Origin: Lachnospiraceae bacterium
GTDB taxonomy: Bacteria; Bacillota; Clostridia; Lachnospirales; Lachnospiraceae
DNA: 45,967 nt
Direction of reading: 5' to 3'
Assembly: GCA_028692975.1 (NCBI GenBank)
Contig: JAQUWF010000015.1
Location: 1 to 45,967, forward strand
Shown piece by piece: positions 1-45,967 of the stretch. The translations under genes were made by a program, and so were the position numbers. How positions within the stretch are numbered: the stretch's first letter is position 1; the number at the start of each line of letters is the position of its first letter. Under the pieces are notes generated by a model. The model had not been told where the DNA came from. It ran no database searches and worked only from the letters and a program-made list of their open reading frames with translations.

Positions 1-66
1 GGTCAGATTATTGACTTGTAATATAACTTCTTCCATCTATTATCCTTTCTGCAAAATGCGTTATGG

Positions 67-402
67 CTATCTCATGAAATATATTGATAAAACAATTCCA
101 AGTGCGCCGACCCCCATAAATATAACGCCAATTCCCGCAGCCTTCTTTTGGCGTGCTATTTCTTGTTTATCATTTTCAGACATATTTACGATTGGATGGT
201 TTCTTCTTCCAATGATGTACATGAGAAAACCCGTTGTTCCCCTACCGCTGATAGAAAACAGTCCCCAAATAGTAGGGTGCTTTAAGCCTCGTGCCTTAGC
301 ATCTATGACAACCATTTTATATAGTTGATAATAGATATCTCCTGCACCCACAATAAAGATTGCAAAAAATAATACTATAACCGTTACAGTTTCCCAATTC
401 AT
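67..402 (-). CDS. small membrane protein of unknown function
   Basis: A 111-residue protein with a hydrophobic N-terminal segment (about residues 6-24) and a C-terminal one (about 90-109). Between them is a polar stretch containing a Gly-Arg-Gly motif and a basic GRRNHP segment. I do not recognise a family. It lies 16 bp downstream of the XRE regulator on the same strand, so the two are probably co-transcribed, as is common for XRE regulators paired with small membrane proteins in Firmicutes. It ends with TAG. The 66 bases to the window edge hold nothing I can name. Confidence 0.6.
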   Translation of the reverse strand: MNWETVTVIVLFFAIFIVGAGDIYYQLYKMVVIDAKARGLKHPTIWGLFSISGRGTTGFLMYIIGRRNHPIVNMSENDKQEIARQKKAAGIGVIFMGVGALGIVLSIYFMR

Positions 403-418
403 ATGTGTATCTCCTTAC

Positions 419-826
419 TCAAAATTTTTTAATCATTTGAAACAACAAAAATGAAGAGCTTATAACGGCTACGCTGAATGCTACCACAAGAAAAGCATAG
501 TTTTCAGTTTGAAACATCCCAACTAAAACAAATACAATGACAACTAAAATGTTAATAATTATCGCCGTGATAAGTTTCTGATTACTTTTTACCACATTTG
601 TACTTTCCTTCAAATGCTCTATCATTTTTTCGTCTCCCTTCAATAAAGCATCGAGACTTATGCCGTATAGATCACTCAACTTGATAATGCTGATAAGATC
701 CGGATAAGTCTTTTCATTTTCCCAATTTGAAATGGTTTGTCTGGATACATTAATTTTTTCTGCCACATTCTCTTGCGTAAGTCCAGCGGAAATTCGAGCA
801 TCCTTTAATTGCTTTCCTATGTCCAT
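419..826 (-). CDS. XRE-family regulator with C-terminal membrane segments
   Basis: A 135-residue protein. Residues about 5-60 form a Cro/C1-type helix-turn-helix with the typical core LTQENVAEKINVSRQTISNW. Residues about 83-104 and 110-130 are strongly hydrophobic and look like two transmembrane helices. This membrane-tethered XRE layout is frequent in Clostridia, where such proteins usually control a neighbouring membrane gene; the small membrane gene at 67-402 is the natural partner. An AAGGAGA ribosome binding site precedes the ATG. A promoter with an 8-bp palindrome sits about 60 bp upstream and could allow autoregulation (inference). Confidence 0.85.
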   Translation of the reverse strand: MDIGKQLKDARISAGLTQENVAEKINVSRQTISNWENEKTYPDLISIIKLSDLYGISLDALLKGDEKMIEHLKESTNVVKSNQKLITAIIINILVVIVFVLVGMFQTENYAFLVVAFSVAVISSSFLLFQMIKKF

Positions 827-883
827 GTTTTTCTCCTTCCGAGTACATCATGCCATATTGAAAGAAAAATATCTATCAAATGT

Positions 884-911
884 GTTGTACAATGGCATTT
901 TTGCTTGTCAA
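884..911 (-). promoter_or_regulatory. promoter of the XRE gene with palindromic candidate operator
   Basis: On the minus strand TTGACA (911-906) is followed after 16 bp by TACAAC (889-884). The perfect 8-bp palindrome TTGTACAA (885-892) overlaps the -10 region, where a repressor would block transcription. Binding by the XRE protein is inference. Confidence 0.5.
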
Positions 912-934
912 AATCCTTTTACATCAAATAATAC

Positions 935-980
935 AAAAGAGAAGAAACTTCAGCAATTTTTGAAATTTCTTCTCTTTTTT
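935..980. terminator. bidirectional terminator-like hairpin
   Basis: AAAAGAGAAGAAA (935-947) pairs perfectly with TTTCTTCTCTTTT (966-978) around an 18-base loop. The plus strand continues with a T run and the minus strand ends in TTTT. It lies between the XRE promoter and the 51-bp repeat array and could end a transcript of the array. Confidence 0.55.
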
Positions 981-1021
981 TAATTCAGTCTAAACCAAAC
1001 ATTCAACCTATAAATATGGTG

Positions 1022-1400
1022 TTCCGTTCCCAAAATCTCTTCACCTTTTGGCAGCAACCTACTTATTTTCCTTGCCATGCCAAAACCCCTTCACCTTTTT
1101 GGCAGCAACTTGCTTATTTAGCTTCCGCTACCAAAATCCCTTCACCTTTTTGGCAGCAACCTGCTTATTTACCTTCCGCTACCAAAATCCCTTCACCTTT
1201 TTGGCAGCAACTTGCTTATTTACCCTCCGCTACCAAAATCCCTTCACCTTTTTGGCAGCAACTTGCTTATCTTCCTTCCGCTACCAAAACCACCTTACCT
1301 TTTTGGCCAGCAACCTGTTTATTTTCCTTCCGCTGCCAAAACCACTCCTCCTTTTGGCCAGCAACCTGCGTTTATGTTCAAATTCCTGTTCCCCAAATCA
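1022..1400. repeat. tandem array of 51-bp hairpin-forming repeats (7 units plus a decayed end)
   Basis: The landmark TTGGC(C)AGCAAC recurs with an exact 51-bp step (the GGC falls at about 1050, 1101, 1152, 1203, 1254, 1305 and 1356). Each unit reads roughly CCTTCACC-TTTTTGGCAGC-spacer-GCTACCAAAA. TTTTGGCAGC and GCTACCAAAA are near-complementary, so every unit can form a hairpin. The pairing is better as RNA from the minus strand, where the one mismatch becomes G-U. The first unit keeps the stem with a different sequence (TTTTGGCA with TGCCAAAA). All three plus frames lack stops over the array, but I see no ribosome binding site. This is most of the gene-free stretch 827-1519. Confidence 0.9.
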
Positions 1401-1488
1401 CACCAAATATAACACCCAAATAAATAAATCAAAAAAAATCTTACTGCCATAAACTCCAAAGCGAACCACTTCAAAAACTACAGAAAAA

Positions 1489-1514
1489 AGCGTCCGGCTC
1501 TCATGCCGGGCGCT
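1489..1514 (-). terminator. terminator of the AraC-CorA-HdeD-carbonic anhydrase operon
   Basis: AGCGCCCGGC and GCCGGACGCT (minus strand) form a 10-bp stem with one G-U pair, followed by TTTTTT. It starts 6 bp after the carbonic anhydrase stop codon. Confidence 0.9.
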
Positions 1515-1519
1515 TTCTA

Positions 1520-2059
1520 TTATACGGAATGTAATGCTCCTGTTACGGAATCCATAACGAAACCTGAGATATTTACATCTTTTGGAATCAACGGGTGATT
1601 CCGTAATAGTTTTACCGTGTTCTCCACAGAATTTTCTACTGTGTCGAATCCGCTGAGCCATTTATGGAAATCTACGCCGCAGTATTTCATCAGATTAATG
1701 TTCTCCTCGGAGATACCGCGTTCTTTTAGATGTCCAATGACTTCGTCGGCATCTAAGTGCTGCACACCGCAGTCGGTGTGGCCGATGACCATAACATCTG
1801 TGACACCCAGTTCTACGATGGCTACTAACAGACTTCGTACTACGCTGCCGAAGGGATGGGTTACTACACCTCCGGCGTTTTTGATCAGTTTGGCGTCACC
1901 GTTTTTGAGGCCCAGCGCGGCTGGGAGCAATGCGGTCAGTCTCGTATCCATGCAGGACAGGATCGCCAGTTTCTTCTCCGGGTATTTGCTGGCCGCAAAG
2001 GGTTCGTACTCTTTGTTCTCAACAAATTTTTTATTATAGACAAGCAACTCTTCTATCAT
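1520..2059 (-). CDS. beta-class carbonic anhydrase
   Basis: A 179-residue cytoplasmic zinc enzyme that interconverts CO2 and bicarbonate. The beta-class ligands are visible: Cys36 with Asp38-x-Arg40 (CMDTR), and His94-x-x-Cys97 within GHTDCG. Length and motif spacing fit the short clostridial beta-CA subfamily. The start is an ATG preceded by GGGAGGA at 8 bases. It is the last gene of a run AraC-CorA-HdeD-CA and lies 15 bp after the HdeD-like gene. The grouping with an ion channel and an HdeD-like membrane protein suggests a role in pH or bicarbonate homeostasis (inference). Confidence 0.93.
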   Translation of the reverse strand: MIEELLVYNKKFVENKEYEPFAASKYPEKKLAILSCMDTRLTALLPAALGLKNGDAKLIKNAGGVVTHPFGSVVRSLLVAIVELGVTDVMVIGHTDCGVQHLDADEVIGHLKERGISEENINLMKYCGVDFHKWLSGFDTVENSVENTVKLLRNHPLIPKDVNISGFVMDSVTGALHSV

Positions 2060-2074
2060 TTGTATTGTCCTCCC

Positions 2075-2665
2075 TTACTGCTGTTTTTTCTTCGTCTCCA
2101 GTGTCTTTTTTTTCATGGCCTCTTTGCGTATATGCACTTCCCGCACAAATATAAACATGCTGTACAGGCTGGTAGCACCGTCCACCACAAAGAAAACCCC
2201 CACAAAGATCAACAACAAATGTATCGCTCCGAAAGGATTGCAGATCAAGATCACCCCAAGAGCGATGGATACGGCAGCCAGAATTAGTATCAGCCACCAG
2301 CGGTCGTAATCCAGTCGTTTCAAGTCAACGGCATTCTGGAGTTTGACCAGACTGCTGATAATAAGAAACAGGCCAAATACCACAGGCAGGAAGGAAATCA
2401 CCACACCCGGAAAGATCAGAACGAAAAGGCCCAGACCAACGAGAAAGATGCCGATCACCATATCGTAGCGCATCAATGCCTCGAATTTGTCACCCACAAA
2501 ATAATTGATCAGACGAATGATTCCAAAAACAATAGCCACGATACCCAGTATGGTACAGATCATTCCCTCCATAAAGGACGGCCAGATAATCAGGGCCACC
2601 CCCGCAACTATGTACACCACCGACATAATACTGTAAATCCATTTGATTTTTTTCGCTTCCTGCAT
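2075..2665 (-). CDS. HdeD-like (DUF308) multipass membrane protein
   Basis: About 196 residues with six hydrophobic segments arranged as three helical pairs, the pattern of HdeD/DUF308 membrane proteins, which in enterobacteria contribute to acid resistance. I place the start at the ATG whose codon ends at 2663 (protein begins MQEAKKIKWIYS), because AAGGAG stands 8 bases before it. The longer open frame to 2731 runs into the corA coding region and adds an unrelated basic stretch. It follows corA by 13 bp and precedes carbonic anhydrase by 15 bp, so the three are likely one transcript. Its molecular function is not known. Confidence 0.82.
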   Translation of the reverse strand: MQEAKKIKWIYSIMSVVYIVAGVALIIWPSFMEGMICTILGIVAIVFGIIRLINYFVGDKFEALMRYDMVIGIFLVGLGLFVLIFPGVVISFLPVVFGLFLIISSLVKLQNAVDLKRLDYDRWWLILILAAVSIALGVILICNPFGAIHLLLIFVGVFFVVDGATSLYSMFIFVREVHIRKEAMKKKTLETKKKQQ

Positions 2666-2678
2666 TTTCCCCGCTCCT

Positions 2679-3614
2679 TTACAGCAACTTTTTCTTTTTG
2701 AAGAACCAGATACAAACAATAACCACCACAATACTAAGAATGATCACCACCGGATATGCATAAGGCAGCGCAAGTTCCGGCATATTGCTAAAATTCATCC
2801 CATACCAGCCGACGATCAGCGTCAATGGAAGGAATATAGTAGTCACCACCGTGAACAGCTTCATGGTGTTATTCAGATTATAATCCATGGACGCCTGATA
2901 CGTATCCCGTATCTGTACGATATATTCTTTTAATTCCTGTACATTCCCGCTTAAGCGTTCCAGTTTCCTGGTAAGGAGCCGGATCACATAAAGCCCCTTC
3001 TCCTGGAAAATGTTGTTTGCATTCTCCTCCAGATCTTCGCCTATATCAATGAGCTGCTCGTAATAATTCTTCAAAACAGCCAGTTCTTTTTTCTTGTTCA
3101 GCATGATCTGATTGAAGCCATCATCGATCTGCCCACTGATCAGCTGATCTTCCAGTTCCTCCAGTTCCAGTTCCCGTTCTTCCATAATACGGTTATCCTG
3201 ACAGATCATGGACTCGAAGAATGCATAGATCATTTTTCCCACAGATGCCTTCTCAGGCGGGAAATAATGTACCGCCTTCTCAAACAGATCTCTGGTGCTT
3301 TTATCCTCATCCACGATATCCACCACAAGGAAAAAATTAGAACTGACATAAAAAGCGATCCGATCACGTCCTCCTAACAGATTATGTGGGTTAATGCGGT
3401 TGATGATACCAAAGCTGTAATCCGCAAAAACGTCCAGGGAATTCCGCATAGTAAAGGTCTGGGTGTGACATTCCCTAAGGGTAATGGGGGAAAAGGCAAA
3501 ATGCTCATTCAGACCGTGCAATTCTTCCAGAGAAATACAGGCGGCAAATAAATCGCTGTCATTTAACTCATCCAGTCCGACCTCTGTTATCTCTTCACTT
3601 ATTTTGTAGTACAT
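2679..3614 (-). CDS. corA: CorA-family magnesium/divalent cation channel
   Basis: A 311-residue protein with a long acidic and helical cytoplasmic N-terminal domain and two C-terminal transmembrane helices. The family signature YGMNF is at residues 271-275, directly after the first helix, and a MPEL loop follows as in CorA. The C terminus ends in a basic cluster (KKKK). CorA proteins form pentameric channels for Mg2+, Co2+ or Ni2+. The start ATG touches the stop of the upstream AraC gene (TAAATG), which suggests translational coupling. The metal specificity cannot be read from the sequence. Confidence 0.92.
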   Translation of the reverse strand: MYYKISEEITEVGLDELNDSDLFAACISLEELHGLNEHFAFSPITLRECHTQTFTMRNSLDVFADYSFGIINRINPHNLLGGRDRIAFYVSSNFFLVVDIVDEDKSTRDLFEKAVHYFPPEKASVGKMIYAFFESMICQDNRIMEERELELEELEDQLISGQIDDGFNQIMLNKKKELAVLKNYYEQLIDIGEDLEENANNIFQEKGLYVIRLLTRKLERLSGNVQELKEYIVQIRDTYQASMDYNLNNTMKLFTVVTTIFLPLTLIVGWYGMNFSNMPELALPYAYPVVIILSIVVVIVCIWFFKKKKLL

Positions 3615-4598
3615 TTAGATGCGTACCATCTCTTTCTTTTGATTTTCCACCCGAAAATGCCGTGGGGTCATGCCATAGCGTTCCTTGAAAATACGATGAA
3701 AATAACTGTTATTCTCATATCCTACCGCCGCAATGATATCATTTACCGGAAGATTCGTATCACAGATCAGTTCGGCCGCTTTGTTCAAACGTCTGCGCTG
3801 GAGAAGTTCCTTAAAATTATACCCTGTATTGTTTTTGATCAGCTTGCTGAGTGCGTGCATGGGCTGGTGCAGATTCAGGCACAGCTGGGTCAGTGTCGCG
3901 TTGGGATATTGCTGTTCGATATAATTCAGCGTATTCATAATGATCATATTCTCGTACTGGTTTGGCACACTGGTCTCCGCATAGGGTACTGAGTCCAACA
4001 GGTACAAAAACAGGATTCCCATGGTGGTTTGATTAATTATATCATTATTTTCCTGATTATGCACCAAAGAATAGATCATATTTTCCAGAAGATTTTGTAT
4101 CTGCAGTACATCGGCCACCTTGAAATGCAGATATTCCCCTTTTTGCTGGTTACGCCGCAGGATATTTACCAGAAAATCTGCCAGTACATTATCCGACCCG
4201 ATCATGGATGAAGCAACATCAAAAAATTCAGGTAGAACAATAAAATTAATGGCCACATCCGATTCTGCCGCAGGCAGTATCTCATGGCGGGTATACTGAT
4301 TCAGGAAAAGAAGATCCCCCTCCTGTACCACCACTTCCTTCCCACCGATGAGATTGGTGATAGCACCTTTGCATACATAAATAACCTCCACGTAATTATG
4401 GCGGTGCAGGGGGAAATGGACGAATCTGGTGTGGGTGCGCAGAGCAATAAGTCTGCCCGCCTCAAGCATCTTGCGGCTGTCCACCGTAAAATCTGTCCCT
4501 GAGGTATACAGGGTCTTTTCCACACCCTGACCGTCCTTTAAAATATGCTGTTCTTCTTCGGTTATCTCACATAATGTATGTAGCAATTCCTGGTTCAT
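3615..4598 (-). CDS. AraC-family regulator with N-terminal cupin domain
   Basis: A 327-residue regulator. The region around residues 60-110 is a cupin-type sensor barrel (HFPLHRHNYVEVIYVCKG followed by a gel-like EGDLLFL segment). The last 100 residues hold the double helix-turn-helix of the AraC family, ending in GYENNSYFHRIFKERYGMTPRHFR. Its stop codon abuts the corA start, so it is probably translated together with corA. It also lies just downstream of the RhaM gene and its terminator, so it could instead regulate the rhamnose locus. Which of the two it controls is open. AGAGGTAG precedes the ATG. Confidence 0.85.
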   Translation of the reverse strand: MNQELLHTLCEITEEEQHILKDGQGVEKTLYTSGTDFTVDSRKMLEAGRLIALRTHTRFVHFPLHRHNYVEVIYVCKGAITNLIGGKEVVVQEGDLLFLNQYTRHEILPAAESDVAINFIVLPEFFDVASSMIGSDNVLADFLVNILRRNQQKGEYLHFKVADVLQIQNLLENMIYSLVHNQENNDIINQTTMGILFLYLLDSVPYAETSVPNQYENMIIMNTLNYIEQQYPNATLTQLCLNLHQPMHALSKLIKNNTGYNFKELLQRRRLNKAAELICDTNLPVNDIIAAVGYENNSYFHRIFKERYGMTPRHFRVENQKKEMVRI

Positions 4599-4646
4599 GT
4601 TCTACCTCTGATTTTCAAAAAGATCCTGCATAATAAAACCCCCTCA

Positions 4647-4687
4647 TTTCGCAGGGAATAACAGTCTTATCTGTCATTCCCGCGAAA
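4647..4687 (-). terminator. terminator after rhaM
   Basis: TTTCGCGGGAATGACAG and CTGTTATTCCCTGCGAAA (minus strand) form a long stem with two small bulges and a 6-base loop, 12 bp after the rhaM stop. A T-rich stretch follows about 8 bases later. Confidence 0.7.
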
Positions 4688-4699
4688 CAGGGAGCTGTT

Positions 4700-5011
4700 T
4701 TAATCTAAATGGAACATAGGTTTTAGATCTATGCTGACCGGGCTGTTATCTGGATTGGTCTCCATGACTGGTGCCATAAAATCCCACCACTTGCGGTTGA
4801 TGGCCGTATCAGCACCCTTCGCCCATTTTTCTTCATCCTCAATCTCAATATAGCCAAAGAGAATATCGGTTTCTTTATCCCAGAAAATAGAATAATTCTT
4901 TCCGCCGTACTCATGGATCATGTCCTTCATCTCCGGCCACAATTCATTATGACGTTTCTCATATTCGTCCTGCATGCCTGCATACAGTTTCATTTTGAAT
5001 CCTTTGATCAT
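4700..5011 (-). CDS. rhaM: L-rhamnose mutarotase
   Basis: A 103-residue protein that interconverts the alpha and beta anomers of L-rhamnose, which helps feed the isomerase. Length and sequence follow E. coli RhaM: Tyr10, the catalytic-type His21 in RHNELWPEM, the WW pair near residue 75, and a C-terminal NPDNSPVS segment that matches E. coli exactly. It is the last gene of the transporter run and lies behind a hairpin that should reduce read-through. It is the best evidence that the 5-10 kb transporter carries rhamnose. FucU-type mutarotases have a different fold, and one is present separately at 34,932. Confidence 0.9.
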   Translation of the reverse strand: MIKGFKMKLYAGMQDEYEKRHNELWPEMKDMIHEYGGKNYSIFWDKETDILFGYIEIEDEEKWAKGADTAINRKWWDFMAPVMETNPDNSPVSIDLKPMFHLD

Positions 5012-5060
5012 AGTCTTGTCCTCCGATTCTACACTGAAAATCCTCTTAGTTATAAGATAA

Positions 5061-5086
5061 GGGATTGCTAACGAATTAGCAACCCC
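5061..5086 (-). terminator. attenuating hairpin between binding protein and rhaM
   Basis: GGGGTTGCTAA and TTAGCAATCCC (minus strand) form an 11-bp stem with a 4-base loop. The downstream T tract is interrupted (TTATCTTAT), so part of the transcripts may continue into rhaM. Confidence 0.7.
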
Positions 5087-5116
5087 TTTTTCTCATTTAC
5101 ATCTCATAAGTAGTTT

Positions 5117-6265
5117 TTAGTATACGTCTTTCCACTCAGCGATGTTAGAAGGATCGAATTTGAACGGAGCGCCCAAAATGATTTCTGATCCGCCATCACC
5201 TGCATCGGTAAGTGTGTATGGGCTGTTTGCCATATCTCCAGCTTCGAAGGTATCACCAACAGCGCCGGTGATGTCACCCTGTACCAGTGCCATAGCAGTG
5301 TAAGCGCCTAAGTTACCAAGTTCGATTGGATTCCACAGGAACATATATGGGCAAGAATGAGCATCATCATCACCGATATATTCAGCCATTTCTGAAGGAA
5401 GTCCAAGACCTGTTAATTTAACAGTAGATTTCTGGTCCTGCAGAACCTTAGCAGCTGCAGAGATACCTACAGTTGTAGGAGCACAGATAACTTTCAGTTC
5501 CGGATACTTAGACAGTAAAGCCTGTGTCTGGTCTGTAGATTTCTGTGGTTCGTCATCACCATAAGCAACTTCAACGAGTTCCAGATCTTTGTACTTGTCT
5601 TCTGTCATGATAGATTTCATAGCATCGATCCAGGCATTCTGGTTTGTAGCCTGAGAAGTAGCAGAAAGAACTGCCCACTGTCCTGAACCACCAGTGATAT
5701 CGTATACAGCGTCCATAAGAGCCTGTCCGATTTCCTGTGTACCAGCCTGATTTACAAATGTAGAACGGCTGTCTTTGTTAACCTTTGAATCCAGACAGCT
5801 GACTTTGATACCAGCGTCCATAGCTTCCTGCAGCGCTGACTGCAGTGCATTTTCGTCGTTTGCAGCGATACTGATACTGTCAACGCCCTGAGAGATCAGA
5901 GACTGGATAACAGATACCTGAGCGTCTGCTGTAGCAGCTTCCGGCTCTTTTATGATGCATGTGCCGCCGTTTGCCTCGATAATCTGCTGGAAGCCTTCTG
6001 CTTCTTTCTGATTATAAGGATTTCCTGCAGATTTTACAACGATTGCGAAAGTTTTACCAGCGATACCATCTGCTGATGCAGTATCATCTGTTTTCTCGTC
6101 TGCTTTCTTTTCTGTTGTTTCCTCTTTTGCCGGAGCTTCTGTAGTCTCTTCTGTTGTCTCCTCTTTTGCGGTGTCAGTTTTTGTTTCGGTTGAAGAACCA
6201 CATCCAACAAGCAGGCCTGCCGTCATGGTCAGTGCCAAAAGGACACTTAATACTTTTTTCTTCAT
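5117..6265 (-). CDS. sugar ABC transporter substrate-binding lipoprotein (rhamnose type)
   Basis: A 382-residue exported lipoprotein. Residues 1-22 are a type II signal peptide with lipobox LVGC (Cys22), followed by a long Thr/Glu/Lys-rich linker to about residue 65. The rest is a Peripla_BP_4-type sugar-binding domain (KSAGNPYNQKEAEGF, AANDENALQSALQEAM). It follows the two permeases and ATPase of the same operon. The family includes the rhamnose- and autoinducer-2-binding proteins; adjacency to rhaM favours rhamnose. The gap of 73 bp to the permease has no strong terminator. Confidence 0.88.
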   Translation of the reverse strand: MKKKVLSVLLALTMTAGLLVGCGSSTETKTDTAKEETTEETTEAPAKEETTEKKADEKTDDTASADGIAGKTFAIVVKSAGNPYNQKEAEGFQQIIEANGGTCIIKEPEAATADAQVSVIQSLISQGVDSISIAANDENALQSALQEAMDAGIKVSCLDSKVNKDSRSTFVNQAGTQEIGQALMDAVYDITGGSGQWAVLSATSQATNQNAWIDAMKSIMTEDKYKDLELVEVAYGDDEPQKSTDQTQALLSKYPELKVICAPTTVGISAAAKVLQDQKSTVKLTGLGLPSEMAEYIGDDDAHSCPYMFLWNPIELGNLGAYTAMALVQGDITGAVGDTFEAGDMANSPYTLTDAGDGGSEIILGAPFKFDPSNIAEWKDVY

Positions 6266-6338
6266 AAAACTTATCCTCCTTTACCCTTTCTAGGTTTTAT
6301 ACTCAACACCTTGCGGTGTAGGTAACATGTTTTACTGC

Positions 6339-7346
6339 TTATGCAGATTTCATTTTTCTCTTTGCCTGAATGGCATTGTTGATACCAGGGATCAATACGG
6401 CGATAATCAGTAATGCGCCGATGATAACCAGGATCAGCTGGGGGTTCAGATTGATCTGGCCCAGTGCGATACGTAACAGCACGATGATAAATGCTGAGAT
6501 AATGCCGCCCACCAGATTTCCTTTACCGCCTGTGGTCGCGATGCCGCCGAATACTGCCATGGCGATAACGTCCATCTCAAAGCCCTGGCCGGTGGTGGTG
6601 TTTGCTCCAAACAATGCGGAGGTCAGAAACAGTGCGCACAGACCAGCCAGCAGTCCGGTAACCGTAAATACGATCAGACGAACCTTCTGAACTTTCACAC
6701 CTGCATAATATGCTGCGGTGCTGTTGCTGCCGATGGCATATAATTTACGTCCGAATGTTGTCTTTGCAAGAATTACCGTAAAGATAACTGCTGCAATCAC
6801 TACCAGGAAGAATACCAGCGGAACTGGTCCGATCTTCATAGCCAGTGCATTGAACCCGGATGTATCTTTCAAGGAAACAGATCCACCGCTTCCAAGAAGA
6901 ATCTCTGCAATGCCTCGGAAAATAATCTGTGTTGCCAGTGTAACGATCATGGCCGGAAGTTCTGTGAATCTGGTAAGGATAATACCATTGATAAATCCAC
7001 ATGCGGTACCAACCAGTAAACATACGGCAATAACCAGTACCATGGGCAGCCCTGCATTGCTTGCCACGCAGGCCAGTGTTGCACTCAGGCAGACAATGGA
7101 GCCGACAGAAATATCAATATCTCCAAGTACCAGGATATAAGCCATACCAAACAGCATGAATATCTCAGCCAGGTATTTCGGCATCTCACGCAGGATGTTG
7201 GTAATATTATAACTGGGTGAAATAATCATATTAAAAATATTGAGAGCGATGAAAAGAACAACAAGAGCACCTTCCCAACTGAAAATCATTTTTTTCGCAC
7301 TGTTCTGAGGAACAGCCTGTATTGTACGTCCGGATTTTCCTGCCAT
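6339..7346 (-). CDS. CUT2 sugar ABC transporter permease (second of pair)
   Basis: A 335-residue inner-membrane permease of the BPD_transp_2 class with about nine to ten hydrophobic helices. It carries the conserved DISVGSIVCL segment and the GGIATTGGKGNLVGG loop, the equivalent of the coupling region in RbsC-type permeases. It starts 2 bp after the stop of the preceding permease, so it is translated with it. The two permeases differ enough to form a heterodimer, as in RhaP/RhaQ or LsrC/LsrD. Confidence 0.88.
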   Translation of the reverse strand: MAGKSGRTIQAVPQNSAKKMIFSWEGALVVLFIALNIFNMIISPSYNITNILREMPKYLAEIFMLFGMAYILVLGDIDISVGSIVCLSATLACVASNAGLPMVLVIAVCLLVGTACGFINGIILTRFTELPAMIVTLATQIIFRGIAEILLGSGGSVSLKDTSGFNALAMKIGPVPLVFFLVVIAAVIFTVILAKTTFGRKLYAIGSNSTAAYYAGVKVQKVRLIVFTVTGLLAGLCALFLTSALFGANTTTGQGFEMDVIAMAVFGGIATTGGKGNLVGGIISAFIIVLLRIALGQINLNPQLILVIIGALLIIAVLIPGINNAIQAKRKMKSA

Positions 7347-7348
7347 GA

Positions 7349-8329
7349 TTACATCTCCCTTCTTTCCAGATTCTGCTTATCCATAACACGCTGTGTGATA
7401 ACATTGAGTAATACAACAGCCAGGATAATAACACCCTTAACGGTATTTTGTGCAATGGAATCAATTCCGACTAACGGAAGTGCCTTTGCGATAATAGCCA
7501 TGATCAGAGCACCGAAAAATGTACCGACTACGGTACCACGTCCACCGCTCATGCTTACACCGCCGATAACGCAGGCAGCGATAACATCCATCTCTTTGCC
7601 GTACTGCATGTTCGGCTGTGCAGATGCATAGATTGCAACAGACAGCGCGCCGCAGATACCAGCCAACAGGCCCATGATAGCATAAGCACTTGTGAGGATG
7701 CGGTCTACGTTGATGCCGGAGATCCTTGCTGCCTCAGCGTTACTGCCGACAGCATAAATCTTGCGGCCGAACTTGCTCCATTTCATCATAACAAAGAAAA
7801 TCATGTAAACCAAAACCAGTAAAACGTAAGGTCCGATAGAACCGTCTTTACCGAAATCAGAGAATCCGGCAACATCTTCGCCGCTGGCCCATGCACTGTT
7901 ACTCATTACATAAGCAAGCCCACGCCAGATGTACATAAAGCCCATGGTACAGATAATCGGTGTAACCTTACCTTTTGAAATAATCAGACCGTTTAGTCCT
8001 CCGGCTACCAGACCGATGGCTGCTGCGATGAGAAACAGCAAAAATGTATTATGTAAGATATCGTATTTCAACAGCATACCTACGGACATTCCGGAGAAAG
8101 CCAGTATGGAGGTAATGGAAATATCAATACCGCCTGTCAGCAGGATGCATAACATACCCAGAGCCATGATCATGGTCAGCGCATTGTTACGGAAGATCTG
8201 CCCGATGTTGGTCGGTGACAGGAACGTTGGATTCAGTATTTCTACGATAATACAGAGTACGATCAATACGATAACAAGGGAAGCCTCACGGGAACCGGTT
8301 ATTTTTTTCCAAACAGATTTCTTTTCCAT
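7349..8329 (-). CDS. CUT2 sugar ABC transporter permease (first of pair)
   Basis: A 326-residue membrane protein of the RbsC/RhaP type, with the landmark GGIDISITSILAFSG and the cytoplasmic loop GGVSMSGGRGTVVG. Its start codon overlaps the stop of the ATPase gene by one base (TAATG), a classic sign of translational coupling. With the next permease it should form the membrane channel for the sugar delivered by the lipoprotein at 5117-6265. Confidence 0.88.
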   Translation of the reverse strand: MEKKSVWKKITGSREASLVIVLIVLCIIVEILNPTFLSPTNIGQIFRNNALTMIMALGMLCILLTGGIDISITSILAFSGMSVGMLLKYDILHNTFLLFLIAAAIGLVAGGLNGLIISKGKVTPIICTMGFMYIWRGLAYVMSNSAWASGEDVAGFSDFGKDGSIGPYVLLVLVYMIFFVMMKWSKFGRKIYAVGSNAEAARISGINVDRILTSAYAIMGLLAGICGALSVAIYASAQPNMQYGKEMDVIAACVIGGVSMSGGRGTVVGTFFGALIMAIIAKALPLVGIDSIAQNTVKGVIILAVVLLNVITQRVMDKQNLERREM

Positions 8330-9849
8330 TATTTCGCCGCCTCCTCTTTTTTATCATAACCGCCTTTTTCCATGGCCAGCTGCAGGATGCCTTCCTGGGA
8401 AGCTTCGCCGCGGTCCAGACATCCGGTAATCTTGCCGCCGCACATAACATAGATGCGGTCACACATACCAAGGATCTCAGGCATTTCAGAAGAGATCATA
8501 ATGATTCCATAGCCCTGTTTTGCCAGTTCACCCATGATCGCATAAATCTCGGCTTTTGCGCCTACGTCCACGCCCTTGGTTGGCTCATCCATGATGATCA
8601 GTTTCATATTTTTCTGAGCCAGTGCTTTCGCAACGACTACTTTCTGCTGATTTCCTCCGGAAAGTGAAGTTGCCGGGTCGAATATGGTAACGGCCTTGGT
8701 ATCCACTTCTTCCAGATACTGCTTTGCGATCTCACGTTCTTTCTTTTCGTTGTTGAAGCCATTCTTAGCTGTCTCACTCTGAATCGGAAGGGTAACATTA
8801 CGCCCAAGCCCCCAGCTCATGATCAGCCCCTGTCTCTGCCTGTCCTCCGGAAGAAGGATAATACCTTCTTTGATGGCATCCAGCGGCTGTTTCACATGGA
8901 GTTCTTTTCCATCCAGAAATACCTTGCCGGAATCTGCTTTCGTGATACCGCAGACACTCTCGATGGTCTCGGTACGGCCTGCACCAACCAGGCCCGTCAT
9001 ACCCACGATCTCGCCTGCATGTACATTCAGGGATACGTTTTTGAAGAATCCTGTTCTGCTCAATCCTTCTATACGGAACATTTCTTTGCCGATCTTTACA
9101 TCCGGCTTCGGGAACATATCAGAAATCTCACGTCCAACCATAGCTTTGATCAGGTCGGCATTGGAAATCTCGTCTACGTTGTAGGTCCCAATATACTGGG
9201 AATCACGGAATACGGTCACGCGGCTTGCCAGACGGTACATATCTTCAAAACGATGGGAAATGAAGATAATAGAAACGCCCTCGTCCCGCAGTGCCTCCAC
9301 GATACGATATAAATTCTCGGATTCATTCTGTGTCAGGGAAGCAGTCGGCTCATCCAGAATAATGATCTTTGCATTGGTAGAAAGTGCTTTTGCGATCTCC
9401 ACCATCTGCTGCTGGGCTACGCTTAACGCCCCCATCTCTTCTGTTACTTTAAAGTCTGCATTCAGTCTGGCAAGTAATTTCTCCGCCTCCTGATTCATTG
9501 CTTTCCATTGGATCATGCCGTTTTTCATCTGTTCATGTCCCATAAAAATATTTTCTGTAACAGATAATTCCGGATATGAGGTGGGATGCTGGTAAACTGC
9601 TGCGATACCTGCTGCAGACGCATCTCTCGGTCCTTTAAAGTGTACTTCTTTGCCTTCCAGGAACATCTGTCCCTCTTCCGCTGCATGCACACCGGTAATA
9701 ACTTTAATAAAGGTAGATTTTCCGGCTCCGTTCTCGCCCATGAGCGCATGTACTTCTCCGGGTTTAAGTTGGAAATGTACATTATTCAGGGCTTTTACAC
9801 CAGGAAATATCTTTGTGATACCTTTTAATTCAAGAATATACTCAGACAC
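8329..9849 (-). CDS. CUT2 sugar ABC transporter ATPase (double ATP-binding cassette)
   Basis: A 506-residue protein with two fused cassettes, as in RbsA and RhaT. The first has Walker A GENGAGKST (residues 38-46), a degenerate signature LSVAQQQ and Walker B IIILDEP. The second has the usual altered Walker A (GLVGAGRTE), a canonical LSGGNQQK signature and Walker B IIMDEP. It is the first gene of the operon. The start ATG follows a GGAGAATTG ribosome binding site. The promoter region upstream is shared with the divergent response regulator. Confidence 0.9.
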   Translation of the reverse strand: MSEYILELKGITKIFPGVKALNNVHFQLKPGEVHALMGENGAGKSTFIKVITGVHAAEEGQMFLEGKEVHFKGPRDASAAGIAAVYQHPTSYPELSVTENIFMGHEQMKNGMIQWKAMNQEAEKLLARLNADFKVTEEMGALSVAQQQMVEIAKALSTNAKIIILDEPTASLTQNESENLYRIVEALRDEGVSIIFISHRFEDMYRLASRVTVFRDSQYIGTYNVDEISNADLIKAMVGREISDMFPKPDVKIGKEMFRIEGLSRTGFFKNVSLNVHAGEIVGMTGLVGAGRTETIESVCGITKADSGKVFLDGKELHVKQPLDAIKEGIILLPEDRQRQGLIMSWGLGRNVTLPIQSETAKNGFNNEKKEREIAKQYLEEVDTKAVTIFDPATSLSGGNQQKVVVAKALAQKNMKLIIMDEPTKGVDVGAKAEIYAIMGELAKQGYGIIMISSEMPEILGMCDRIYVMCGGKITGCLDRGEASQEGILQLAMEKGGYDKKEEAAK

Positions 9850-9883
9850 ATCAATTCTCCTTTCTCATTTACTTTACTCTGAG

Positions 9884-9940
9884 AGTTTACCATTTTGTGT
9901 ACTAACTGTGAACGGTAAAATTGTTTGATACAGGGTAAAA
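9884..9940 (-). promoter_or_regulatory. weak promoter of the transporter operon with direct-repeat activator sites
   Basis: Minus strand: TTCACA (9912-9907), 17 bp, TAAACT (9889-9884). Two copies of TTTTACC (9920-9914 and 9940-9934) lie 20 bp apart, and the nearer one almost touches the -35 box. A weak promoter with helically phased direct repeats against the -35 is what an AraC-type response regulator activates. The regulator encoded divergently is the likely binder (inference). Confidence 0.55.
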
Positions 9941-9950
9941 TATTTTCCAT

Positions 9951-10000
9951 TTGTGAAGAATTTATTAATATTGTGAACAATATGGAAGATATGGTATAAT
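9951..10000 (+). promoter_or_regulatory. promoter of the two-component system, with TTGTGAA direct repeats
   Basis: TTGTGA (9971-9976), 18 bp, TATAAT (9995-10000). TTGTGAA occurs at 9951 and again at 9971, 20 bp apart, with a related CTGTGAA at 9906. The downstream copy overlaps the -35 box. Confidence 0.6.
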
Positions 10001-10082
10001 GAGGTCATTTAAAGCGGTGTTTTTTAGTTTACTGAGCATGGCGGACTATAACAGACAAGTGTAATTTTGACAGGAGGTTCCT

Positions 10083-11636
10083 ATGATTTTATTAATAGCA
10101 GATGATGAAGAACTGACCAGAAATGGGCTTCGCACCGCAGTTGACTGGGAATCTTTACAGATTCATAAGGTCCTGTGCGCGGAGGATGGTATACAGGGAT
10201 TGGAGCTTGCGCGTGAACACCATCCGGATATCATCCTGACCGACGTGCGTATGCCGCGTATGGATGGCATCCACATGGTGGAGGAAATCCGTCAGTTTCT
10301 TCCGGATACCGGTGTTATTTTCATGAGCGGTTATTCTGATAAAGAATATTTAAAGGCTGCTATCAAATTCAAAGCCATTAATTATGTGGAAAAGCCTCTG
10401 AATCTTCTGGAAATCGAGGAGGCCGTATCCGAAGCAGTACAGAACATTTATTCCAAGCATCCGGCTCCTGTTTTGGAGCCTGTTTTTGCTCCTGACAATG
10501 CTATGCGTCTGGCCAGCATGCTGACACGTCCTCTGCCGGGTGGCGGCAGTATCGCTCCTGCTTTATACGGCGATATCACGCCCGCCATCGGTGAAGGAAG
10601 TTACATTACGACTATGATTATCAAGTTTATGACACCCATAAGCGAATCCGTTTCCTTACATGTTCCGGAGCTGATTCAGTTTCTGGATACGTATATCAAA
10701 CGTTTCCAACTGGCCGATCTGTTCACCATAAAGCACGACCTGCATCTGATCTGCCACCTGTACGGCGACACCCGGCCTTCCTATGAGACCATCGTCCGTA
10801 TCGAAAAGAAACTCCAGAGTTTCCTTGGCACCCGGCAGAATTACTTTATTGCCTGCGGCAAGACCGTCCATGGTATTCACCATGCCTACGAATCTTACTG
10901 TGCGGCTGTAGTACTCATACAGAGTAGTTTCTTTTATGATTATAATAGCATCTTAAGCCAGAATGAGGAACCGGATCCTGTGCCAGATATAGATAATCCT
11001 ACTACCGCCTTTTCAGATATCCTGCAGCAGAAGGATTCAGCCCTCACACAACAGTTTCTCGACCGGCTATACGACAGTTTCAAAAACATCAGCCGTTATC
11101 TGCCGAATCAGGTGAAGGATATTTATTACCGCCTGTTCCAGCTGCTGCAGAATACAGCCAAGCAGATGCAGCTAAAACTCATGCTTTCTGATACGGGTAC
11201 AGAAACAATCCTGGATTATATCGGCAGCACTAATACCCTGCTGGAGCTGCATCAGCTGCTGACAGAAAAGACTGCCTTATTCTTCCAGTCCATGGAGGAG
11301 TATGTGCCTGAAAATACCACGATTTATGCAATCAAAAGCTATATCGGAGAAAATTACGACAAAGAATCGCTGTCCGTCAAGGACATCAGCGAACATGTCT
11401 ACCTTTCAACCTCCTACGTATGCACCCTGTTTAAAAACGAAACCGGACAAACCCTGAACCAATACCTGACTGAATTCCGCATGGAGCGGGCCAAACAGCT
11501 TTTATCCGATCCCAGATACAAGATTTCTGATATTTCCTCCAAGGTAGGCTATGCCGATGGAAATTATTTCGGAAAAAGTTTCAAAAAGGCGGTGGGACTG
11601 TCACCTTCTGAATTCAGAGAAAAGATGCTGCCATGA
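10083..11636 (+). CDS. YesN-type response regulator with AraC output domain
   Basis: A 517-residue regulator. Residues 1-115 are a receiver domain with the acidic pocket (Asp7-Asp8), the phosphorylated Asp54 in LTDVRMP, and Lys104 in VEKP. The middle is a less conserved domain. The last 100 residues are an AraC double helix-turn-helix (GYADGNYFGKSFKKAVGLSPSEFR). AGGAGG precedes the ATG by 5 bases. It overlaps the kinase gene by 4 bp and is divergent from the sugar transporter, its probable target (context). Confidence 0.92.
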   Translation: MILLIADDEELTRNGLRTAVDWESLQIHKVLCAEDGIQGLELAREHHPDIILTDVRMPRMDGIHMVEEIRQFLPDTGVIFMSGYSDKEYLKAAIKFKAINYVEKPLNLLEIEEAVSEAVQNIYSKHPAPVLEPVFAPDNAMRLASMLTRPLPGGGSIAPALYGDITPAIGEGSYITTMIIKFMTPISESVSLHVPELIQFLDTYIKRFQLADLFTIKHDLHLICHLYGDTRPSYETIVRIEKKLQSFLGTRQNYFIACGKTVHGIHHAYESYCAAVVLIQSSFFYDYNSILSQNEEPDPVPDIDNPTTAFSDILQQKDSALTQQFLDRLYDSFKNISRYLPNQVKDIYYRLFQLLQNTAKQMQLKLMLSDTGTETILDYIGSTNTLLELHQLLTEKTALFFQSMEEYVPENTTIYAIKSYIGENYDKESLSVKDISEHVYLSTSYVCTLFKNETGQTLNQYLTEFRMERAKQLLSDPRYKISDISSKVGYADGNYFGKSFKKAVGLSPSEFREKMLP

Positions 11637-13456
11637 TAAAAAATCTCTTTAACAATGCAAATATTCGAAGCAAATTACTGGCCTCCCATTTGATTCTTAT
11701 TGCCATACCGACCATCATGGTCACGCTATTCTTCTACTACGAGATCTATGGGCTTGTGGTAAACGATACCATCCGTCAGGAACAGGCGCTTTCCAAGCAG
11801 ACCTCCATGACCATGGATACCACACTGGAACAAATTGGCAAGGTGTCTGCATCGGTGAGAAGCAACCGTTTCCTGACAAAAATACTGCAGCCAGCCTCCA
11901 CGGAAAGTAATGACTTTGTTAATTCCAAAGACGAGCAGGCGACCTTTTATACCACTTTAAAGTCACAGATAGACGGAGAACTGGTGACGGATATCAAGAT
12001 ATATACGGATCTGGTGGATGATTCCCTCTATAATAATCCTTATACGAATAACGTATTTGAGCCATTGTCCGATACGCAGGGTTCTTACTGGAGTGGTATC
12101 TTTTCCGGTTCCAGCCGGTATGCGCTCTATTGCCCATCCTTTTATCTGTCCACTTATGAGATTGATCATTATGGGTCACTTGCGTATATCGAACGGATTA
12201 CCACTTATGAGAACGGCAAGCTGCGGCCCCTGGCCTATATTGCTGTATACTTCTCCAAGGATACGCTGGAATCTACGCTGAATCGGGACATTTCCACAAC
12301 AGACAGTGTTTATTATATTTTGAATGAGCGGGAAAATATGGTTGCTGCTTCTGATTATGCTCTGGCAGGTACTTATATGATGTCTTATGATACCATTGTG
12401 GATACCGCGGCGACTTCTACTGGTTTTACCACCAAGAATGTGGTGAATCAGGATGTTTATGCCGGCTGCTATAACATAACGGGCACGGACTGGTACATGG
12501 TCTCTATCCTGCCTGCCGCCCCTATTGTTGCCAAGGGAAACAACATTATCAATACGTTTATTGTCTTCTATATTATACTGCTCATCATCGCATTTATCCT
12601 TGCCTACTGTATTTCACATTCATTCACCAAGCGCCTGGAGGATGTAAGTTATCAGATGCGCCTGGTGCGCAAACAGAAACCGGTGCGTATGCCGGATCCG
12701 AAGATACACGATGAGATTGGCGATCTGGTGGACACCTATAATTACATGACCGATGAGATGAATCTGCTCATGGATCATCAGGCCAGAGCCGCGGAGGACC
12801 TTCGTATCTCTGAACTGCGTGCTCTGCAGGCTCAGATCAATCCTCATTTTCTATACAACACTATGGAGATGATCAACTGGCTCTCCCAGACAGGGAAGCG
12901 AAAAGAAGTGACAGCGGCCATACAGGCGCTTTCCAGATTTTACAAGCTGACACTAAGCAAAAAGGATATCCTGACTACCGTTGTCGAGGAGGCAGAACAT
13001 GCAGAACTCTATATCCAGCTGCAAAACATGCGTTTCCAGGATAAGATACATTTTGTGGTTGATATACCGGACGAGTTACTCTCCGAACACATGCCAAAGC
13101 TGACCTTCCAGCCCGTGGTAGAAAATTCTATCCAGCACGGTATTCTGGAAAAAGAATCTAAGGAAGGAACTATCGTATTGACTGGATGGCATGAGGGAAA
13201 AGATGCGGTCTTTTTGATTTCCGATGATGGGGTCGGCATAGCACCGGATCGTATTCAAACTATCTTAAGCGGCATAGGCGAGAGCAAAAAGGGCAGCAAC
13301 ATCGGCGTGTACAATACCCACCGCCGCCTGCAGATCCTGTACGGACCTGACTACGGACTCTCCTACTCCAGCACCCCCGGTCAGGGGACTGAAGTGATGA
13401 TCCGTATACGACTCCATGCAGATACGGAGTCTCCAGAACTCCCTTCACAAGAATGA
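11633..13456 (+). CDS. YesM-type sensor histidine kinase
   Basis: A 607-residue membrane kinase. Transmembrane helices lie at about residues 15-37 and 304-326 and enclose an extracellular sensor domain of some 260 residues. A HAMP segment follows, then the His_kinase domain with the phospho-accepting His405 in QINPHFLYNT, then a HATPase with VVENSIQHG (N box) and DDGVGI. It starts inside the last codons of the response regulator (ATGA overlap). No binding protein is encoded with this system, so its sensor domain may bind the ligand itself or a transporter component. Confidence 0.92.
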   Translation: MIKNLFNNANIRSKLLASHLILIAIPTIMVTLFFYYEIYGLVVNDTIRQEQALSKQTSMTMDTTLEQIGKVSASVRSNRFLTKILQPASTESNDFVNSKDEQATFYTTLKSQIDGELVTDIKIYTDLVDDSLYNNPYTNNVFEPLSDTQGSYWSGIFSGSSRYALYCPSFYLSTYEIDHYGSLAYIERITTYENGKLRPLAYIAVYFSKDTLESTLNRDISTTDSVYYILNERENMVAASDYALAGTYMMSYDTIVDTAATSTGFTTKNVVNQDVYAGCYNITGTDWYMVSILPAAPIVAKGNNIINTFIVFYIILLIIAFILAYCISHSFTKRLEDVSYQMRLVRKQKPVRMPDPKIHDEIGDLVDTYNYMTDEMNLLMDHQARAAEDLRISELRALQAQINPHFLYNTMEMINWLSQTGKRKEVTAAIQALSRFYKLTLSKKDILTTVVEEAEHAELYIQLQNMRFQDKIHFVVDIPDELLSEHMPKLTFQPVVENSIQHGILEKESKEGTIVLTGWHEGKDAVFLISDDGVGIAPDRIQTILSGIGESKKGSNIGVYNTHRRLQILYGPDYGLSYSSTPGQGTEVMIRIRLHADTESPELPSQE

Positions 13457-13462
13457 TTCCTA

Positions 13463-13506
13463 AAAAATCCCTGCTCTGTAATTTTCATGTACAGAGCAGG
13501 GATTTT
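13463..13506. terminator. bidirectional terminator between convergent genes
   Basis: AAAAATCCCTGCTCTGTA and TACAGAGCAGGGATTTTT form an 18-bp perfect stem, with A runs and T runs on both sides. It serves both the kinase gene (plus) and the MOSC gene (minus). Confidence 0.93.
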
Positions 13507-13511
13507 TCCTG

Positions 13512-13949
13512 TTATTTTTCACTTATAATTTCCATCTGATCTCCGGTCCTGATCTCTCCGCCTTTTAATACCACGGTAAATACCCCTTCTCTTGGCATGA
13601 TACAGTCGCCCATCTTCTGGAATATCTCACAGCCATGATGACACTGCTTCCCGATCTGGGTCAGTTCCAGTTCCACATCTCCACACCGGAATCTTGTGCC
13701 TATAGGCAGCGTTTTAAAATCAAATCCCTCCACGACCAGATTCTCACCGAAAGCCCCAAATGCTACATCTGCACCGCGTTTTCGGAACACTTCAATCTGT
13801 TCATAAGACAAAAGACTCACCTGGCGGTGCCATTTGCCTGCATGGGCATCCCCCTCTATACCGTAATCTTCTATAAACAATGCCCGCTGCACATCCGTTT
13901 TCTGCGTTCCTTTTGCCGGACTGGTACAGACTGCCATGATTCTTCCCAT
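13512..13949 (-). CDS. MOSC-domain protein
   Basis: About 145 residues forming a single small MOSC beta-barrel. MOSC domains occur in molybdenum cofactor sulfurases and related proteins. The conserved cysteine region KQCHHGC lies near residue 105, and the GAFGENLVVEG segment is typical. I choose ATG 13949 as start because AGGAGG stands 6 bases upstream. A GTG two codons earlier overlaps the moaA stop but has no usable spacing. It follows moaA directly, so a role in handling the cofactor or its sulfur is plausible, though the substrate is unknown. Confidence 0.85.
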   Translation of the reverse strand: MGRIMAVCTSPAKGTQKTDVQRALFIEDYGIEGDAHAGKWHRQVSLLSYEQIEVFRKRGADVAFGAFGENLVVEGFDFKTLPIGTRFRCGDVELELTQIGKQCHHGCEIFQKMGDCIMPREGVFTVVLKGGEIRTGDQMEIISEK

Positions 13950-13951
13950 TT

Positions 13952-14935
13952 TCACCCTCCTATTCGGGACATCTCTTTCTGTTCGAAACCTGGTTCCTCT
14001 TTTTCGTTAAAATGATGACTCTTCGGTTTCTTATATATAGTTTCTTCTATGCTTTTTTTCAGAATCTCATCCGAAGCATTCCCCCGCAGCAGATCCCGTA
14101 CCTGAAGTCCTCCTGCATATTGCAGGCAGGGTTTTAATTCCCCTTCGGACGTGAGTCTCACGCGATTGCAGCCGGAACAGAATTTGTGGCTGATGGCACT
14201 GATAAAGCCAACCTTTCCCACGAATCCAGGGAATTGTACGTAAGTGCTGGGACCATTACCAAAACTACCATCTGCCATCTCCGCTGCCCCATATGCCTTC
14301 TGCAGGGCGGCAAAGATCATCTCCTGCTTTTCTCCAGGGTACGCTCTGCCCAGACCGATGGGCATCATCTCGATAAAGCGCACATCCAATGGCTTTTCCT
14401 CTGCCATACCGGCTAAATCCACCCACTGGTCATCATTTATTCCGGCCAGGGGTACACAGTTGATTTTCATGCGTATGTTTGGATAGCGGAGACCTTCCTC
14501 AATACCCTCCAGAGCATGTGACAGCCCGCTTCGTCTTGTTATATCTGCAAACTGCTGCTCCTTTCGTGTATCGAGACTCACATTGATGCCCTGAATACCG
14601 GCCGCATAAAGCTGCGGCAGCTGTTCCTTCAAAAGTATTCCGTTAGTCGTCATGGTCACGCTTGTGATACCCGGTATGTCCCGGATTCCCCGAATTAACT
14701 GTGTCAGTCCCCTGCGCACAAGCGGTTCTCCACCTGTCAATTTGACTTTATGGATACCAAGCGAGACAAATATACGGCAGAGGCGAAGGATTTCATCAAA
14801 GGTAAGGATCTCATCATGGTCAACCGGCTGTATGCCTTCCTCCGGCATACAATAAACACACCGCAGATTACAACGGTCTGTCACTGATATTCGTATGTAA
14901 TCTATGGTCCTTCCATATTGATCCTGCATCCTCAT
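13952..14935 (-). CDS. moaA: GTP 3',8-cyclase (molybdenum cofactor biosynthesis)
   Basis: A 327-residue radical SAM enzyme that starts molybdopterin synthesis by rearranging GTP to 3',8-cyclo-GTP. The N-terminal cluster motif is Cys22-x3-Cys26-x2-Cys29 (CNLRCVYC). A second cluster is bound by the C-terminal CSGCNRVR...C pattern. The protein ends in Gly-Gly, as functional MoaA proteins do. It lies 7 bp downstream of the mogA/moaB-type gene. The remaining pathway genes (moaC, moaD, moaE, moeA) are not in the window. Confidence 0.96.
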   Translation of the reverse strand: MRMQDQYGRTIDYIRISVTDRCNLRCVYCMPEEGIQPVDHDEILTFDEILRLCRIFVSLGIHKVKLTGGEPLVRRGLTQLIRGIRDIPGITSVTMTTNGILLKEQLPQLYAAGIQGINVSLDTRKEQQFADITRRSGLSHALEGIEEGLRYPNIRMKINCVPLAGINDDQWVDLAGMAEEKPLDVRFIEMMPIGLGRAYPGEKQEMIFAALQKAYGAAEMADGSFGNGPSTYVQFPGFVGKVGFISAISHKFCSGCNRVRLTSEGELKPCLQYAGGLQVRDLLRGNASDEILKKSIEETIYKKPKSHHFNEKEEPGFEQKEMSRIGG

Positions 14936-14942
14936 CCTCCAA

Positions 14943-15452
14943 TTATTTTTCTATGGGTTTTTCCGCACAGTTTGCGGTAATGCCATTTAATATTTCCAGT
15001 CCATGGGGCAGTGCCGGAAGAACACATTCCAGATTCTCCCGCACCGCCTTTGGACTGCCCGGAAGATTCACGATCAGCGTCTGATTGCGGATCACCGATG
15101 CGCCACGGCTTAACATGGCCTTCGGCGTAATCTTCAGGGAGTAATACCGCATGGCTTCCGCGATACCCGGTGCATTTCTCGTAGCCACCGCCATGGTTGC
15201 CTCCGGTGTACAGTCCCGCCGGGCGAATCCTGTGCCTCCTGTGGTCAAAATCAGATCCATTTTTTGTGTATCTGCCAATCGTATCAGGCACTCTTCAATC
15301 TGCATTTGATCATCAGGAAGCAAAATTTCCTCTGCCACCTCATAGCTGCCATCTTTCATCAATATTTCTTTGATCAGCGGCCCGCTCTTATCTTCTCTGT
15401 CTCCCGCGTATCCGCTGTCACTTAAGGTAACGATTGCTGTCTTCCAGTTCAT
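14943..15452 (-). CDS. MogA/MoaB-family molybdopterin adenylyltransferase
   Basis: A 169-residue single-domain protein. It has the MoCF-binding motifs TTGGTGFARRD (about residues 90-100) and NLPGSPKAV near residue 138. MogA adenylylates molybdopterin before metal insertion. In some bacteria the MoaB paralogue does this and in others it is inactive, so I do not assign a symbol. It is first in the operon, 15 bp upstream of moaA's frame, with its own sigma-A promoter. Confidence 0.88.
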   Translation of the reverse strand: MNWKTAIVTLSDSGYAGDREDKSGPLIKEILMKDGSYEVAEEILLPDDQMQIEECLIRLADTQKMDLILTTGGTGFARRDCTPEATMAVATRNAPGIAEAMRYYSLKITPKAMLSRGASVIRNQTLIVNLPGSPKAVRENLECVLPALPHGLEILNGITANCAEKPIEK

Positions 15453-15515
15453 GGCACGGCCTCTCTTTCCCGGTTCTCAGACCGAGTACTTTTTTCAAAT
15501 AACTCCATTAGTTCT

Positions 15516-15544
15516 ATTATAGATGTTTTCTGCCTCTTTTACAA
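15516..15544 (-). promoter_or_regulatory. promoter of the molybdenum cofactor operon
   Basis: Minus strand: TTGTAA (15544-15539), 17 bp, TATAAT (15521-15516). The leader of about 55 bases holds one small hairpin (CTCGGT with ACCGGG) and is far too short for a Moco-type riboswitch. Confidence 0.65.
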
Positions 15545-15551
15545 GACAAAA

Positions 15552-15577
15552 GGAGCCCGCTACGAAAAGCAGGCTCC
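15552..15577 (-). terminator. terminator after the sugar isomerase
   Basis: GGAGCCTGCT and AGCGGGCTCC (minus strand) form a stem with one G-U pair, followed by TTTTGT, about 25 bp after the isomerase stop. Confidence 0.85.
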
Positions 15578-15602
15578 CTGATAAATCCTATATACATTTA
15601 CA

Positions 15603-17021
15603 CTATCTTGTTACAATATCTACTGGTACATTAAAGATCTTTGCAACTTTAAGGATAGTATCAATATGTCTTCCTGTAGCTGCCGCAAAATGATGTGTCG
15701 GGCCAGCCTCGCTCCAGCGGTTGACAAATTCTCTTGCTCCGCAGGTGAAACGTGTTCTCATGTTGGTATCACCGAAAGAAAGGATCTTGCCTTCTTCATT
15801 TACACCCTCAGCAACGATGAACTTGAAGTGTCCGTCGCCATCCTGTGTTATCGCAAGGTAAGTCACCGGTCCAAGGTATGGATAGAACTGAGTCAGATAT
15901 CCGCCGCCGCTCTTTCCGTGGAATACTTCTACGATCTTCATGGTTGGTTTCTTGTCTGAAATATCTGCATCACCGGAACCACTGTGACCGATGATAGCAA
16001 TATCATCATTAAAATCAATGGAATACATCTCAGCAAGCTGCCCTGTTCCGGAGATAGTCTTTAAGATACTCATTGCCATAGCAACTTTCATATCTCCCTC
16101 TACAGCGCAGGCTACGCCCTGTTTAATCAGCATAGAGAATGCAGGAATCAGCATACTGTCAAGGACTCCGGCAGCACCCTTTGCAAAGCCGTCATAGTGT
16201 GATGCGATCAGGCCTAATTTCTCCTCTTTACACCACTGCTCAAAAGCAACCACATATTTAGCCATATCCCAGACTTTTTCGATAGTTCCGCCGCCTTCGA
16301 TCTCGAAGGTATCCAGAATATCCTGTGCTTTGGCGCGAATAGCATCCTCATCGGTAATACCGTCTGCGATCACCCACATTTTTTCCCAATCGAACTGTTT
16401 TGTATATAAGTTCATTCTTCTATAAAGATTTGACTCATCAATATAGAGGTCCATCATGCCAGGATAAGGTCTTCCGATCTGTGCGATGTTAGTGTCACGG
16501 AATCTTCTTCTGGTCTGTGCCGCACGGCACCAGCCTTCGATTTCTTTCTGAACACCAGGATCTCCGCCTTCCACAACGCCTGTGATAACAGCGTGTCTCT
16601 TGCCGTATCTTTCCAGATCCGCTACCATCTCACCAACAGCTCCGCAGGCATAGCCTTCTCCCAGCCAGGATGCGATATCCGTGTGATCGTAATCCAGAGC
16701 TTTTAGTTTCTGCACATTTACAAGTACTACCGGTACATCCAGATCTTTCACTGCCGGAAGCATATTGTAAGAGGTTGCATAGGTCAAAAGCTGCATAAAT
16801 ACCAGGTCGACATCTGCAGCGCGGAATAAATCCCCGGCAGCCTGTGACTGTTCTTTTGTGGTTACGATACCGCCATCAATGATCTCTACTGTTTCCGGAA
16901 GCGTTTTTTTGAACGCGTCATACTGGCCCTCAAACTCAGGCACCAGCGATGGAAACTGTGGAAGATACGCACCTAATGCGATGGAAAAAACACCTACTTT
17001 TGCTTTTGTATCAACTAACAT
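15603..17021 (-). CDS. L-arabinose/L-fucose isomerase-family sugar isomerase
   Basis: A 472-residue protein of the AraA/FucI fold class, not of the RhaA (xylose isomerase-like TIM barrel) class. The metal ligands of AraA have counterparts at matching spacing: Glu308 (VEGD), Glu331 (LAEMY), His346 (IIGHSG) and His443/His444 (GPTHHF). It should convert an aldose to its ketose. It lies 18 bp after rhamnulokinase, so L-rhamnose or a similar 6-deoxyhexose is the likely substrate by context, but fucose or arabinose cannot be excluded. GGAGGT stands 6 bases before the ATG. Confidence 0.8.
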   Translation of the reverse strand: MLVDTKAKVGVFSIALGAYLPQFPSLVPEFEGQYDAFKKTLPETVEIIDGGIVTTKEQSQAAGDLFRAADVDLVFMQLLTYATSYNMLPAVKDLDVPVVLVNVQKLKALDYDHTDIASWLGEGYACGAVGEMVADLERYGKRHAVITGVVEGGDPGVQKEIEGWCRAAQTRRRFRDTNIAQIGRPYPGMMDLYIDESNLYRRMNLYTKQFDWEKMWVIADGITDEDAIRAKAQDILDTFEIEGGGTIEKVWDMAKYVVAFEQWCKEEKLGLIASHYDGFAKGAAGVLDSMLIPAFSMLIKQGVACAVEGDMKVAMAMSILKTISGTGQLAEMYSIDFNDDIAIIGHSGSGDADISDKKPTMKIVEVFHGKSGGGYLTQFYPYLGPVTYLAITQDGDGHFKFIVAEGVNEEGKILSFGDTNMRTRFTCGAREFVNRWSEAGPTHHFAAATGRHIDTILKVAKIFNVPVDIVTR

Positions 17022-17039
17022 GATCTTACCTCCTATAGG

Positions 17040-18440
17040 TTATTTGTAAACTTTTATATCAAAGGACTGATGAATCACGTCCCTTGCTTCCTCCTTGCTG
17101 GCAAATTCTTTTGCTTTCAGCATTTGGGCTACGATATTGCCGATAGCCGTTGCTTCGCCCGGACCTGCATGTACTTCCTTGCCGGTAGCCTTTGCAGTCA
17201 GTTCATTAAGATAGCCTGCATTGGATCCGCCGCCCACTACGTGGATACGGCTGTAGGTTCTGCCGGTAGACTGCTCAATGCCTTTGATGGTCTTATCATA
17301 GCACTCTGCCAGAGATGCATATACAACGGTAGCAATCTCGCCAAGGGTTTCCGGAACCTGCTGGTTCGTTCTCCTGCAGTAATCTTTCACTTCATCGATC
17401 ATACTGTCCGGTGCCATAAAGCAGTCATCATTTACATCTACACGGGATGGAAAATCTTTGCATTTTTCTGCTTCTGCACAGATCTCAGCAAATCCGTATT
17501 TATCATCCAGATTGTGACGAACGGACTGGATCATCCAGAGTCCCATAATGTTTCTCAGATAACGGAATTTGTAATCATATCCGCCTTCGTTGGTAAAGTT
17601 ATATTCTTTGCTCTTCGGTGAGCAGTCTGCCTCACTGCGCTCGATTCCTAATAAAGACCATGTCCCGGAACTGATATATACAAAATCATCATCGTTTGCC
17701 GGAACAGCCAGTACAGCAGATCCCGTATCATGTGTGCAGGGAACAACCAGTTCCATATCATAGCCGATCTCTTCTGCAATCTCCGGTCTCATATGTCCAA
17801 GGCTGGTTCCAGGAGTTACAACTTTCTGGAACATTTCTTTGTTAAAGCCCAGTCTCTCGATCAGTTCATAATCCCAGTCTTTTGTAACAGGGCTGATCAG
17901 CTGACCTGTGGTTGCTTCGGTATATTCATTTGCTTTCGTACCGGTGAGCAGGAAGTTGAAATAATCCGGAACACCAAGATATGTTTTTGCTTTCTTCATA
18001 TCCTCCGGCTGCTGCATCTTCACAGACATCAACTGATAAATGGTATTAAACATTTCCTTCTGGATGCCTGTTCTGGCATACAGCTCGTCCTCTGGTATGA
18101 TTTTGTAGACTTCATCGTCCATACCTTTTGTACGGCTGTCACGGTAACCATACATATGGCCCAACACTTCGTCCTTTTCGTCCAACAATGCAAAGTCAAC
18201 CCCCCAGGTATCAATCCCCATTGAGGTTGGAATCTTTCCGATTTCTTTGCACTTTTTCAGTCCTGCCTTAATGTTGGCGAACAACTGCTCATGATCCCAG
18301 CAAAGATGCCCATCGATTTTTTTCATTCCGTTCTCAAAACGATAAACCTCTTCTAACACGATCTTGCCGTCCACCATACTTCCAAGGATATGGCGACCAC
18401 TGGAAGCTCCAATATCAACTGCTAAATAATAATTACTCAT
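17040..18440 (-). CDS. rhaB: rhamnulokinase (FGGY family)
   Basis: A 466-residue sugar kinase. The N terminus has the rhamnulokinase version of the ATP motif, DIGASSGR (residues 9-16). GIDTWGVDFALLD (about 75-87) and the catalytic Asp238 in CTHDTGSAV match E. coli RhaB, including the SSGTWSL and NEGG segments. It phosphorylates L-rhamnulose at O1. It lies upstream of and probably with the isomerase. No rhamnulose 1-phosphate aldolase is nearby. L-fuculose is the main alternative substrate. Confidence 0.88.
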   Translation of the reverse strand: MSNYYLAVDIGASSGRHILGSMVDGKIVLEEVYRFENGMKKIDGHLCWDHEQLFANIKAGLKKCKEIGKIPTSMGIDTWGVDFALLDEKDEVLGHMYGYRDSRTKGMDDEVYKIIPEDELYARTGIQKEMFNTIYQLMSVKMQQPEDMKKAKTYLGVPDYFNFLLTGTKANEYTEATTGQLISPVTKDWDYELIERLGFNKEMFQKVVTPGTSLGHMRPEIAEEIGYDMELVVPCTHDTGSAVLAVPANDDDFVYISSGTWSLLGIERSEADCSPKSKEYNFTNEGGYDYKFRYLRNIMGLWMIQSVRHNLDDKYGFAEICAEAEKCKDFPSRVDVNDDCFMAPDSMIDEVKDYCRRTNQQVPETLGEIATVVYASLAECYDKTIKGIEQSTGRTYSRIHVVGGGSNAGYLNELTAKATGKEVHAGPGEATAIGNIVAQMLKAKEFASKEEARDVIHQSFDIKVYK

Positions 18441-18630
18441 TGCATGTTCCTCCTTCGTCTTCGCTCCCTTTAGGGATATCTTATTACTTTTTTCATTGAG
18501 TTTGAAGAACCCAATTTGTCAAAAAAAGTGTCTTTATTTGCATGAAGCAATTCAGAGGAGCAGAACAATAGAATAAACTTGTCTGGTACCTGCTCTCTGA
18601 GCCCTTCACAGTTAACAGTATTATACTAAA
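18441..18630 (-). promoter_or_regulatory. upstream region of rhaB
   Basis: A TTGACA box occurs at 18522-18517 on the minus strand, but I see no good -10 at the normal distance, so the promoter may need an activator. A CTGTGAA motif (minus strand, near 18610) resembles those in the 9.9-kb promoter region. AAGGAGGAAC precedes the rhaB start. Confidence 0.35.
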
Positions 18631-18634
18631 AAAT

Positions 18635-18658
18635 GGACTGCCACACAAGTGGCAGCCC
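18635..18658 (-). terminator. terminator of the second sugar transporter operon
   Basis: GGGCTGCCAC and GTGGCAGTCC (minus strand) form a 10-bp stem with a 4-base loop and one G-U pair, followed by ATTTTTT. It separates the transporter from rhaB. Confidence 0.9.
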
Positions 18659-18703
18659 ATTGAGATCGAACTATTTATACAGTTCTTTTAGTACCTGTTT
18701 TGA

Positions 18704-19870
18704 CTAGTCGTACAGGTTCTGTGCGATTTCTTCGCTTTCCATGTTTTCAGCTGTATACCACTGGCATCCTGTATCCTGATCAGAAACAGTTTTGCCTGCA
18801 GCAGCGTCAGCTAATGTCTGGATAAGAGCTTCACCCATAGCTACAGGAGCCTGAGTAATAGCACCAAGGAAAGTTCCGTTTGCTACAGCAGATTTGATAA
18901 CTTCACCAGAGTCAAATGCAACACCGATAACTTTGCCTTCGCCTGATCCAAATTTCTGAAGAGTTTCGTTAGCACTTACCATAGCTTCGCCTGAATGCTG
19001 GTTAGATCCGTAGATAGCGATTGTATCAGCTTTGTTTAACAGAGTTTCGCAGTCTGTCTTAGAAAGAGATGCATCAACCTGTGCAGGTACAGCAACTTCG
19101 ATCACTACATTAGCGCCGTCTGTTTTTTCACATTTAGAATCGGTAACGAATTTGTCATTGCCTTCAACAGTAGCTGTTTTTCCATCAGCAACAACTAAAG
19201 AAGCCAGTTTGTCAATGAAACCTAAACCACGGTTTCCAACTGATTCAGAAGTAGCATCCTGAGAAAGAACGCCAACTCTTACTGGAGCGGTAGCGCTTGC
19301 AATGATGTCTTTGATTGCAGGGTAAAGATTTTCAGCTGCCAGTTCGCCTGCTGCATAGTTGTCTGTTGCAACGGTAGCAACGATAGCTCCGTCTGGAGCA
19401 CCTGGAACACCTGAGTCAAAACCAACGATCGGGATACCAGCAGACTGAGCTGCTGTGATGCCGTCCATACAAGCCTCTGTATCAAGTGCTGCAAGACCGA
19501 TACCAGCTGGGCTGTTGTTGATTGCACTGTTTAACATCTGAACCTGGTCAGCGATATCAGACTCTGTGTTTGGTCCAACAAAGTTGATTTTAACGCCAAG
19601 CTCTTTTGCTTTGTTTTCAGCGCCTTTTAAAACTGCCTGCCAATACTGATGCTGGAAACCTTTGGAAACAATCTCAAAGCTCATGTCGCCAGTTGCTGCG
19701 GCATCAGTTTTCTCTGTGTCTTCCGTTTTCTCTTCAGCAGGTGCCTCTGTCTTTTCCTCTGTTGTAGCTGCGTCATCTGTTTTTGTCTCAGTTGCGGTAT
19801 TTCCGCATCCAATCACCATAGCTGCTACCATAGTAACACTAAGTAATACACTTAACACTTTTTTCTTCAT
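18704..19870 (-). CDS. sugar ABC transporter substrate-binding lipoprotein
   Basis: A 388-residue lipoprotein with signal peptide and lipobox VIGC (Cys22), then an acidic Thr/Glu/Lys linker to about residue 65. The mature part is a Peripla_BP_4 domain (KGFQHQYWQAVLKGAENKAKELG, VGFDSGVPG, ATDNYAAG). It is the last gene of the permease-ATPase-permease-binding protein operon and ends at a strong terminator. It differs clearly from the lipoprotein at 5117, so the two transporters probably take different sugars. The ligand is not readable from the sequence. Confidence 0.88.
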   Translation of the reverse strand: MKKKVLSVLLSVTMVAAMVIGCGNTATETKTDDAATTEEKTEAPAEEKTEDTEKTDAAATGDMSFEIVSKGFQHQYWQAVLKGAENKAKELGVKINFVGPNTESDIADQVQMLNSAINNSPAGIGLAALDTEACMDGITAAQSAGIPIVGFDSGVPGAPDGAIVATVATDNYAAGELAAENLYPAIKDIIASATAPVRVGVLSQDATSESVGNRGLGFIDKLASLVVADGKTATVEGNDKFVTDSKCEKTDGANVVIEVAVPAQVDASLSKTDCETLLNKADTIAIYGSNQHSGEAMVSANETLQKFGSGEGKVIGVAFDSGEVIKSAVANGTFLGAITQAPVAMGEALIQTLADAAAGKTVSDQDTGCQWYTAENMESEEIAQNLYD

Positions 19871-19931
19871 TCTTATATCCTCCTTTTTTTCTATATGTGA
19901 ACCGCTTTGCGGTACATATCATAAATAAGTT

Positions 19932-20945
19932 TTATGCTCTTGCCAGTTTTTTGTTCTTGAATACATCAAGAGAGATTGCAAGAATCAGTACAAGTCCTGT
20001 GATGATCTGCTGCCAGTTTGCCTGCAGTCCGATGTTTGGAAGTCCGATATTCAGAAGGGACATGATCAAAACACCGAGCAGGGTACCAACTACGGTACCG
20101 GAACCACCGTTCATGGAAGTACCACCGATGATGGCTGCGCCGATGGCGTTCAACTCCAGTCCGGCTCCACTACCAGGAGCTACAGAGGAAGAAAGAACAC
20201 CTGCGTAAGCGATAGCTGCAAGTCCGGTAAAGAAACCAGAAATAACGTATGCCAGCCACTGCCATTTAACAACATTTACACCAGACAGTCTCAACGCTTC
20301 TTTGTTACTGCCGATAGCGATGATATAACGTCCCGGGCGGGTTTTGTTCAGCACAAGAGACATGATCACAACTGCCAGAACCAGGAACACAATACCAATC
20401 GGCAACAGTACACCGGAAGTATTGATCTTGAAGATCGTTCTGAACCATCCCTGTGGAGTCGATGAGGACGGCCATGCGATGGATAATCCACCGGTAAAGA
20501 TTGAGCCAAGTCCACGTGTAATCATCATGGTACACAGAGTTGCGATAAATGGCGGCAGGTTCAGTATAGCTACCAGAAATCCATTGAAGAATCCAAAGAT
20601 GATACCTGCAACGACACAGATCAGCATGCCGACTCCAACAGGCATTCCCAGTTTTACAATACAGAACGCACCCATCAGTGCATAGCAGATCATGCCGGTA
20701 CCGATGGATAAGTCAACACCGCCGGTGATCAGGCAGAAGGTAACGCCGATAGCCATAAAGCCGATATAGTAAGAACTATCCAGCAGACTGACCAGTGTGG
20801 TGTACTGTCTGAATGAGCTGCTCATTACAAAGAACACTACATATAACAAGATAACCGCTAATAAAACTACAATTTTTTGGGCACCAACTGCTTTTACGAT
20901 TGGATTGTTGGTAAAAGCATTCCCCTTTTTCTCTTTATTTTCCAT
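19932..20945 (-). CDS. CUT2 sugar ABC transporter permease
   Basis: A 337-residue RbsC-type permease with about ten hydrophobic helices, GGVDLSIGTGMICYA early on and the conserved loop GGTSMNGGSGTVVG. It lies 15 bp after the ATPase gene. Together with the permease at 22485 it should form a heterodimeric channel. Confidence 0.88.
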   Translation of the reverse strand: MENKEKKGNAFTNNPIVKAVGAQKIVVLLAVILLYVVFFVMSSSFRQYTTLVSLLDSSYYIGFMAIGVTFCLITGGVDLSIGTGMICYALMGAFCIVKLGMPVGVGMLICVVAGIIFGFFNGFLVAILNLPPFIATLCTMMITRGLGSIFTGGLSIAWPSSSTPQGWFRTIFKINTSGVLLPIGIVFLVLAVVIMSLVLNKTRPGRYIIAIGSNKEALRLSGVNVVKWQWLAYVISGFFTGLAAIAYAGVLSSSVAPGSGAGLELNAIGAAIIGGTSMNGGSGTVVGTLLGVLIMSLLNIGLPNIGLQANWQQIITGLVLILAISLDVFKNKKLARA

Positions 20946-20960
20946 CTCTTCATCTCCTCA

Positions 20961-22454
20961 TTAATCTCTGAGTGTTGCTGCATGCATAATGTTTTCCTGG
21001 GTTGCTTCCGCGATATCAATCTCGCCGGTCTTCTTACCTTCGCACATTACGACGATTCGATCACTCATTCGCAGTACTTCTGTCATTTCAGAAGAAATCA
21101 TGATAATCGATTTCCCTTCTGCTACCAGTTCATTCATCAAATGATAGATCTCACTCTTTGCACCTACATCGATTCCTCGGGTTGGTTCATCGAAGATCAG
21201 GATATCACAGTTTCTTACCAGCCATTTTGCAATAACTACCTTCTGCTGGTTACCACCGGACAGGTTAACCACTTCCGTATCTACGGTCGGTGTCTTCGTC
21301 TTTAATTCTTCTACATATCTCTGTGCTATCTGATTTTCTTTCTTTTTGTTAATGAAGAGTCCGCTTGTAAAGTTGTCAAGGTTTGCCATGGTAGAGTTTT
21401 CTGCTACGGTCTTCGCAACAACGATTCCGAATCGCTTTCTGTCCTCTGACAGATATCCGATACCGGCTTTTACTGCATCCATCGGAGTCTTGATATCTAC
21501 CTTTGTACCATTGATATAGATATCTCCGCCATCTTTCGGATCAGCTCCGAATAAGGCTCTTGCGGTCTCTGTTCTACCTGCTCCCATCAGTCCTGAGAAT
21601 CCGAGGATCTCACCTTTGTGAAGCTCGAAACTTACGTCTCGTACCATCTTGCCTGCATTGAGATGTTCTACCTTTAAGACTACCGGTGCATCCGGTGCCA
21701 CGTTGCTCTCTGTCTTCGGATCTTCGTAGATAACACGTCCAACCATCATGTTGATGATATCATCCTTAGTGGAATCCTTGGTAATCAGAGTGCCTACATA
21801 ACCGCCATCTCGCATAACTGTAACACGGTCTGTGATAACTTTGATCTCATCCATACGATGTGATATGTATACGATACCAAGTCCCTGGTCTCTCAGGTCA
21901 CGAATGATCTTGAATAATTCTTCGATCTCCGTCTCGGTCAGTGCTGCAGACGGCTCGTCAAAGATAATAACCTTCGCCTCATGGGAAATCGCTTTTGCGA
22001 TCTCACACATCTGCTGTTTACCTACGGTAAGGTCTCCCATCTTATCATTTGGATTGATATCGATGTTTAATTTCTGGAAGAGTTTTATTGCTTCTTTATT
22101 CATCTTGCTGTCATTGATCAGCTTACCGCTCATCATCTCACGGCCGATGAAAATATTCTGTGCCACGGTCAAGTGGTTCATCATATTTAATTCCTGATGT
22201 ACGATCACGATACCGGCAGCCTGTGCCTCTCTCGGATTTGTAAATGTTACCTGTTTTCCTTCATATGTAATTGATCCTTCATCCATGGAATAGATACCGG
22301 TCAGTACTTTCATCAAAGTTGATTTACCTGCACCGTTTTCTCCCATGAGTGCATGAACTTCGCCTTTGCGTATCTCCAGGTCTACATGATCCAATGCATG
22401 TACACCAGGGAAAGACTTATCAATACCTTTCATTGTTAAGATTACTTCACCCAT
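20961..22454 (-). CDS. CUT2 sugar ABC transporter ATPase (double cassette)
   Basis: A 497-residue protein with two cassettes. The N-terminal one has GENGAGKST (38-46), signature LTVGKQQ and Walker B IIFDEPS. The C-terminal one has GLMGAGRTE, signature LSGGNQQK and IFDEPTRG. It ends in ATQENIMHAATLRD. The same C-terminal pattern reappears as a relic upstream of the operon at 23496. It sits between the two permease genes, an unusual but known order for this class. Confidence 0.9.
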   Translation of the reverse strand: MGEVILTMKGIDKSFPGVHALDHVDLEIRKGEVHALMGENGAGKSTLMKVLTGIYSMDEGSITYEGKQVTFTNPREAQAAGIVIVHQELNMMNHLTVAQNIFIGREMMSGKLINDSKMNKEAIKLFQKLNIDINPNDKMGDLTVGKQQMCEIAKAISHEAKVIIFDEPSAALTETEIEELFKIIRDLRDQGLGIVYISHRMDEIKVITDRVTVMRDGGYVGTLITKDSTKDDIINMMVGRVIYEDPKTESNVAPDAPVVLKVEHLNAGKMVRDVSFELHKGEILGFSGLMGAGRTETARALFGADPKDGGDIYINGTKVDIKTPMDAVKAGIGYLSEDRKRFGIVVAKTVAENSTMANLDNFTSGLFINKKKENQIAQRYVEELKTKTPTVDTEVVNLSGGNQQKVVIAKWLVRNCDILIFDEPTRGIDVGAKSEIYHLMNELVAEGKSIIMISSEMTEVLRMSDRIVVMCEGKKTGEIDIAEATQENIMHAATLRD

Positions 22455-22484
22455 GATTTCACCTTCTATCCTTTCTTAATCTGA

Positions 22485-23483
22485 TTAATTTCTTCTCTTT
22501 CTGCTTCGTACATCGGCATATACTGCGATGATAACGATAATACCAGTGATCACATACTGCCAGTCTTTCTGGAATCCCATAGCCAGAATACCCTCCTGCA
22601 GCAATGAAATAATCATAACACCTATGAATGCCCCACCGATGGAAGCAAGTCCACCTGACATGGAAGTTCCGCCCATTACACAACTTGCAATCGCGTCGTT
22701 GTTATATGTATCACCAAGTCCCGGCTGAACCGTCGAGTAAGCACCTACGAATACGATGGCTGCGATTCCTGCTAAGGTACCACAGATTACGTATGCAAGA
22801 CATTCCCATTTTTTAACATTAACACCTGATAAACGAACTGCTTCTTTGTTGCTTCCTAAACATAAGATATAACGTCCAGCCTTTGTCTTATTCAGGATCA
22901 TGGAGCAGATAATTGCAACAATGATCAGGAAGATCAGACCGGTTGGAATGGTAACGCCACCGACTGTGACTTTTACCAGACTTCTATACCAGCCATCGTC
23001 TGCAGTTGCCTGCGGCCAGCTGACTGACTGTGTCTTTGTGAATACGGAACCGATACCTTTGGAAAGCATCATACTTGCCATGGAAGAAATGAAGGACGGC
23101 AGTCCCATATAAGCAACCATGAATCCGTTTAACATACCGAAGATAACGCCGACTGCTACGCAGATCAGCAGACATAAGATAACAGGTAAACCTGATTTGG
23201 TCAATAACTGACCACCGACCAGTGCTGCACAGAACATTACTGTACCAATAGAAAAGTCGATACCGCCTGTGGCAATAACAAAGGTTACACCCAATGCCAG
23301 AAATCCAAGGAAATATGAATAATTCAATAAACTTAAGATTCTCTGATAATTAATAAACGATGCCTTGCCCATGATGGAACATACCAGTGCAAATGCAAAG
23401 TACATGAGTATCAGTACCCCGATCAGCACGACTCTGTTAAATCCAATTTTTTTAATGATTTTGTTGTTTTTAAAATTTTCCAC
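22485..23483 (-). CDS. CUT2 sugar ABC transporter permease
   Basis: A 332-residue RbsC-type permease, first intact gene of the operon, with GGIDFSIGTVMFCAA and the loop GGTSMSGGLASIGG. The start is GTG, supported by AGGAGG 8 bases upstream. That ribosome binding site overlaps the stop codon of a relic ATPase tail, so the gene once followed another ATPase gene directly. Confidence 0.87.
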   Translation of the reverse strand: MENFKNNKIIKKIGFNRVVLIGVLILMYFAFALVCSIMGKASFINYQRILSLLNYSYFLGFLALGVTFVIATGGIDFSIGTVMFCAALVGGQLLTKSGLPVILCLLICVAVGVIFGMLNGFMVAYMGLPSFISSMASMMLSKGIGSVFTKTQSVSWPQATADDGWYRSLVKVTVGGVTIPTGLIFLIIVAIICSMILNKTKAGRYILCLGSNKEAVRLSGVNVKKWECLAYVICGTLAGIAAIVFVGAYSTVQPGLGDTYNNDAIASCVMGGTSMSGGLASIGGAFIGVMIISLLQEGILAMGFQKDWQYVITGIIVIIAVYADVRSRKRRN

Positions 23484-23495
23484 TTCTTATTCCTC

Positions 23496-23594
23496 CTACT
23501 CTCTCAGCGCCGCCGCTTGCGTAATATTTTTCTCAATCGCCCCAGCGATATGTATCCAGCCATCTTTCTCTCCCGCACTCACATCTTCACCATC
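23496..23594 (-). pseudogene. relic C-terminus of a sugar ABC transporter ATPase
   Basis: A short open frame just before the permease encodes GEKDGWIHIAGAIEKNIT followed by QAAALRE and a TAG stop. It aligns without gaps to the end of the ATPase at 20961 (GKKTGEIDIAEATQENIM, then HAATLRD), with 13 identities in 25 positions by eye. The stop codon overlaps the ribosome binding site of the next gene, as in a normal ATPase-permease junction. No start or upstream domain remains. The piece lies in the 5' leader of the transporter transcript. Confidence 0.7.
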
Positions 23595-23618
23595 CCATCT
23601 ATTTTTCAATTTGTGAAC

Positions 23619-23647
23619 ATTATATGTCCAAATTGTAAAAATATTAA
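23619..23647 (-). promoter_or_regulatory. candidate promoter of the second transporter operon
   Basis: Minus strand: TTAATA (23647-23642), 17 bp, TATAAT (23624-23619). The -35 is poor, which fits control by the response regulator encoded upstream. GGTTAAA and GGTAAAA (plus strand, 23669 and 23682) resemble the repeats at 9914 and 9934. Confidence 0.5.
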
Positions 23648-23693
23648 TTGAATATCTTATAGAAAATGGTTAAATTTTTACGGTAAAAAATTA

Positions 23694-23722
23694 CGGTGGC
23701 AAATAGTGACTATTTACCACCG
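23694..23722 (-). terminator. terminator of the three-component sensor operon
   Basis: CGGTGGTAAATAG and CTATTTGCCACCG (minus strand) form a 13-bp stem with one G-U pair and a 3-base loop, followed by TAATTTTTT, 5 bp after the sensor gene's stop. Confidence 0.88.
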
Positions 23723-23727
23723 CATTT

Positions 23728-24729
23728 TTACTGTTGTTCGCCCACAAATGGGAAAAGAAGTTTCTGATTTTCTTCCGTATATATGTTGTTCATAGTGATC
23801 AGTTTGGAACCAGAATTCAGGAATTCATCTACCTGTTCTCCATTCAGAAGCTTCGCAGTCTGTTCCACACCCAGATAGCCCATGTTAAATGACTTCTGGA
23901 TAACAATCCCCTTGAATACGCCTTCTTCCATCAGTTGTATTTCTTCCAGTGAGCTGTCAAATCCTACCACAGTCACCTTATTCTTCAATCCAAGATCCTT
24001 AATAGCCCTGGCCGCACCTACTGCGGAATATTCGTTCAGGCCGACTATTACATTCATATGTGGATGCTTTCTGATCAGATCCACGGTAAGATCATATGCC
24101 TTGCCAAAGGCCGAATCACAGAAAACCACTTCTTCTATATTCTCTGCATAGGCCCCCAGTCCGCTTCTCACGCCAGTCTCCCTGTCGATGGCTGTGGAAG
24201 CCCCTTTCACATGCCCGACAATACCAATGCTCGGCTCCTCAATGGGCGTGGACTCAATCAGTTCCTTTGCATAATCCCCCAGCTGCGTCCCCGTTTCTAT
24301 ATTATCTGTTGCCACAGCAGCATCTTCTATTTTCCTATCCGTCTGGGAATCCACATAGACCAGTTTGATATTGTTATCCTTCACCTTCTGGAGCATATCA
24401 CTGTTTTGTGTATAACTGGTGGGTGCAACGATAAGCGCGTCCGGCTTCTGATCAATGGCCCACTGGATCAATTCATTCTGCTGCTCATAGGCATCCTCGC
24501 TATCCGGTGCCGTAACCTGTAACTGCAGATTATTTTCCTCTGCAGCCATCTTTGCCCCCTCGATAAGCGAGGTCCAGAAATCATTACTCTCATCGACGAT
24601 CTTTGGGATCAGAATCACCTGATAGGATTTTTGTTCATCTAATTCTGCATTTTTGTAGATGGCGTAACTGCCAATCCCTAAACATATAAGGATGAGTGCA
24701 ACCAGAATCAGTCTCTTATTCGTTTTCAT
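23728..24729 (-). CDS. membrane-tethered sugar-binding sensor protein
   Basis: A 333-residue Peripla_BP_4 protein. Residues about 5-24 are a hydrophobic helix without a proper lipobox (the only Cys is in LILICLG) and without a clear cleavage site, so it probably stays anchored. The ligand domain begins at about residue 36 (QVILIPKIVDESNDFWTSLI). The gene overlaps the end of the kinase gene by 14 bp and lies apart from the transporter's own lipoprotein. The arrangement resembles the XylFII-LytS-YesN xylose sensor of Clostridium beijerinckii, where a tethered binding protein presents sugar to the kinase. Confidence 0.85.
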   Translation of the reverse strand: MKTNKRLILVALILICLGIGSYAIYKNAELDEQKSYQVILIPKIVDESNDFWTSLIEGAKMAAEENNLQLQVTAPDSEDAYEQQNELIQWAIDQKPDALIVAPTSYTQNSDMLQKVKDNNIKLVYVDSQTDRKIEDAAVATDNIETGTQLGDYAKELIESTPIEEPSIGIVGHVKGASTAIDRETGVRSGLGAYAENIEEVVFCDSAFGKAYDLTVDLIRKHPHMNVIVGLNEYSAVGAARAIKDLGLKNKVTVVGFDSSLEEIQLMEEGVFKGIVIQKSFNMGYLGVEQTAKLLNGEQVDEFLNSGSKLITMNNIYTEENQKLLFPFVGEQQ

Positions 24730-26530
24730 CTCCGTCGCCTCCTTTATTCAGGGGGATAATGATTGTGGCAGTGGTCCCCTCCAGTTCCCTGCTTTCATAA
24801 GAAATACCGTATTCTTCACCGTAATGCAGCTGAAGACGCTGCTGCACATTGTAAATGCCCACGCCATTTGATTTGTAGTTCACCTTGTGGTGGTCAAAAA
24901 TATGATCCAGCGTATCCTGATTCATACCGACCCCGTCATCATGGATGCGGATATAGATTTTCTGCGTATCCTTGGTAACGTTTATGGTGAGCATGCCCTT
25001 CGTCTCTTTGTATTTCAGTCCATGATAAATGGCATTTTCCACGATAGGCTGCAGCACCAGTTTGACGATAGGATTCCACTCCACCTCCGGGTCCACCTCG
25101 ATCTGGAATTCCAGTTTGTCCTTATAACGCATTTTCTGAATGGTCAGATAGCTCTTCACATAATCGATTTCCTGGCGGATTGGCACCAGTTCGTCCTCAT
25201 TGCTGATACTCTGCCGCAGGAGTCTTGCCAGGGAGGAGGTCATAAGCACGACTTCCTCATTTTTCTTTCCCTCGGCCATCCAGATAATGGAATCCAGGGT
25301 ATTATACAGGAAGTGTGGATTGATCTGGGACTGCAGTGCTTTCATCTCGCTCTTTCGCTTCTGCTCCTGCTCATACACATTCTGCTCCATAAGATTCTGT
25401 ATACGGTCAGTCATAAGGTTAAAGGATTTGCTCAGGCTTCCAATCTCATTGTTGGTGGTAATCGCCACGCTGGCCTTATCAAATTCCCCCTGCTCCACCT
25501 TTTCCATAGAGTCACGCAGGTCTTCCACCGGCTTCGTAATGCCCTTGGAAATAATGCTGGAAAGAATCACGACCGCCGCCAAAAGCACCAATGCTACCAG
25601 CACATACAGGAGCTGAGTCTGCTTGTTGTTTTTCAGCAACTCCGAATTATACGCCACACCGACTACGGTCCATCCGGTTTTTTCCGAGGTGGATATGGTA
25701 TATAATTTGCTGTCATTGTCATCTGAAACAATGAAATGATCGTTCTTGCACTCCAGCACCTCGTCCACCCGCTCCGTCTTCAGACCACCGTAAATCAACT
25801 GCTGCTGTGGATGATAGATCAGATTGCCATTTTCATCCAGAATATAAAGGTAGCCCTTATTTCCGATTTTATTATTGTTGCAGAGGTTACTGATCGCACT
25901 GTAATTCAGGTCAATAAAAAACAGCCCCTCCCGCACATTGGTTGTCTGATTGGTAATGACACGGCTCAGGGTAATGACCCATTTGTAACTGCTGGTGATG
26001 GCATTCTGTACATGGGAAGGGGACAGGCTGATACCCGTGTCCGATTCCATGGCCTTCTGATACCAGTCCTGGCTGGCAATATCCACATGAGAGTTCAGCG
26101 AAGTATAGCCATCATTCACCACATAATGATCCATATTACGTACCGCGGCGATATTGTAAATATCATCACGGCTGTCTATGATCGTGCGGAACTGGGATAT
26201 CACCCGTTCCTCCGCCGCCACCCGCTTCACACCGGAAGCCTCATCCTCAAAGAGAACAGTCTGTACGTCTTCATTATTTACCACAACAGAAGATATATTT
26301 TCCATGTAATCGATATACGAATCAATATCATAATTAACCTGCCCGATGATCTTTGAAGTATTGCTGACGGCATTGTCCATAACCGTATTTTCCGTATAAG
26401 TCAATGCAATAATCAAAAAAATAGATAGTGCCACCAGAATAATGAGTGTAAAGGAAAAAAGCATAGCGGTACGTATGCTTTTAAAACGGCCGATCACGGT
26501 CTTTCTCTGCTTTTTTTCCTTTTCCGACAT
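24716..26530 (-). CDS. YesM/LytS-type sensor histidine kinase
   Basis: A 604-residue kinase with transmembrane helices at about residues 22-44 and 303-326. The extracytoplasmic part looks like a double Cache domain (DWYQKAMESDTGISLSPSHV, GYLYILDENGNLIYHP). A HAMP segment, a His_kinase domain with His406 in QINPHFLYNT and a HATPase (VENAIYHGL, DDGVGM) follow. The start ATG touches the stop of the response regulator (TAAATG), and the gene overlaps the binding-protein gene. The three gene products therefore probably work as one sensor. Confidence 0.93.
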   Translation of the reverse strand: MSEKEKKQRKTVIGRFKSIRTAMLFSFTLIILVALSIFLIIALTYTENTVMDNAVSNTSKIIGQVNYDIDSYIDYMENISSVVVNNEDVQTVLFEDEASGVKRVAAEERVISQFRTIIDSRDDIYNIAAVRNMDHYVVNDGYTSLNSHVDIASQDWYQKAMESDTGISLSPSHVQNAITSSYKWVITLSRVITNQTTNVREGLFFIDLNYSAISNLCNNNKIGNKGYLYILDENGNLIYHPQQQLIYGGLKTERVDEVLECKNDHFIVSDDNDSKLYTISTSEKTGWTVVGVAYNSELLKNNKQTQLLYVLVALVLLAAVVILSSIISKGITKPVEDLRDSMEKVEQGEFDKASVAITTNNEIGSLSKSFNLMTDRIQNLMEQNVYEQEQKRKSEMKALQSQINPHFLYNTLDSIIWMAEGKKNEEVVLMTSSLARLLRQSISNEDELVPIRQEIDYVKSYLTIQKMRYKDKLEFQIEVDPEVEWNPIVKLVLQPIVENAIYHGLKYKETKGMLTINVTKDTQKIYIRIHDDGVGMNQDTLDHIFDHHKVNYKSNGVGIYNVQQRLQLHYGEEYGISYESRELEGTTATIIIPLNKGGDGDENE

Positions 26531-28150
26531 TTAGCGATGCTCCTTTGCGTATTCTGTTGGGCTTTTTCCAGTCATCTTTTTAAATGAAATGCTGAAATAG
26601 TGCGGATCGCTGAAGCCTACCCGCTCTGCTATCTCGTAATTTCGCAGTGTTGTCTTCTCAATGAGTTCCTTTGCCTTCTGCATGCGTGTGCGGATCAGCA
26701 CCTCCATGAATGTCTCACCGGTGGTCTCCTTGAATACACTGCTGAAATGGCTGGTACTGATACTCAGGTAATTACAGATGGTATTCAGACTCAGGTCCAC
26801 ATCCCCATAATGCTGCTGAATATAATCAAGGGCCAGCATGGCCTGTTTCTGTCCGCTGGACTGATTCAGATTCTCCATATCATAGATAACCTTCAGGGCA
26901 TAGTCCTTCACATATTCCATGGCTTCCCCACAGGATCTGCTATCGGCTATACGGTCAAAGACCTTATTCCGATCTGTTTTTAGATTTTTATCTCCCGCAT
27001 CGATGTATTTGATCACATCATACACTGCCCTGGTAATCTGGTGTAAATATAAAACCACACGGTCTTTGCTAAGTCTCGCTTCCCAGAAATCTTCTTCCAG
27101 ATGCTGGAAAAACGCTCTTGTCTTATCGGACTGTGCATTTTTCACACAGGTGCTCAGTGCAGTCGTATATTCTTCTATATTGATGTCACCGCCGATATTG
27201 ACCTCTTCCTCCCGGTCTATGAGCAGCCCCTCACCCGCTGTATAGCGGTATGCCAGCACCGACACTGCCGATTCGTAAGACGTATGCAGATCAGCAAGAT
27301 CCTGTACATAAGTGCCGATACCGATGGACACCTGGAATTTGACCGTCTCATAGATGCTGGACTGGATTTTCTCACATATTTTCCGAATCTGTCCTTTGAA
27401 TTCCTTTGGCTTATTGGTCTCAAACAACAGGAATGTTTTTCTGTTATCATCCCGGAATGCCATGCCGCACTGATAATTCTCAAGGATTTCGTTACTGATA
27501 TTTTCCACCACAAAGCTCATCCATTCGATGTCTTTTTTGTCCTCATCCGAAGCATGGTTCAAATCAGAAAAAGCATCCAGATCTACCACTGCCACACGAT
27601 AGTCCGTAGAATGGAGCGTGATGCCTACATCACCCAATTCCTGCAGGCAGATATTCAATTCCTGCGTGCCCTTGACCAGTTGTGTCAAGGATTTTGAGCG
27701 GATCATGGACTCATTCTTCCGGTAAGTCTCATAGGCCCTGGTCAGCCGGTCTATTTTTTTTACCTGATGCTCCCGCTGCTCCAGCTTCGTATGTAGTTTT
27801 TTCAATACTTCGGTCAGTTCCATAGCCGTGACCGGCTTTAGGATATACTCCGAAACCTTGTACTGAATAGCCTTTTTGGCATACTCGAAGTCACTGAAAC
27901 CGCTGAAAATAATAATTGCCGTGTCGGGATAATTATTATATAAGAACTTGCTTAGTTCCATCCCGTCCACATAAGGCATACCGATATCTGTAAGAACCAG
28001 ATCCACCGGTTCCTGTTCCACGTATTCTATGGCTTCCCTGCCGTTCTGGCAATCAGCCACCAATTCATAATCCAGGGCATTCCAGTCAATATTCTCACGA
28101 ATCGCATCCCTCACCAGGATCTCATCGTCCACTAACAATACTTTAAACAT
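26531..28150 (-). CDS. YesN-type response regulator with AraC output domain
   Basis: About 539 residues from the start I prefer (MFKVLLVDDE). The receiver has Asp8-Asp9, phosphorylated Asp55 in LTDIGMP and the SEYILKPV lysine segment. The C terminus is an AraC-type DNA-binding domain (GFSDPHYFSISFKKMTGKSPTEYA). A longer frame would start at 28186, but that ATG lies inside a TATAAT box. The chosen ATG has AGGTGA 4 bases upstream. Its likely targets are the second transporter operon and possibly the 28-35 kb operon. Confidence 0.9.
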   Translation of the reverse strand: MFKVLLVDDEILVRDAIRENIDWNALDYELVADCQNGREAIEYVEQEPVDLVLTDIGMPYVDGMELSKFLYNNYPDTAIIIFSGFSDFEYAKKAIQYKVSEYILKPVTAMELTEVLKKLHTKLEQREHQVKKIDRLTRAYETYRKNESMIRSKSLTQLVKGTQELNICLQELGDVGITLHSTDYRVAVVDLDAFSDLNHASDEDKKDIEWMSFVVENISNEILENYQCGMAFRDDNRKTFLLFETNKPKEFKGQIRKICEKIQSSIYETVKFQVSIGIGTYVQDLADLHTSYESAVSVLAYRYTAGEGLLIDREEEVNIGGDINIEEYTTALSTCVKNAQSDKTRAFFQHLEEDFWEARLSKDRVVLYLHQITRAVYDVIKYIDAGDKNLKTDRNKVFDRIADSRSCGEAMEYVKDYALKVIYDMENLNQSSGQKQAMLALDYIQQHYGDVDLSLNTICNYLSISTSHFSSVFKETTGETFMEVLIRTRMQKAKELIEKTTLRNYEIAERVGFSDPHYFSISFKKMTGKSPTEYAKEHR

Positions 28151-28184
28151 ACGCTCACCTACACCTGTTTTTTTCTCTTCACAC

Positions 28185-28213
28185 ATTATATCCGATTCTC
28201 CGGCATTTGTCTA
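28185..28213 (-). promoter_or_regulatory. promoter of the three-component sensor operon
   Basis: Minus strand: TAGACA (28213-28208), 17 bp, TATAAT (28190-28185). It settles the start of the response regulator at 28150 rather than 28186. Confidence 0.7.
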
Positions 28214-28258
28214 TTTCCATTGTGTGACATTCCAGACATTCAGATGCGCATTAAAATA

Positions 28259-28284
28259 CCGGGCACCTTTTGGAAAGTGCCCGG
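28259..28284 (-). terminator. terminator of the aldolase-to-reductase operon
   Basis: CCGGGCACTTT and AAGGTGCCCGG (minus strand) form an 11-bp stem with one G-U pair and a 4-base loop, followed by TATTTTAAT, 10 bp after the reductase stop. Confidence 0.88.
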
Positions 28285-28294
28285 CATAGTTGTT

Positions 28295-29302
28295 TTATTT
28301 TACGATAACTCCCTCTTCATCCCACAGATCATGCCAGTCTTTGGCATCTTCCCACAGGAATACCTGGCCTTTTACCAGTCTGTTGTTGCGATCCAGGGTA
28401 GCGATGGTATCCATCTCTTCCTGGGTGAGGGGATCCTCCAGCATACATTTCAGATTGCTGATGTAGTTCCTCTCGTGGATAGAAAATGGGATCGGAATCT
28501 GACCTCTCTGTCTTGCCCATTTCAGCGCGATAAGGGCCGGATGTACCCCATGTGCTTTAGCGATAGCCTGCATCTCCGGCATTTCCATATCGTTGACATC
28601 CTCTGGGCAGATATCCCGTTCCGGTCTCTTTGGTGAACCGATGGGCATGTAGCCTACTGGCTGAATGCCTTTTCCGGTCAGGTAATCAAACAACTCCTGC
28701 TGCTGGAAGGCCGGATGGAGTTCGAATTCACAAGCCGCCGGTTTGATTTTCAGAAGCGGAAGCACAGCCTCCAGTTTCGGGATGGTCATATTCGAGATAC
28801 CTATGGATTTGATCAGGCCCTTTTCCACCAGGTCTTCGCACTGTCTATATGTACGCAAAAATTCATCCACGCTGAATGGTCTGGAATCCGGGTTTCTGGA
28901 ATCTACGGAACAATGCGGTGCATGGTAGTTCGGGAATGGCCAGTGAATATAGAATAAATCGATATATCCACACTGCAGGTCTTCGATGCTCTTTTTGCAG
29001 GATTCCTCCACATGTTCATGCATATCATTCCATACTTTAGTCATGATATACAGGTCCTTACGTTCTACGATGCCCTCATCAAAAGCATCTTTGAATACTC
29101 TTCCGATCTGATCTTCATTGCCGTAGCAGGCTGCACAGTCGAACATGCGGTATCCGCAGCGGATAGCTCCTGCCACCGCTGCAGACACTTCATCCGGGGT
29201 AAAACGGTCCGAACCAAAGGTTCCCATTCCTACACATGGGATTTCTTCCCCTGTATACAATTTTACTTTTGGCACATCAGCCGGATTAATACATTCACTC
29301 AT
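28295..29302 (-). CDS. aldo/keto reductase
   Basis: A 335-residue NAD(P)H-dependent reductase of the AKR TIM-barrel family. The catalytic tetrad is complete: Asp55 and Tyr60 (FDCAACYGNE), Lys89 (IMTKVW) and His120 (FYIHWPFP). The conserved SIGISNM segment lies in the middle. Enzymes of this type reduce aldoses to alditols or oxidise them. It is the last gene of the operon, 14 bp after the PfkB kinase. Next to a hexitol-phosphate dehydrogenase and polyol-type kinase it may form or remove a hexitol (inference). Confidence 0.88.
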   Translation of the reverse strand: MSECINPADVPKVKLYTGEEIPCVGMGTFGSDRFTPDEVSAAVAGAIRCGYRMFDCAACYGNEDQIGRVFKDAFDEGIVERKDLYIMTKVWNDMHEHVEESCKKSIEDLQCGYIDLFYIHWPFPNYHAPHCSVDSRNPDSRPFSVDEFLRTYRQCEDLVEKGLIKSIGISNMTIPKLEAVLPLLKIKPAACEFELHPAFQQQELFDYLTGKGIQPVGYMPIGSPKRPERDICPEDVNDMEMPEMQAIAKAHGVHPALIALKWARQRGQIPIPFSIHERNYISNLKCMLEDPLTQEEMDTIATLDRNNRLVKGQVFLWEDAKDWHDLWDEEGVIVK

Positions 29303-29316
29303 ATCGCTATATCCTC

Positions 29317-30249
29317 CTATTTTAGTTTTATTATCTGGATTTGTGGTAACAAGTGTTCCATATCTTCTACTGCGAAGATCCCTGTTTCTTCCCGCAGGGC
29401 TGAAGCTGCCGAGATGGCACTGGCCATGCGCAGCGTTTCTTCTATAGAAAGATCCCTGGCTAATCCCATGGCAAAGCCACCGATCATGGAATCTCCACAG
29501 CCAACAGTATTGACAGCATCAATCTTTGGCACCATAGCCTGATACACACCCTCGTCGCAAACTACCAGGGAACCATCCGCACCAAGGGAAATAACAACCA
29601 CTGCCACGCCGCTGTCGTGAATCTGTTCCGCAGCCGCCAGCACATCTTCTCTTTTATCACACTGCTTGCCGGTCAGCATACGGATCTCGTCAATATTGGG
29701 CTTTATCAGGGTTGGCTTGGCCTGAATGCCCTGCACAAGATAGTCTCCGCTGGTATCCAGAATCACTTTTTTCTGTTCATCCTTTGCTATGGCAACCAGT
29801 TCTTCATATACGGATGTATCCAGGCCTTTTGGAACACTGCCGGACATGGCTACTACATCTGCCTTTTTCACCAGTTTTTTGAATTTTACTTTAAATCCCT
29901 CAAATTCATCCGGTGAAACGGTAAATCCCGGTTCCAGGATTTCAGTCTGTACACGGTTTTCTTCATCCCAGATATTCAGACAGGAACGACTTTCCGCCTC
30001 AAGGCGGTAGAAATCCGCCTCCACACCGAAAGGTTTCAACTGCTCCGCAATATAATCGCCTGCATGTCCGCCGATGAATCCGGTGGCCGTGACAGGTTCT
30101 CCTGCAACAGAAAGCACCTTGGAAACATTCAGTCCTTTTCCACCGGGACTATATACACATTCCGATACACGATTGACCTGTCCCACCTGGACATTTTTTA
30201 TCACATATCGTTTATCAACTGCTGCATTTAATGTAACCGTCAAAATCAT
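29317..30249 (-). CDS. 1-phosphofructokinase/tagatose-6-phosphate kinase (PfkB family)
   Basis: A 310-residue PfkB kinase of the FruK/LacC branch. The substrate motif GGKGLNVSKVL begins at residue 36. The catalytic Asp253 sits in VGCGDSMIGGF. It phosphorylates a ketose monophosphate to the bisphosphate. In this operon the substrate is probably D-tagatose 6-phosphate or fructose 1- or 6-phosphate from the GatD-like dehydrogenase, and the product would feed the class II aldolase. It lies 11 bp after the dehydrogenase gene. Confidence 0.87.
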   Translation of the reverse strand: MILTVTLNAAVDKRYVIKNVQVGQVNRVSECVYSPGGKGLNVSKVLSVAGEPVTATGFIGGHAGDYIAEQLKPFGVEADFYRLEAESRSCLNIWDEENRVQTEILEPGFTVSPDEFEGFKVKFKKLVKKADVVAMSGSVPKGLDTSVYEELVAIAKDEQKKVILDTSGDYLVQGIQAKPTLIKPNIDEIRMLTGKQCDKREDVLAAAEQIHDSGVAVVVISLGADGSLVVCDEGVYQAMVPKIDAVNTVGCGDSMIGGFAMGLARDLSIEETLRMASAISAASALREETGIFAVEDMEHLLPQIQIIKLK

Positions 30250-30260
30250 GGTATATTCTC

Positions 30261-31310
30261 CTATTTTTCACTGTCGATTAATATTTTCCCTTTTACTGTT
30301 CCCGGTGTCTTATACATCTCAAAGGCACTGGCAATCTCAGAGAGAGGCACCTTCTTAAAGATGAAGGATTCATCAATCTTTAATTCCCCGGTCTTGAAGT
30401 AATGTGCGGTCATATCCCACTCATGTCCCGGGAACGGTGCGCTGTAGGACATCCAGGAACCGGTCAGGGTGAATTCCTTCCGGTTGATGTTCTCCCACTC
30501 TTTTACGGAGAAGGTCATTTCTCTGGTGGGTGTGCCTACGAAGCATACCTGTGCTTTGTTTGCTGCCAGTTCGAAAGCCATTTTCATGGTAATGGTATTG
30601 CCTGCGGTCTCATATACGTAATCAAAACCGTTGCCGTCTGTAAGAGCCATGGCCTGATCCATGAAATCTTTATCCAGGGTATTGATGCCCCCTGTCGCTC
30701 CCAGATGTTTGCCAAGTTCCAGACGTTCCGGTGCGATATCAAATACGACTACCTGTTTTGCGCCGAAGATCTTTGCCCACTGCATAACAAGCAGTCCGAT
30801 GGTTCCGCCGCCCAGAATTGCCACATTTTTGCCACCCCGGTAGTTGACGCGCTCCAGACCGTGCAGTGCTACGGTTGCCGGCTCAAAAAGAGCACCCTGC
30901 TCGAAGGTAACTTCTTCTTCGAATTTGACTGCATTCTTTTCCGGTACCACTACATATTCTGCAAAACTTCCGAATTCACGGGAGCCGATAAAACTATAAT
31001 TCTTGCAGAGAGAATAGTTACCCTTCTGGCAGTCGTCACATTTCATACAAGGTACCAGAGGTACACCTGCCACCCGGTCTCCTGCCTGTAAGGTGGTCAC
31101 GCCCTCTCCAGTTTCTTCTACCACGCCTGAGAACTCATGTCCCAGCACATTGGGGAAGAAATGACACGCATCACCGTTTACGCGGGGAATATCCGATCCG
31201 CAGATACCGGTATATTTTACCTTGATCAGTACCTGACCGGCTTTTGGCTGCGGCTTCTCGATTTCTTCATAACGTATGTCTTCTCTTGCATGTACGACTC
31301 CTGCTCTCAT
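30261..31310 (-). CDS. GatD-like hexitol-phosphate dehydrogenase (zinc MDR)
   Basis: A 349-residue medium-chain dehydrogenase. The catalytic zinc site is Cys37, His58-Glu59 (GHE) and Glu143. The structural zinc is held by Cys88, Cys91, Cys94 and Cys102. A Rossmann motif GGGTIG lies near residue 167. It follows E. coli GatD (galactitol-1-phosphate 5-dehydrogenase) closely in landmarks such as GICGSDIPR, VPLVPCMKC, NYSFIGSREFGSFAEY and GSWMSYSAPFPG. It would oxidise galactitol 1-phosphate, or a similar hexitol phosphate, to the ketose phosphate. It overlaps the kinase gene by 4 bp. Confidence 0.87.
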   Translation of the reverse strand: MRAGVVHAREDIRYEEIEKPQPKAGQVLIKVKYTGICGSDIPRVNGDACHFFPNVLGHEFSGVVEETGEGVTTLQAGDRVAGVPLVPCMKCDDCQKGNYSLCKNYSFIGSREFGSFAEYVVVPEKNAVKFEEEVTFEQGALFEPATVALHGLERVNYRGGKNVAILGGGTIGLLVMQWAKIFGAKQVVVFDIAPERLELGKHLGATGGINTLDKDFMDQAMALTDGNGFDYVYETAGNTITMKMAFELAANKAQVCFVGTPTREMTFSVKEWENINRKEFTLTGSWMSYSAPFPGHEWDMTAHYFKTGELKIDESFIFKKVPLSEIASAFEMYKTPGTVKGKILIDSEK

Positions 31311-32833
31311 TGCTTAGCTCCTCCTGTTTTCTTCATAATACATTTTAATTGTTCATATAATTCCAGATAAGTCTGAAACTGCTTTTCGTATATCTTATGA
31401 TTTTCCATATCCGGCTCATGTTTTCTGGTCACCTTTACGGTAAGTTTCACTGCCTCTTCAAAGTCTTTATACATACCAACGCCTACCCCTGCCAGTATGA
31501 CCGCACCCAGGGTGGTCGCCGTGTCGGAAGACGGTACGACGATTGGCTTGCCGGTAATGTCGGATTTGATCTGTGTCCATAATCTGGAATTGGCCGAGCC
31601 GCCCATGGCACGAAGTTCTTTTACCTCTGCCCCAGTGGATTCTGCGATCTGAAGATTATGTTCCAGGGCATAAGCCACGCCTTCCATGGCAGACCGTATC
31701 ATATGGCCCTTGGTCTTGGAAAAATCCAGCCCATAGAAGACGCCTTTCGCATCCGGATCCCAGATAGGGGAGCGCTCCCCTGCCATATAGGGAAGGAATA
31801 CAAGGCCGTCACTGCCCGCCGATACGGCTTCCGCTTTATCATTGAACTGCTCCAGGGAAGATTTGCCCTTTTCGGCAGATGTGCTTCTCTCGTAATCGCC
31901 AAATTCCCGCTCCATCCAGCGCATGACTCCGCCGCCTCCGGTGGTCCCGCCCTGGAGCAGCCACCGATCCGGCACCACATGGTAGCCGAGGATCAGTCTT
32001 GGATCTGCCGCATAGGTATCCATACAGATGCTCATACCGCCTGCCTGACCACCCTGTTCCTGTGTCTCTCCCGGATATAAAACACCTGCCCCCAAAGTAC
32101 CGCAGGCCGCATCCAGACCACCGGCCACCACCGGCGTTCCTTCCGCCAGTCCGCTTTCCCTGGCCGCAAGGGCTGTGACCCTGCCAACTACCTGATGACA
32201 TGGAACCAGTTCGGGAAGGAACTGTCTTGGTATCCCAAGTTTTTCACACATTTCATCGTTCCAGGTGCCGTGCTGCATATCGAAACAATGCAAGCCATAT
32301 CCCTGGGACATATCCTGGGAAATCACACCGGTCAGCCGATAGGCGATGAAACTGTTGGACTGGAGGATTTTATGAATCTGGTCGTATATCTTTGGCATCT
32401 GTTCCTTATACCAGAGAATCTTTGCCGTAGTATAGGACGGCTGCAGCGAATTTCCAGCCAGTGCAAAGATTTGATCTGCACCAATTTCTTTGTTCAGACG
32501 CTCACAAATGTCTTCTGCTCTGGTGTCCATCCAGATAGGGGTATTGGTCAGCACTTTGCCATCCTGATCTATGGCGATGGCGGACCAGCTCTGTCCGTCG
32601 ATGCCAATCCCTGCGATATCAGCAGAATCTACCTGTCCTTTTTTCAAACAATCTTTGATAGCCTGACATACGGCACTCCACCATTCCTCCGGATTTTGTT
32701 CAGCCCAGCCCGGTTTGGGATAATACACCGGATAATCTCCGGTACCGCTTGCCACAACCGTGCCGTCCTTACGGAATATGGCTACCTTGCAGGCACTTGT
32801 TCCAATATCAATTCCTAATAAATATGGTTTCAT
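31307..32833 (-). CDS. FGGY-family carbohydrate kinase (xylulokinase-like, polyol kinase candidate)
   Basis: A 508-residue kinase with the phosphate motif DIGTSACK (residues 9-16) and the catalytic Asp241 in GGLDAACGTLG. It is xylulokinase-like overall, but the sugar-contact motif that reads GQMHG in xylulokinases is GQSWS here (80-84), so xylulose is unlikely. The stop overlaps the start of the GatD-like gene, which suggests consecutive reactions: hexitol to hexitol 1-phosphate, then oxidation. That substrate assignment is inference. Confidence 0.85.
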   Translation of the reverse strand: MKPYLLGIDIGTSACKVAIFRKDGTVVASGTGDYPVYYPKPGWAEQNPEEWWSAVCQAIKDCLKKGQVDSADIAGIGIDGQSWSAIAIDQDGKVLTNTPIWMDTRAEDICERLNKEIGADQIFALAGNSLQPSYTTAKILWYKEQMPKIYDQIHKILQSNSFIAYRLTGVISQDMSQGYGLHCFDMQHGTWNDEMCEKLGIPRQFLPELVPCHQVVGRVTALAARESGLAEGTPVVAGGLDAACGTLGAGVLYPGETQEQGGQAGGMSICMDTYAADPRLILGYHVVPDRWLLQGGTTGGGGVMRWMEREFGDYERSTSAEKGKSSLEQFNDKAEAVSAGSDGLVFLPYMAGERSPIWDPDAKGVFYGLDFSKTKGHMIRSAMEGVAYALEHNLQIAESTGAEVKELRAMGGSANSRLWTQIKSDITGKPIVVPSSDTATTLGAVILAGVGVGMYKDFEEAVKLTVKVTRKHEPDMENHKIYEKQFQTYLELYEQLKCIMKKTGGAKQ

Positions 32834-32860
32834 CTTTCACCTCGAGATTTTATTTTGCTC

Positions 32861-33868
32861 TTATAAGTCTCGTATCGATTTGCCTTCAACGATCTCCGTC
32901 TGTAATTTTACTGTTTTTTTTGCCTGCGCTTTTTCTTCTTCTGTGCCTTCCAGCCGCATAAGGATGATATCCGCCACATGTTTTGCTATCTCATCTGTAG
33001 GCTGAGTAACAATGGTAAGCTTGGGTCTGCATGCCCGGGCAAAAAGCAGATTATCGAATCCGATCACGGATAATTCTTCCGATATTTTGATTCCCAGTTC
33101 GTTGACACCGATCATGGCACCCATGGTCATTTCATAATTGACCACAAATACTGCCGTCACATCTGTGTCCCGAACCAGTTTTTCCAATCCTTCCACACCA
33201 CCCCGGATGGTATAATCTCCGTGATGGATCCAGGATTCTTCCCATGGAAGTCCTGCCGCTTCGTAAGCTGCCTTATAGCCTTTGTATCGCTCCTGGGCCG
33301 TGTATACATTTTCCGGACCGCCAAGCAGACCAATTTTGGTATGCCCTGCCCTCAGCAGCAGTTCTATGGCATGCTGCGCAGCCGCTTTATTATCCACCAG
33401 TACACTGTCTGCCTCCACACCCTGTATCTTACGGTCGATAAGCACTATGGGCTTATCTGCCTTCTGGAAGGGCTGCAGATGGGTGCCTGTGGGATCCACC
33501 GGCATATTGATGATGCCATCCGCCCGTTTCTTGTATAAGAAGTCCACCGCTTCTTTCTCCAGTTTCTCATCAGTACGGCAGTCACAAATGATGGTACCGT
33601 AGCCATGGCTGCGCAGAATATCTTCGATACCGGTGATGATCTCACTGCAGAAAATATTGTTCAATTCCGGGATGACCACACCGATGGTCTTTGTTCGGTT
33701 CGTCTTTAATCCTCTTGCTACCACATTTACTTCGTAATGCAGTTCTTCGATAGCAGCCTCGATCTTGACTCTGTTTTTCTCACGCACATTACCACCATTC
33801 AAATAAGAAGATATGGTGGCAAGTCCCAGACCTGTCTGTTTTGCTATATCTTTTATGGTCGCTGCCAT
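32861..33868 (-). CDS. LacI-family repressor of the hexitol operon
   Basis: A 335-residue LacI/GalR regulator. The N-terminal helix-turn-helix and hinge helix are at residues 1-60 (IKDIAKQTGLGLATISSYLN), followed by a Peripla_BP-like effector domain (GVVIPELNNIFCSEIITGIE). It is the second gene of the operon, 8 bp after the aldolase. A perfect operator of LacI type lies at the operon promoter (34,755), so it probably represses its own operon until a pathway sugar binds. Confidence 0.92.
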   Translation of the reverse strand: MAATIKDIAKQTGLGLATISSYLNGGNVREKNRVKIEAAIEELHYEVNVVARGLKTNRTKTIGVVIPELNNIFCSEIITGIEDILRSHGYGTIICDCRTDEKLEKEAVDFLYKKRADGIINMPVDPTGTHLQPFQKADKPIVLIDRKIQGVEADSVLVDNKAAAQHAIELLLRAGHTKIGLLGGPENVYTAQERYKGYKAAYEAAGLPWEESWIHHGDYTIRGGVEGLEKLVRDTDVTAVFVVNYEMTMGAMIGVNELGIKISEELSVIGFDNLLFARACRPKLTIVTQPTDEIAKHVADIILMRLEGTEEEKAQAKKTVKLQTEIVEGKSIRDL

Positions 33869-33876
33869 ATTGTCAC

Positions 33877-34728
33877 CTATTTTGCTTTGTGATCACAACC
33901 GCAAACTTTCATTCTTCCTTTTACCAACTCGGTTACTGCAGCCATACCGACTTTTCCGTATGCTTTCGGATCAAAGGTCTCTGGTTTTTCTGCATATAGT
34001 TTTTTCTCAGCATCTGTGTATGCCTTGCGCAGTTCTGTGGCGAAATTCACCTTGCAGATGCCGCGTTTTACACAGTCGGATACGTCCTGATCGGTGAGGC
34101 CGGATGCACCGTGAAGAACCAACGGAATGGATACGACTTTGCGAATCTCGGATAATCTTTCTTTATCTAATACAGGTGTTCCCACATAAAAGCCATGTGC
34201 AGTACCGATGGCTACAGCCAGTGACTGGATGCCCGTGCGCTCCACGAATTCTTTGGCTTCCATTGGATCTGTATTGGTATCTGCCTCTGCTTCCAGATCG
34301 TCTTCTTTTCCGCCGACTTTGCCAAGTTCTGCCTCAACTGGGATGTTATATTTCTTTGCAGTTTCTACTGTCTTTTTGCTGACTGCAATGTTGCCTTCGA
34401 AATCTTCATGAGAACCATCGATCATAACAGATGTGTACCCATTCTCCAGACACTGTACCGCCAGTTCGTAACTGCTGCCGTGATCCAGATGTAAACATAC
34501 CGGTACGGATGCTTTTTTTGCCTCTGCTGCAACGATGGCTGCATAGGTCTCTACCGTTCCGTATTTGACCGTAGATGGTGTAGTCTGAAGCATAACCGGG
34601 GCCTGCATCTCTTCTGCTGCGGCGATGACTGCTTTGACCATCTCCATATTCTCTACATTAAAAGCTCCTACGGCGTAGCCGCCTTTCTGTGCATCTAAAA
34701 GCATTTGTTCTGACGTTACTAATGGCAT
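33877..34728 (-). CDS. class II ketose-bisphosphate aldolase (GatY/FbaA type)
   Basis: A 283-residue zinc aldolase. The zinc ligands are His83 (LDHG), His178 (TAHG) and His206 (LHGASG). Asp82 is the catalytic acid and Glu134 lies in EAELGKVGG. It cleaves tagatose or fructose 1,6-bisphosphate to glyceraldehyde 3-phosphate and dihydroxyacetone phosphate. It is the first gene of the operon and has the promoter and operator. The GatD-like dehydrogenase and PfkB kinase in the same operon favour tagatose bisphosphate, but the sequence alone does not separate GatY from FbaA. Confidence 0.87.
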   Translation of the reverse strand: MPLVTSEQMLLDAQKGGYAVGAFNVENMEMVKAVIAAAEEMQAPVMLQTTPSTVKYGTVETYAAIVAAEAKKASVPVCLHLDHGSSYELAVQCLENGYTSVMIDGSHEDFEGNIAVSKKTVETAKKYNIPVEAELGKVGGKEDDLEAEADTNTDPMEAKEFVERTGIQSLAVAIGTAHGFYVGTPVLDKERLSEIRKVVSIPLVLHGASGLTDQDVSDCVKRGICKVNFATELRKAYTDAEKKLYAEKPETFDPKAYGKVGMAAVTELVKGRMKVCGCDHKAK

Positions 34729-34754
34729 ATTTTTTTCCTCCTGTTTTTCGAAAC

Positions 34755-34805
34755 CGAAACGTTTCGTTCTTCCATCATAGTAATCCTCTTCTGTCTTTTT
34801 GTCAA
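34755..34805 (-). promoter_or_regulatory. promoter and LacI operator of the hexitol operon
   Basis: Minus strand: TTGACA (34805-34800), 17 bp, TACTAT (34782-34777). The perfect palindrome CGAAACGTTTCG (34755-34766), with the central CG of LacI-family operators, falls a few bases after the expected transcription start, a position that blocks RNA polymerase. It also resembles a CcpA site. Confidence 0.88.
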
Positions 34806-34850
34806 CAGGAAATTATTCTACTTTTTTTGGAATATTTTCTATTGAATATG

Positions 34851-34859
34851 TGCTATAAT
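34851..34859 (+). promoter_or_regulatory. extended -10 promoter of fucU
   Basis: TGCTATAAT is an extended -10 element (TGn-TATAAT). No good -35 lies at the usual distance, which extended -10 promoters tolerate. Confidence 0.55.
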
Positions 34860-34931
34860 GGATTTATCTTTATGAATAGAAAATCTGGGTTTTTATACCC
34901 ACGGCCATCGTGCCAGGAAAGGAGTTTTACT

Positions 34932-35372
34932 ATGTTAAAAGGTATTCCAAAAATTTTATCACCTGAATTATTAAAGGTTTTAGCTGAGATGGGTCACAGC
35001 GACCGTCTTGTTATCTCGGATGGCAATTTCCCTGCTGAGTCTATGGGTAAGGATGCTATCGTAATCCGTTGTGACGGTCATGGTGTTCCGGAGATTCTGG
35101 ATGCTATTCTGCAGGTTTTCCCACTGGACAGTTATGTAGAGAAACCTATGAATCTTATGGAAGTTATGCCTGGGGATGATGTGGAGACACCGATCTGGGA
35201 TACATATAAGGAGATTGTTGCAAAGTATGATGACCGTGGAGCCAATGCGGTTGGAAATATTGAGCGGTTTAAGTTCTATGATGAGGCGAAGACCTGCTAT
35301 GCGATTATCGCTACTGGGGAAGCTGCTTTGTATGCGAATGTTATGTTACAAAAAGGGGTTGTCGTGGATTAA
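34932..35372 (+). CDS. fucU: L-fucose mutarotase
   Basis: A 146-residue RbsD/FucU-family protein. It matches E. coli FucU almost from the first residue (LSPELLKVLAEMGHSD), with the catalytic-type His22, and later FKFYDEAKTCYAIIATGE. It interconverts sugar anomers, mainly of fucose and sugars with similar ring geometry. I use ATG 34932, which has AAAGGAG 8 bases upstream; a longer frame from 34689 crosses the divergent promoter. It is monocistronic, divergent from the aldolase operon, and its stop codon lies in a giant inverted repeat. No other fucose gene is beside it. Confidence 0.92.
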   Translation: MLKGIPKILSPELLKVLAEMGHSDRLVISDGNFPAESMGKDAIVIRCDGHGVPEILDAILQVFPLDSYVEKPMNLMEVMPGDDVETPIWDTYKEIVAKYDDRGANAVGNIERFKFYDEAKTCYAIIATGEAALYANVMLQKGVVVD

Positions 35373-35633
35373 GGGACGGACGCGCAAAACCGTGCCTGTT
35401 TCACCAGACCGCTCCGGCATTTTGAAAGTCTAAAAATTTACAAGCCCCGCCCGGGACTGCACCAACCACATTCGAACCGTTTACCGATGCAAACGCTTCT
35501 CAGGTGGTTTTGAAATCGGCTTCTGTAAAGCCGATTTCAGCAGTCCCGGGCGGGGCTTGTAAATTAAGACTTTCTAAAATGCCTTCGCTGATGTCTGGTG
35601 AAACAGGCACGGTTTCGCGCTGACGCCTTAATG
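35368..35633. repeat. large imperfect inverted repeat (about 93-base arms)
   Basis: The segment 35368-35460 is nearly complementary to 35541-35633. Long matching blocks are CCGTGCCTGTTTCACCAGAC and TTTACAAGCCCCGCCCGGGA. The loop region 35461-35540 holds a second small hairpin (GAAATCGGCTT with AAGCCGATTTC). The left arm begins inside the fucU stop codon, and no T run follows, so it is not a normal terminator. It fills most of the gene-free stretch 35373-35699 between two convergent genes. A MITE-like element or a structured RNA are both possible. Confidence 0.88.
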
Positions 35634-35699
35634 CGGTGGGTGGGGGTGCCTCGCTTCGCTCGCTGGGAAGGAAAAAGATTAAAGTAAGATTGCTCTAAA

Positions 35700-36416
35700 C
35701 TATTTTGGTTTTTGTTTTTTCAAAACTATTCCACATACAATTACCGCTGCAAAAAAGATAAAGATCAGATACCATAGATTTTCAAAGCAAAATCCATTAT
35801 CCAACATCAATCGGTATCCACAGGAAGCAGGGAAAATACGCCCTATGGATTCGAGAAAATCGGGCAGCAAGTCGGTAGGGAACATAATCCCCGAAAGCAT
35901 AATTGAGGGCAAAAACACTAATTGTGCTATCATCGTCAGTTTCGCTTGATTTTTTACCGTCAACCCTAAAATACTTCCAATGCTTAACGACACAATAATG
36001 TATATAGCAAGTGCAAGAAAGAAAAACGGAAGTTGTGTCGGCAAAGTTGCTTCAAATAGAATAGGGGCAAGTAGCACGATCACAATACAGGTAATCATCA
36101 AATGAACAAATGCCGAAAAGAACATTGTAACAAGTCCTAAATAGATAGGTACTCCGTTTGCTTTATAAACCTTTTTTATGTCGCTTCCGTAAGTTTCAAT
36201 CAGCGACGGCGGTAATCCGATAAACGCCCCCATTGAAACACTCATTACAATCATAGATTGTATTAGTGTACTTCCCATTTCGGGCATAATGGAAGTAAAA
36301 ATACCACCCATAAGAAGAAAGAAAATAAGCGGAACGATATAGCAGGTAACTAAGAGGGACTTACTTCGTATATCCAATTTCCACTGTAACGCTACGCCAT
36401 ATAAAAAACCGTTCAT
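35700..36416 (-). CDS. ABC-2 type transporter permease
   Basis: A 238-residue membrane protein with about six helices, typical of the ABC2_membrane family that exports drugs, peptides or lipids. It starts within the last codons of the ATPase gene (4-bp overlap). The coding sequence is clearly richer in A and T than the sugar operons on either side, which suggests acquisition from another genome. Substrate unknown. Confidence 0.85.
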   Translation of the reverse strand: MNGFLYGVALQWKLDIRSKSLLVTCYIVPLIFFLLMGGIFTSIMPEMGSTLIQSMIVMSVSMGAFIGLPPSLIETYGSDIKKVYKANGVPIYLGLVTMFFSAFVHLMITCIVIVLLAPILFEATLPTQLPFFFLALAIYIIVSLSIGSILGLTVKNQAKLTMIAQLVFLPSIMLSGIMFPTDLLPDFLESIGRIFPASCGYRLMLDNGFCFENLWYLIFIFFAAVIVCGIVLKKQKPK

Positions 36417-37231
36417 TCTGCTTCCCTCCTTGCCATTTCGATAAAATGTTGTTCAAGTGTACCACGGTCAACTTTAATATCCAATATACGAATTTCTTTT
36501 TGCTTCAAATCATTAAGCAAGGAAATCAAAGTATCTTCAATATTATCTGTTTCAAAAGTGCTGTTTCCTTGTTGCGTTTTGATATGGATAAAATACTTTT
36601 CCCCAATCTTATCTGTCAGTTCTGTGGTTGTGCCACAAAAGGCAATATTCCCATTATTCAAAATTGCAATGCAGTCGCATAAGTTTTCCACTTCTGCCAT
36701 ATCGTGACTTGCCAAAACAATCGTTTTTCCTTGTGACTTAAGTTTGCGAATTTGTTCGTGAAGTGAAACCCTACCCTCAACATCAAGCCCCGCAGTCGGC
36801 TCATCGAGAAAAATAATATCTGGATTACCGATAAGTGCAAGAGCAAGATGTAATCGCCTTTTTTGTCCTGTGGATAGTTGGATGTACTGTTTCTTCTCAA
36901 TTTCTTTCATGCCAAGAGCGTTAAGCATAGTGAAATCAATCTTTGCCTTGTTCCATTTTGAAAATAATCTTACAGCCTCCATCGGTTTGATATGGGCAGG
37001 TAAAGAGGATGACTGCAACTGAATACCCATTTTCCCGTTTACCGTAATTGTACCGCTATCATATTTTCTCAAACCCTCAATACATTCAAGGGCTGTCGTT
37101 TTTCCTGCGCCATTTGCACCGAGCAGAGCGAAAGTTTCTCCCTTTTCAATTTCAAAATCAAATCCACTGAGAACAATGTTGCTGTTATAGCTTTTTTTTA
37201 ATCCACAAACTTGTATTGCACTATTCATCAT
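36413..37231 (-). CDS. ABC transporter ATP-binding protein (exporter type)
   Basis: A 272-residue single cassette: Walker A GANGAGKTT (residues 38-46), signature LSTGQKRR, Walker B IIFLDEP and switch His in LASHD. The C-terminal tail of some 60 residues is typical of drug/lantibiotic exporter ATPases. It overlaps both the upstream MerR gene and the downstream permease by 4 bp, so the three are translated as a unit. It probably powers export of a compound sensed by the MerR protein. Confidence 0.9.
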   Translation of the reverse strand: MMNSAIQVCGLKKSYNSNIVLSGFDFEIEKGETFALLGANGAGKTTALECIEGLRKYDSGTITVNGKMGIQLQSSSLPAHIKPMEAVRLFSKWNKAKIDFTMLNALGMKEIEKKQYIQLSTGQKRRLHLALALIGNPDIIFLDEPTAGLDVEGRVSLHEQIRKLKSQGKTIVLASHDMAEVENLCDCIAILNNGNIAFCGTTTELTDKIGEKYFIHIKTQQGNSTFETDNIEDTLISLLNDLKQKEIRILDIKVDRGTLEQHFIEMARREAE

Positions 37232-38025
37232 TCCACCCCCTCAAACGGATTTTCTCCAAGTCTTGAAAAGTAGATTTGCAAAGCCGGCTCTAAATAGTCG
37301 TTTACAATTTTTTGTCTTTCTTCCCAAGCATTTGTAGCGGTATCAATATTGCCCATCTCCATCAATTTCGGAAGCATACTCATATCGCCATTCATAAATT
37401 CCGTAATCAATCCCCAATACTCTTTTACAATTCGTTGACATTTCTCACTTTCAGGGGATACACTTGCCTTTTGCAGTTCTATAATTTCATCACTCAAACA
37501 ATTAAATCTATCCATAAAATTCAAACCGCTTTCCTTATCAAACCGATTACGGATATGATCGAGCGTATCGTCATCAAAACGCTTAATGAGATAGTAAGAG
37601 TTGTTTTTCATTTGCAGATTAACAATAATATCTGCATACTTCTTAAAATTAACTGCCTGCATTTGTAACACTTCTTCTTTTAACTGTTCTATTGCTGTCA
37701 AAGAAGCAGTTAACTGTTCTATCTTCTCCCGTATGCTATCTGCCTGTTCGGTAAGGGCGGTTGCCACATCAGTCGGTGTTTCTAAAGAAATTAAGCGGTG
37801 CTTTATATCATCCAAAGAAAAACCCAATGATTTCAAAGATATAATTTGATGAAGCATAACTAAGTCTTTATCTGTATAAAGCCTGCGTCCACCTTCGCTC
37901 TCTGCTGAAGGGGATAACAAGCCTTCTTTGTCATAATATTGCAATGTACGAACAGTAACTCCTATTTTCTTTGCAACCTCTCCAACTGTCATAAACCCAA
38001 GCGGTATTGCTCTGTGTTTCGCCAT
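37228..38025 (-). CDS. MerR-family regulator of the exporter (TipA-like layout)
   Basis: A 265-residue regulator. The N-terminal MerR helix-turn-helix (MTVGEVAKKIGVTVRTLQYYDKEGLL) is followed by a coiled-coil dimer helix at about residues 80-125, then a helical C-terminal domain of the type that binds drugs in TipA-like proteins. It has GGAGGT 8 bases before the ATG, overlaps the ATPase gene by 4 bp and has a promoter with the long spacer that MerR proteins act on. Confidence 0.9.
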   Translation of the reverse strand: MAKHRAIPLGFMTVGEVAKKIGVTVRTLQYYDKEGLLSPSAESEGGRRLYTDKDLVMLHQIISLKSLGFSLDDIKHRLISLETPTDVATALTEQADSIREKIEQLTASLTAIEQLKEEVLQMQAVNFKKYADIIVNLQMKNNSYYLIKRFDDDTLDHIRNRFDKESGLNFMDRFNCLSDEIIELQKASVSPESEKCQRIVKEYWGLITEFMNGDMSMLPKLMEMGNIDTATNAWEERQKIVNDYLEPALQIYFSRLGENPFEGVE

Positions 38026-38047
38026 AATTATCTACCTCCTATAATGT

Positions 38048-38078
38048 ATTATACATCATTACGCTGCGTCACAAGCAA
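38048..38078 (-). promoter_or_regulatory. MerR-type promoter with 19-bp spacer
   Basis: Minus strand: TTGCTT (38078-38073), 19 bp, TATAAT (38053-38048). Inside the spacer lies the dyad ACGCAGCGT (38069-38061). A 19-bp spacer with a central dyad is the hallmark of promoters untwisted by MerR activators. The gene downstream encodes one. Confidence 0.8.
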
Positions 38079-38098
38079 GACCTTTTTTCAAAAAAATT

Positions 38099-38122
38099 GC
38101 GGCAGAGATTTCTCCCTGCCGC
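38099..38122 (-). terminator. terminator of the interrupted membrane-protein gene
   Basis: GCGGCAGGG and CTCTGCCGC (minus strand) form a GC-rich stem followed by AATTTTTTT, about 34 bp after the gene's final stop. Confidence 0.8.
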
Positions 38123-38155
38123 CTTTAACATTGTGTTTTTACAATCGGAATTGTT

Positions 38156-38794
38156 TTAACCCCAATAAGGAATTACAAGTTGATATAGAAAAGCCACAAC
38201 CAATGACAATCCCATCTCTATCGCAAACTCTTTCGGTTTTCTATACAAAACAATTACTCCGATTATCCACGTTATTACTTCCAAAAAATGTGTTACATAA
38301 ATACCTTGTGTAATAAGAATTGCCTGTGAAAACAACACGCCCAAAATCACGCTGGATATAATTATTGCAATTTTACCTTGTCCCTTTGCATACCAACAAA
38401 CGAAAGCAAGAAAAAATGAAGCAATCGAAATAACAACCCATATCATCATATATGTTCTTGGTAAAAATCCTAAGATATAATTACAGTACAAGTAATATCC
38501 AGCCAACATACTAATGAAAAACAAAAATGTGTTAATCGATGCTCGCAAAGGTGTTTTGGCATATACCGAAATAATGGTCGCTCATAAAATCCAAATAGCT
38601 AAACGTCCAAAATAATTTCTTATATCCAATTGGTTTAGAATGTCTGGCAATACATTACTTGCCGAACCATCTATCCATTTCTGTAAAATACCAAGTAGAA
38701 AGCCACCTAAAGCGATTCCAATTGTTATCAACACCATAGTAAGCATTGAATGGCTTTTCTGATGTTTCCTAATCCTTTCTAAAAATACCCTCAT
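38156..38794 (-). pseudogene. membrane-protein gene interrupted by an in-frame TGA
   Basis: Codons 1-70 (from 38794) encode a basic N terminus, one helix and the start of another, ending ...YFGRLAIWIL, then TGA at 38584-38582. The same frame continues without any shift (ATIISVYAKTPLRASINTFL...) for 141 more codons with about five further helices. The second half has no ATG of its own near the break, only a TTG at 38548. A single base change (for example TGG to TGA) explains it. The whole protein would be about 212 residues. I do not know the family. The AT-rich base use matches the neighbouring exporter genes. Confidence 0.8.
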
Positions 38795-38875
38795 ATATCT
38801 CCTCTACAACTTCCAGTTTTTTCCGTCATACGTCAATAAAAAAAGCACTTAACAAAACGCTTCATGGCGTGCGCA

Positions 38876-39047
38876 GCATCGGCTGGGGTTGCAGCTTCTT
38901 TTCACAGAAAAAGCGTCAGTGAGCCTGAATATCCAGCGTTTACGGAGACTTAGGCACGAAGCCTTTGCTGAGTGTCTTAGTCGCAGTTAACGATTAGCTG
39001 AAGGGGAACGTAGCGCTGTGAAAAGAAGCTGTAACTCCAGCCGATGC
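38876..39047. repeat. second large inverted repeat (32-base arms, 108-base loop)
   Basis: Left arm 38876-38907 and right arm 39016-39047 are complementary at 30 of 32 positions (core GCTTCTTTTCACAG with CTGTGAAAAGAAGC). The loop includes a small hairpin (AGGC-ACGAA-GCCT). The element lies between the interrupted gene and the TetR-ABC operon in the stretch 38795-39068. A weak AAGC...GCTT hairpin with a T run (minus strand, 38862-38836) follows and may end the operon's transcripts. Confidence 0.82.
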
Positions 39048-39068
39048 GTCTCCACCCCACACTATCCC

Positions 39069-39869
39069 CTATATTGGCAGATTTTTCTTTTGGAATACTT
39101 GTGTTGCTACAATATAGCAAACTATCCCAACACCATACATAACTGCACAGGTAATCCATGCTTCTGCCGTATTATCGGCTAACCCTTTGGCATTGAATAG
39201 GGTTATGGGGGTGGCGTATTTTAGGAATTCAAATTTTTCTCCTACCTGTGCGATCATCTGAACCAGGAGGGTGTAGATGACGATTGCAGAACTGATTCCT
39301 ATGGCTGTTTTTGATTCATTCCATAGGCTGGAACACAGGAAGCAGATTCCTCCGAACATGATCCATAAGCCAAACAGGCCTGCATTCACTCTCAGGAAGC
39401 CGGGGATTTCCAGTTCTCCCGGGAACATGAACTGGGCGGTGATAATAATCAGGGCGATTACATACAGCAGCATGACCAGAAGACTTGTGACCTGGAAGAT
39501 TAACTGGGTCCGGATGATCTGGCTTCTTTTTTGAGGACCGGACAGGAGGTAGACCATTGATCCATTGTCTACATATCGGGCCACCAGGCGGTTGCTCAGG
39601 ATGATAATATAAACTGCTGGGAACGCAGTGAGCAAAATACCGTAGAGGTATCCGGTCACGAACTCCAAGAGCGTCTGTCCTACATCTGCCATTCCAAAGG
39701 CTGCAAAAACTTCAGGCATGCTGGCGGCCATCTGTTTAAGACTGTCTCCCAGTTCGGGATCAAACATGGAGACGATCATGGCAGCGTACATGGTCAAAAC
39801 GGCTATGAAAATAATCAGCAAAACCCCATTGGATTTCCATTCCTTTTTATATAAAGTTCCATTCATCAT
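39069..39869 (-). CDS. ABC-2 type exporter permease
   Basis: A 266-residue membrane protein with about six helices. It begins with two Met codons that overlap the end of the ATPase gene by 4 bp. The pattern (short basic N terminus, KKEWKSNG, then helices with YVDNGSMVYLLSGP between the second and third) fits permeases of bacitracin- or drug-export type. Third gene of the TetR-ATPase-permease operon. Substrate unknown. Confidence 0.85.
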   Translation of the reverse strand: MMNGTLYKKEWKSNGVLLIIFIAVLTMYAAMIVSMFDPELGDSLKQMAASMPEVFAAFGMADVGQTLLEFVTGYLYGILLTAFPAVYIIILSNRLVARYVDNGSMVYLLSGPQKRSQIIRTQLIFQVTSLLVMLLYVIALIIITAQFMFPGELEIPGFLRVNAGLFGLWIMFGGICFLCSSLWNESKTAIGISSAIVIYTLLVQMIAQVGEKFEFLKYATPITLFNAKGLADNTAEAWITCAVMYGVGIVCYIVATQVFQKKNLPI

Positions 39870-40759
39870 TTATCCTCACCCCCATAAAAATGCAGAAAAA
39901 ATTCTTCCAATGACTGGGTATGTATATCCAGATCCACTACCGTATAATTCCCGGCTTTTTTGATGGCTTCGTCCAGTTCTCTGCCCACCTTCATGACAAC
40001 CTTCTCTGGATTGTCCGCCATCTGCTGTGCTTTGGTAAATTCCCCGGCATATGCCTCCGCCATAGATGCATTAGCGAAGGTGATCTCCATCCGCTTTTTC
40101 CTTCCGGAACAGAGTTTTTCCATTGTATCCACGGCTACCAATTCACCGTCCCGGATGATAGCCGCCCGGTCACAGGTACGCTCAATCTCCTCGAAAATAT
40201 GAGAAGACATAAGAATGGTCTTACCACGCTTTTTTTCGCCTAAAATCAAATCCACGAAACAGTTCTGCATGAGCGGATCCAAACCACTGGTTGGTTCATC
40301 CAAAACCAGGATATCCGGGTCCTGCATAAAGGCGCAGACAATACCGATCTTCTGCTTCATTCCTTTGGACATTCTTTTGATCTTTCCCGATGCATTCAGA
40401 TCAAACTGATCCATCAGCTCCTTTGCCCGCCCCAAATCCCGCATCCGCTTCATATTCGCCACGAACCGTATAAACTCCATACCGCTCATGGAATCAATAA
40501 AAGCGATCTCACCCGGCAGATAGCCCAGGGTTCTCTGAATCTCATCCGCCTGGCAGAAGCAGTTCTTTCCAAGAATGCGTACACTGCCGCTATCCGGTTT
40601 GATAAAGCCAAGCAGCTGCCGGATCGTTGTGGTCTTTCCGGCTCCGTTCGGGCCCAAAAAGCCTAACACCTCTCCCTGCTCCACCTGAAAGGACAAGTCA
40701 AACACGCCCCGGTGCCAGCCGTAATCCTTGGTAATATGGTCAATCTCTATGGTTTTCAT
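39866..40759 (-). CDS. ABC exporter ATP-binding protein
   Basis: A 297-residue cassette with Walker A GPNGAGKTT, Walker B ILVLDEP and switch His in MSSHIFEE. The signature reads MSKGMKQK instead of LSGGQ, as in many BcrA-like ATPases. It overlaps the TetR gene by 20 bp and the permease gene by 4 bp. It powers an exporter controlled by the adjacent TetR protein. Confidence 0.9.
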   Translation of the reverse strand: MKTIEIDHITKDYGWHRGVFDLSFQVEQGEVLGFLGPNGAGKTTTIRQLLGFIKPDSGSVRILGKNCFCQADEIQRTLGYLPGEIAFIDSMSGMEFIRFVANMKRMRDLGRAKELMDQFDLNASGKIKRMSKGMKQKIGIVCAFMQDPDILVLDEPTSGLDPLMQNCFVDLILGEKKRGKTILMSSHIFEEIERTCDRAAIIRDGELVAVDTMEKLCSGRKKRMEITFANASMAEAYAGEFTKAQQMADNPEKVVMKVGRELDEAIKKAGNYTVVDLDIHTQSLEEFFLHFYGGEDK

Positions 40760-41378
40760 CCTGATATTCCTCCTTGTAAGTTAATTTTTTCAGCATGCGC
40801 ATCCAGGTATTAAATTCCTTCATTAAAACATCGGTCTCCACAGGCTTTCCATTCATTTTCATATCATGCATATAGCCGTCCGCCATCCACACCAGCATCT
40901 TATAAACATACATAGGATTGGCATCCTCTTTGAATTTGGACAGGTCCAGATGTGCAAAATACTCTGCATACACATTTTTTATTTGATCTGTGGTCATCTT
41001 CTTCAAATCTTCGGAGACATCCTCCTTATCGGAATAAAAGGCCTTAACAGCAAATTCCAGAATATACGGATTTTTCTCCAGTATCTTTGCCTTCTCCACG
41101 GCGGAATAGGCAAGAAGTTCATAGAAATCCGTAATCTTCTGGAATTTCTGATTCACAATCTGCTTTCGCATAATATCCGCCACATAATGAAAGAGAAACA
41201 GGTACAGTTCTTTCTTATTATAAAAATAATAAAAAAGTAACCCCTTCGACACACCTGCCTTGACAGCAATAAGATCCGTGGATGCACGCTTATATTCATT
41301 CAGTCCAAAAACCTCCATAGCGGCATTGAGGATACGCTGTTGTTTCTCCGGCGGAAGTTCATAAAATTTATCGTTCAT
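40740..41378 (-). CDS. TetR-family repressor of the ABC exporter
   Basis: A 212-residue regulator with an N-terminal TetR helix-turn-helix (AVKAGVSKGLLFYYFYNKKELYLFLF, split here by the usual turn) and a helical ligand domain. The start ATG follows GGGAGGT. A perfect palindrome of TetR type lies between promoter and gene, so it most likely represses its own operon with the exporter. Confidence 0.9.
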   Translation of the reverse strand: MNDKFYELPPEKQQRILNAAMEVFGLNEYKRASTDLIAVKAGVSKGLLFYYFYNKKELYLFLFHYVADIMRKQIVNQKFQKITDFYELLAYSAVEKAKILEKNPYILEFAVKAFYSDKEDVSEDLKKMTTDQIKNVYAEYFAHLDLSKFKEDANPMYVYKMLVWMADGYMHDMKMNGKPVETDVLMKEFNTWMRMLKKLTYKEEYQDENHRD

Positions 41379-41401
41379 CGGATACCTCCCTGACCTCTTA
41401 G

Positions 41402-41460
41402 ATTGACCGTCCTGGTCAATCCCTTTAAGTTTAGAATACCCTATTGACTATTTTTTTCAA
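41402..41460 (-). promoter_or_regulatory. promoter and TetR operator of the exporter operon
   Basis: Minus strand: TTGAAA (41460-41455), 16 bp, TATTCT (41438-41433). The operator ATTGACC-GTCCT-GGTCAAT (41402-41420) is a perfect 7-5-7 palindrome just after the expected start site and before the ribosome binding site. Confidence 0.85.
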
Positions 41461-41490
41461 CCCCTTTATTTATTTTCAGTACCTTTAAAG

Positions 41491-41547
41491 GAAACAGAAA
41501 AAACACAGCAAACATCTTTTGATGTATTCCTGTGTTTTCTCTGTTTT
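41491..41547 (-). terminator. terminator of the BmrR-like gene
   Basis: GAAAACAGAGAAAACACAG pairs with CTGTGTTTTTTCTGTTTC (minus strand), with a nested ACATC-GATGT hairpin at the tip and T-rich arms. It follows the regulator's stop by about 26 bp. Confidence 0.75.
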
Positions 41548-41573
41548 CTTTCTATGTTTCACATTGCCTTCTT

Positions 41574-42392
41574 CTACTTCTTCTTAATCGGGAAGCAAAC
41601 CTTCGTGATAAACTCTTCTGGACTCTTTACTTCCTGTGGACTGTTCATGTAACAGTCGAATGGTGCGGATACGATTTCATATTGATTGTCATCGATCCAT
41701 TCCAGAACTGCCGCATACGCTTTGCACAACGCTGAATACGGTCCGGTATACATAGTCATAGCACACAGGCCCTGCTCAATGTGTTTCACTGATTCGCAGG
41801 TCTTTGCCTTCTCGCTCTCCATCACCGGTATGCATACTTCCACATTTGCATGTTCCTCATGAAATTCTTCATCAAAATAAAACACCATAACCGGTCCGTC
41901 TGGTTTCAAACCATTCTTATAGATTTCCTCAAACACACTGCCAATCACATTGCTAATCTGCCCTATGTCAATGACTGCTTTCTTGTACATCGCATATACC
42001 GGTGCAAATACTTTTGCTTCTACTGTCAAATCCAACTTCTTATCCATCATATTTCCTCCTGACTGAATCTTCAGCATCTTCTTTTCGATGCTGTGCTTTA
42101 ACTGAATATTCTCCTGCATCTGGTTATCCAATTCCTGAATACGTTGTTTTAGAAAATGCACCAGTAGCTGTTCATCTTCACTGTTCAGAATCGCTTTAAT
42201 CTGCTCCAGACGCAGATCGTAACTTTTCAGTTCTGATATGAACAGCAGGGTATACACCTGATCTGCCGCATAATACCGGTAATGATTTTCCTGATTGACG
42301 AATGCCGGACAAATCAATCCGATTTCATCATAATACCGCAGTGTCTTAGTGGATACACTTCCTATTTTTGAGAATTCACCTATGGAATACAT
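41574..42392 (-). CDS. MerR-family regulator with GyrI-like effector domain (BmrR type)
   Basis: A 272-residue regulator. Residues 1-70 are the MerR helix-turn-helix (MYSIGEFSKIGSVSTKTLRY), about 75-110 a coiled coil, and about 118-270 a GyrI-like effector-binding domain with the typical tail (MYTGPYSALCKAYAAVLEWI). Such proteins bind hydrophobic cations or other drugs and activate efflux genes. It is transcribed alone; the exporter operon next to it has its own TetR. AAGGAGGT precedes the ATG. Confidence 0.9.
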   Translation of the reverse strand: MYSIGEFSKIGSVSTKTLRYYDEIGLICPAFVNQENHYRYYAADQVYTLLFISELKSYDLRLEQIKAILNSEDEQLLVHFLKQRIQELDNQMQENIQLKHSIEKKMLKIQSGGNMMDKKLDLTVEAKVFAPVYAMYKKAVIDIGQISNVIGSVFEEIYKNGLKPDGPVMVFYFDEEFHEEHANVEVCIPVMESEKAKTCESVKHIEQGLCAMTMYTGPYSALCKAYAAVLEWIDDNQYEIVSAPFDCYMNSPQEVKSPEEFITKVCFPIKKK

Positions 42393-42415
42393 GTGTTACC
42401 TCCTTTCATATTCAT

Positions 42416-42447
42416 ACTATACACGTTCCAGTCAGGGGGAAAGTCAA
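42416..42447 (-). promoter_or_regulatory. MerR-type promoter of the BmrR-like gene
   Basis: Minus strand: TTGACT (42447-42442) and TATAGT (42421-42416) are 20 bp apart (19 if the -35 is read one base later). The dyad ACTTTCC...GGAACGT spans the spacer. The -35 box overlaps the stop codon of the upstream TetR gene. Confidence 0.6.
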
Positions 42448-43031
42448 GTACTATTTTTATCCACGTCCAGTCCCATGATCAGATTAATTCCTTTAATGAC
42501 TTCTGCTTTCTTTTCCAAAAATGTATCTCGCTCCTCATGGAGAATCATACTACCAACCCCATGGGTCAAAAACATGGCTGCCACATCCAAATCCAGTTTT
42601 GGTGTGGCTCCATACGAAACCAGTATGTCCATGATTTCCCGCAAATATGGTTCTATGACTTCAAGGGTCTGTTCACGGATTGCACGACGTACGGTCCAGT
42701 GCAGATTCACCGAATATTTTTCCCGAAATGCGCTGGTCGCTGCTCCCATATAATTAAAAAAATCACTCAATAACTGCTTGGGATGCTGTCTCCCATGTTC
42801 CACTATCTTATCAAATTCCAACTTGTACTGTTTAAAAAACAAGTCCAGTGCCTGCTCAAACACTGCATCCTTATCCTTAAAATAATAATAAAAAAGCCCG
42901 ACTTCACTGCCCACTTCCTTCTGGATCATGCGTATAGAAGTATTCTCATACCCTTTTTCCAGAAACAGTTTCAGTGCCGCCGCTATGATTTCGTCTTTTT
43001 TCCCACCTGTCACTACTGCTTTTCTTGCCAT
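42444..43031 (-). CDS. TetR-family regulator
   Basis: About 195 residues with a TetR helix-turn-helix (TSIRMIQKEVGSEVGLFYYYF) and a ligand domain. The start is uncertain: ATG 43031 (MARKAVVTGG) has GGAGG almost touching it and AAGGA 11 bases away. A TTG at 43061 would give 10 more residues. It follows the membrane-flavodoxin gene by 10-40 bp on the same strand. It is the likely binder of the TTGAA-N5-TTCAA sites upstream of that gene (inference). Confidence 0.85.
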   Translation of the reverse strand: MARKAVVTGGKKDEIIAAALKLFLEKGYENTSIRMIQKEVGSEVGLFYYYFKDKDAVFEQALDLFFKQYKLEFDKIVEHGRQHPKQLLSDFFNYMGAATSAFREKYSVNLHWTVRRAIREQTLEVIEPYLREIMDILVSYGATPKLDLDVAAMFLTHGVGSMILHEERDTFLEKKAEVIKGINLIMGLDVDKNST

Positions 43032-43069
43032 TCCTCCACGATTCCTTCCATCATTCTCCAATCTCTATA

Positions 43070-43990
43070 TTATATCGCATATTCTTCTACTTTTCTTCCG
43101 AATTTACATACAATACTTTTTCTTTTCGCTGCCCTCACCTGCAAGAGTTCTTCCACCTCAGTAAACGCGCTATTATAGGTACTGTCTTTCCTGAAATGTA
43201 CGAGAATACACTCCAACTGCCTCACCTTCCCCTGACTCTCCCGGCAGAATTCCCGCATAGGGGGTGCCACCTTAAATACCTGGATTGCACTTACGAGAAT
43301 CACTTTGTCATATCCTGACAAATCAACTTTAATGGGATGGATCGGCATGCCCCACCCATGCATCCCAAACCGCCCAAGCCATGCAAAACCAAGAAATCCG
43401 TGGGTTCGTTCCGACGTAGTAATCTCATACAGATCGGCTCCGGTCTCATTAGCAGTCTCATAAGCGATTTTTCTCGTATACCCCAGTCTGGAATAATACA
43501 CCACCAACGTTTTCGGTTGTTTTCCAATCTCCGTGTACCCGCTGGCATCAAAATGAAAGCTGTCCTGCTTCAGAAAAATAATATACACAATTCCACAGAT
43601 AAACTGCAGCAGTCCAAAAATAAAGTAAATCGTGGACATGAAATTAGGCGGGAAAATGACGAACTGAATGATAATCCAGAGCATCAGCGTCACACCGAAG
43701 GCACATCCAAGATATGCTCCTATCCTTTTGTTTCTCATAATCAGATAAAAGGCAGTCAGATTGGATATTCCATTTACAATGAAAAGAGAAATCCCCGGAA
43801 AGATAAAATTCTGAAACAGCACATCCGAAAATGGAAGCACCTGAAAATACGGCAGCAAAGCCTGCATCCCCATAGCACTCCCATCCGGTGCCACCAGCAT
43901 CCCAACAGCCCCCGCCACTGCACCTATTCCAATAAATAAAGTCCAGAAAATCATAATTCTTTTTGCAATTTTCACTTTACGCTCGCTCAT
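43070..43990 (-). CDS. membrane protein fused to a flavodoxin domain
   Basis: A 306-residue protein. Residues 1-140 hold about four transmembrane helices. Residues about 158-300 are a flavodoxin-like domain: KTLVVYYSRLGYTRKIAYETA is the FMN-phosphate loop, followed by GADLYEI and KVILVSAIQVFKVAPPMREF. This suggests a membrane-anchored FMN electron carrier or quinone reductase. It is encoded ahead of a TetR regulator and behind a promoter with two matching inverted repeats. The partner in electron transfer is unknown. Confidence 0.82.
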   Translation of the reverse strand: MSERKVKIAKRIMIFWTLFIGIGAVAGAVGMLVAPDGSAMGMQALLPYFQVLPFSDVLFQNFIFPGISLFIVNGISNLTAFYLIMRNKRIGAYLGCAFGVTLMLWIIIQFVIFPPNFMSTIYFIFGLLQFICGIVYIIFLKQDSFHFDASGYTEIGKQPKTLVVYYSRLGYTRKIAYETANETGADLYEITTSERTHGFLGFAWLGRFGMHGWGMPIHPIKVDLSGYDKVILVSAIQVFKVAPPMREFCRESQGKVRQLECILVHFRKDSTYNSAFTEVEELLQVRAAKRKSIVCKFGRKVEEYAI

Positions 43991-44041
43991 TTTTCCATCC
44001 CCACTTCATAAATCCATCCATATGTTTCGGTTTTATCTGTT

Positions 44042-44122
44042 TTGAATATCGTTCAATTTATTATAGGCTCATTATAACTCTTCTCTATAAAAAAATCAAT
44101 CTGCAATTTGAATATCGTTCAA
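44042..44122 (-). promoter_or_regulatory. promoter of the flavodoxin-TetR operon with two operator copies
   Basis: Minus strand: TTGATT (44099-44094), 17 bp, TATAAT (44076-44071). The 15-mer TTGAATATCGTTCAA occurs exactly twice (44042-44056 after the start site, 44108-44122 upstream of the -35). Its half sites TTGAA and TTCAA are inverted, as in TetR operators. Confidence 0.8.
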
Positions 44123-44139
44123 ATAACAGACTGATTTTT
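44091..44139. terminator. terminator hairpin containing an operator copy
   Basis: AAAAATCAATCTG (44091-44103) pairs with CAGACTGATTTTT (44127-44139). The TTGAATATCGTTCAA operator forms the upper stem and loop. T runs flank it on both strands. It ends the glyoxalase transcript and also overlaps the -35 box of the flavodoxin promoter. Confidence 0.78.
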
Positions 44140-44209
44140 ATTTTTTTATACATTCACTTTATAAAATGAACCAAATTTAATCTTTACAGGATTGAAATTG
44201 TCAAGGGCA

Positions 44210-44572
44210 TTATTCGGGAACAATCTCGATCCAGTATCCGTCAGGATCGGTAATAAAATAAATACCCATAGCCTCATTCTCATAGGCGACACAGCCCATG
44301 GCCTTGTGGCGCGCATGGAAGGCATCATATTCGTCCGTGCGGAATGCCAGGTGATATTCACATTCTCCCAGATCATACCCCTTTTCACGTCCCACATTAT
44401 AGGTCAGTTCCAGCTGGAAACCAGTGGTTTTATCCCCAAGCCAGCACTGCTTAAAAGAACCATCTTCCCCTGTCTTCTCTCTGACAATCTCCAGACCAAG
44501 TGCCTCTTTATAAAAAGCAAGGCTCTTGTCCAGATCAAACACATTAAAATTAAAATGATCAAATCTTATCAT
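44210..44572 (-). CDS. gloA: glyoxalase I family protein (VOC superfamily)
   Basis: About 120 residues, two beta-alpha-beta-beta-beta modules. The metal ligands of glyoxalase I are present: His5 (RFDHFNF), Glu56 (FQLELTYN), His74-type in YHLAF and the Glu of GYWIEIVPE. The ELTYN and DPDGYWIE segments match E. coli GloA closely. It would detoxify methylglyoxal as a thiol adduct. I start at MIRFDH, which has AGAGGT upstream; the frame also runs 19 codons further up without a ribosome binding site. It lies 53 bp after the DUF218 gene. Confidence 0.85.
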   Translation of the reverse strand: MIRFDHFNFNVFDLDKSLAFYKEALGLEIVREKTGEDGSFKQCWLGDKTTGFQLELTYNVGREKGYDLGECEYHLAFRTDEYDAFHARHKAMGCVAYENEAMGIYFITDPDGYWIEIVPE

Positions 44573-44625
44573 ATCCGCTACCTCTTTTCGTTTTTTTATA
44601 GTATAACCGTTATCACCACATACTG

Positions 44626-45396
44626 TCAAAGAATGTATTCATACAAAATCCCATAAAGTTCCCGCACGTAATAAGTAGAAAATAGCCACCAGGCCGTCTT
44701 CGCCGGAACAGCCGACACCTGCAGTCCCAGTTTTTTTCCTATCTGAGCGGCCCTGTACTCATGGAACTCATTGGTCACCAATATCACCTTATCTCCCCAG
44801 TCATGTTCCTCCATGATGTGCTGACTAAATTCCAGATTCTCCCTGGTAGAAGTCGATGCATCCTCCCGATACAGCCGCGCCGGATCAACTCCCTTATCCA
44901 CCATATACCGGTACATACACGCAGCCTCCGTAATATCCTCCTCCGGCCCCTGACCACCGGATAAAATACAATTCACATTCTCATGCACCATCATATAATC
45001 ATAAGCAGCGTCCATTCTCTCCCGCAACATTAGACTGGCATTTTCCCCATAAACCTTGCACCCAAGGACAATGAGCACACCATCTTTCTCCGGCTTCACT
45101 CGGGCAGCCTTCGCCATAAAACCAGAAAAAATCACAGTCAAAACAGCCGCCACAAAAACCAGCACGCAGCAGACACTAATCAGAACCTTCCCGCCCCGGC
45201 TTCTCCATCCTCTTCCAATCCACCTGTTAATACGCTCCATCCAAATCCCATAAACCGCTAAAACCCCAAACAGAAACATTCCAGTTCCATTCCCAATATT
45301 CAAAATCCGCCTCATAAAAAATGGAATAGCAAACCATCCAAACCCAAGGAATCCAACAATACTTAAAATAATTCTTTTCAAACCAGATATTACCAC
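44626..45396 (-). CDS. YdcF/SanA-like DUF218 membrane protein
   Basis: A 256-residue protein with three to four N-terminal helices and a C-terminal DUF218 domain from about residue 103 (GVLIVLGCKVYGENASLMLRER, ILSGGQGPEEDITEA, EDASTSTRENLEF, VTNEFHEYRA). DUF218 proteins such as SanA and YdcF affect envelope properties; some bind SAM. The start is GTG with GGGAGGC 7 bases upstream. An extended -10 promoter (TGGTATAAT, minus strand, -10 at 45442-45437) precedes it. Confidence 0.85.
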   Translation of the reverse strand: MVISGLKRIILSIVGFLGFGWFAIPFFMRRILNIGNGTGMFLFGVLAVYGIWMERINRWIGRGWRSRGGKVLISVCCVLVFVAAVLTVIFSGFMAKAARVKPEKDGVLIVLGCKVYGENASLMLRERMDAAYDYMMVHENVNCILSGGQGPEEDITEAACMYRYMVDKGVDPARLYREDASTSTRENLEFSQHIMEEHDWGDKVILVTNEFHEYRAAQIGKKLGLQVSAVPAKTAWWLFSTYYVRELYGILYEYIL

Positions 45397-45510
45397 AATA
45401 TAAGCCTCCCAGGCACCATCTCATCTGTACCCCAATATTATACCATCTCCCCCAGAACAAAACCACCCCGAAACATCAAAAACATACCTTATCTCATTCC
45501 AAATTTAGTA

Positions 45511-45810
45511 TTGAGCGAGCAGCCGACACAGCCAATCGGCAAATATGGGCGCATGAGAAAAACCTATTTACAGGAACACCGCCCCGCCTTGTTTAACAGC
45601 TTGCTTTTATCTGAAAAGCTCTACCCCCATCTGCTTGAAATCGACCAGACCGCCAACGAGCGATTAGAAAGGCTGATGCCGCCGCTGATGAAAGCGGCGG
45701 GCATTACGGAGCAGCTCAAAAAGACCGACCAAATGGAATGGGTGAGCTTGATGAATACGATTAAGGCACAGGTGGAGGAAATTATTTTTGCGGAACTGAT
45801 ACATTATTAA
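45511..45810 (+). pseudogene. 5'-truncated TnpV (transposon-encoded protein)
   Basis: The 99 codons match the TnpV family found in clostridial mobile elements, beginning at the usual PIGKYGRMRKTYLQEHRP motif and ending with a typical EEIIFAELIHY. The family normally has some 20 more N-terminal residues. Here the frame opens with TTG directly after the homology begins, and a stop codon lies just upstream. No ribosome binding site is seen. It is a remnant that marks an old insertion or deletion junction near 45,508. Confidence 0.75.
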
Positions 45811-45857
45811 CAGCGGAATATAGTAGTAATACTACTGTGTCCCCTTGATATTGTCTA

Positions 45858-45965
45858 CTATGTTATGAATAATTTCAAAGAATGCTTTACCAATTTTTCG
45901 AGTTCTTTAGGCGATTCTCTTGTGTCACTATATAACCATTTCATTAGAATATTCCATAACCCACC
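45858..45965 (-). CDS. C-terminal end of a regulator, possibly TetR family (runs off the window)
   Basis: The minus strand from the window edge is open for 35 codons, reading GGLWNILMKWLYSDTRESPK and ending KLFIT before two stop codons. The amphipathic pattern and the W-x(4)-ESPKELE segment resemble the last helices of TetR-type ligand domains. Too short to be sure. Confidence 0.4.
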   Translation of the reverse strand, partial: GGLWNILMKWLYSDTRESPKELEKLVKHSLKLFIT

Positions 45966-45967
45966 CA

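Follow-up and report, generated by a model that had tools for sequence, protein, structure and literature searches.

An FGGY kinase-GatD operon in Lachnospiraceae that may encode a PTS-free galactitol pathway

Genes and regulatory sites at the locus

The window, by which we mean the whole 45,967-nucleotide stretch of Lachnospiraceae DNA that was analysed, holds six open reading frames on the minus strand between positions 34728 and 28295, separated by intergenic gaps of 8, 27, -4, 11 and 14 bases (Table 1). Coordinates, strand and profile scores confirm the six co-directional, tightly packed genes of the original prediction and the families it had named, and the overlap of four bases that it had claimed between the FGGY and gatD reading frames is present at 31307-31310.

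Table 1. Features of the operon and its surroundings
Feature	Position	Strand	Basis
FucU-type sugar mutarotase, 146 aa	34932..35372	+	divergent from aldolase, common intergenic region
Promoter-like TTGACA-17-TACTAT for the six-gene operon	34777..34805	-	sequence scan
Perfect 12-bp palindrome CGAAACGTTTCG, predicted LacI operator	34755..34766	.	10 bases downstream of -10 hexamer
Class II ketose-bisphosphate aldolase, GatY/Fba type, 283 aa	33877..34728	-	motifs LHLDHG, DGSH, HGASG
LacI-family repressor, 335 aa	32861..33868	-	nearest models RbsR/CcpA, below their cut-offs
FGGY carbohydrate kinase, predicted galactitol (hexitol) kinase, 508 aa	31307..32833	-	family match, upstream neighbour of GatD
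GatD-type zinc dehydrogenase, predicted galactitol-1-phosphate 5-dehydrogenase, 349 aa	30261..31310	-	PDB match, signature
PfkB-family kinase, 1-PFK/LacC type, predicted tagatose-6-phosphate kinase, 310 aa	29317..30249	-	GCGDS motif
Aldo/keto reductase (AKR), predicted aldose reductase, 335 aa	28295..29302	-	motifs FDCAACY, MTK, IHWP
Strong hairpin after AKR, possible terminator without long T run	28256..28287	-	folding
AraC-type response regulator	26531..28186	-	PF00072, PF12833
Sensor histidine kinase	24716..26530	-	PF06580, dCache_1
Periplasmic-binding-protein-like protein, next to sensor	23728..24729	-	RbsB model 76.8 bits, below cut-off
CUT2 permease	22485..23483	-	profile match
CUT2 ATPase	20961..22454	-	profile match
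CUT2 permease	19932..20945	-	PF02653 142.9 bits
CUT2 sugar-binding protein	18704..19870	-	PF13407; best PDB 4kqc
Rhamnulokinase-type FGGY kinase	17040..18440	-	TIGR02627 532.3 bits, cut-off 527.95
Arabinose/fucose-isomerase-like protein	15603..17021	-	weak family scores

The aldolase, whose three motifs presumably serve the aldolase function, scores 304.7 bits with TIGR00167 (cut-off 215.6), just below the cut-off of NF006626 (377.5 against 384) and below the cut-offs of the GatY models; GatZ was not seen in the window. The FGGY kinase reaches 405.5 bits with the XylB model TIGR01312, above the xylulokinase cut-off of 380.25. The best PDB match of the GatD homologue is galactitol-1-phosphate 5-dehydrogenase (4a2c, E 8e-73), and its NF007642 score of 319.3 bits lies below the cut-off of 550. 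The PfkB kinase exceeds the cut-offs of the 1-phosphofructokinase model TIGR03828 (321 bits against 292) and of TIGR03168, and falls below those of the tagatose-6-phosphate kinase models. For the AKR, whose motifs we take to be those of the D-Y-K-H tetrad, the PF00248 match (168.3 bits) indicates superfamily membership only, its predicted substrate aside; the nearest NCBIfam models are DkgB and DkgA rather than aldose reductases (152.7 bits, below the cut-off of 327), and the best PDB matches are mannose-6-phosphate reductase (7s5f) and then aldehyde and aldose reductases. The FucU gene opposite the aldolase had been overlooked previously; its product scores 153.7 bits with PF05025 and is nearer to NF011949 (125.8 bits, below the cut-off of 141) than to the RbsD model (47.7 bits, cut-off 93).

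Promoter-like sites of the TTGACA-17-TACTAT kind number two in the stretch against 0.9 in shuffles, so the promoter evidence is weak by itself. The palindrome that follows has a single exact copy in its own 3.6-Mb assembly and recurs at the operon heads of LacI-bearing relatives, being found in 59 of 66 distinct loci with a LacI gene versus 10 of 52 without one. A promoter-like site followed by a palindrome that tracks the LacI gene is in keeping with the single LacI-controlled promoter claimed earlier, and we infer that LacI would repress the operon from this palindrome, which closely follows the -10 box. At the other end, the hairpin after the AKR gene folds at -24.1 kcal/mol (z -3.25, with 2 of 200 shuffles folding equally well), although a terminator scan listed none at this hairpin, and a promoter-like site (11/12; 0.5 in shuffles) precedes the next gene. 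Because of the promoter-like site at the head, the hairpin and the new promoter-like site beyond it, the six genes appear to form a single unit that excludes the downstream two-component and CUT2 genes.

Conservation of the gene set and the phosphorylated substrate

For comparison we used 118 distinct loci in which FGGY and GatD genes occur as a pair, scoring gene presence within 8 kb of GatD. The FGGY gene lies immediately upstream of GatD in 107 of these, and all six genes, whose joint conservation had been left to a genome search, occur together in 41 (the window counted), so the set is more than a chance association; it is spread over many gut-type and other bacteria, among them many Lachnospiraceae. 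A class II aldolase or GatZ is found in 97 loci, and neither within 8 kb in the other 21. BLAST detects GatZ/KbaZ, which partners tagatose-bisphosphate aldolase, in 21 loci (PF08013 560 to 588 bits in the three members scanned).

Residues R277, W286, G295, E297 and W298 are invariant in all 116 FGGY-linked and all 11 PTS-linked GatDs, and R43 is shared by all 116 of the former and by 10 of the latter; each residue of this signature (R43, R277, PG.EW) occurs in at most 3 of 19 other MDRs of the same loci or is absent from them. In a GatD tree of 137 rows, built by a quick method, the GatD of locus L022 falls in a 38-row set that holds the window (SH-aLRT 97) and of which 36 rows are FGGY-linked. 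This gene belongs to an EIIA-EIIB-EIIC(GAT) operon that has no FGGY gene nearby, the only FGGY-less PTS locus nested in the FGGY-linked clade; the locus has a distant FGGY kinase (31%) beside a fucose-isomerase-like gene. Elsewhere (L140, L141), GatD homologues about 60% identical to that of the window adjoin teichoic-acid-type cytidylyltransferases and polymerases, a position that suits an enzyme of alditol phosphates. The signature, the nested PTS locus and these teichoic-acid-type surroundings give indirect support for a dehydrogenase acting on an alditol phosphate.

The same three observations argue against a reversed order of reactions, in which the GatD homologue would oxidise free galactitol to tagatose and the FGGY kinase would phosphorylate the ketose before PfkB and the aldolase act. 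The FGGY score above the xylulokinase cut-off fits that order, and in Sinorhizobium SmoS oxidises galactitol directly in a PTS-free setting (accessible part of PMC10433430); however, the substrate of the PTS-linked GatDs that share the signature must be phosphorylated, and we regard the reversed order as unlikely.

A PTS-free hexitol route that begins with the kinase, ends in tagatose-type chemistry and is conserved as a set is instead supported by the GatD signature, the nested PTS-linked GatD, the aldolase and GatZ partners, and the finding of no EIIC-GAT match (PF03611, E up to 0.001) in the window's own assembly, which is about 90% complete, so that a PTS gene may be missed. Counting against it are the XylB score, with none of the sequence features read proving an alditol substrate, and two loci (L034, L036) that carry a Gat-type PTS plus an FGGY kinase, which would be redundant if that PTS already yields galactitol-1-phosphate. 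On the same side weigh the GatD score below the NF007642 cut-off, the DkgB/DkgA-like AKR, the fact that a single PTS locus is nested in the clade and itself has a distant FGGY kinase, the 21 loci with neither aldolase nor GatZ, and a galactokinase in the window's own genome. The idea that FGGY replaces PTS phosphorylation gains from the comparison, whereas the sugar motif GQSWS, put forward earlier as a non-xylulokinase sign, is weakened by the XylB score and by its variation within the clade (GISWA in L025), and proves no substrate. Within the accessible literature, which covers few subscription papers, no paper used the phrase 'galactitol kinase', and no account of such an operon was met.

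One GatD relative, with about 40% identity, is encoded in an operon of Listeria alongside PTS, rpe and rpiB genes, which suggests that the family probably extends beyond galactitol. This would suit a different hexitol or pentitol (altritol, sorbitol, arabitol) and a different ketose phosphate; however, tagatose chemistry is indicated by the GatZ and aldolase partners and by how close the sequences are to galactitol-type PTS GatDs, and another substrate seems highly improbable. Going by the GatD signature, the GatZ partners and the nested PTS-linked relative, the hexitol is most likely galactitol.

We therefore favour, with moderate confidence, a PTS-free galactitol pathway whose substrates, reaction order and regulation are all predicted from sequence. 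The FGGY kinase would phosphorylate galactitol with ATP ahead of GatD, giving galactitol-1-phosphate; the GatD homologue would convert this to D-tagatose-6-phosphate, from which the PfkB kinase and then the class II aldolase would yield triose phosphates.

Entry of an aldose and the downstream unit

FucU is found in 37 of 83 loci with an AKR gene versus 1 of 35 without (P = 2.4e-6 by Fisher's exact test, the loci being related and some cut). As the FucU gene tracks the AKR gene, reduction of an aldose to galactitol, previously only a suggestion, is the likely entry in AKR loci. In the operon of the window, CUT2 would import the aldose, FucU would mutarotate it and the AKR would reduce it inside the cell.

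Two unrelated modules could also account for these genes, external galactitol being used through FGGY-GatD-PfkB-aldolase while the AKR serves as a lactaldehyde reductase and FucU in L-fucose use (with fucI and a rhamnulokinase-like kinase). A standard L-fucose isomerase does occur in 12 of the 118 loci, 11 of them with FucU, 35 FGGY-GatD loci have no AKR, and a rhamnulokinase and an isomerase-like gene lie downstream in the window. Yet in 27 loci FucU and AKR occur together with no standard L-fucose isomerase in the visible stretch, and the AKR gene can stand inside the set, between GatD and GatZ (L069, L073, L111) or between FGGY and GatD on a Fusobacteria plasmid with FGGY-AKR-GatD-GatY-PfkB-FucU-aldose epimerase in one run; its best solved relatives, moreover, are sugar-phosphate, aldehyde and aldose reductases. 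We consider two modules distinctly unlikely. L-fucose was rejected on chemical grounds as the sugar feeding the complete route: L-fucitol lacks the second primary hydroxyl that a bisphosphate needs, which would leave PfkB and the aldolase without a function.

An AraC-type response regulator also stands behind the AKR gene in other loci (for example L030, L032, L035 and L040). Some relatives of the isomerase-like protein bear the name arabinose isomerase, and it weakly matches a sulfoquinovose isomerase model (37 bits, cut-off 700). The transporter does adjoin the operon, as the proposal of hexitol uptake through it had noted; however, it belongs to a separate predicted unit whose last genes encode a rhamnulokinase and an arabinose/fucose-isomerase-like protein, and an aldose is therefore a more probable cargo for it than galactitol.

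Since galactitol is meso, either enantiomer of galactose, D or L, would feed into the route here. The local gene neighbours lean towards L-galactose. The window's own genome encodes a galactokinase, so D-galactose would not need the operon route. Genome-level co-occurrence was rejected as a test between the two, since among 392 genomes the 40 with GatD and AKR are enriched in both GH95 (23/40, odds ratio 4.3) and melibiase (32/40, odds ratio 5.7); the 40 were hand-picked from annotated loci, and 10 of 50 GatD-bearing genomes were dropped for having no AKR beside GatD (some loci being cut). The Thr/His position of GH95 was likewise dropped as evidence: the L-galactosidase BACOVA_03438 bears Thr there (accessible part of PMC4491172), as does the L031 enzyme, with His in L135 and neither in L081, but a Thr-bearing GH95 enzyme is a strict L-fucosidase in which T395H changes nothing (accessible part of PMC8245568).

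That the operon is an L-galactose pathway switching handedness through meso galactitol to D-tagatose-6-phosphate is a tentative possibility. FucU would mutarotate L-galactose before its reduction by the AKR, the kinase would phosphorylate the end of galactitol that was C1 of L-galactose, and oxidation at the old C5 would give D-tagatose-6-phosphate. If so, an L-sugar would join the glycolysis of D-sugars, and neither an isomerase nor an L-specific aldolase would be needed.

Relation to known systems

The operon appears to be a new variant of the galactitol/tagatose-6-phosphate pathway, with a kinase instead of a PTS. It resembles the enterobacterial gat operons (L195, L196) in its dehydrogenase, probably of the GatD family although below the NF007642 cut-off, in its GatY/Fba-type aldolase, which scores below the GatY models, and, in some relatives, in GatZ. 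The gat pathway uses the PTS GatABC, GatD, a tagatose-6-phosphate kinase step and GatYZ, whereas here an FGGY kinase takes the PTS position, and window-type loci have a separate PfkB kinase, LacI control, mostly a predicted aldose reductase and sometimes a mutarotase. In erythritol and glycerol kinase pathways, an FGGY kinase phosphorylates the alditol and a dehydrogenase then acts on the alditol phosphate. Those alditols are C3 and C4 compounds, whereas a hexitol version would end in cleavage of tagatose-1,6-bisphosphate.

If the favoured galactitol pathway is correct, the FGGY family would gain a hexitol kinase, and there would be an explanation for a gene set that many Lachnospiraceae and other lineages carry with a kinase scoring as xylulokinase. 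It would also show galactitol use in bacteria without a galactitol PTS and offer a testable galactose route in gut bacteria, possibly for L-galactose from red algae and from the cell walls of plants.

Galactitol use in Sinorhizobium is PTS-free, with ABC uptake and SmoS (accessible part of PMC10433430), the first two as predicted here. There, however, a short-chain dehydrogenase oxidises the free hexitol first, whereas here the first step would fall to the kinase and the dehydrogenase belongs to the zinc MDRs. In an engineered yeast route, the sugar is reportedly reduced to galactitol and the galactitol oxidised to tagatose. This oxidoreductive galactose-galactitol-tagatose route (accessible part of PMC6430769) differs in that its alditol is unphosphorylated and that it is not a bacterial operon.

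Organization of the six-gene operon

The six ORFs are separated by 8, 27, -4, 11 and 14 bases, in agreement with the original prediction of six co-directional, tightly packed genes (same strand, gaps of 8 to 27 bases, one overlap). The FGGY kinase, PfkB kinase and aldolase score above the cut-offs of the xylulokinase, 1-phosphofructokinase and ketose-bisphosphate aldolase models respectively, all of which are broad or neighbouring models. The nearest model to the GatD homologue is galactitol-1-phosphate 5-dehydrogenase, with a score below its cut-off, and the best solved relative (4a2c) is also a galactitol-1-phosphate 5-dehydrogenase. For the aldo/keto reductase (AKR), the nearest NCBIfam models are DkgB/DkgA; among solved structures, it comes closest to mannose-6-phosphate reductase and to aldehyde and aldose reductases. 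Motifs of known type, which we take to be catalytic or metal-binding, were found in all five enzymes.

The palindrome CGAAACGTTTCG occurs once, as an exact match, in the 3.6-Mb assembly, and a promoter-like TTGACA-17-TACTAT lies immediately upstream of it. Matches at 11 or more of 12 positions and within 7 kb of GatD were found in 59 of the 66 distinct loci with lacI and in 10 of the 52 without (Fisher test, 2.9e-15, a value inflated by kinship). The fucU gene is divergent from the aldolase gene, and one intergenic region is common to both. A strong hairpin lies 3' of the AKR gene (no terminator under the rule of the terminator scan), and ahead of the response-regulator gene there is a good promoter-like site; because of these two features, the two-component and CUT2 genes probably form a second unit, separate from the six-gene operon.

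Features in the window and in annotated stretches from relatives (handles beginning with L)
Stretch	Position	Strand	Feature
Window	34728 to 28295	-	Aldolase, LacI, FGGY kinase, GatD homologue, PfkB kinase, AKR, in this order
Window	34755-34766		Palindrome
Window	34932-35372	+	FucU
Window	4700-9849		Second CUT2 transporter adjoining L-rhamnose-mutarotase gene (PF05336)
Window	13512-15452		Molybdenum-cofactor genes (MoaA-like, MoCF_biosynth, MOSC domain) between two sugar regions
Window	15603-18440		CUT2 cluster end: rhamnulokinase and arabinose/fucose-isomerase-like protein
Window	18704-19870	-	CUT2 binding protein
Window	35700-42392		Downstream of fucU: two ABC-type gene sets (transporters named by eye), MerR and TetR regulators (by domain matches)
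L034	6943-10023		Second EIIC-GAT without its own EIIA/EIIB, directly before FGGY kinase
L036	7075-9990		As in L034
L140	2107-8570		GatD beside teichoic-acid-type exporter, IspD/TarI-like cytidylyltransferases and Glyphos_transf proteins
L141	3611-12914		As in L140
L008	G003:C39:46569-47606		Distant GatD-like ORF (34%), one in-frame TGA

Distribution of the gene set

An alignment of five FGGY kinases was searched against species genomes; among the best 80 of 562 relatives, which were kept, many are from Lachnospiraceae and the lowest dozen or so have only 36 to 40% identity. A cultured relative is Blautia schinkii (L059). With GatD as the query, hits came from 50 of 392 genomes in the host's order (E 1e-90) and 26 of 398 in its phylum (E 1e-80). 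Both FGGY and GatD were present at 43% identity or more in 123 of the 159 annotated stretches, leaving 118 distinct loci after removal of five duplicates, and FGGY is immediately upstream of GatD in 107 of them. Whether the set is conserved had been left to a genome search, and the answer is positive, with all six genes present in 41 of the 118 loci. Individually, we found the aldolase in 82, PfkB in 67, AKR in 83, LacI in 66, FucU in 38, a standard L-fucose isomerase in 12 and EIIC-GAT (the galactitol-type PTS permease) in two; these counts are minima, because contig ends cut many loci. In another phylum, a Fusobacteria plasmid carries FGGY-AKR-GatD-GatY-PfkB-FucU-aldose epimerase.

GatZ/KbaZ, the partner of tagatose-bisphosphate aldolase, occurs instead of or alongside the aldolase in 21 loci (aldolase or GatZ in 97; PF08013 confirmed in the three members scanned), which argues for a tagatose-type end of the route. 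Some relatives lack PfkB, and its step would presumably fall to a general phosphofructokinase. In enterobacteria, the gat pathway shares its dehydrogenase and aldolase families with the operon yet relies on a PTS; rhizobial galactitol use is PTS-free, as here, but dehydrogenase-first (PMC10433430). A search with most subscription journals outside its reach found no paper with the phrase 'galactitol kinase'. We place the six-gene set within the galactitol/tagatose-6-phosphate pathway, as a form that is not known to have been described; its enzyme activities are all predicted.

Probable phosphorylation ahead of the dehydrogenase

PTS-linked GatDs must use an alditol phosphate, because this is what the PTS delivers. 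We compared sequences linked to FGGY (116), sequences linked to a PTS (11) and those of other MDRs (19); a filter whose thresholds we set ourselves (≥85%, ≥70%, ≤25%) was passed by 18 columns, including R43, R277 and an insert around PFPG.EW. A tree of 137 GatD sequences was built by a quick method with SH-aLRT values as support, and some of its long branches were flagged. In this tree L022, a PTS operon, is nested within a 38-row set that holds the window (support 97). This operon reads EIIA-EIIB-EIIC-GatD-aldolase, and the best FGGY there has at most 31% identity; the set otherwise comprises 36 FGGY-linked members and L117, whose partner kinase is absent from its 4.4-kb contig. FGGY kinase and PTS thus look interchangeable ahead of one dehydrogenase type. 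Counting against interchangeability, L034 and L036 have both together; the second EIIC-GAT in these loci might be a plain facilitator.

A GatD about 60% identical to that of the window lies in a teichoic-acid-type cluster in two genomes of one genus (L140 and L141), with three Glyphos_transf (glycerophosphotransferase) proteins in L141; NCBIfam scores in this cluster are below equivalog cut-offs. The expected product there is an alditol phosphate, which lends independent support to the kinase acting first, and the placement of this GatD suggests that it may supply hexitol phosphate to a wall polymer built from CDP-hexitol.

The entry sugar

Members of the FucU family are mutarotases whose substrates are aldoses in their ring forms. 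Of the loci with AKR, 37 of 83 have FucU, versus one of 35 without AKR, the latter (L129) having L-fucose isomerase; 27 loci combine FucU with AKR and show no standard L-fucose isomerase in the stretch seen. As FucU tracks AKR, these data suggest an aldose as entry sugar; counting against this, 11 of the 12 loci with standard L-fucose isomerase also have FucU. Aldose-epimerase genes are recurrent neighbours of the genes as well (PF01263 in L023). The window's own assembly has a galactokinase, and no EIIC-GAT was found in its 3.6 Mb. Loci without AKR more likely take up galactitol itself.

D- and L-galactose give the identical meso galactitol on reduction. L-galactose is the entry aldose slightly favoured here, at odds well below even, with D-galactose close behind. 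Counting for L-galactose are the FucU family and the L-fucose isomerase loci, GH95 genes between AKR and response regulator (L031), directly before the aldolase (L081) and adjoining it on the opposite strand (L135), GH29 directly after AKR (L146), and sulfatases near L025 and the Fusobacteria genes. Against it, GH95 and GH29 are known mostly as fucosidases, GH31, GH65 and GH127 lie near some loci, and melibiase is no less enriched than GH95 in the 40 genomes with GatD and AKR (among 392). Also counting for L-galactose, GH95 has an L-galactosidase among its members (PMC4491172), and L-galactose is a substrate of FucP and of mammalian L-fucose dehydrogenase, though a poorer one than L-fucose (PMC13406643). 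Comparison of the GH95 Thr/His position with L-galactosidase proved void as evidence for L-galactose.

In L031, L032 and L047, homologues of the second CUT2 transporter lie a short way ahead of the six-gene set; in L031 and L032 an L-rhamnose-mutarotase-type gene separates the two. The arabinose/fucose-isomerase-like protein has 1,722 homologues at E ≤1e-20 (7,996 candidates scored) and weak matches to named families.
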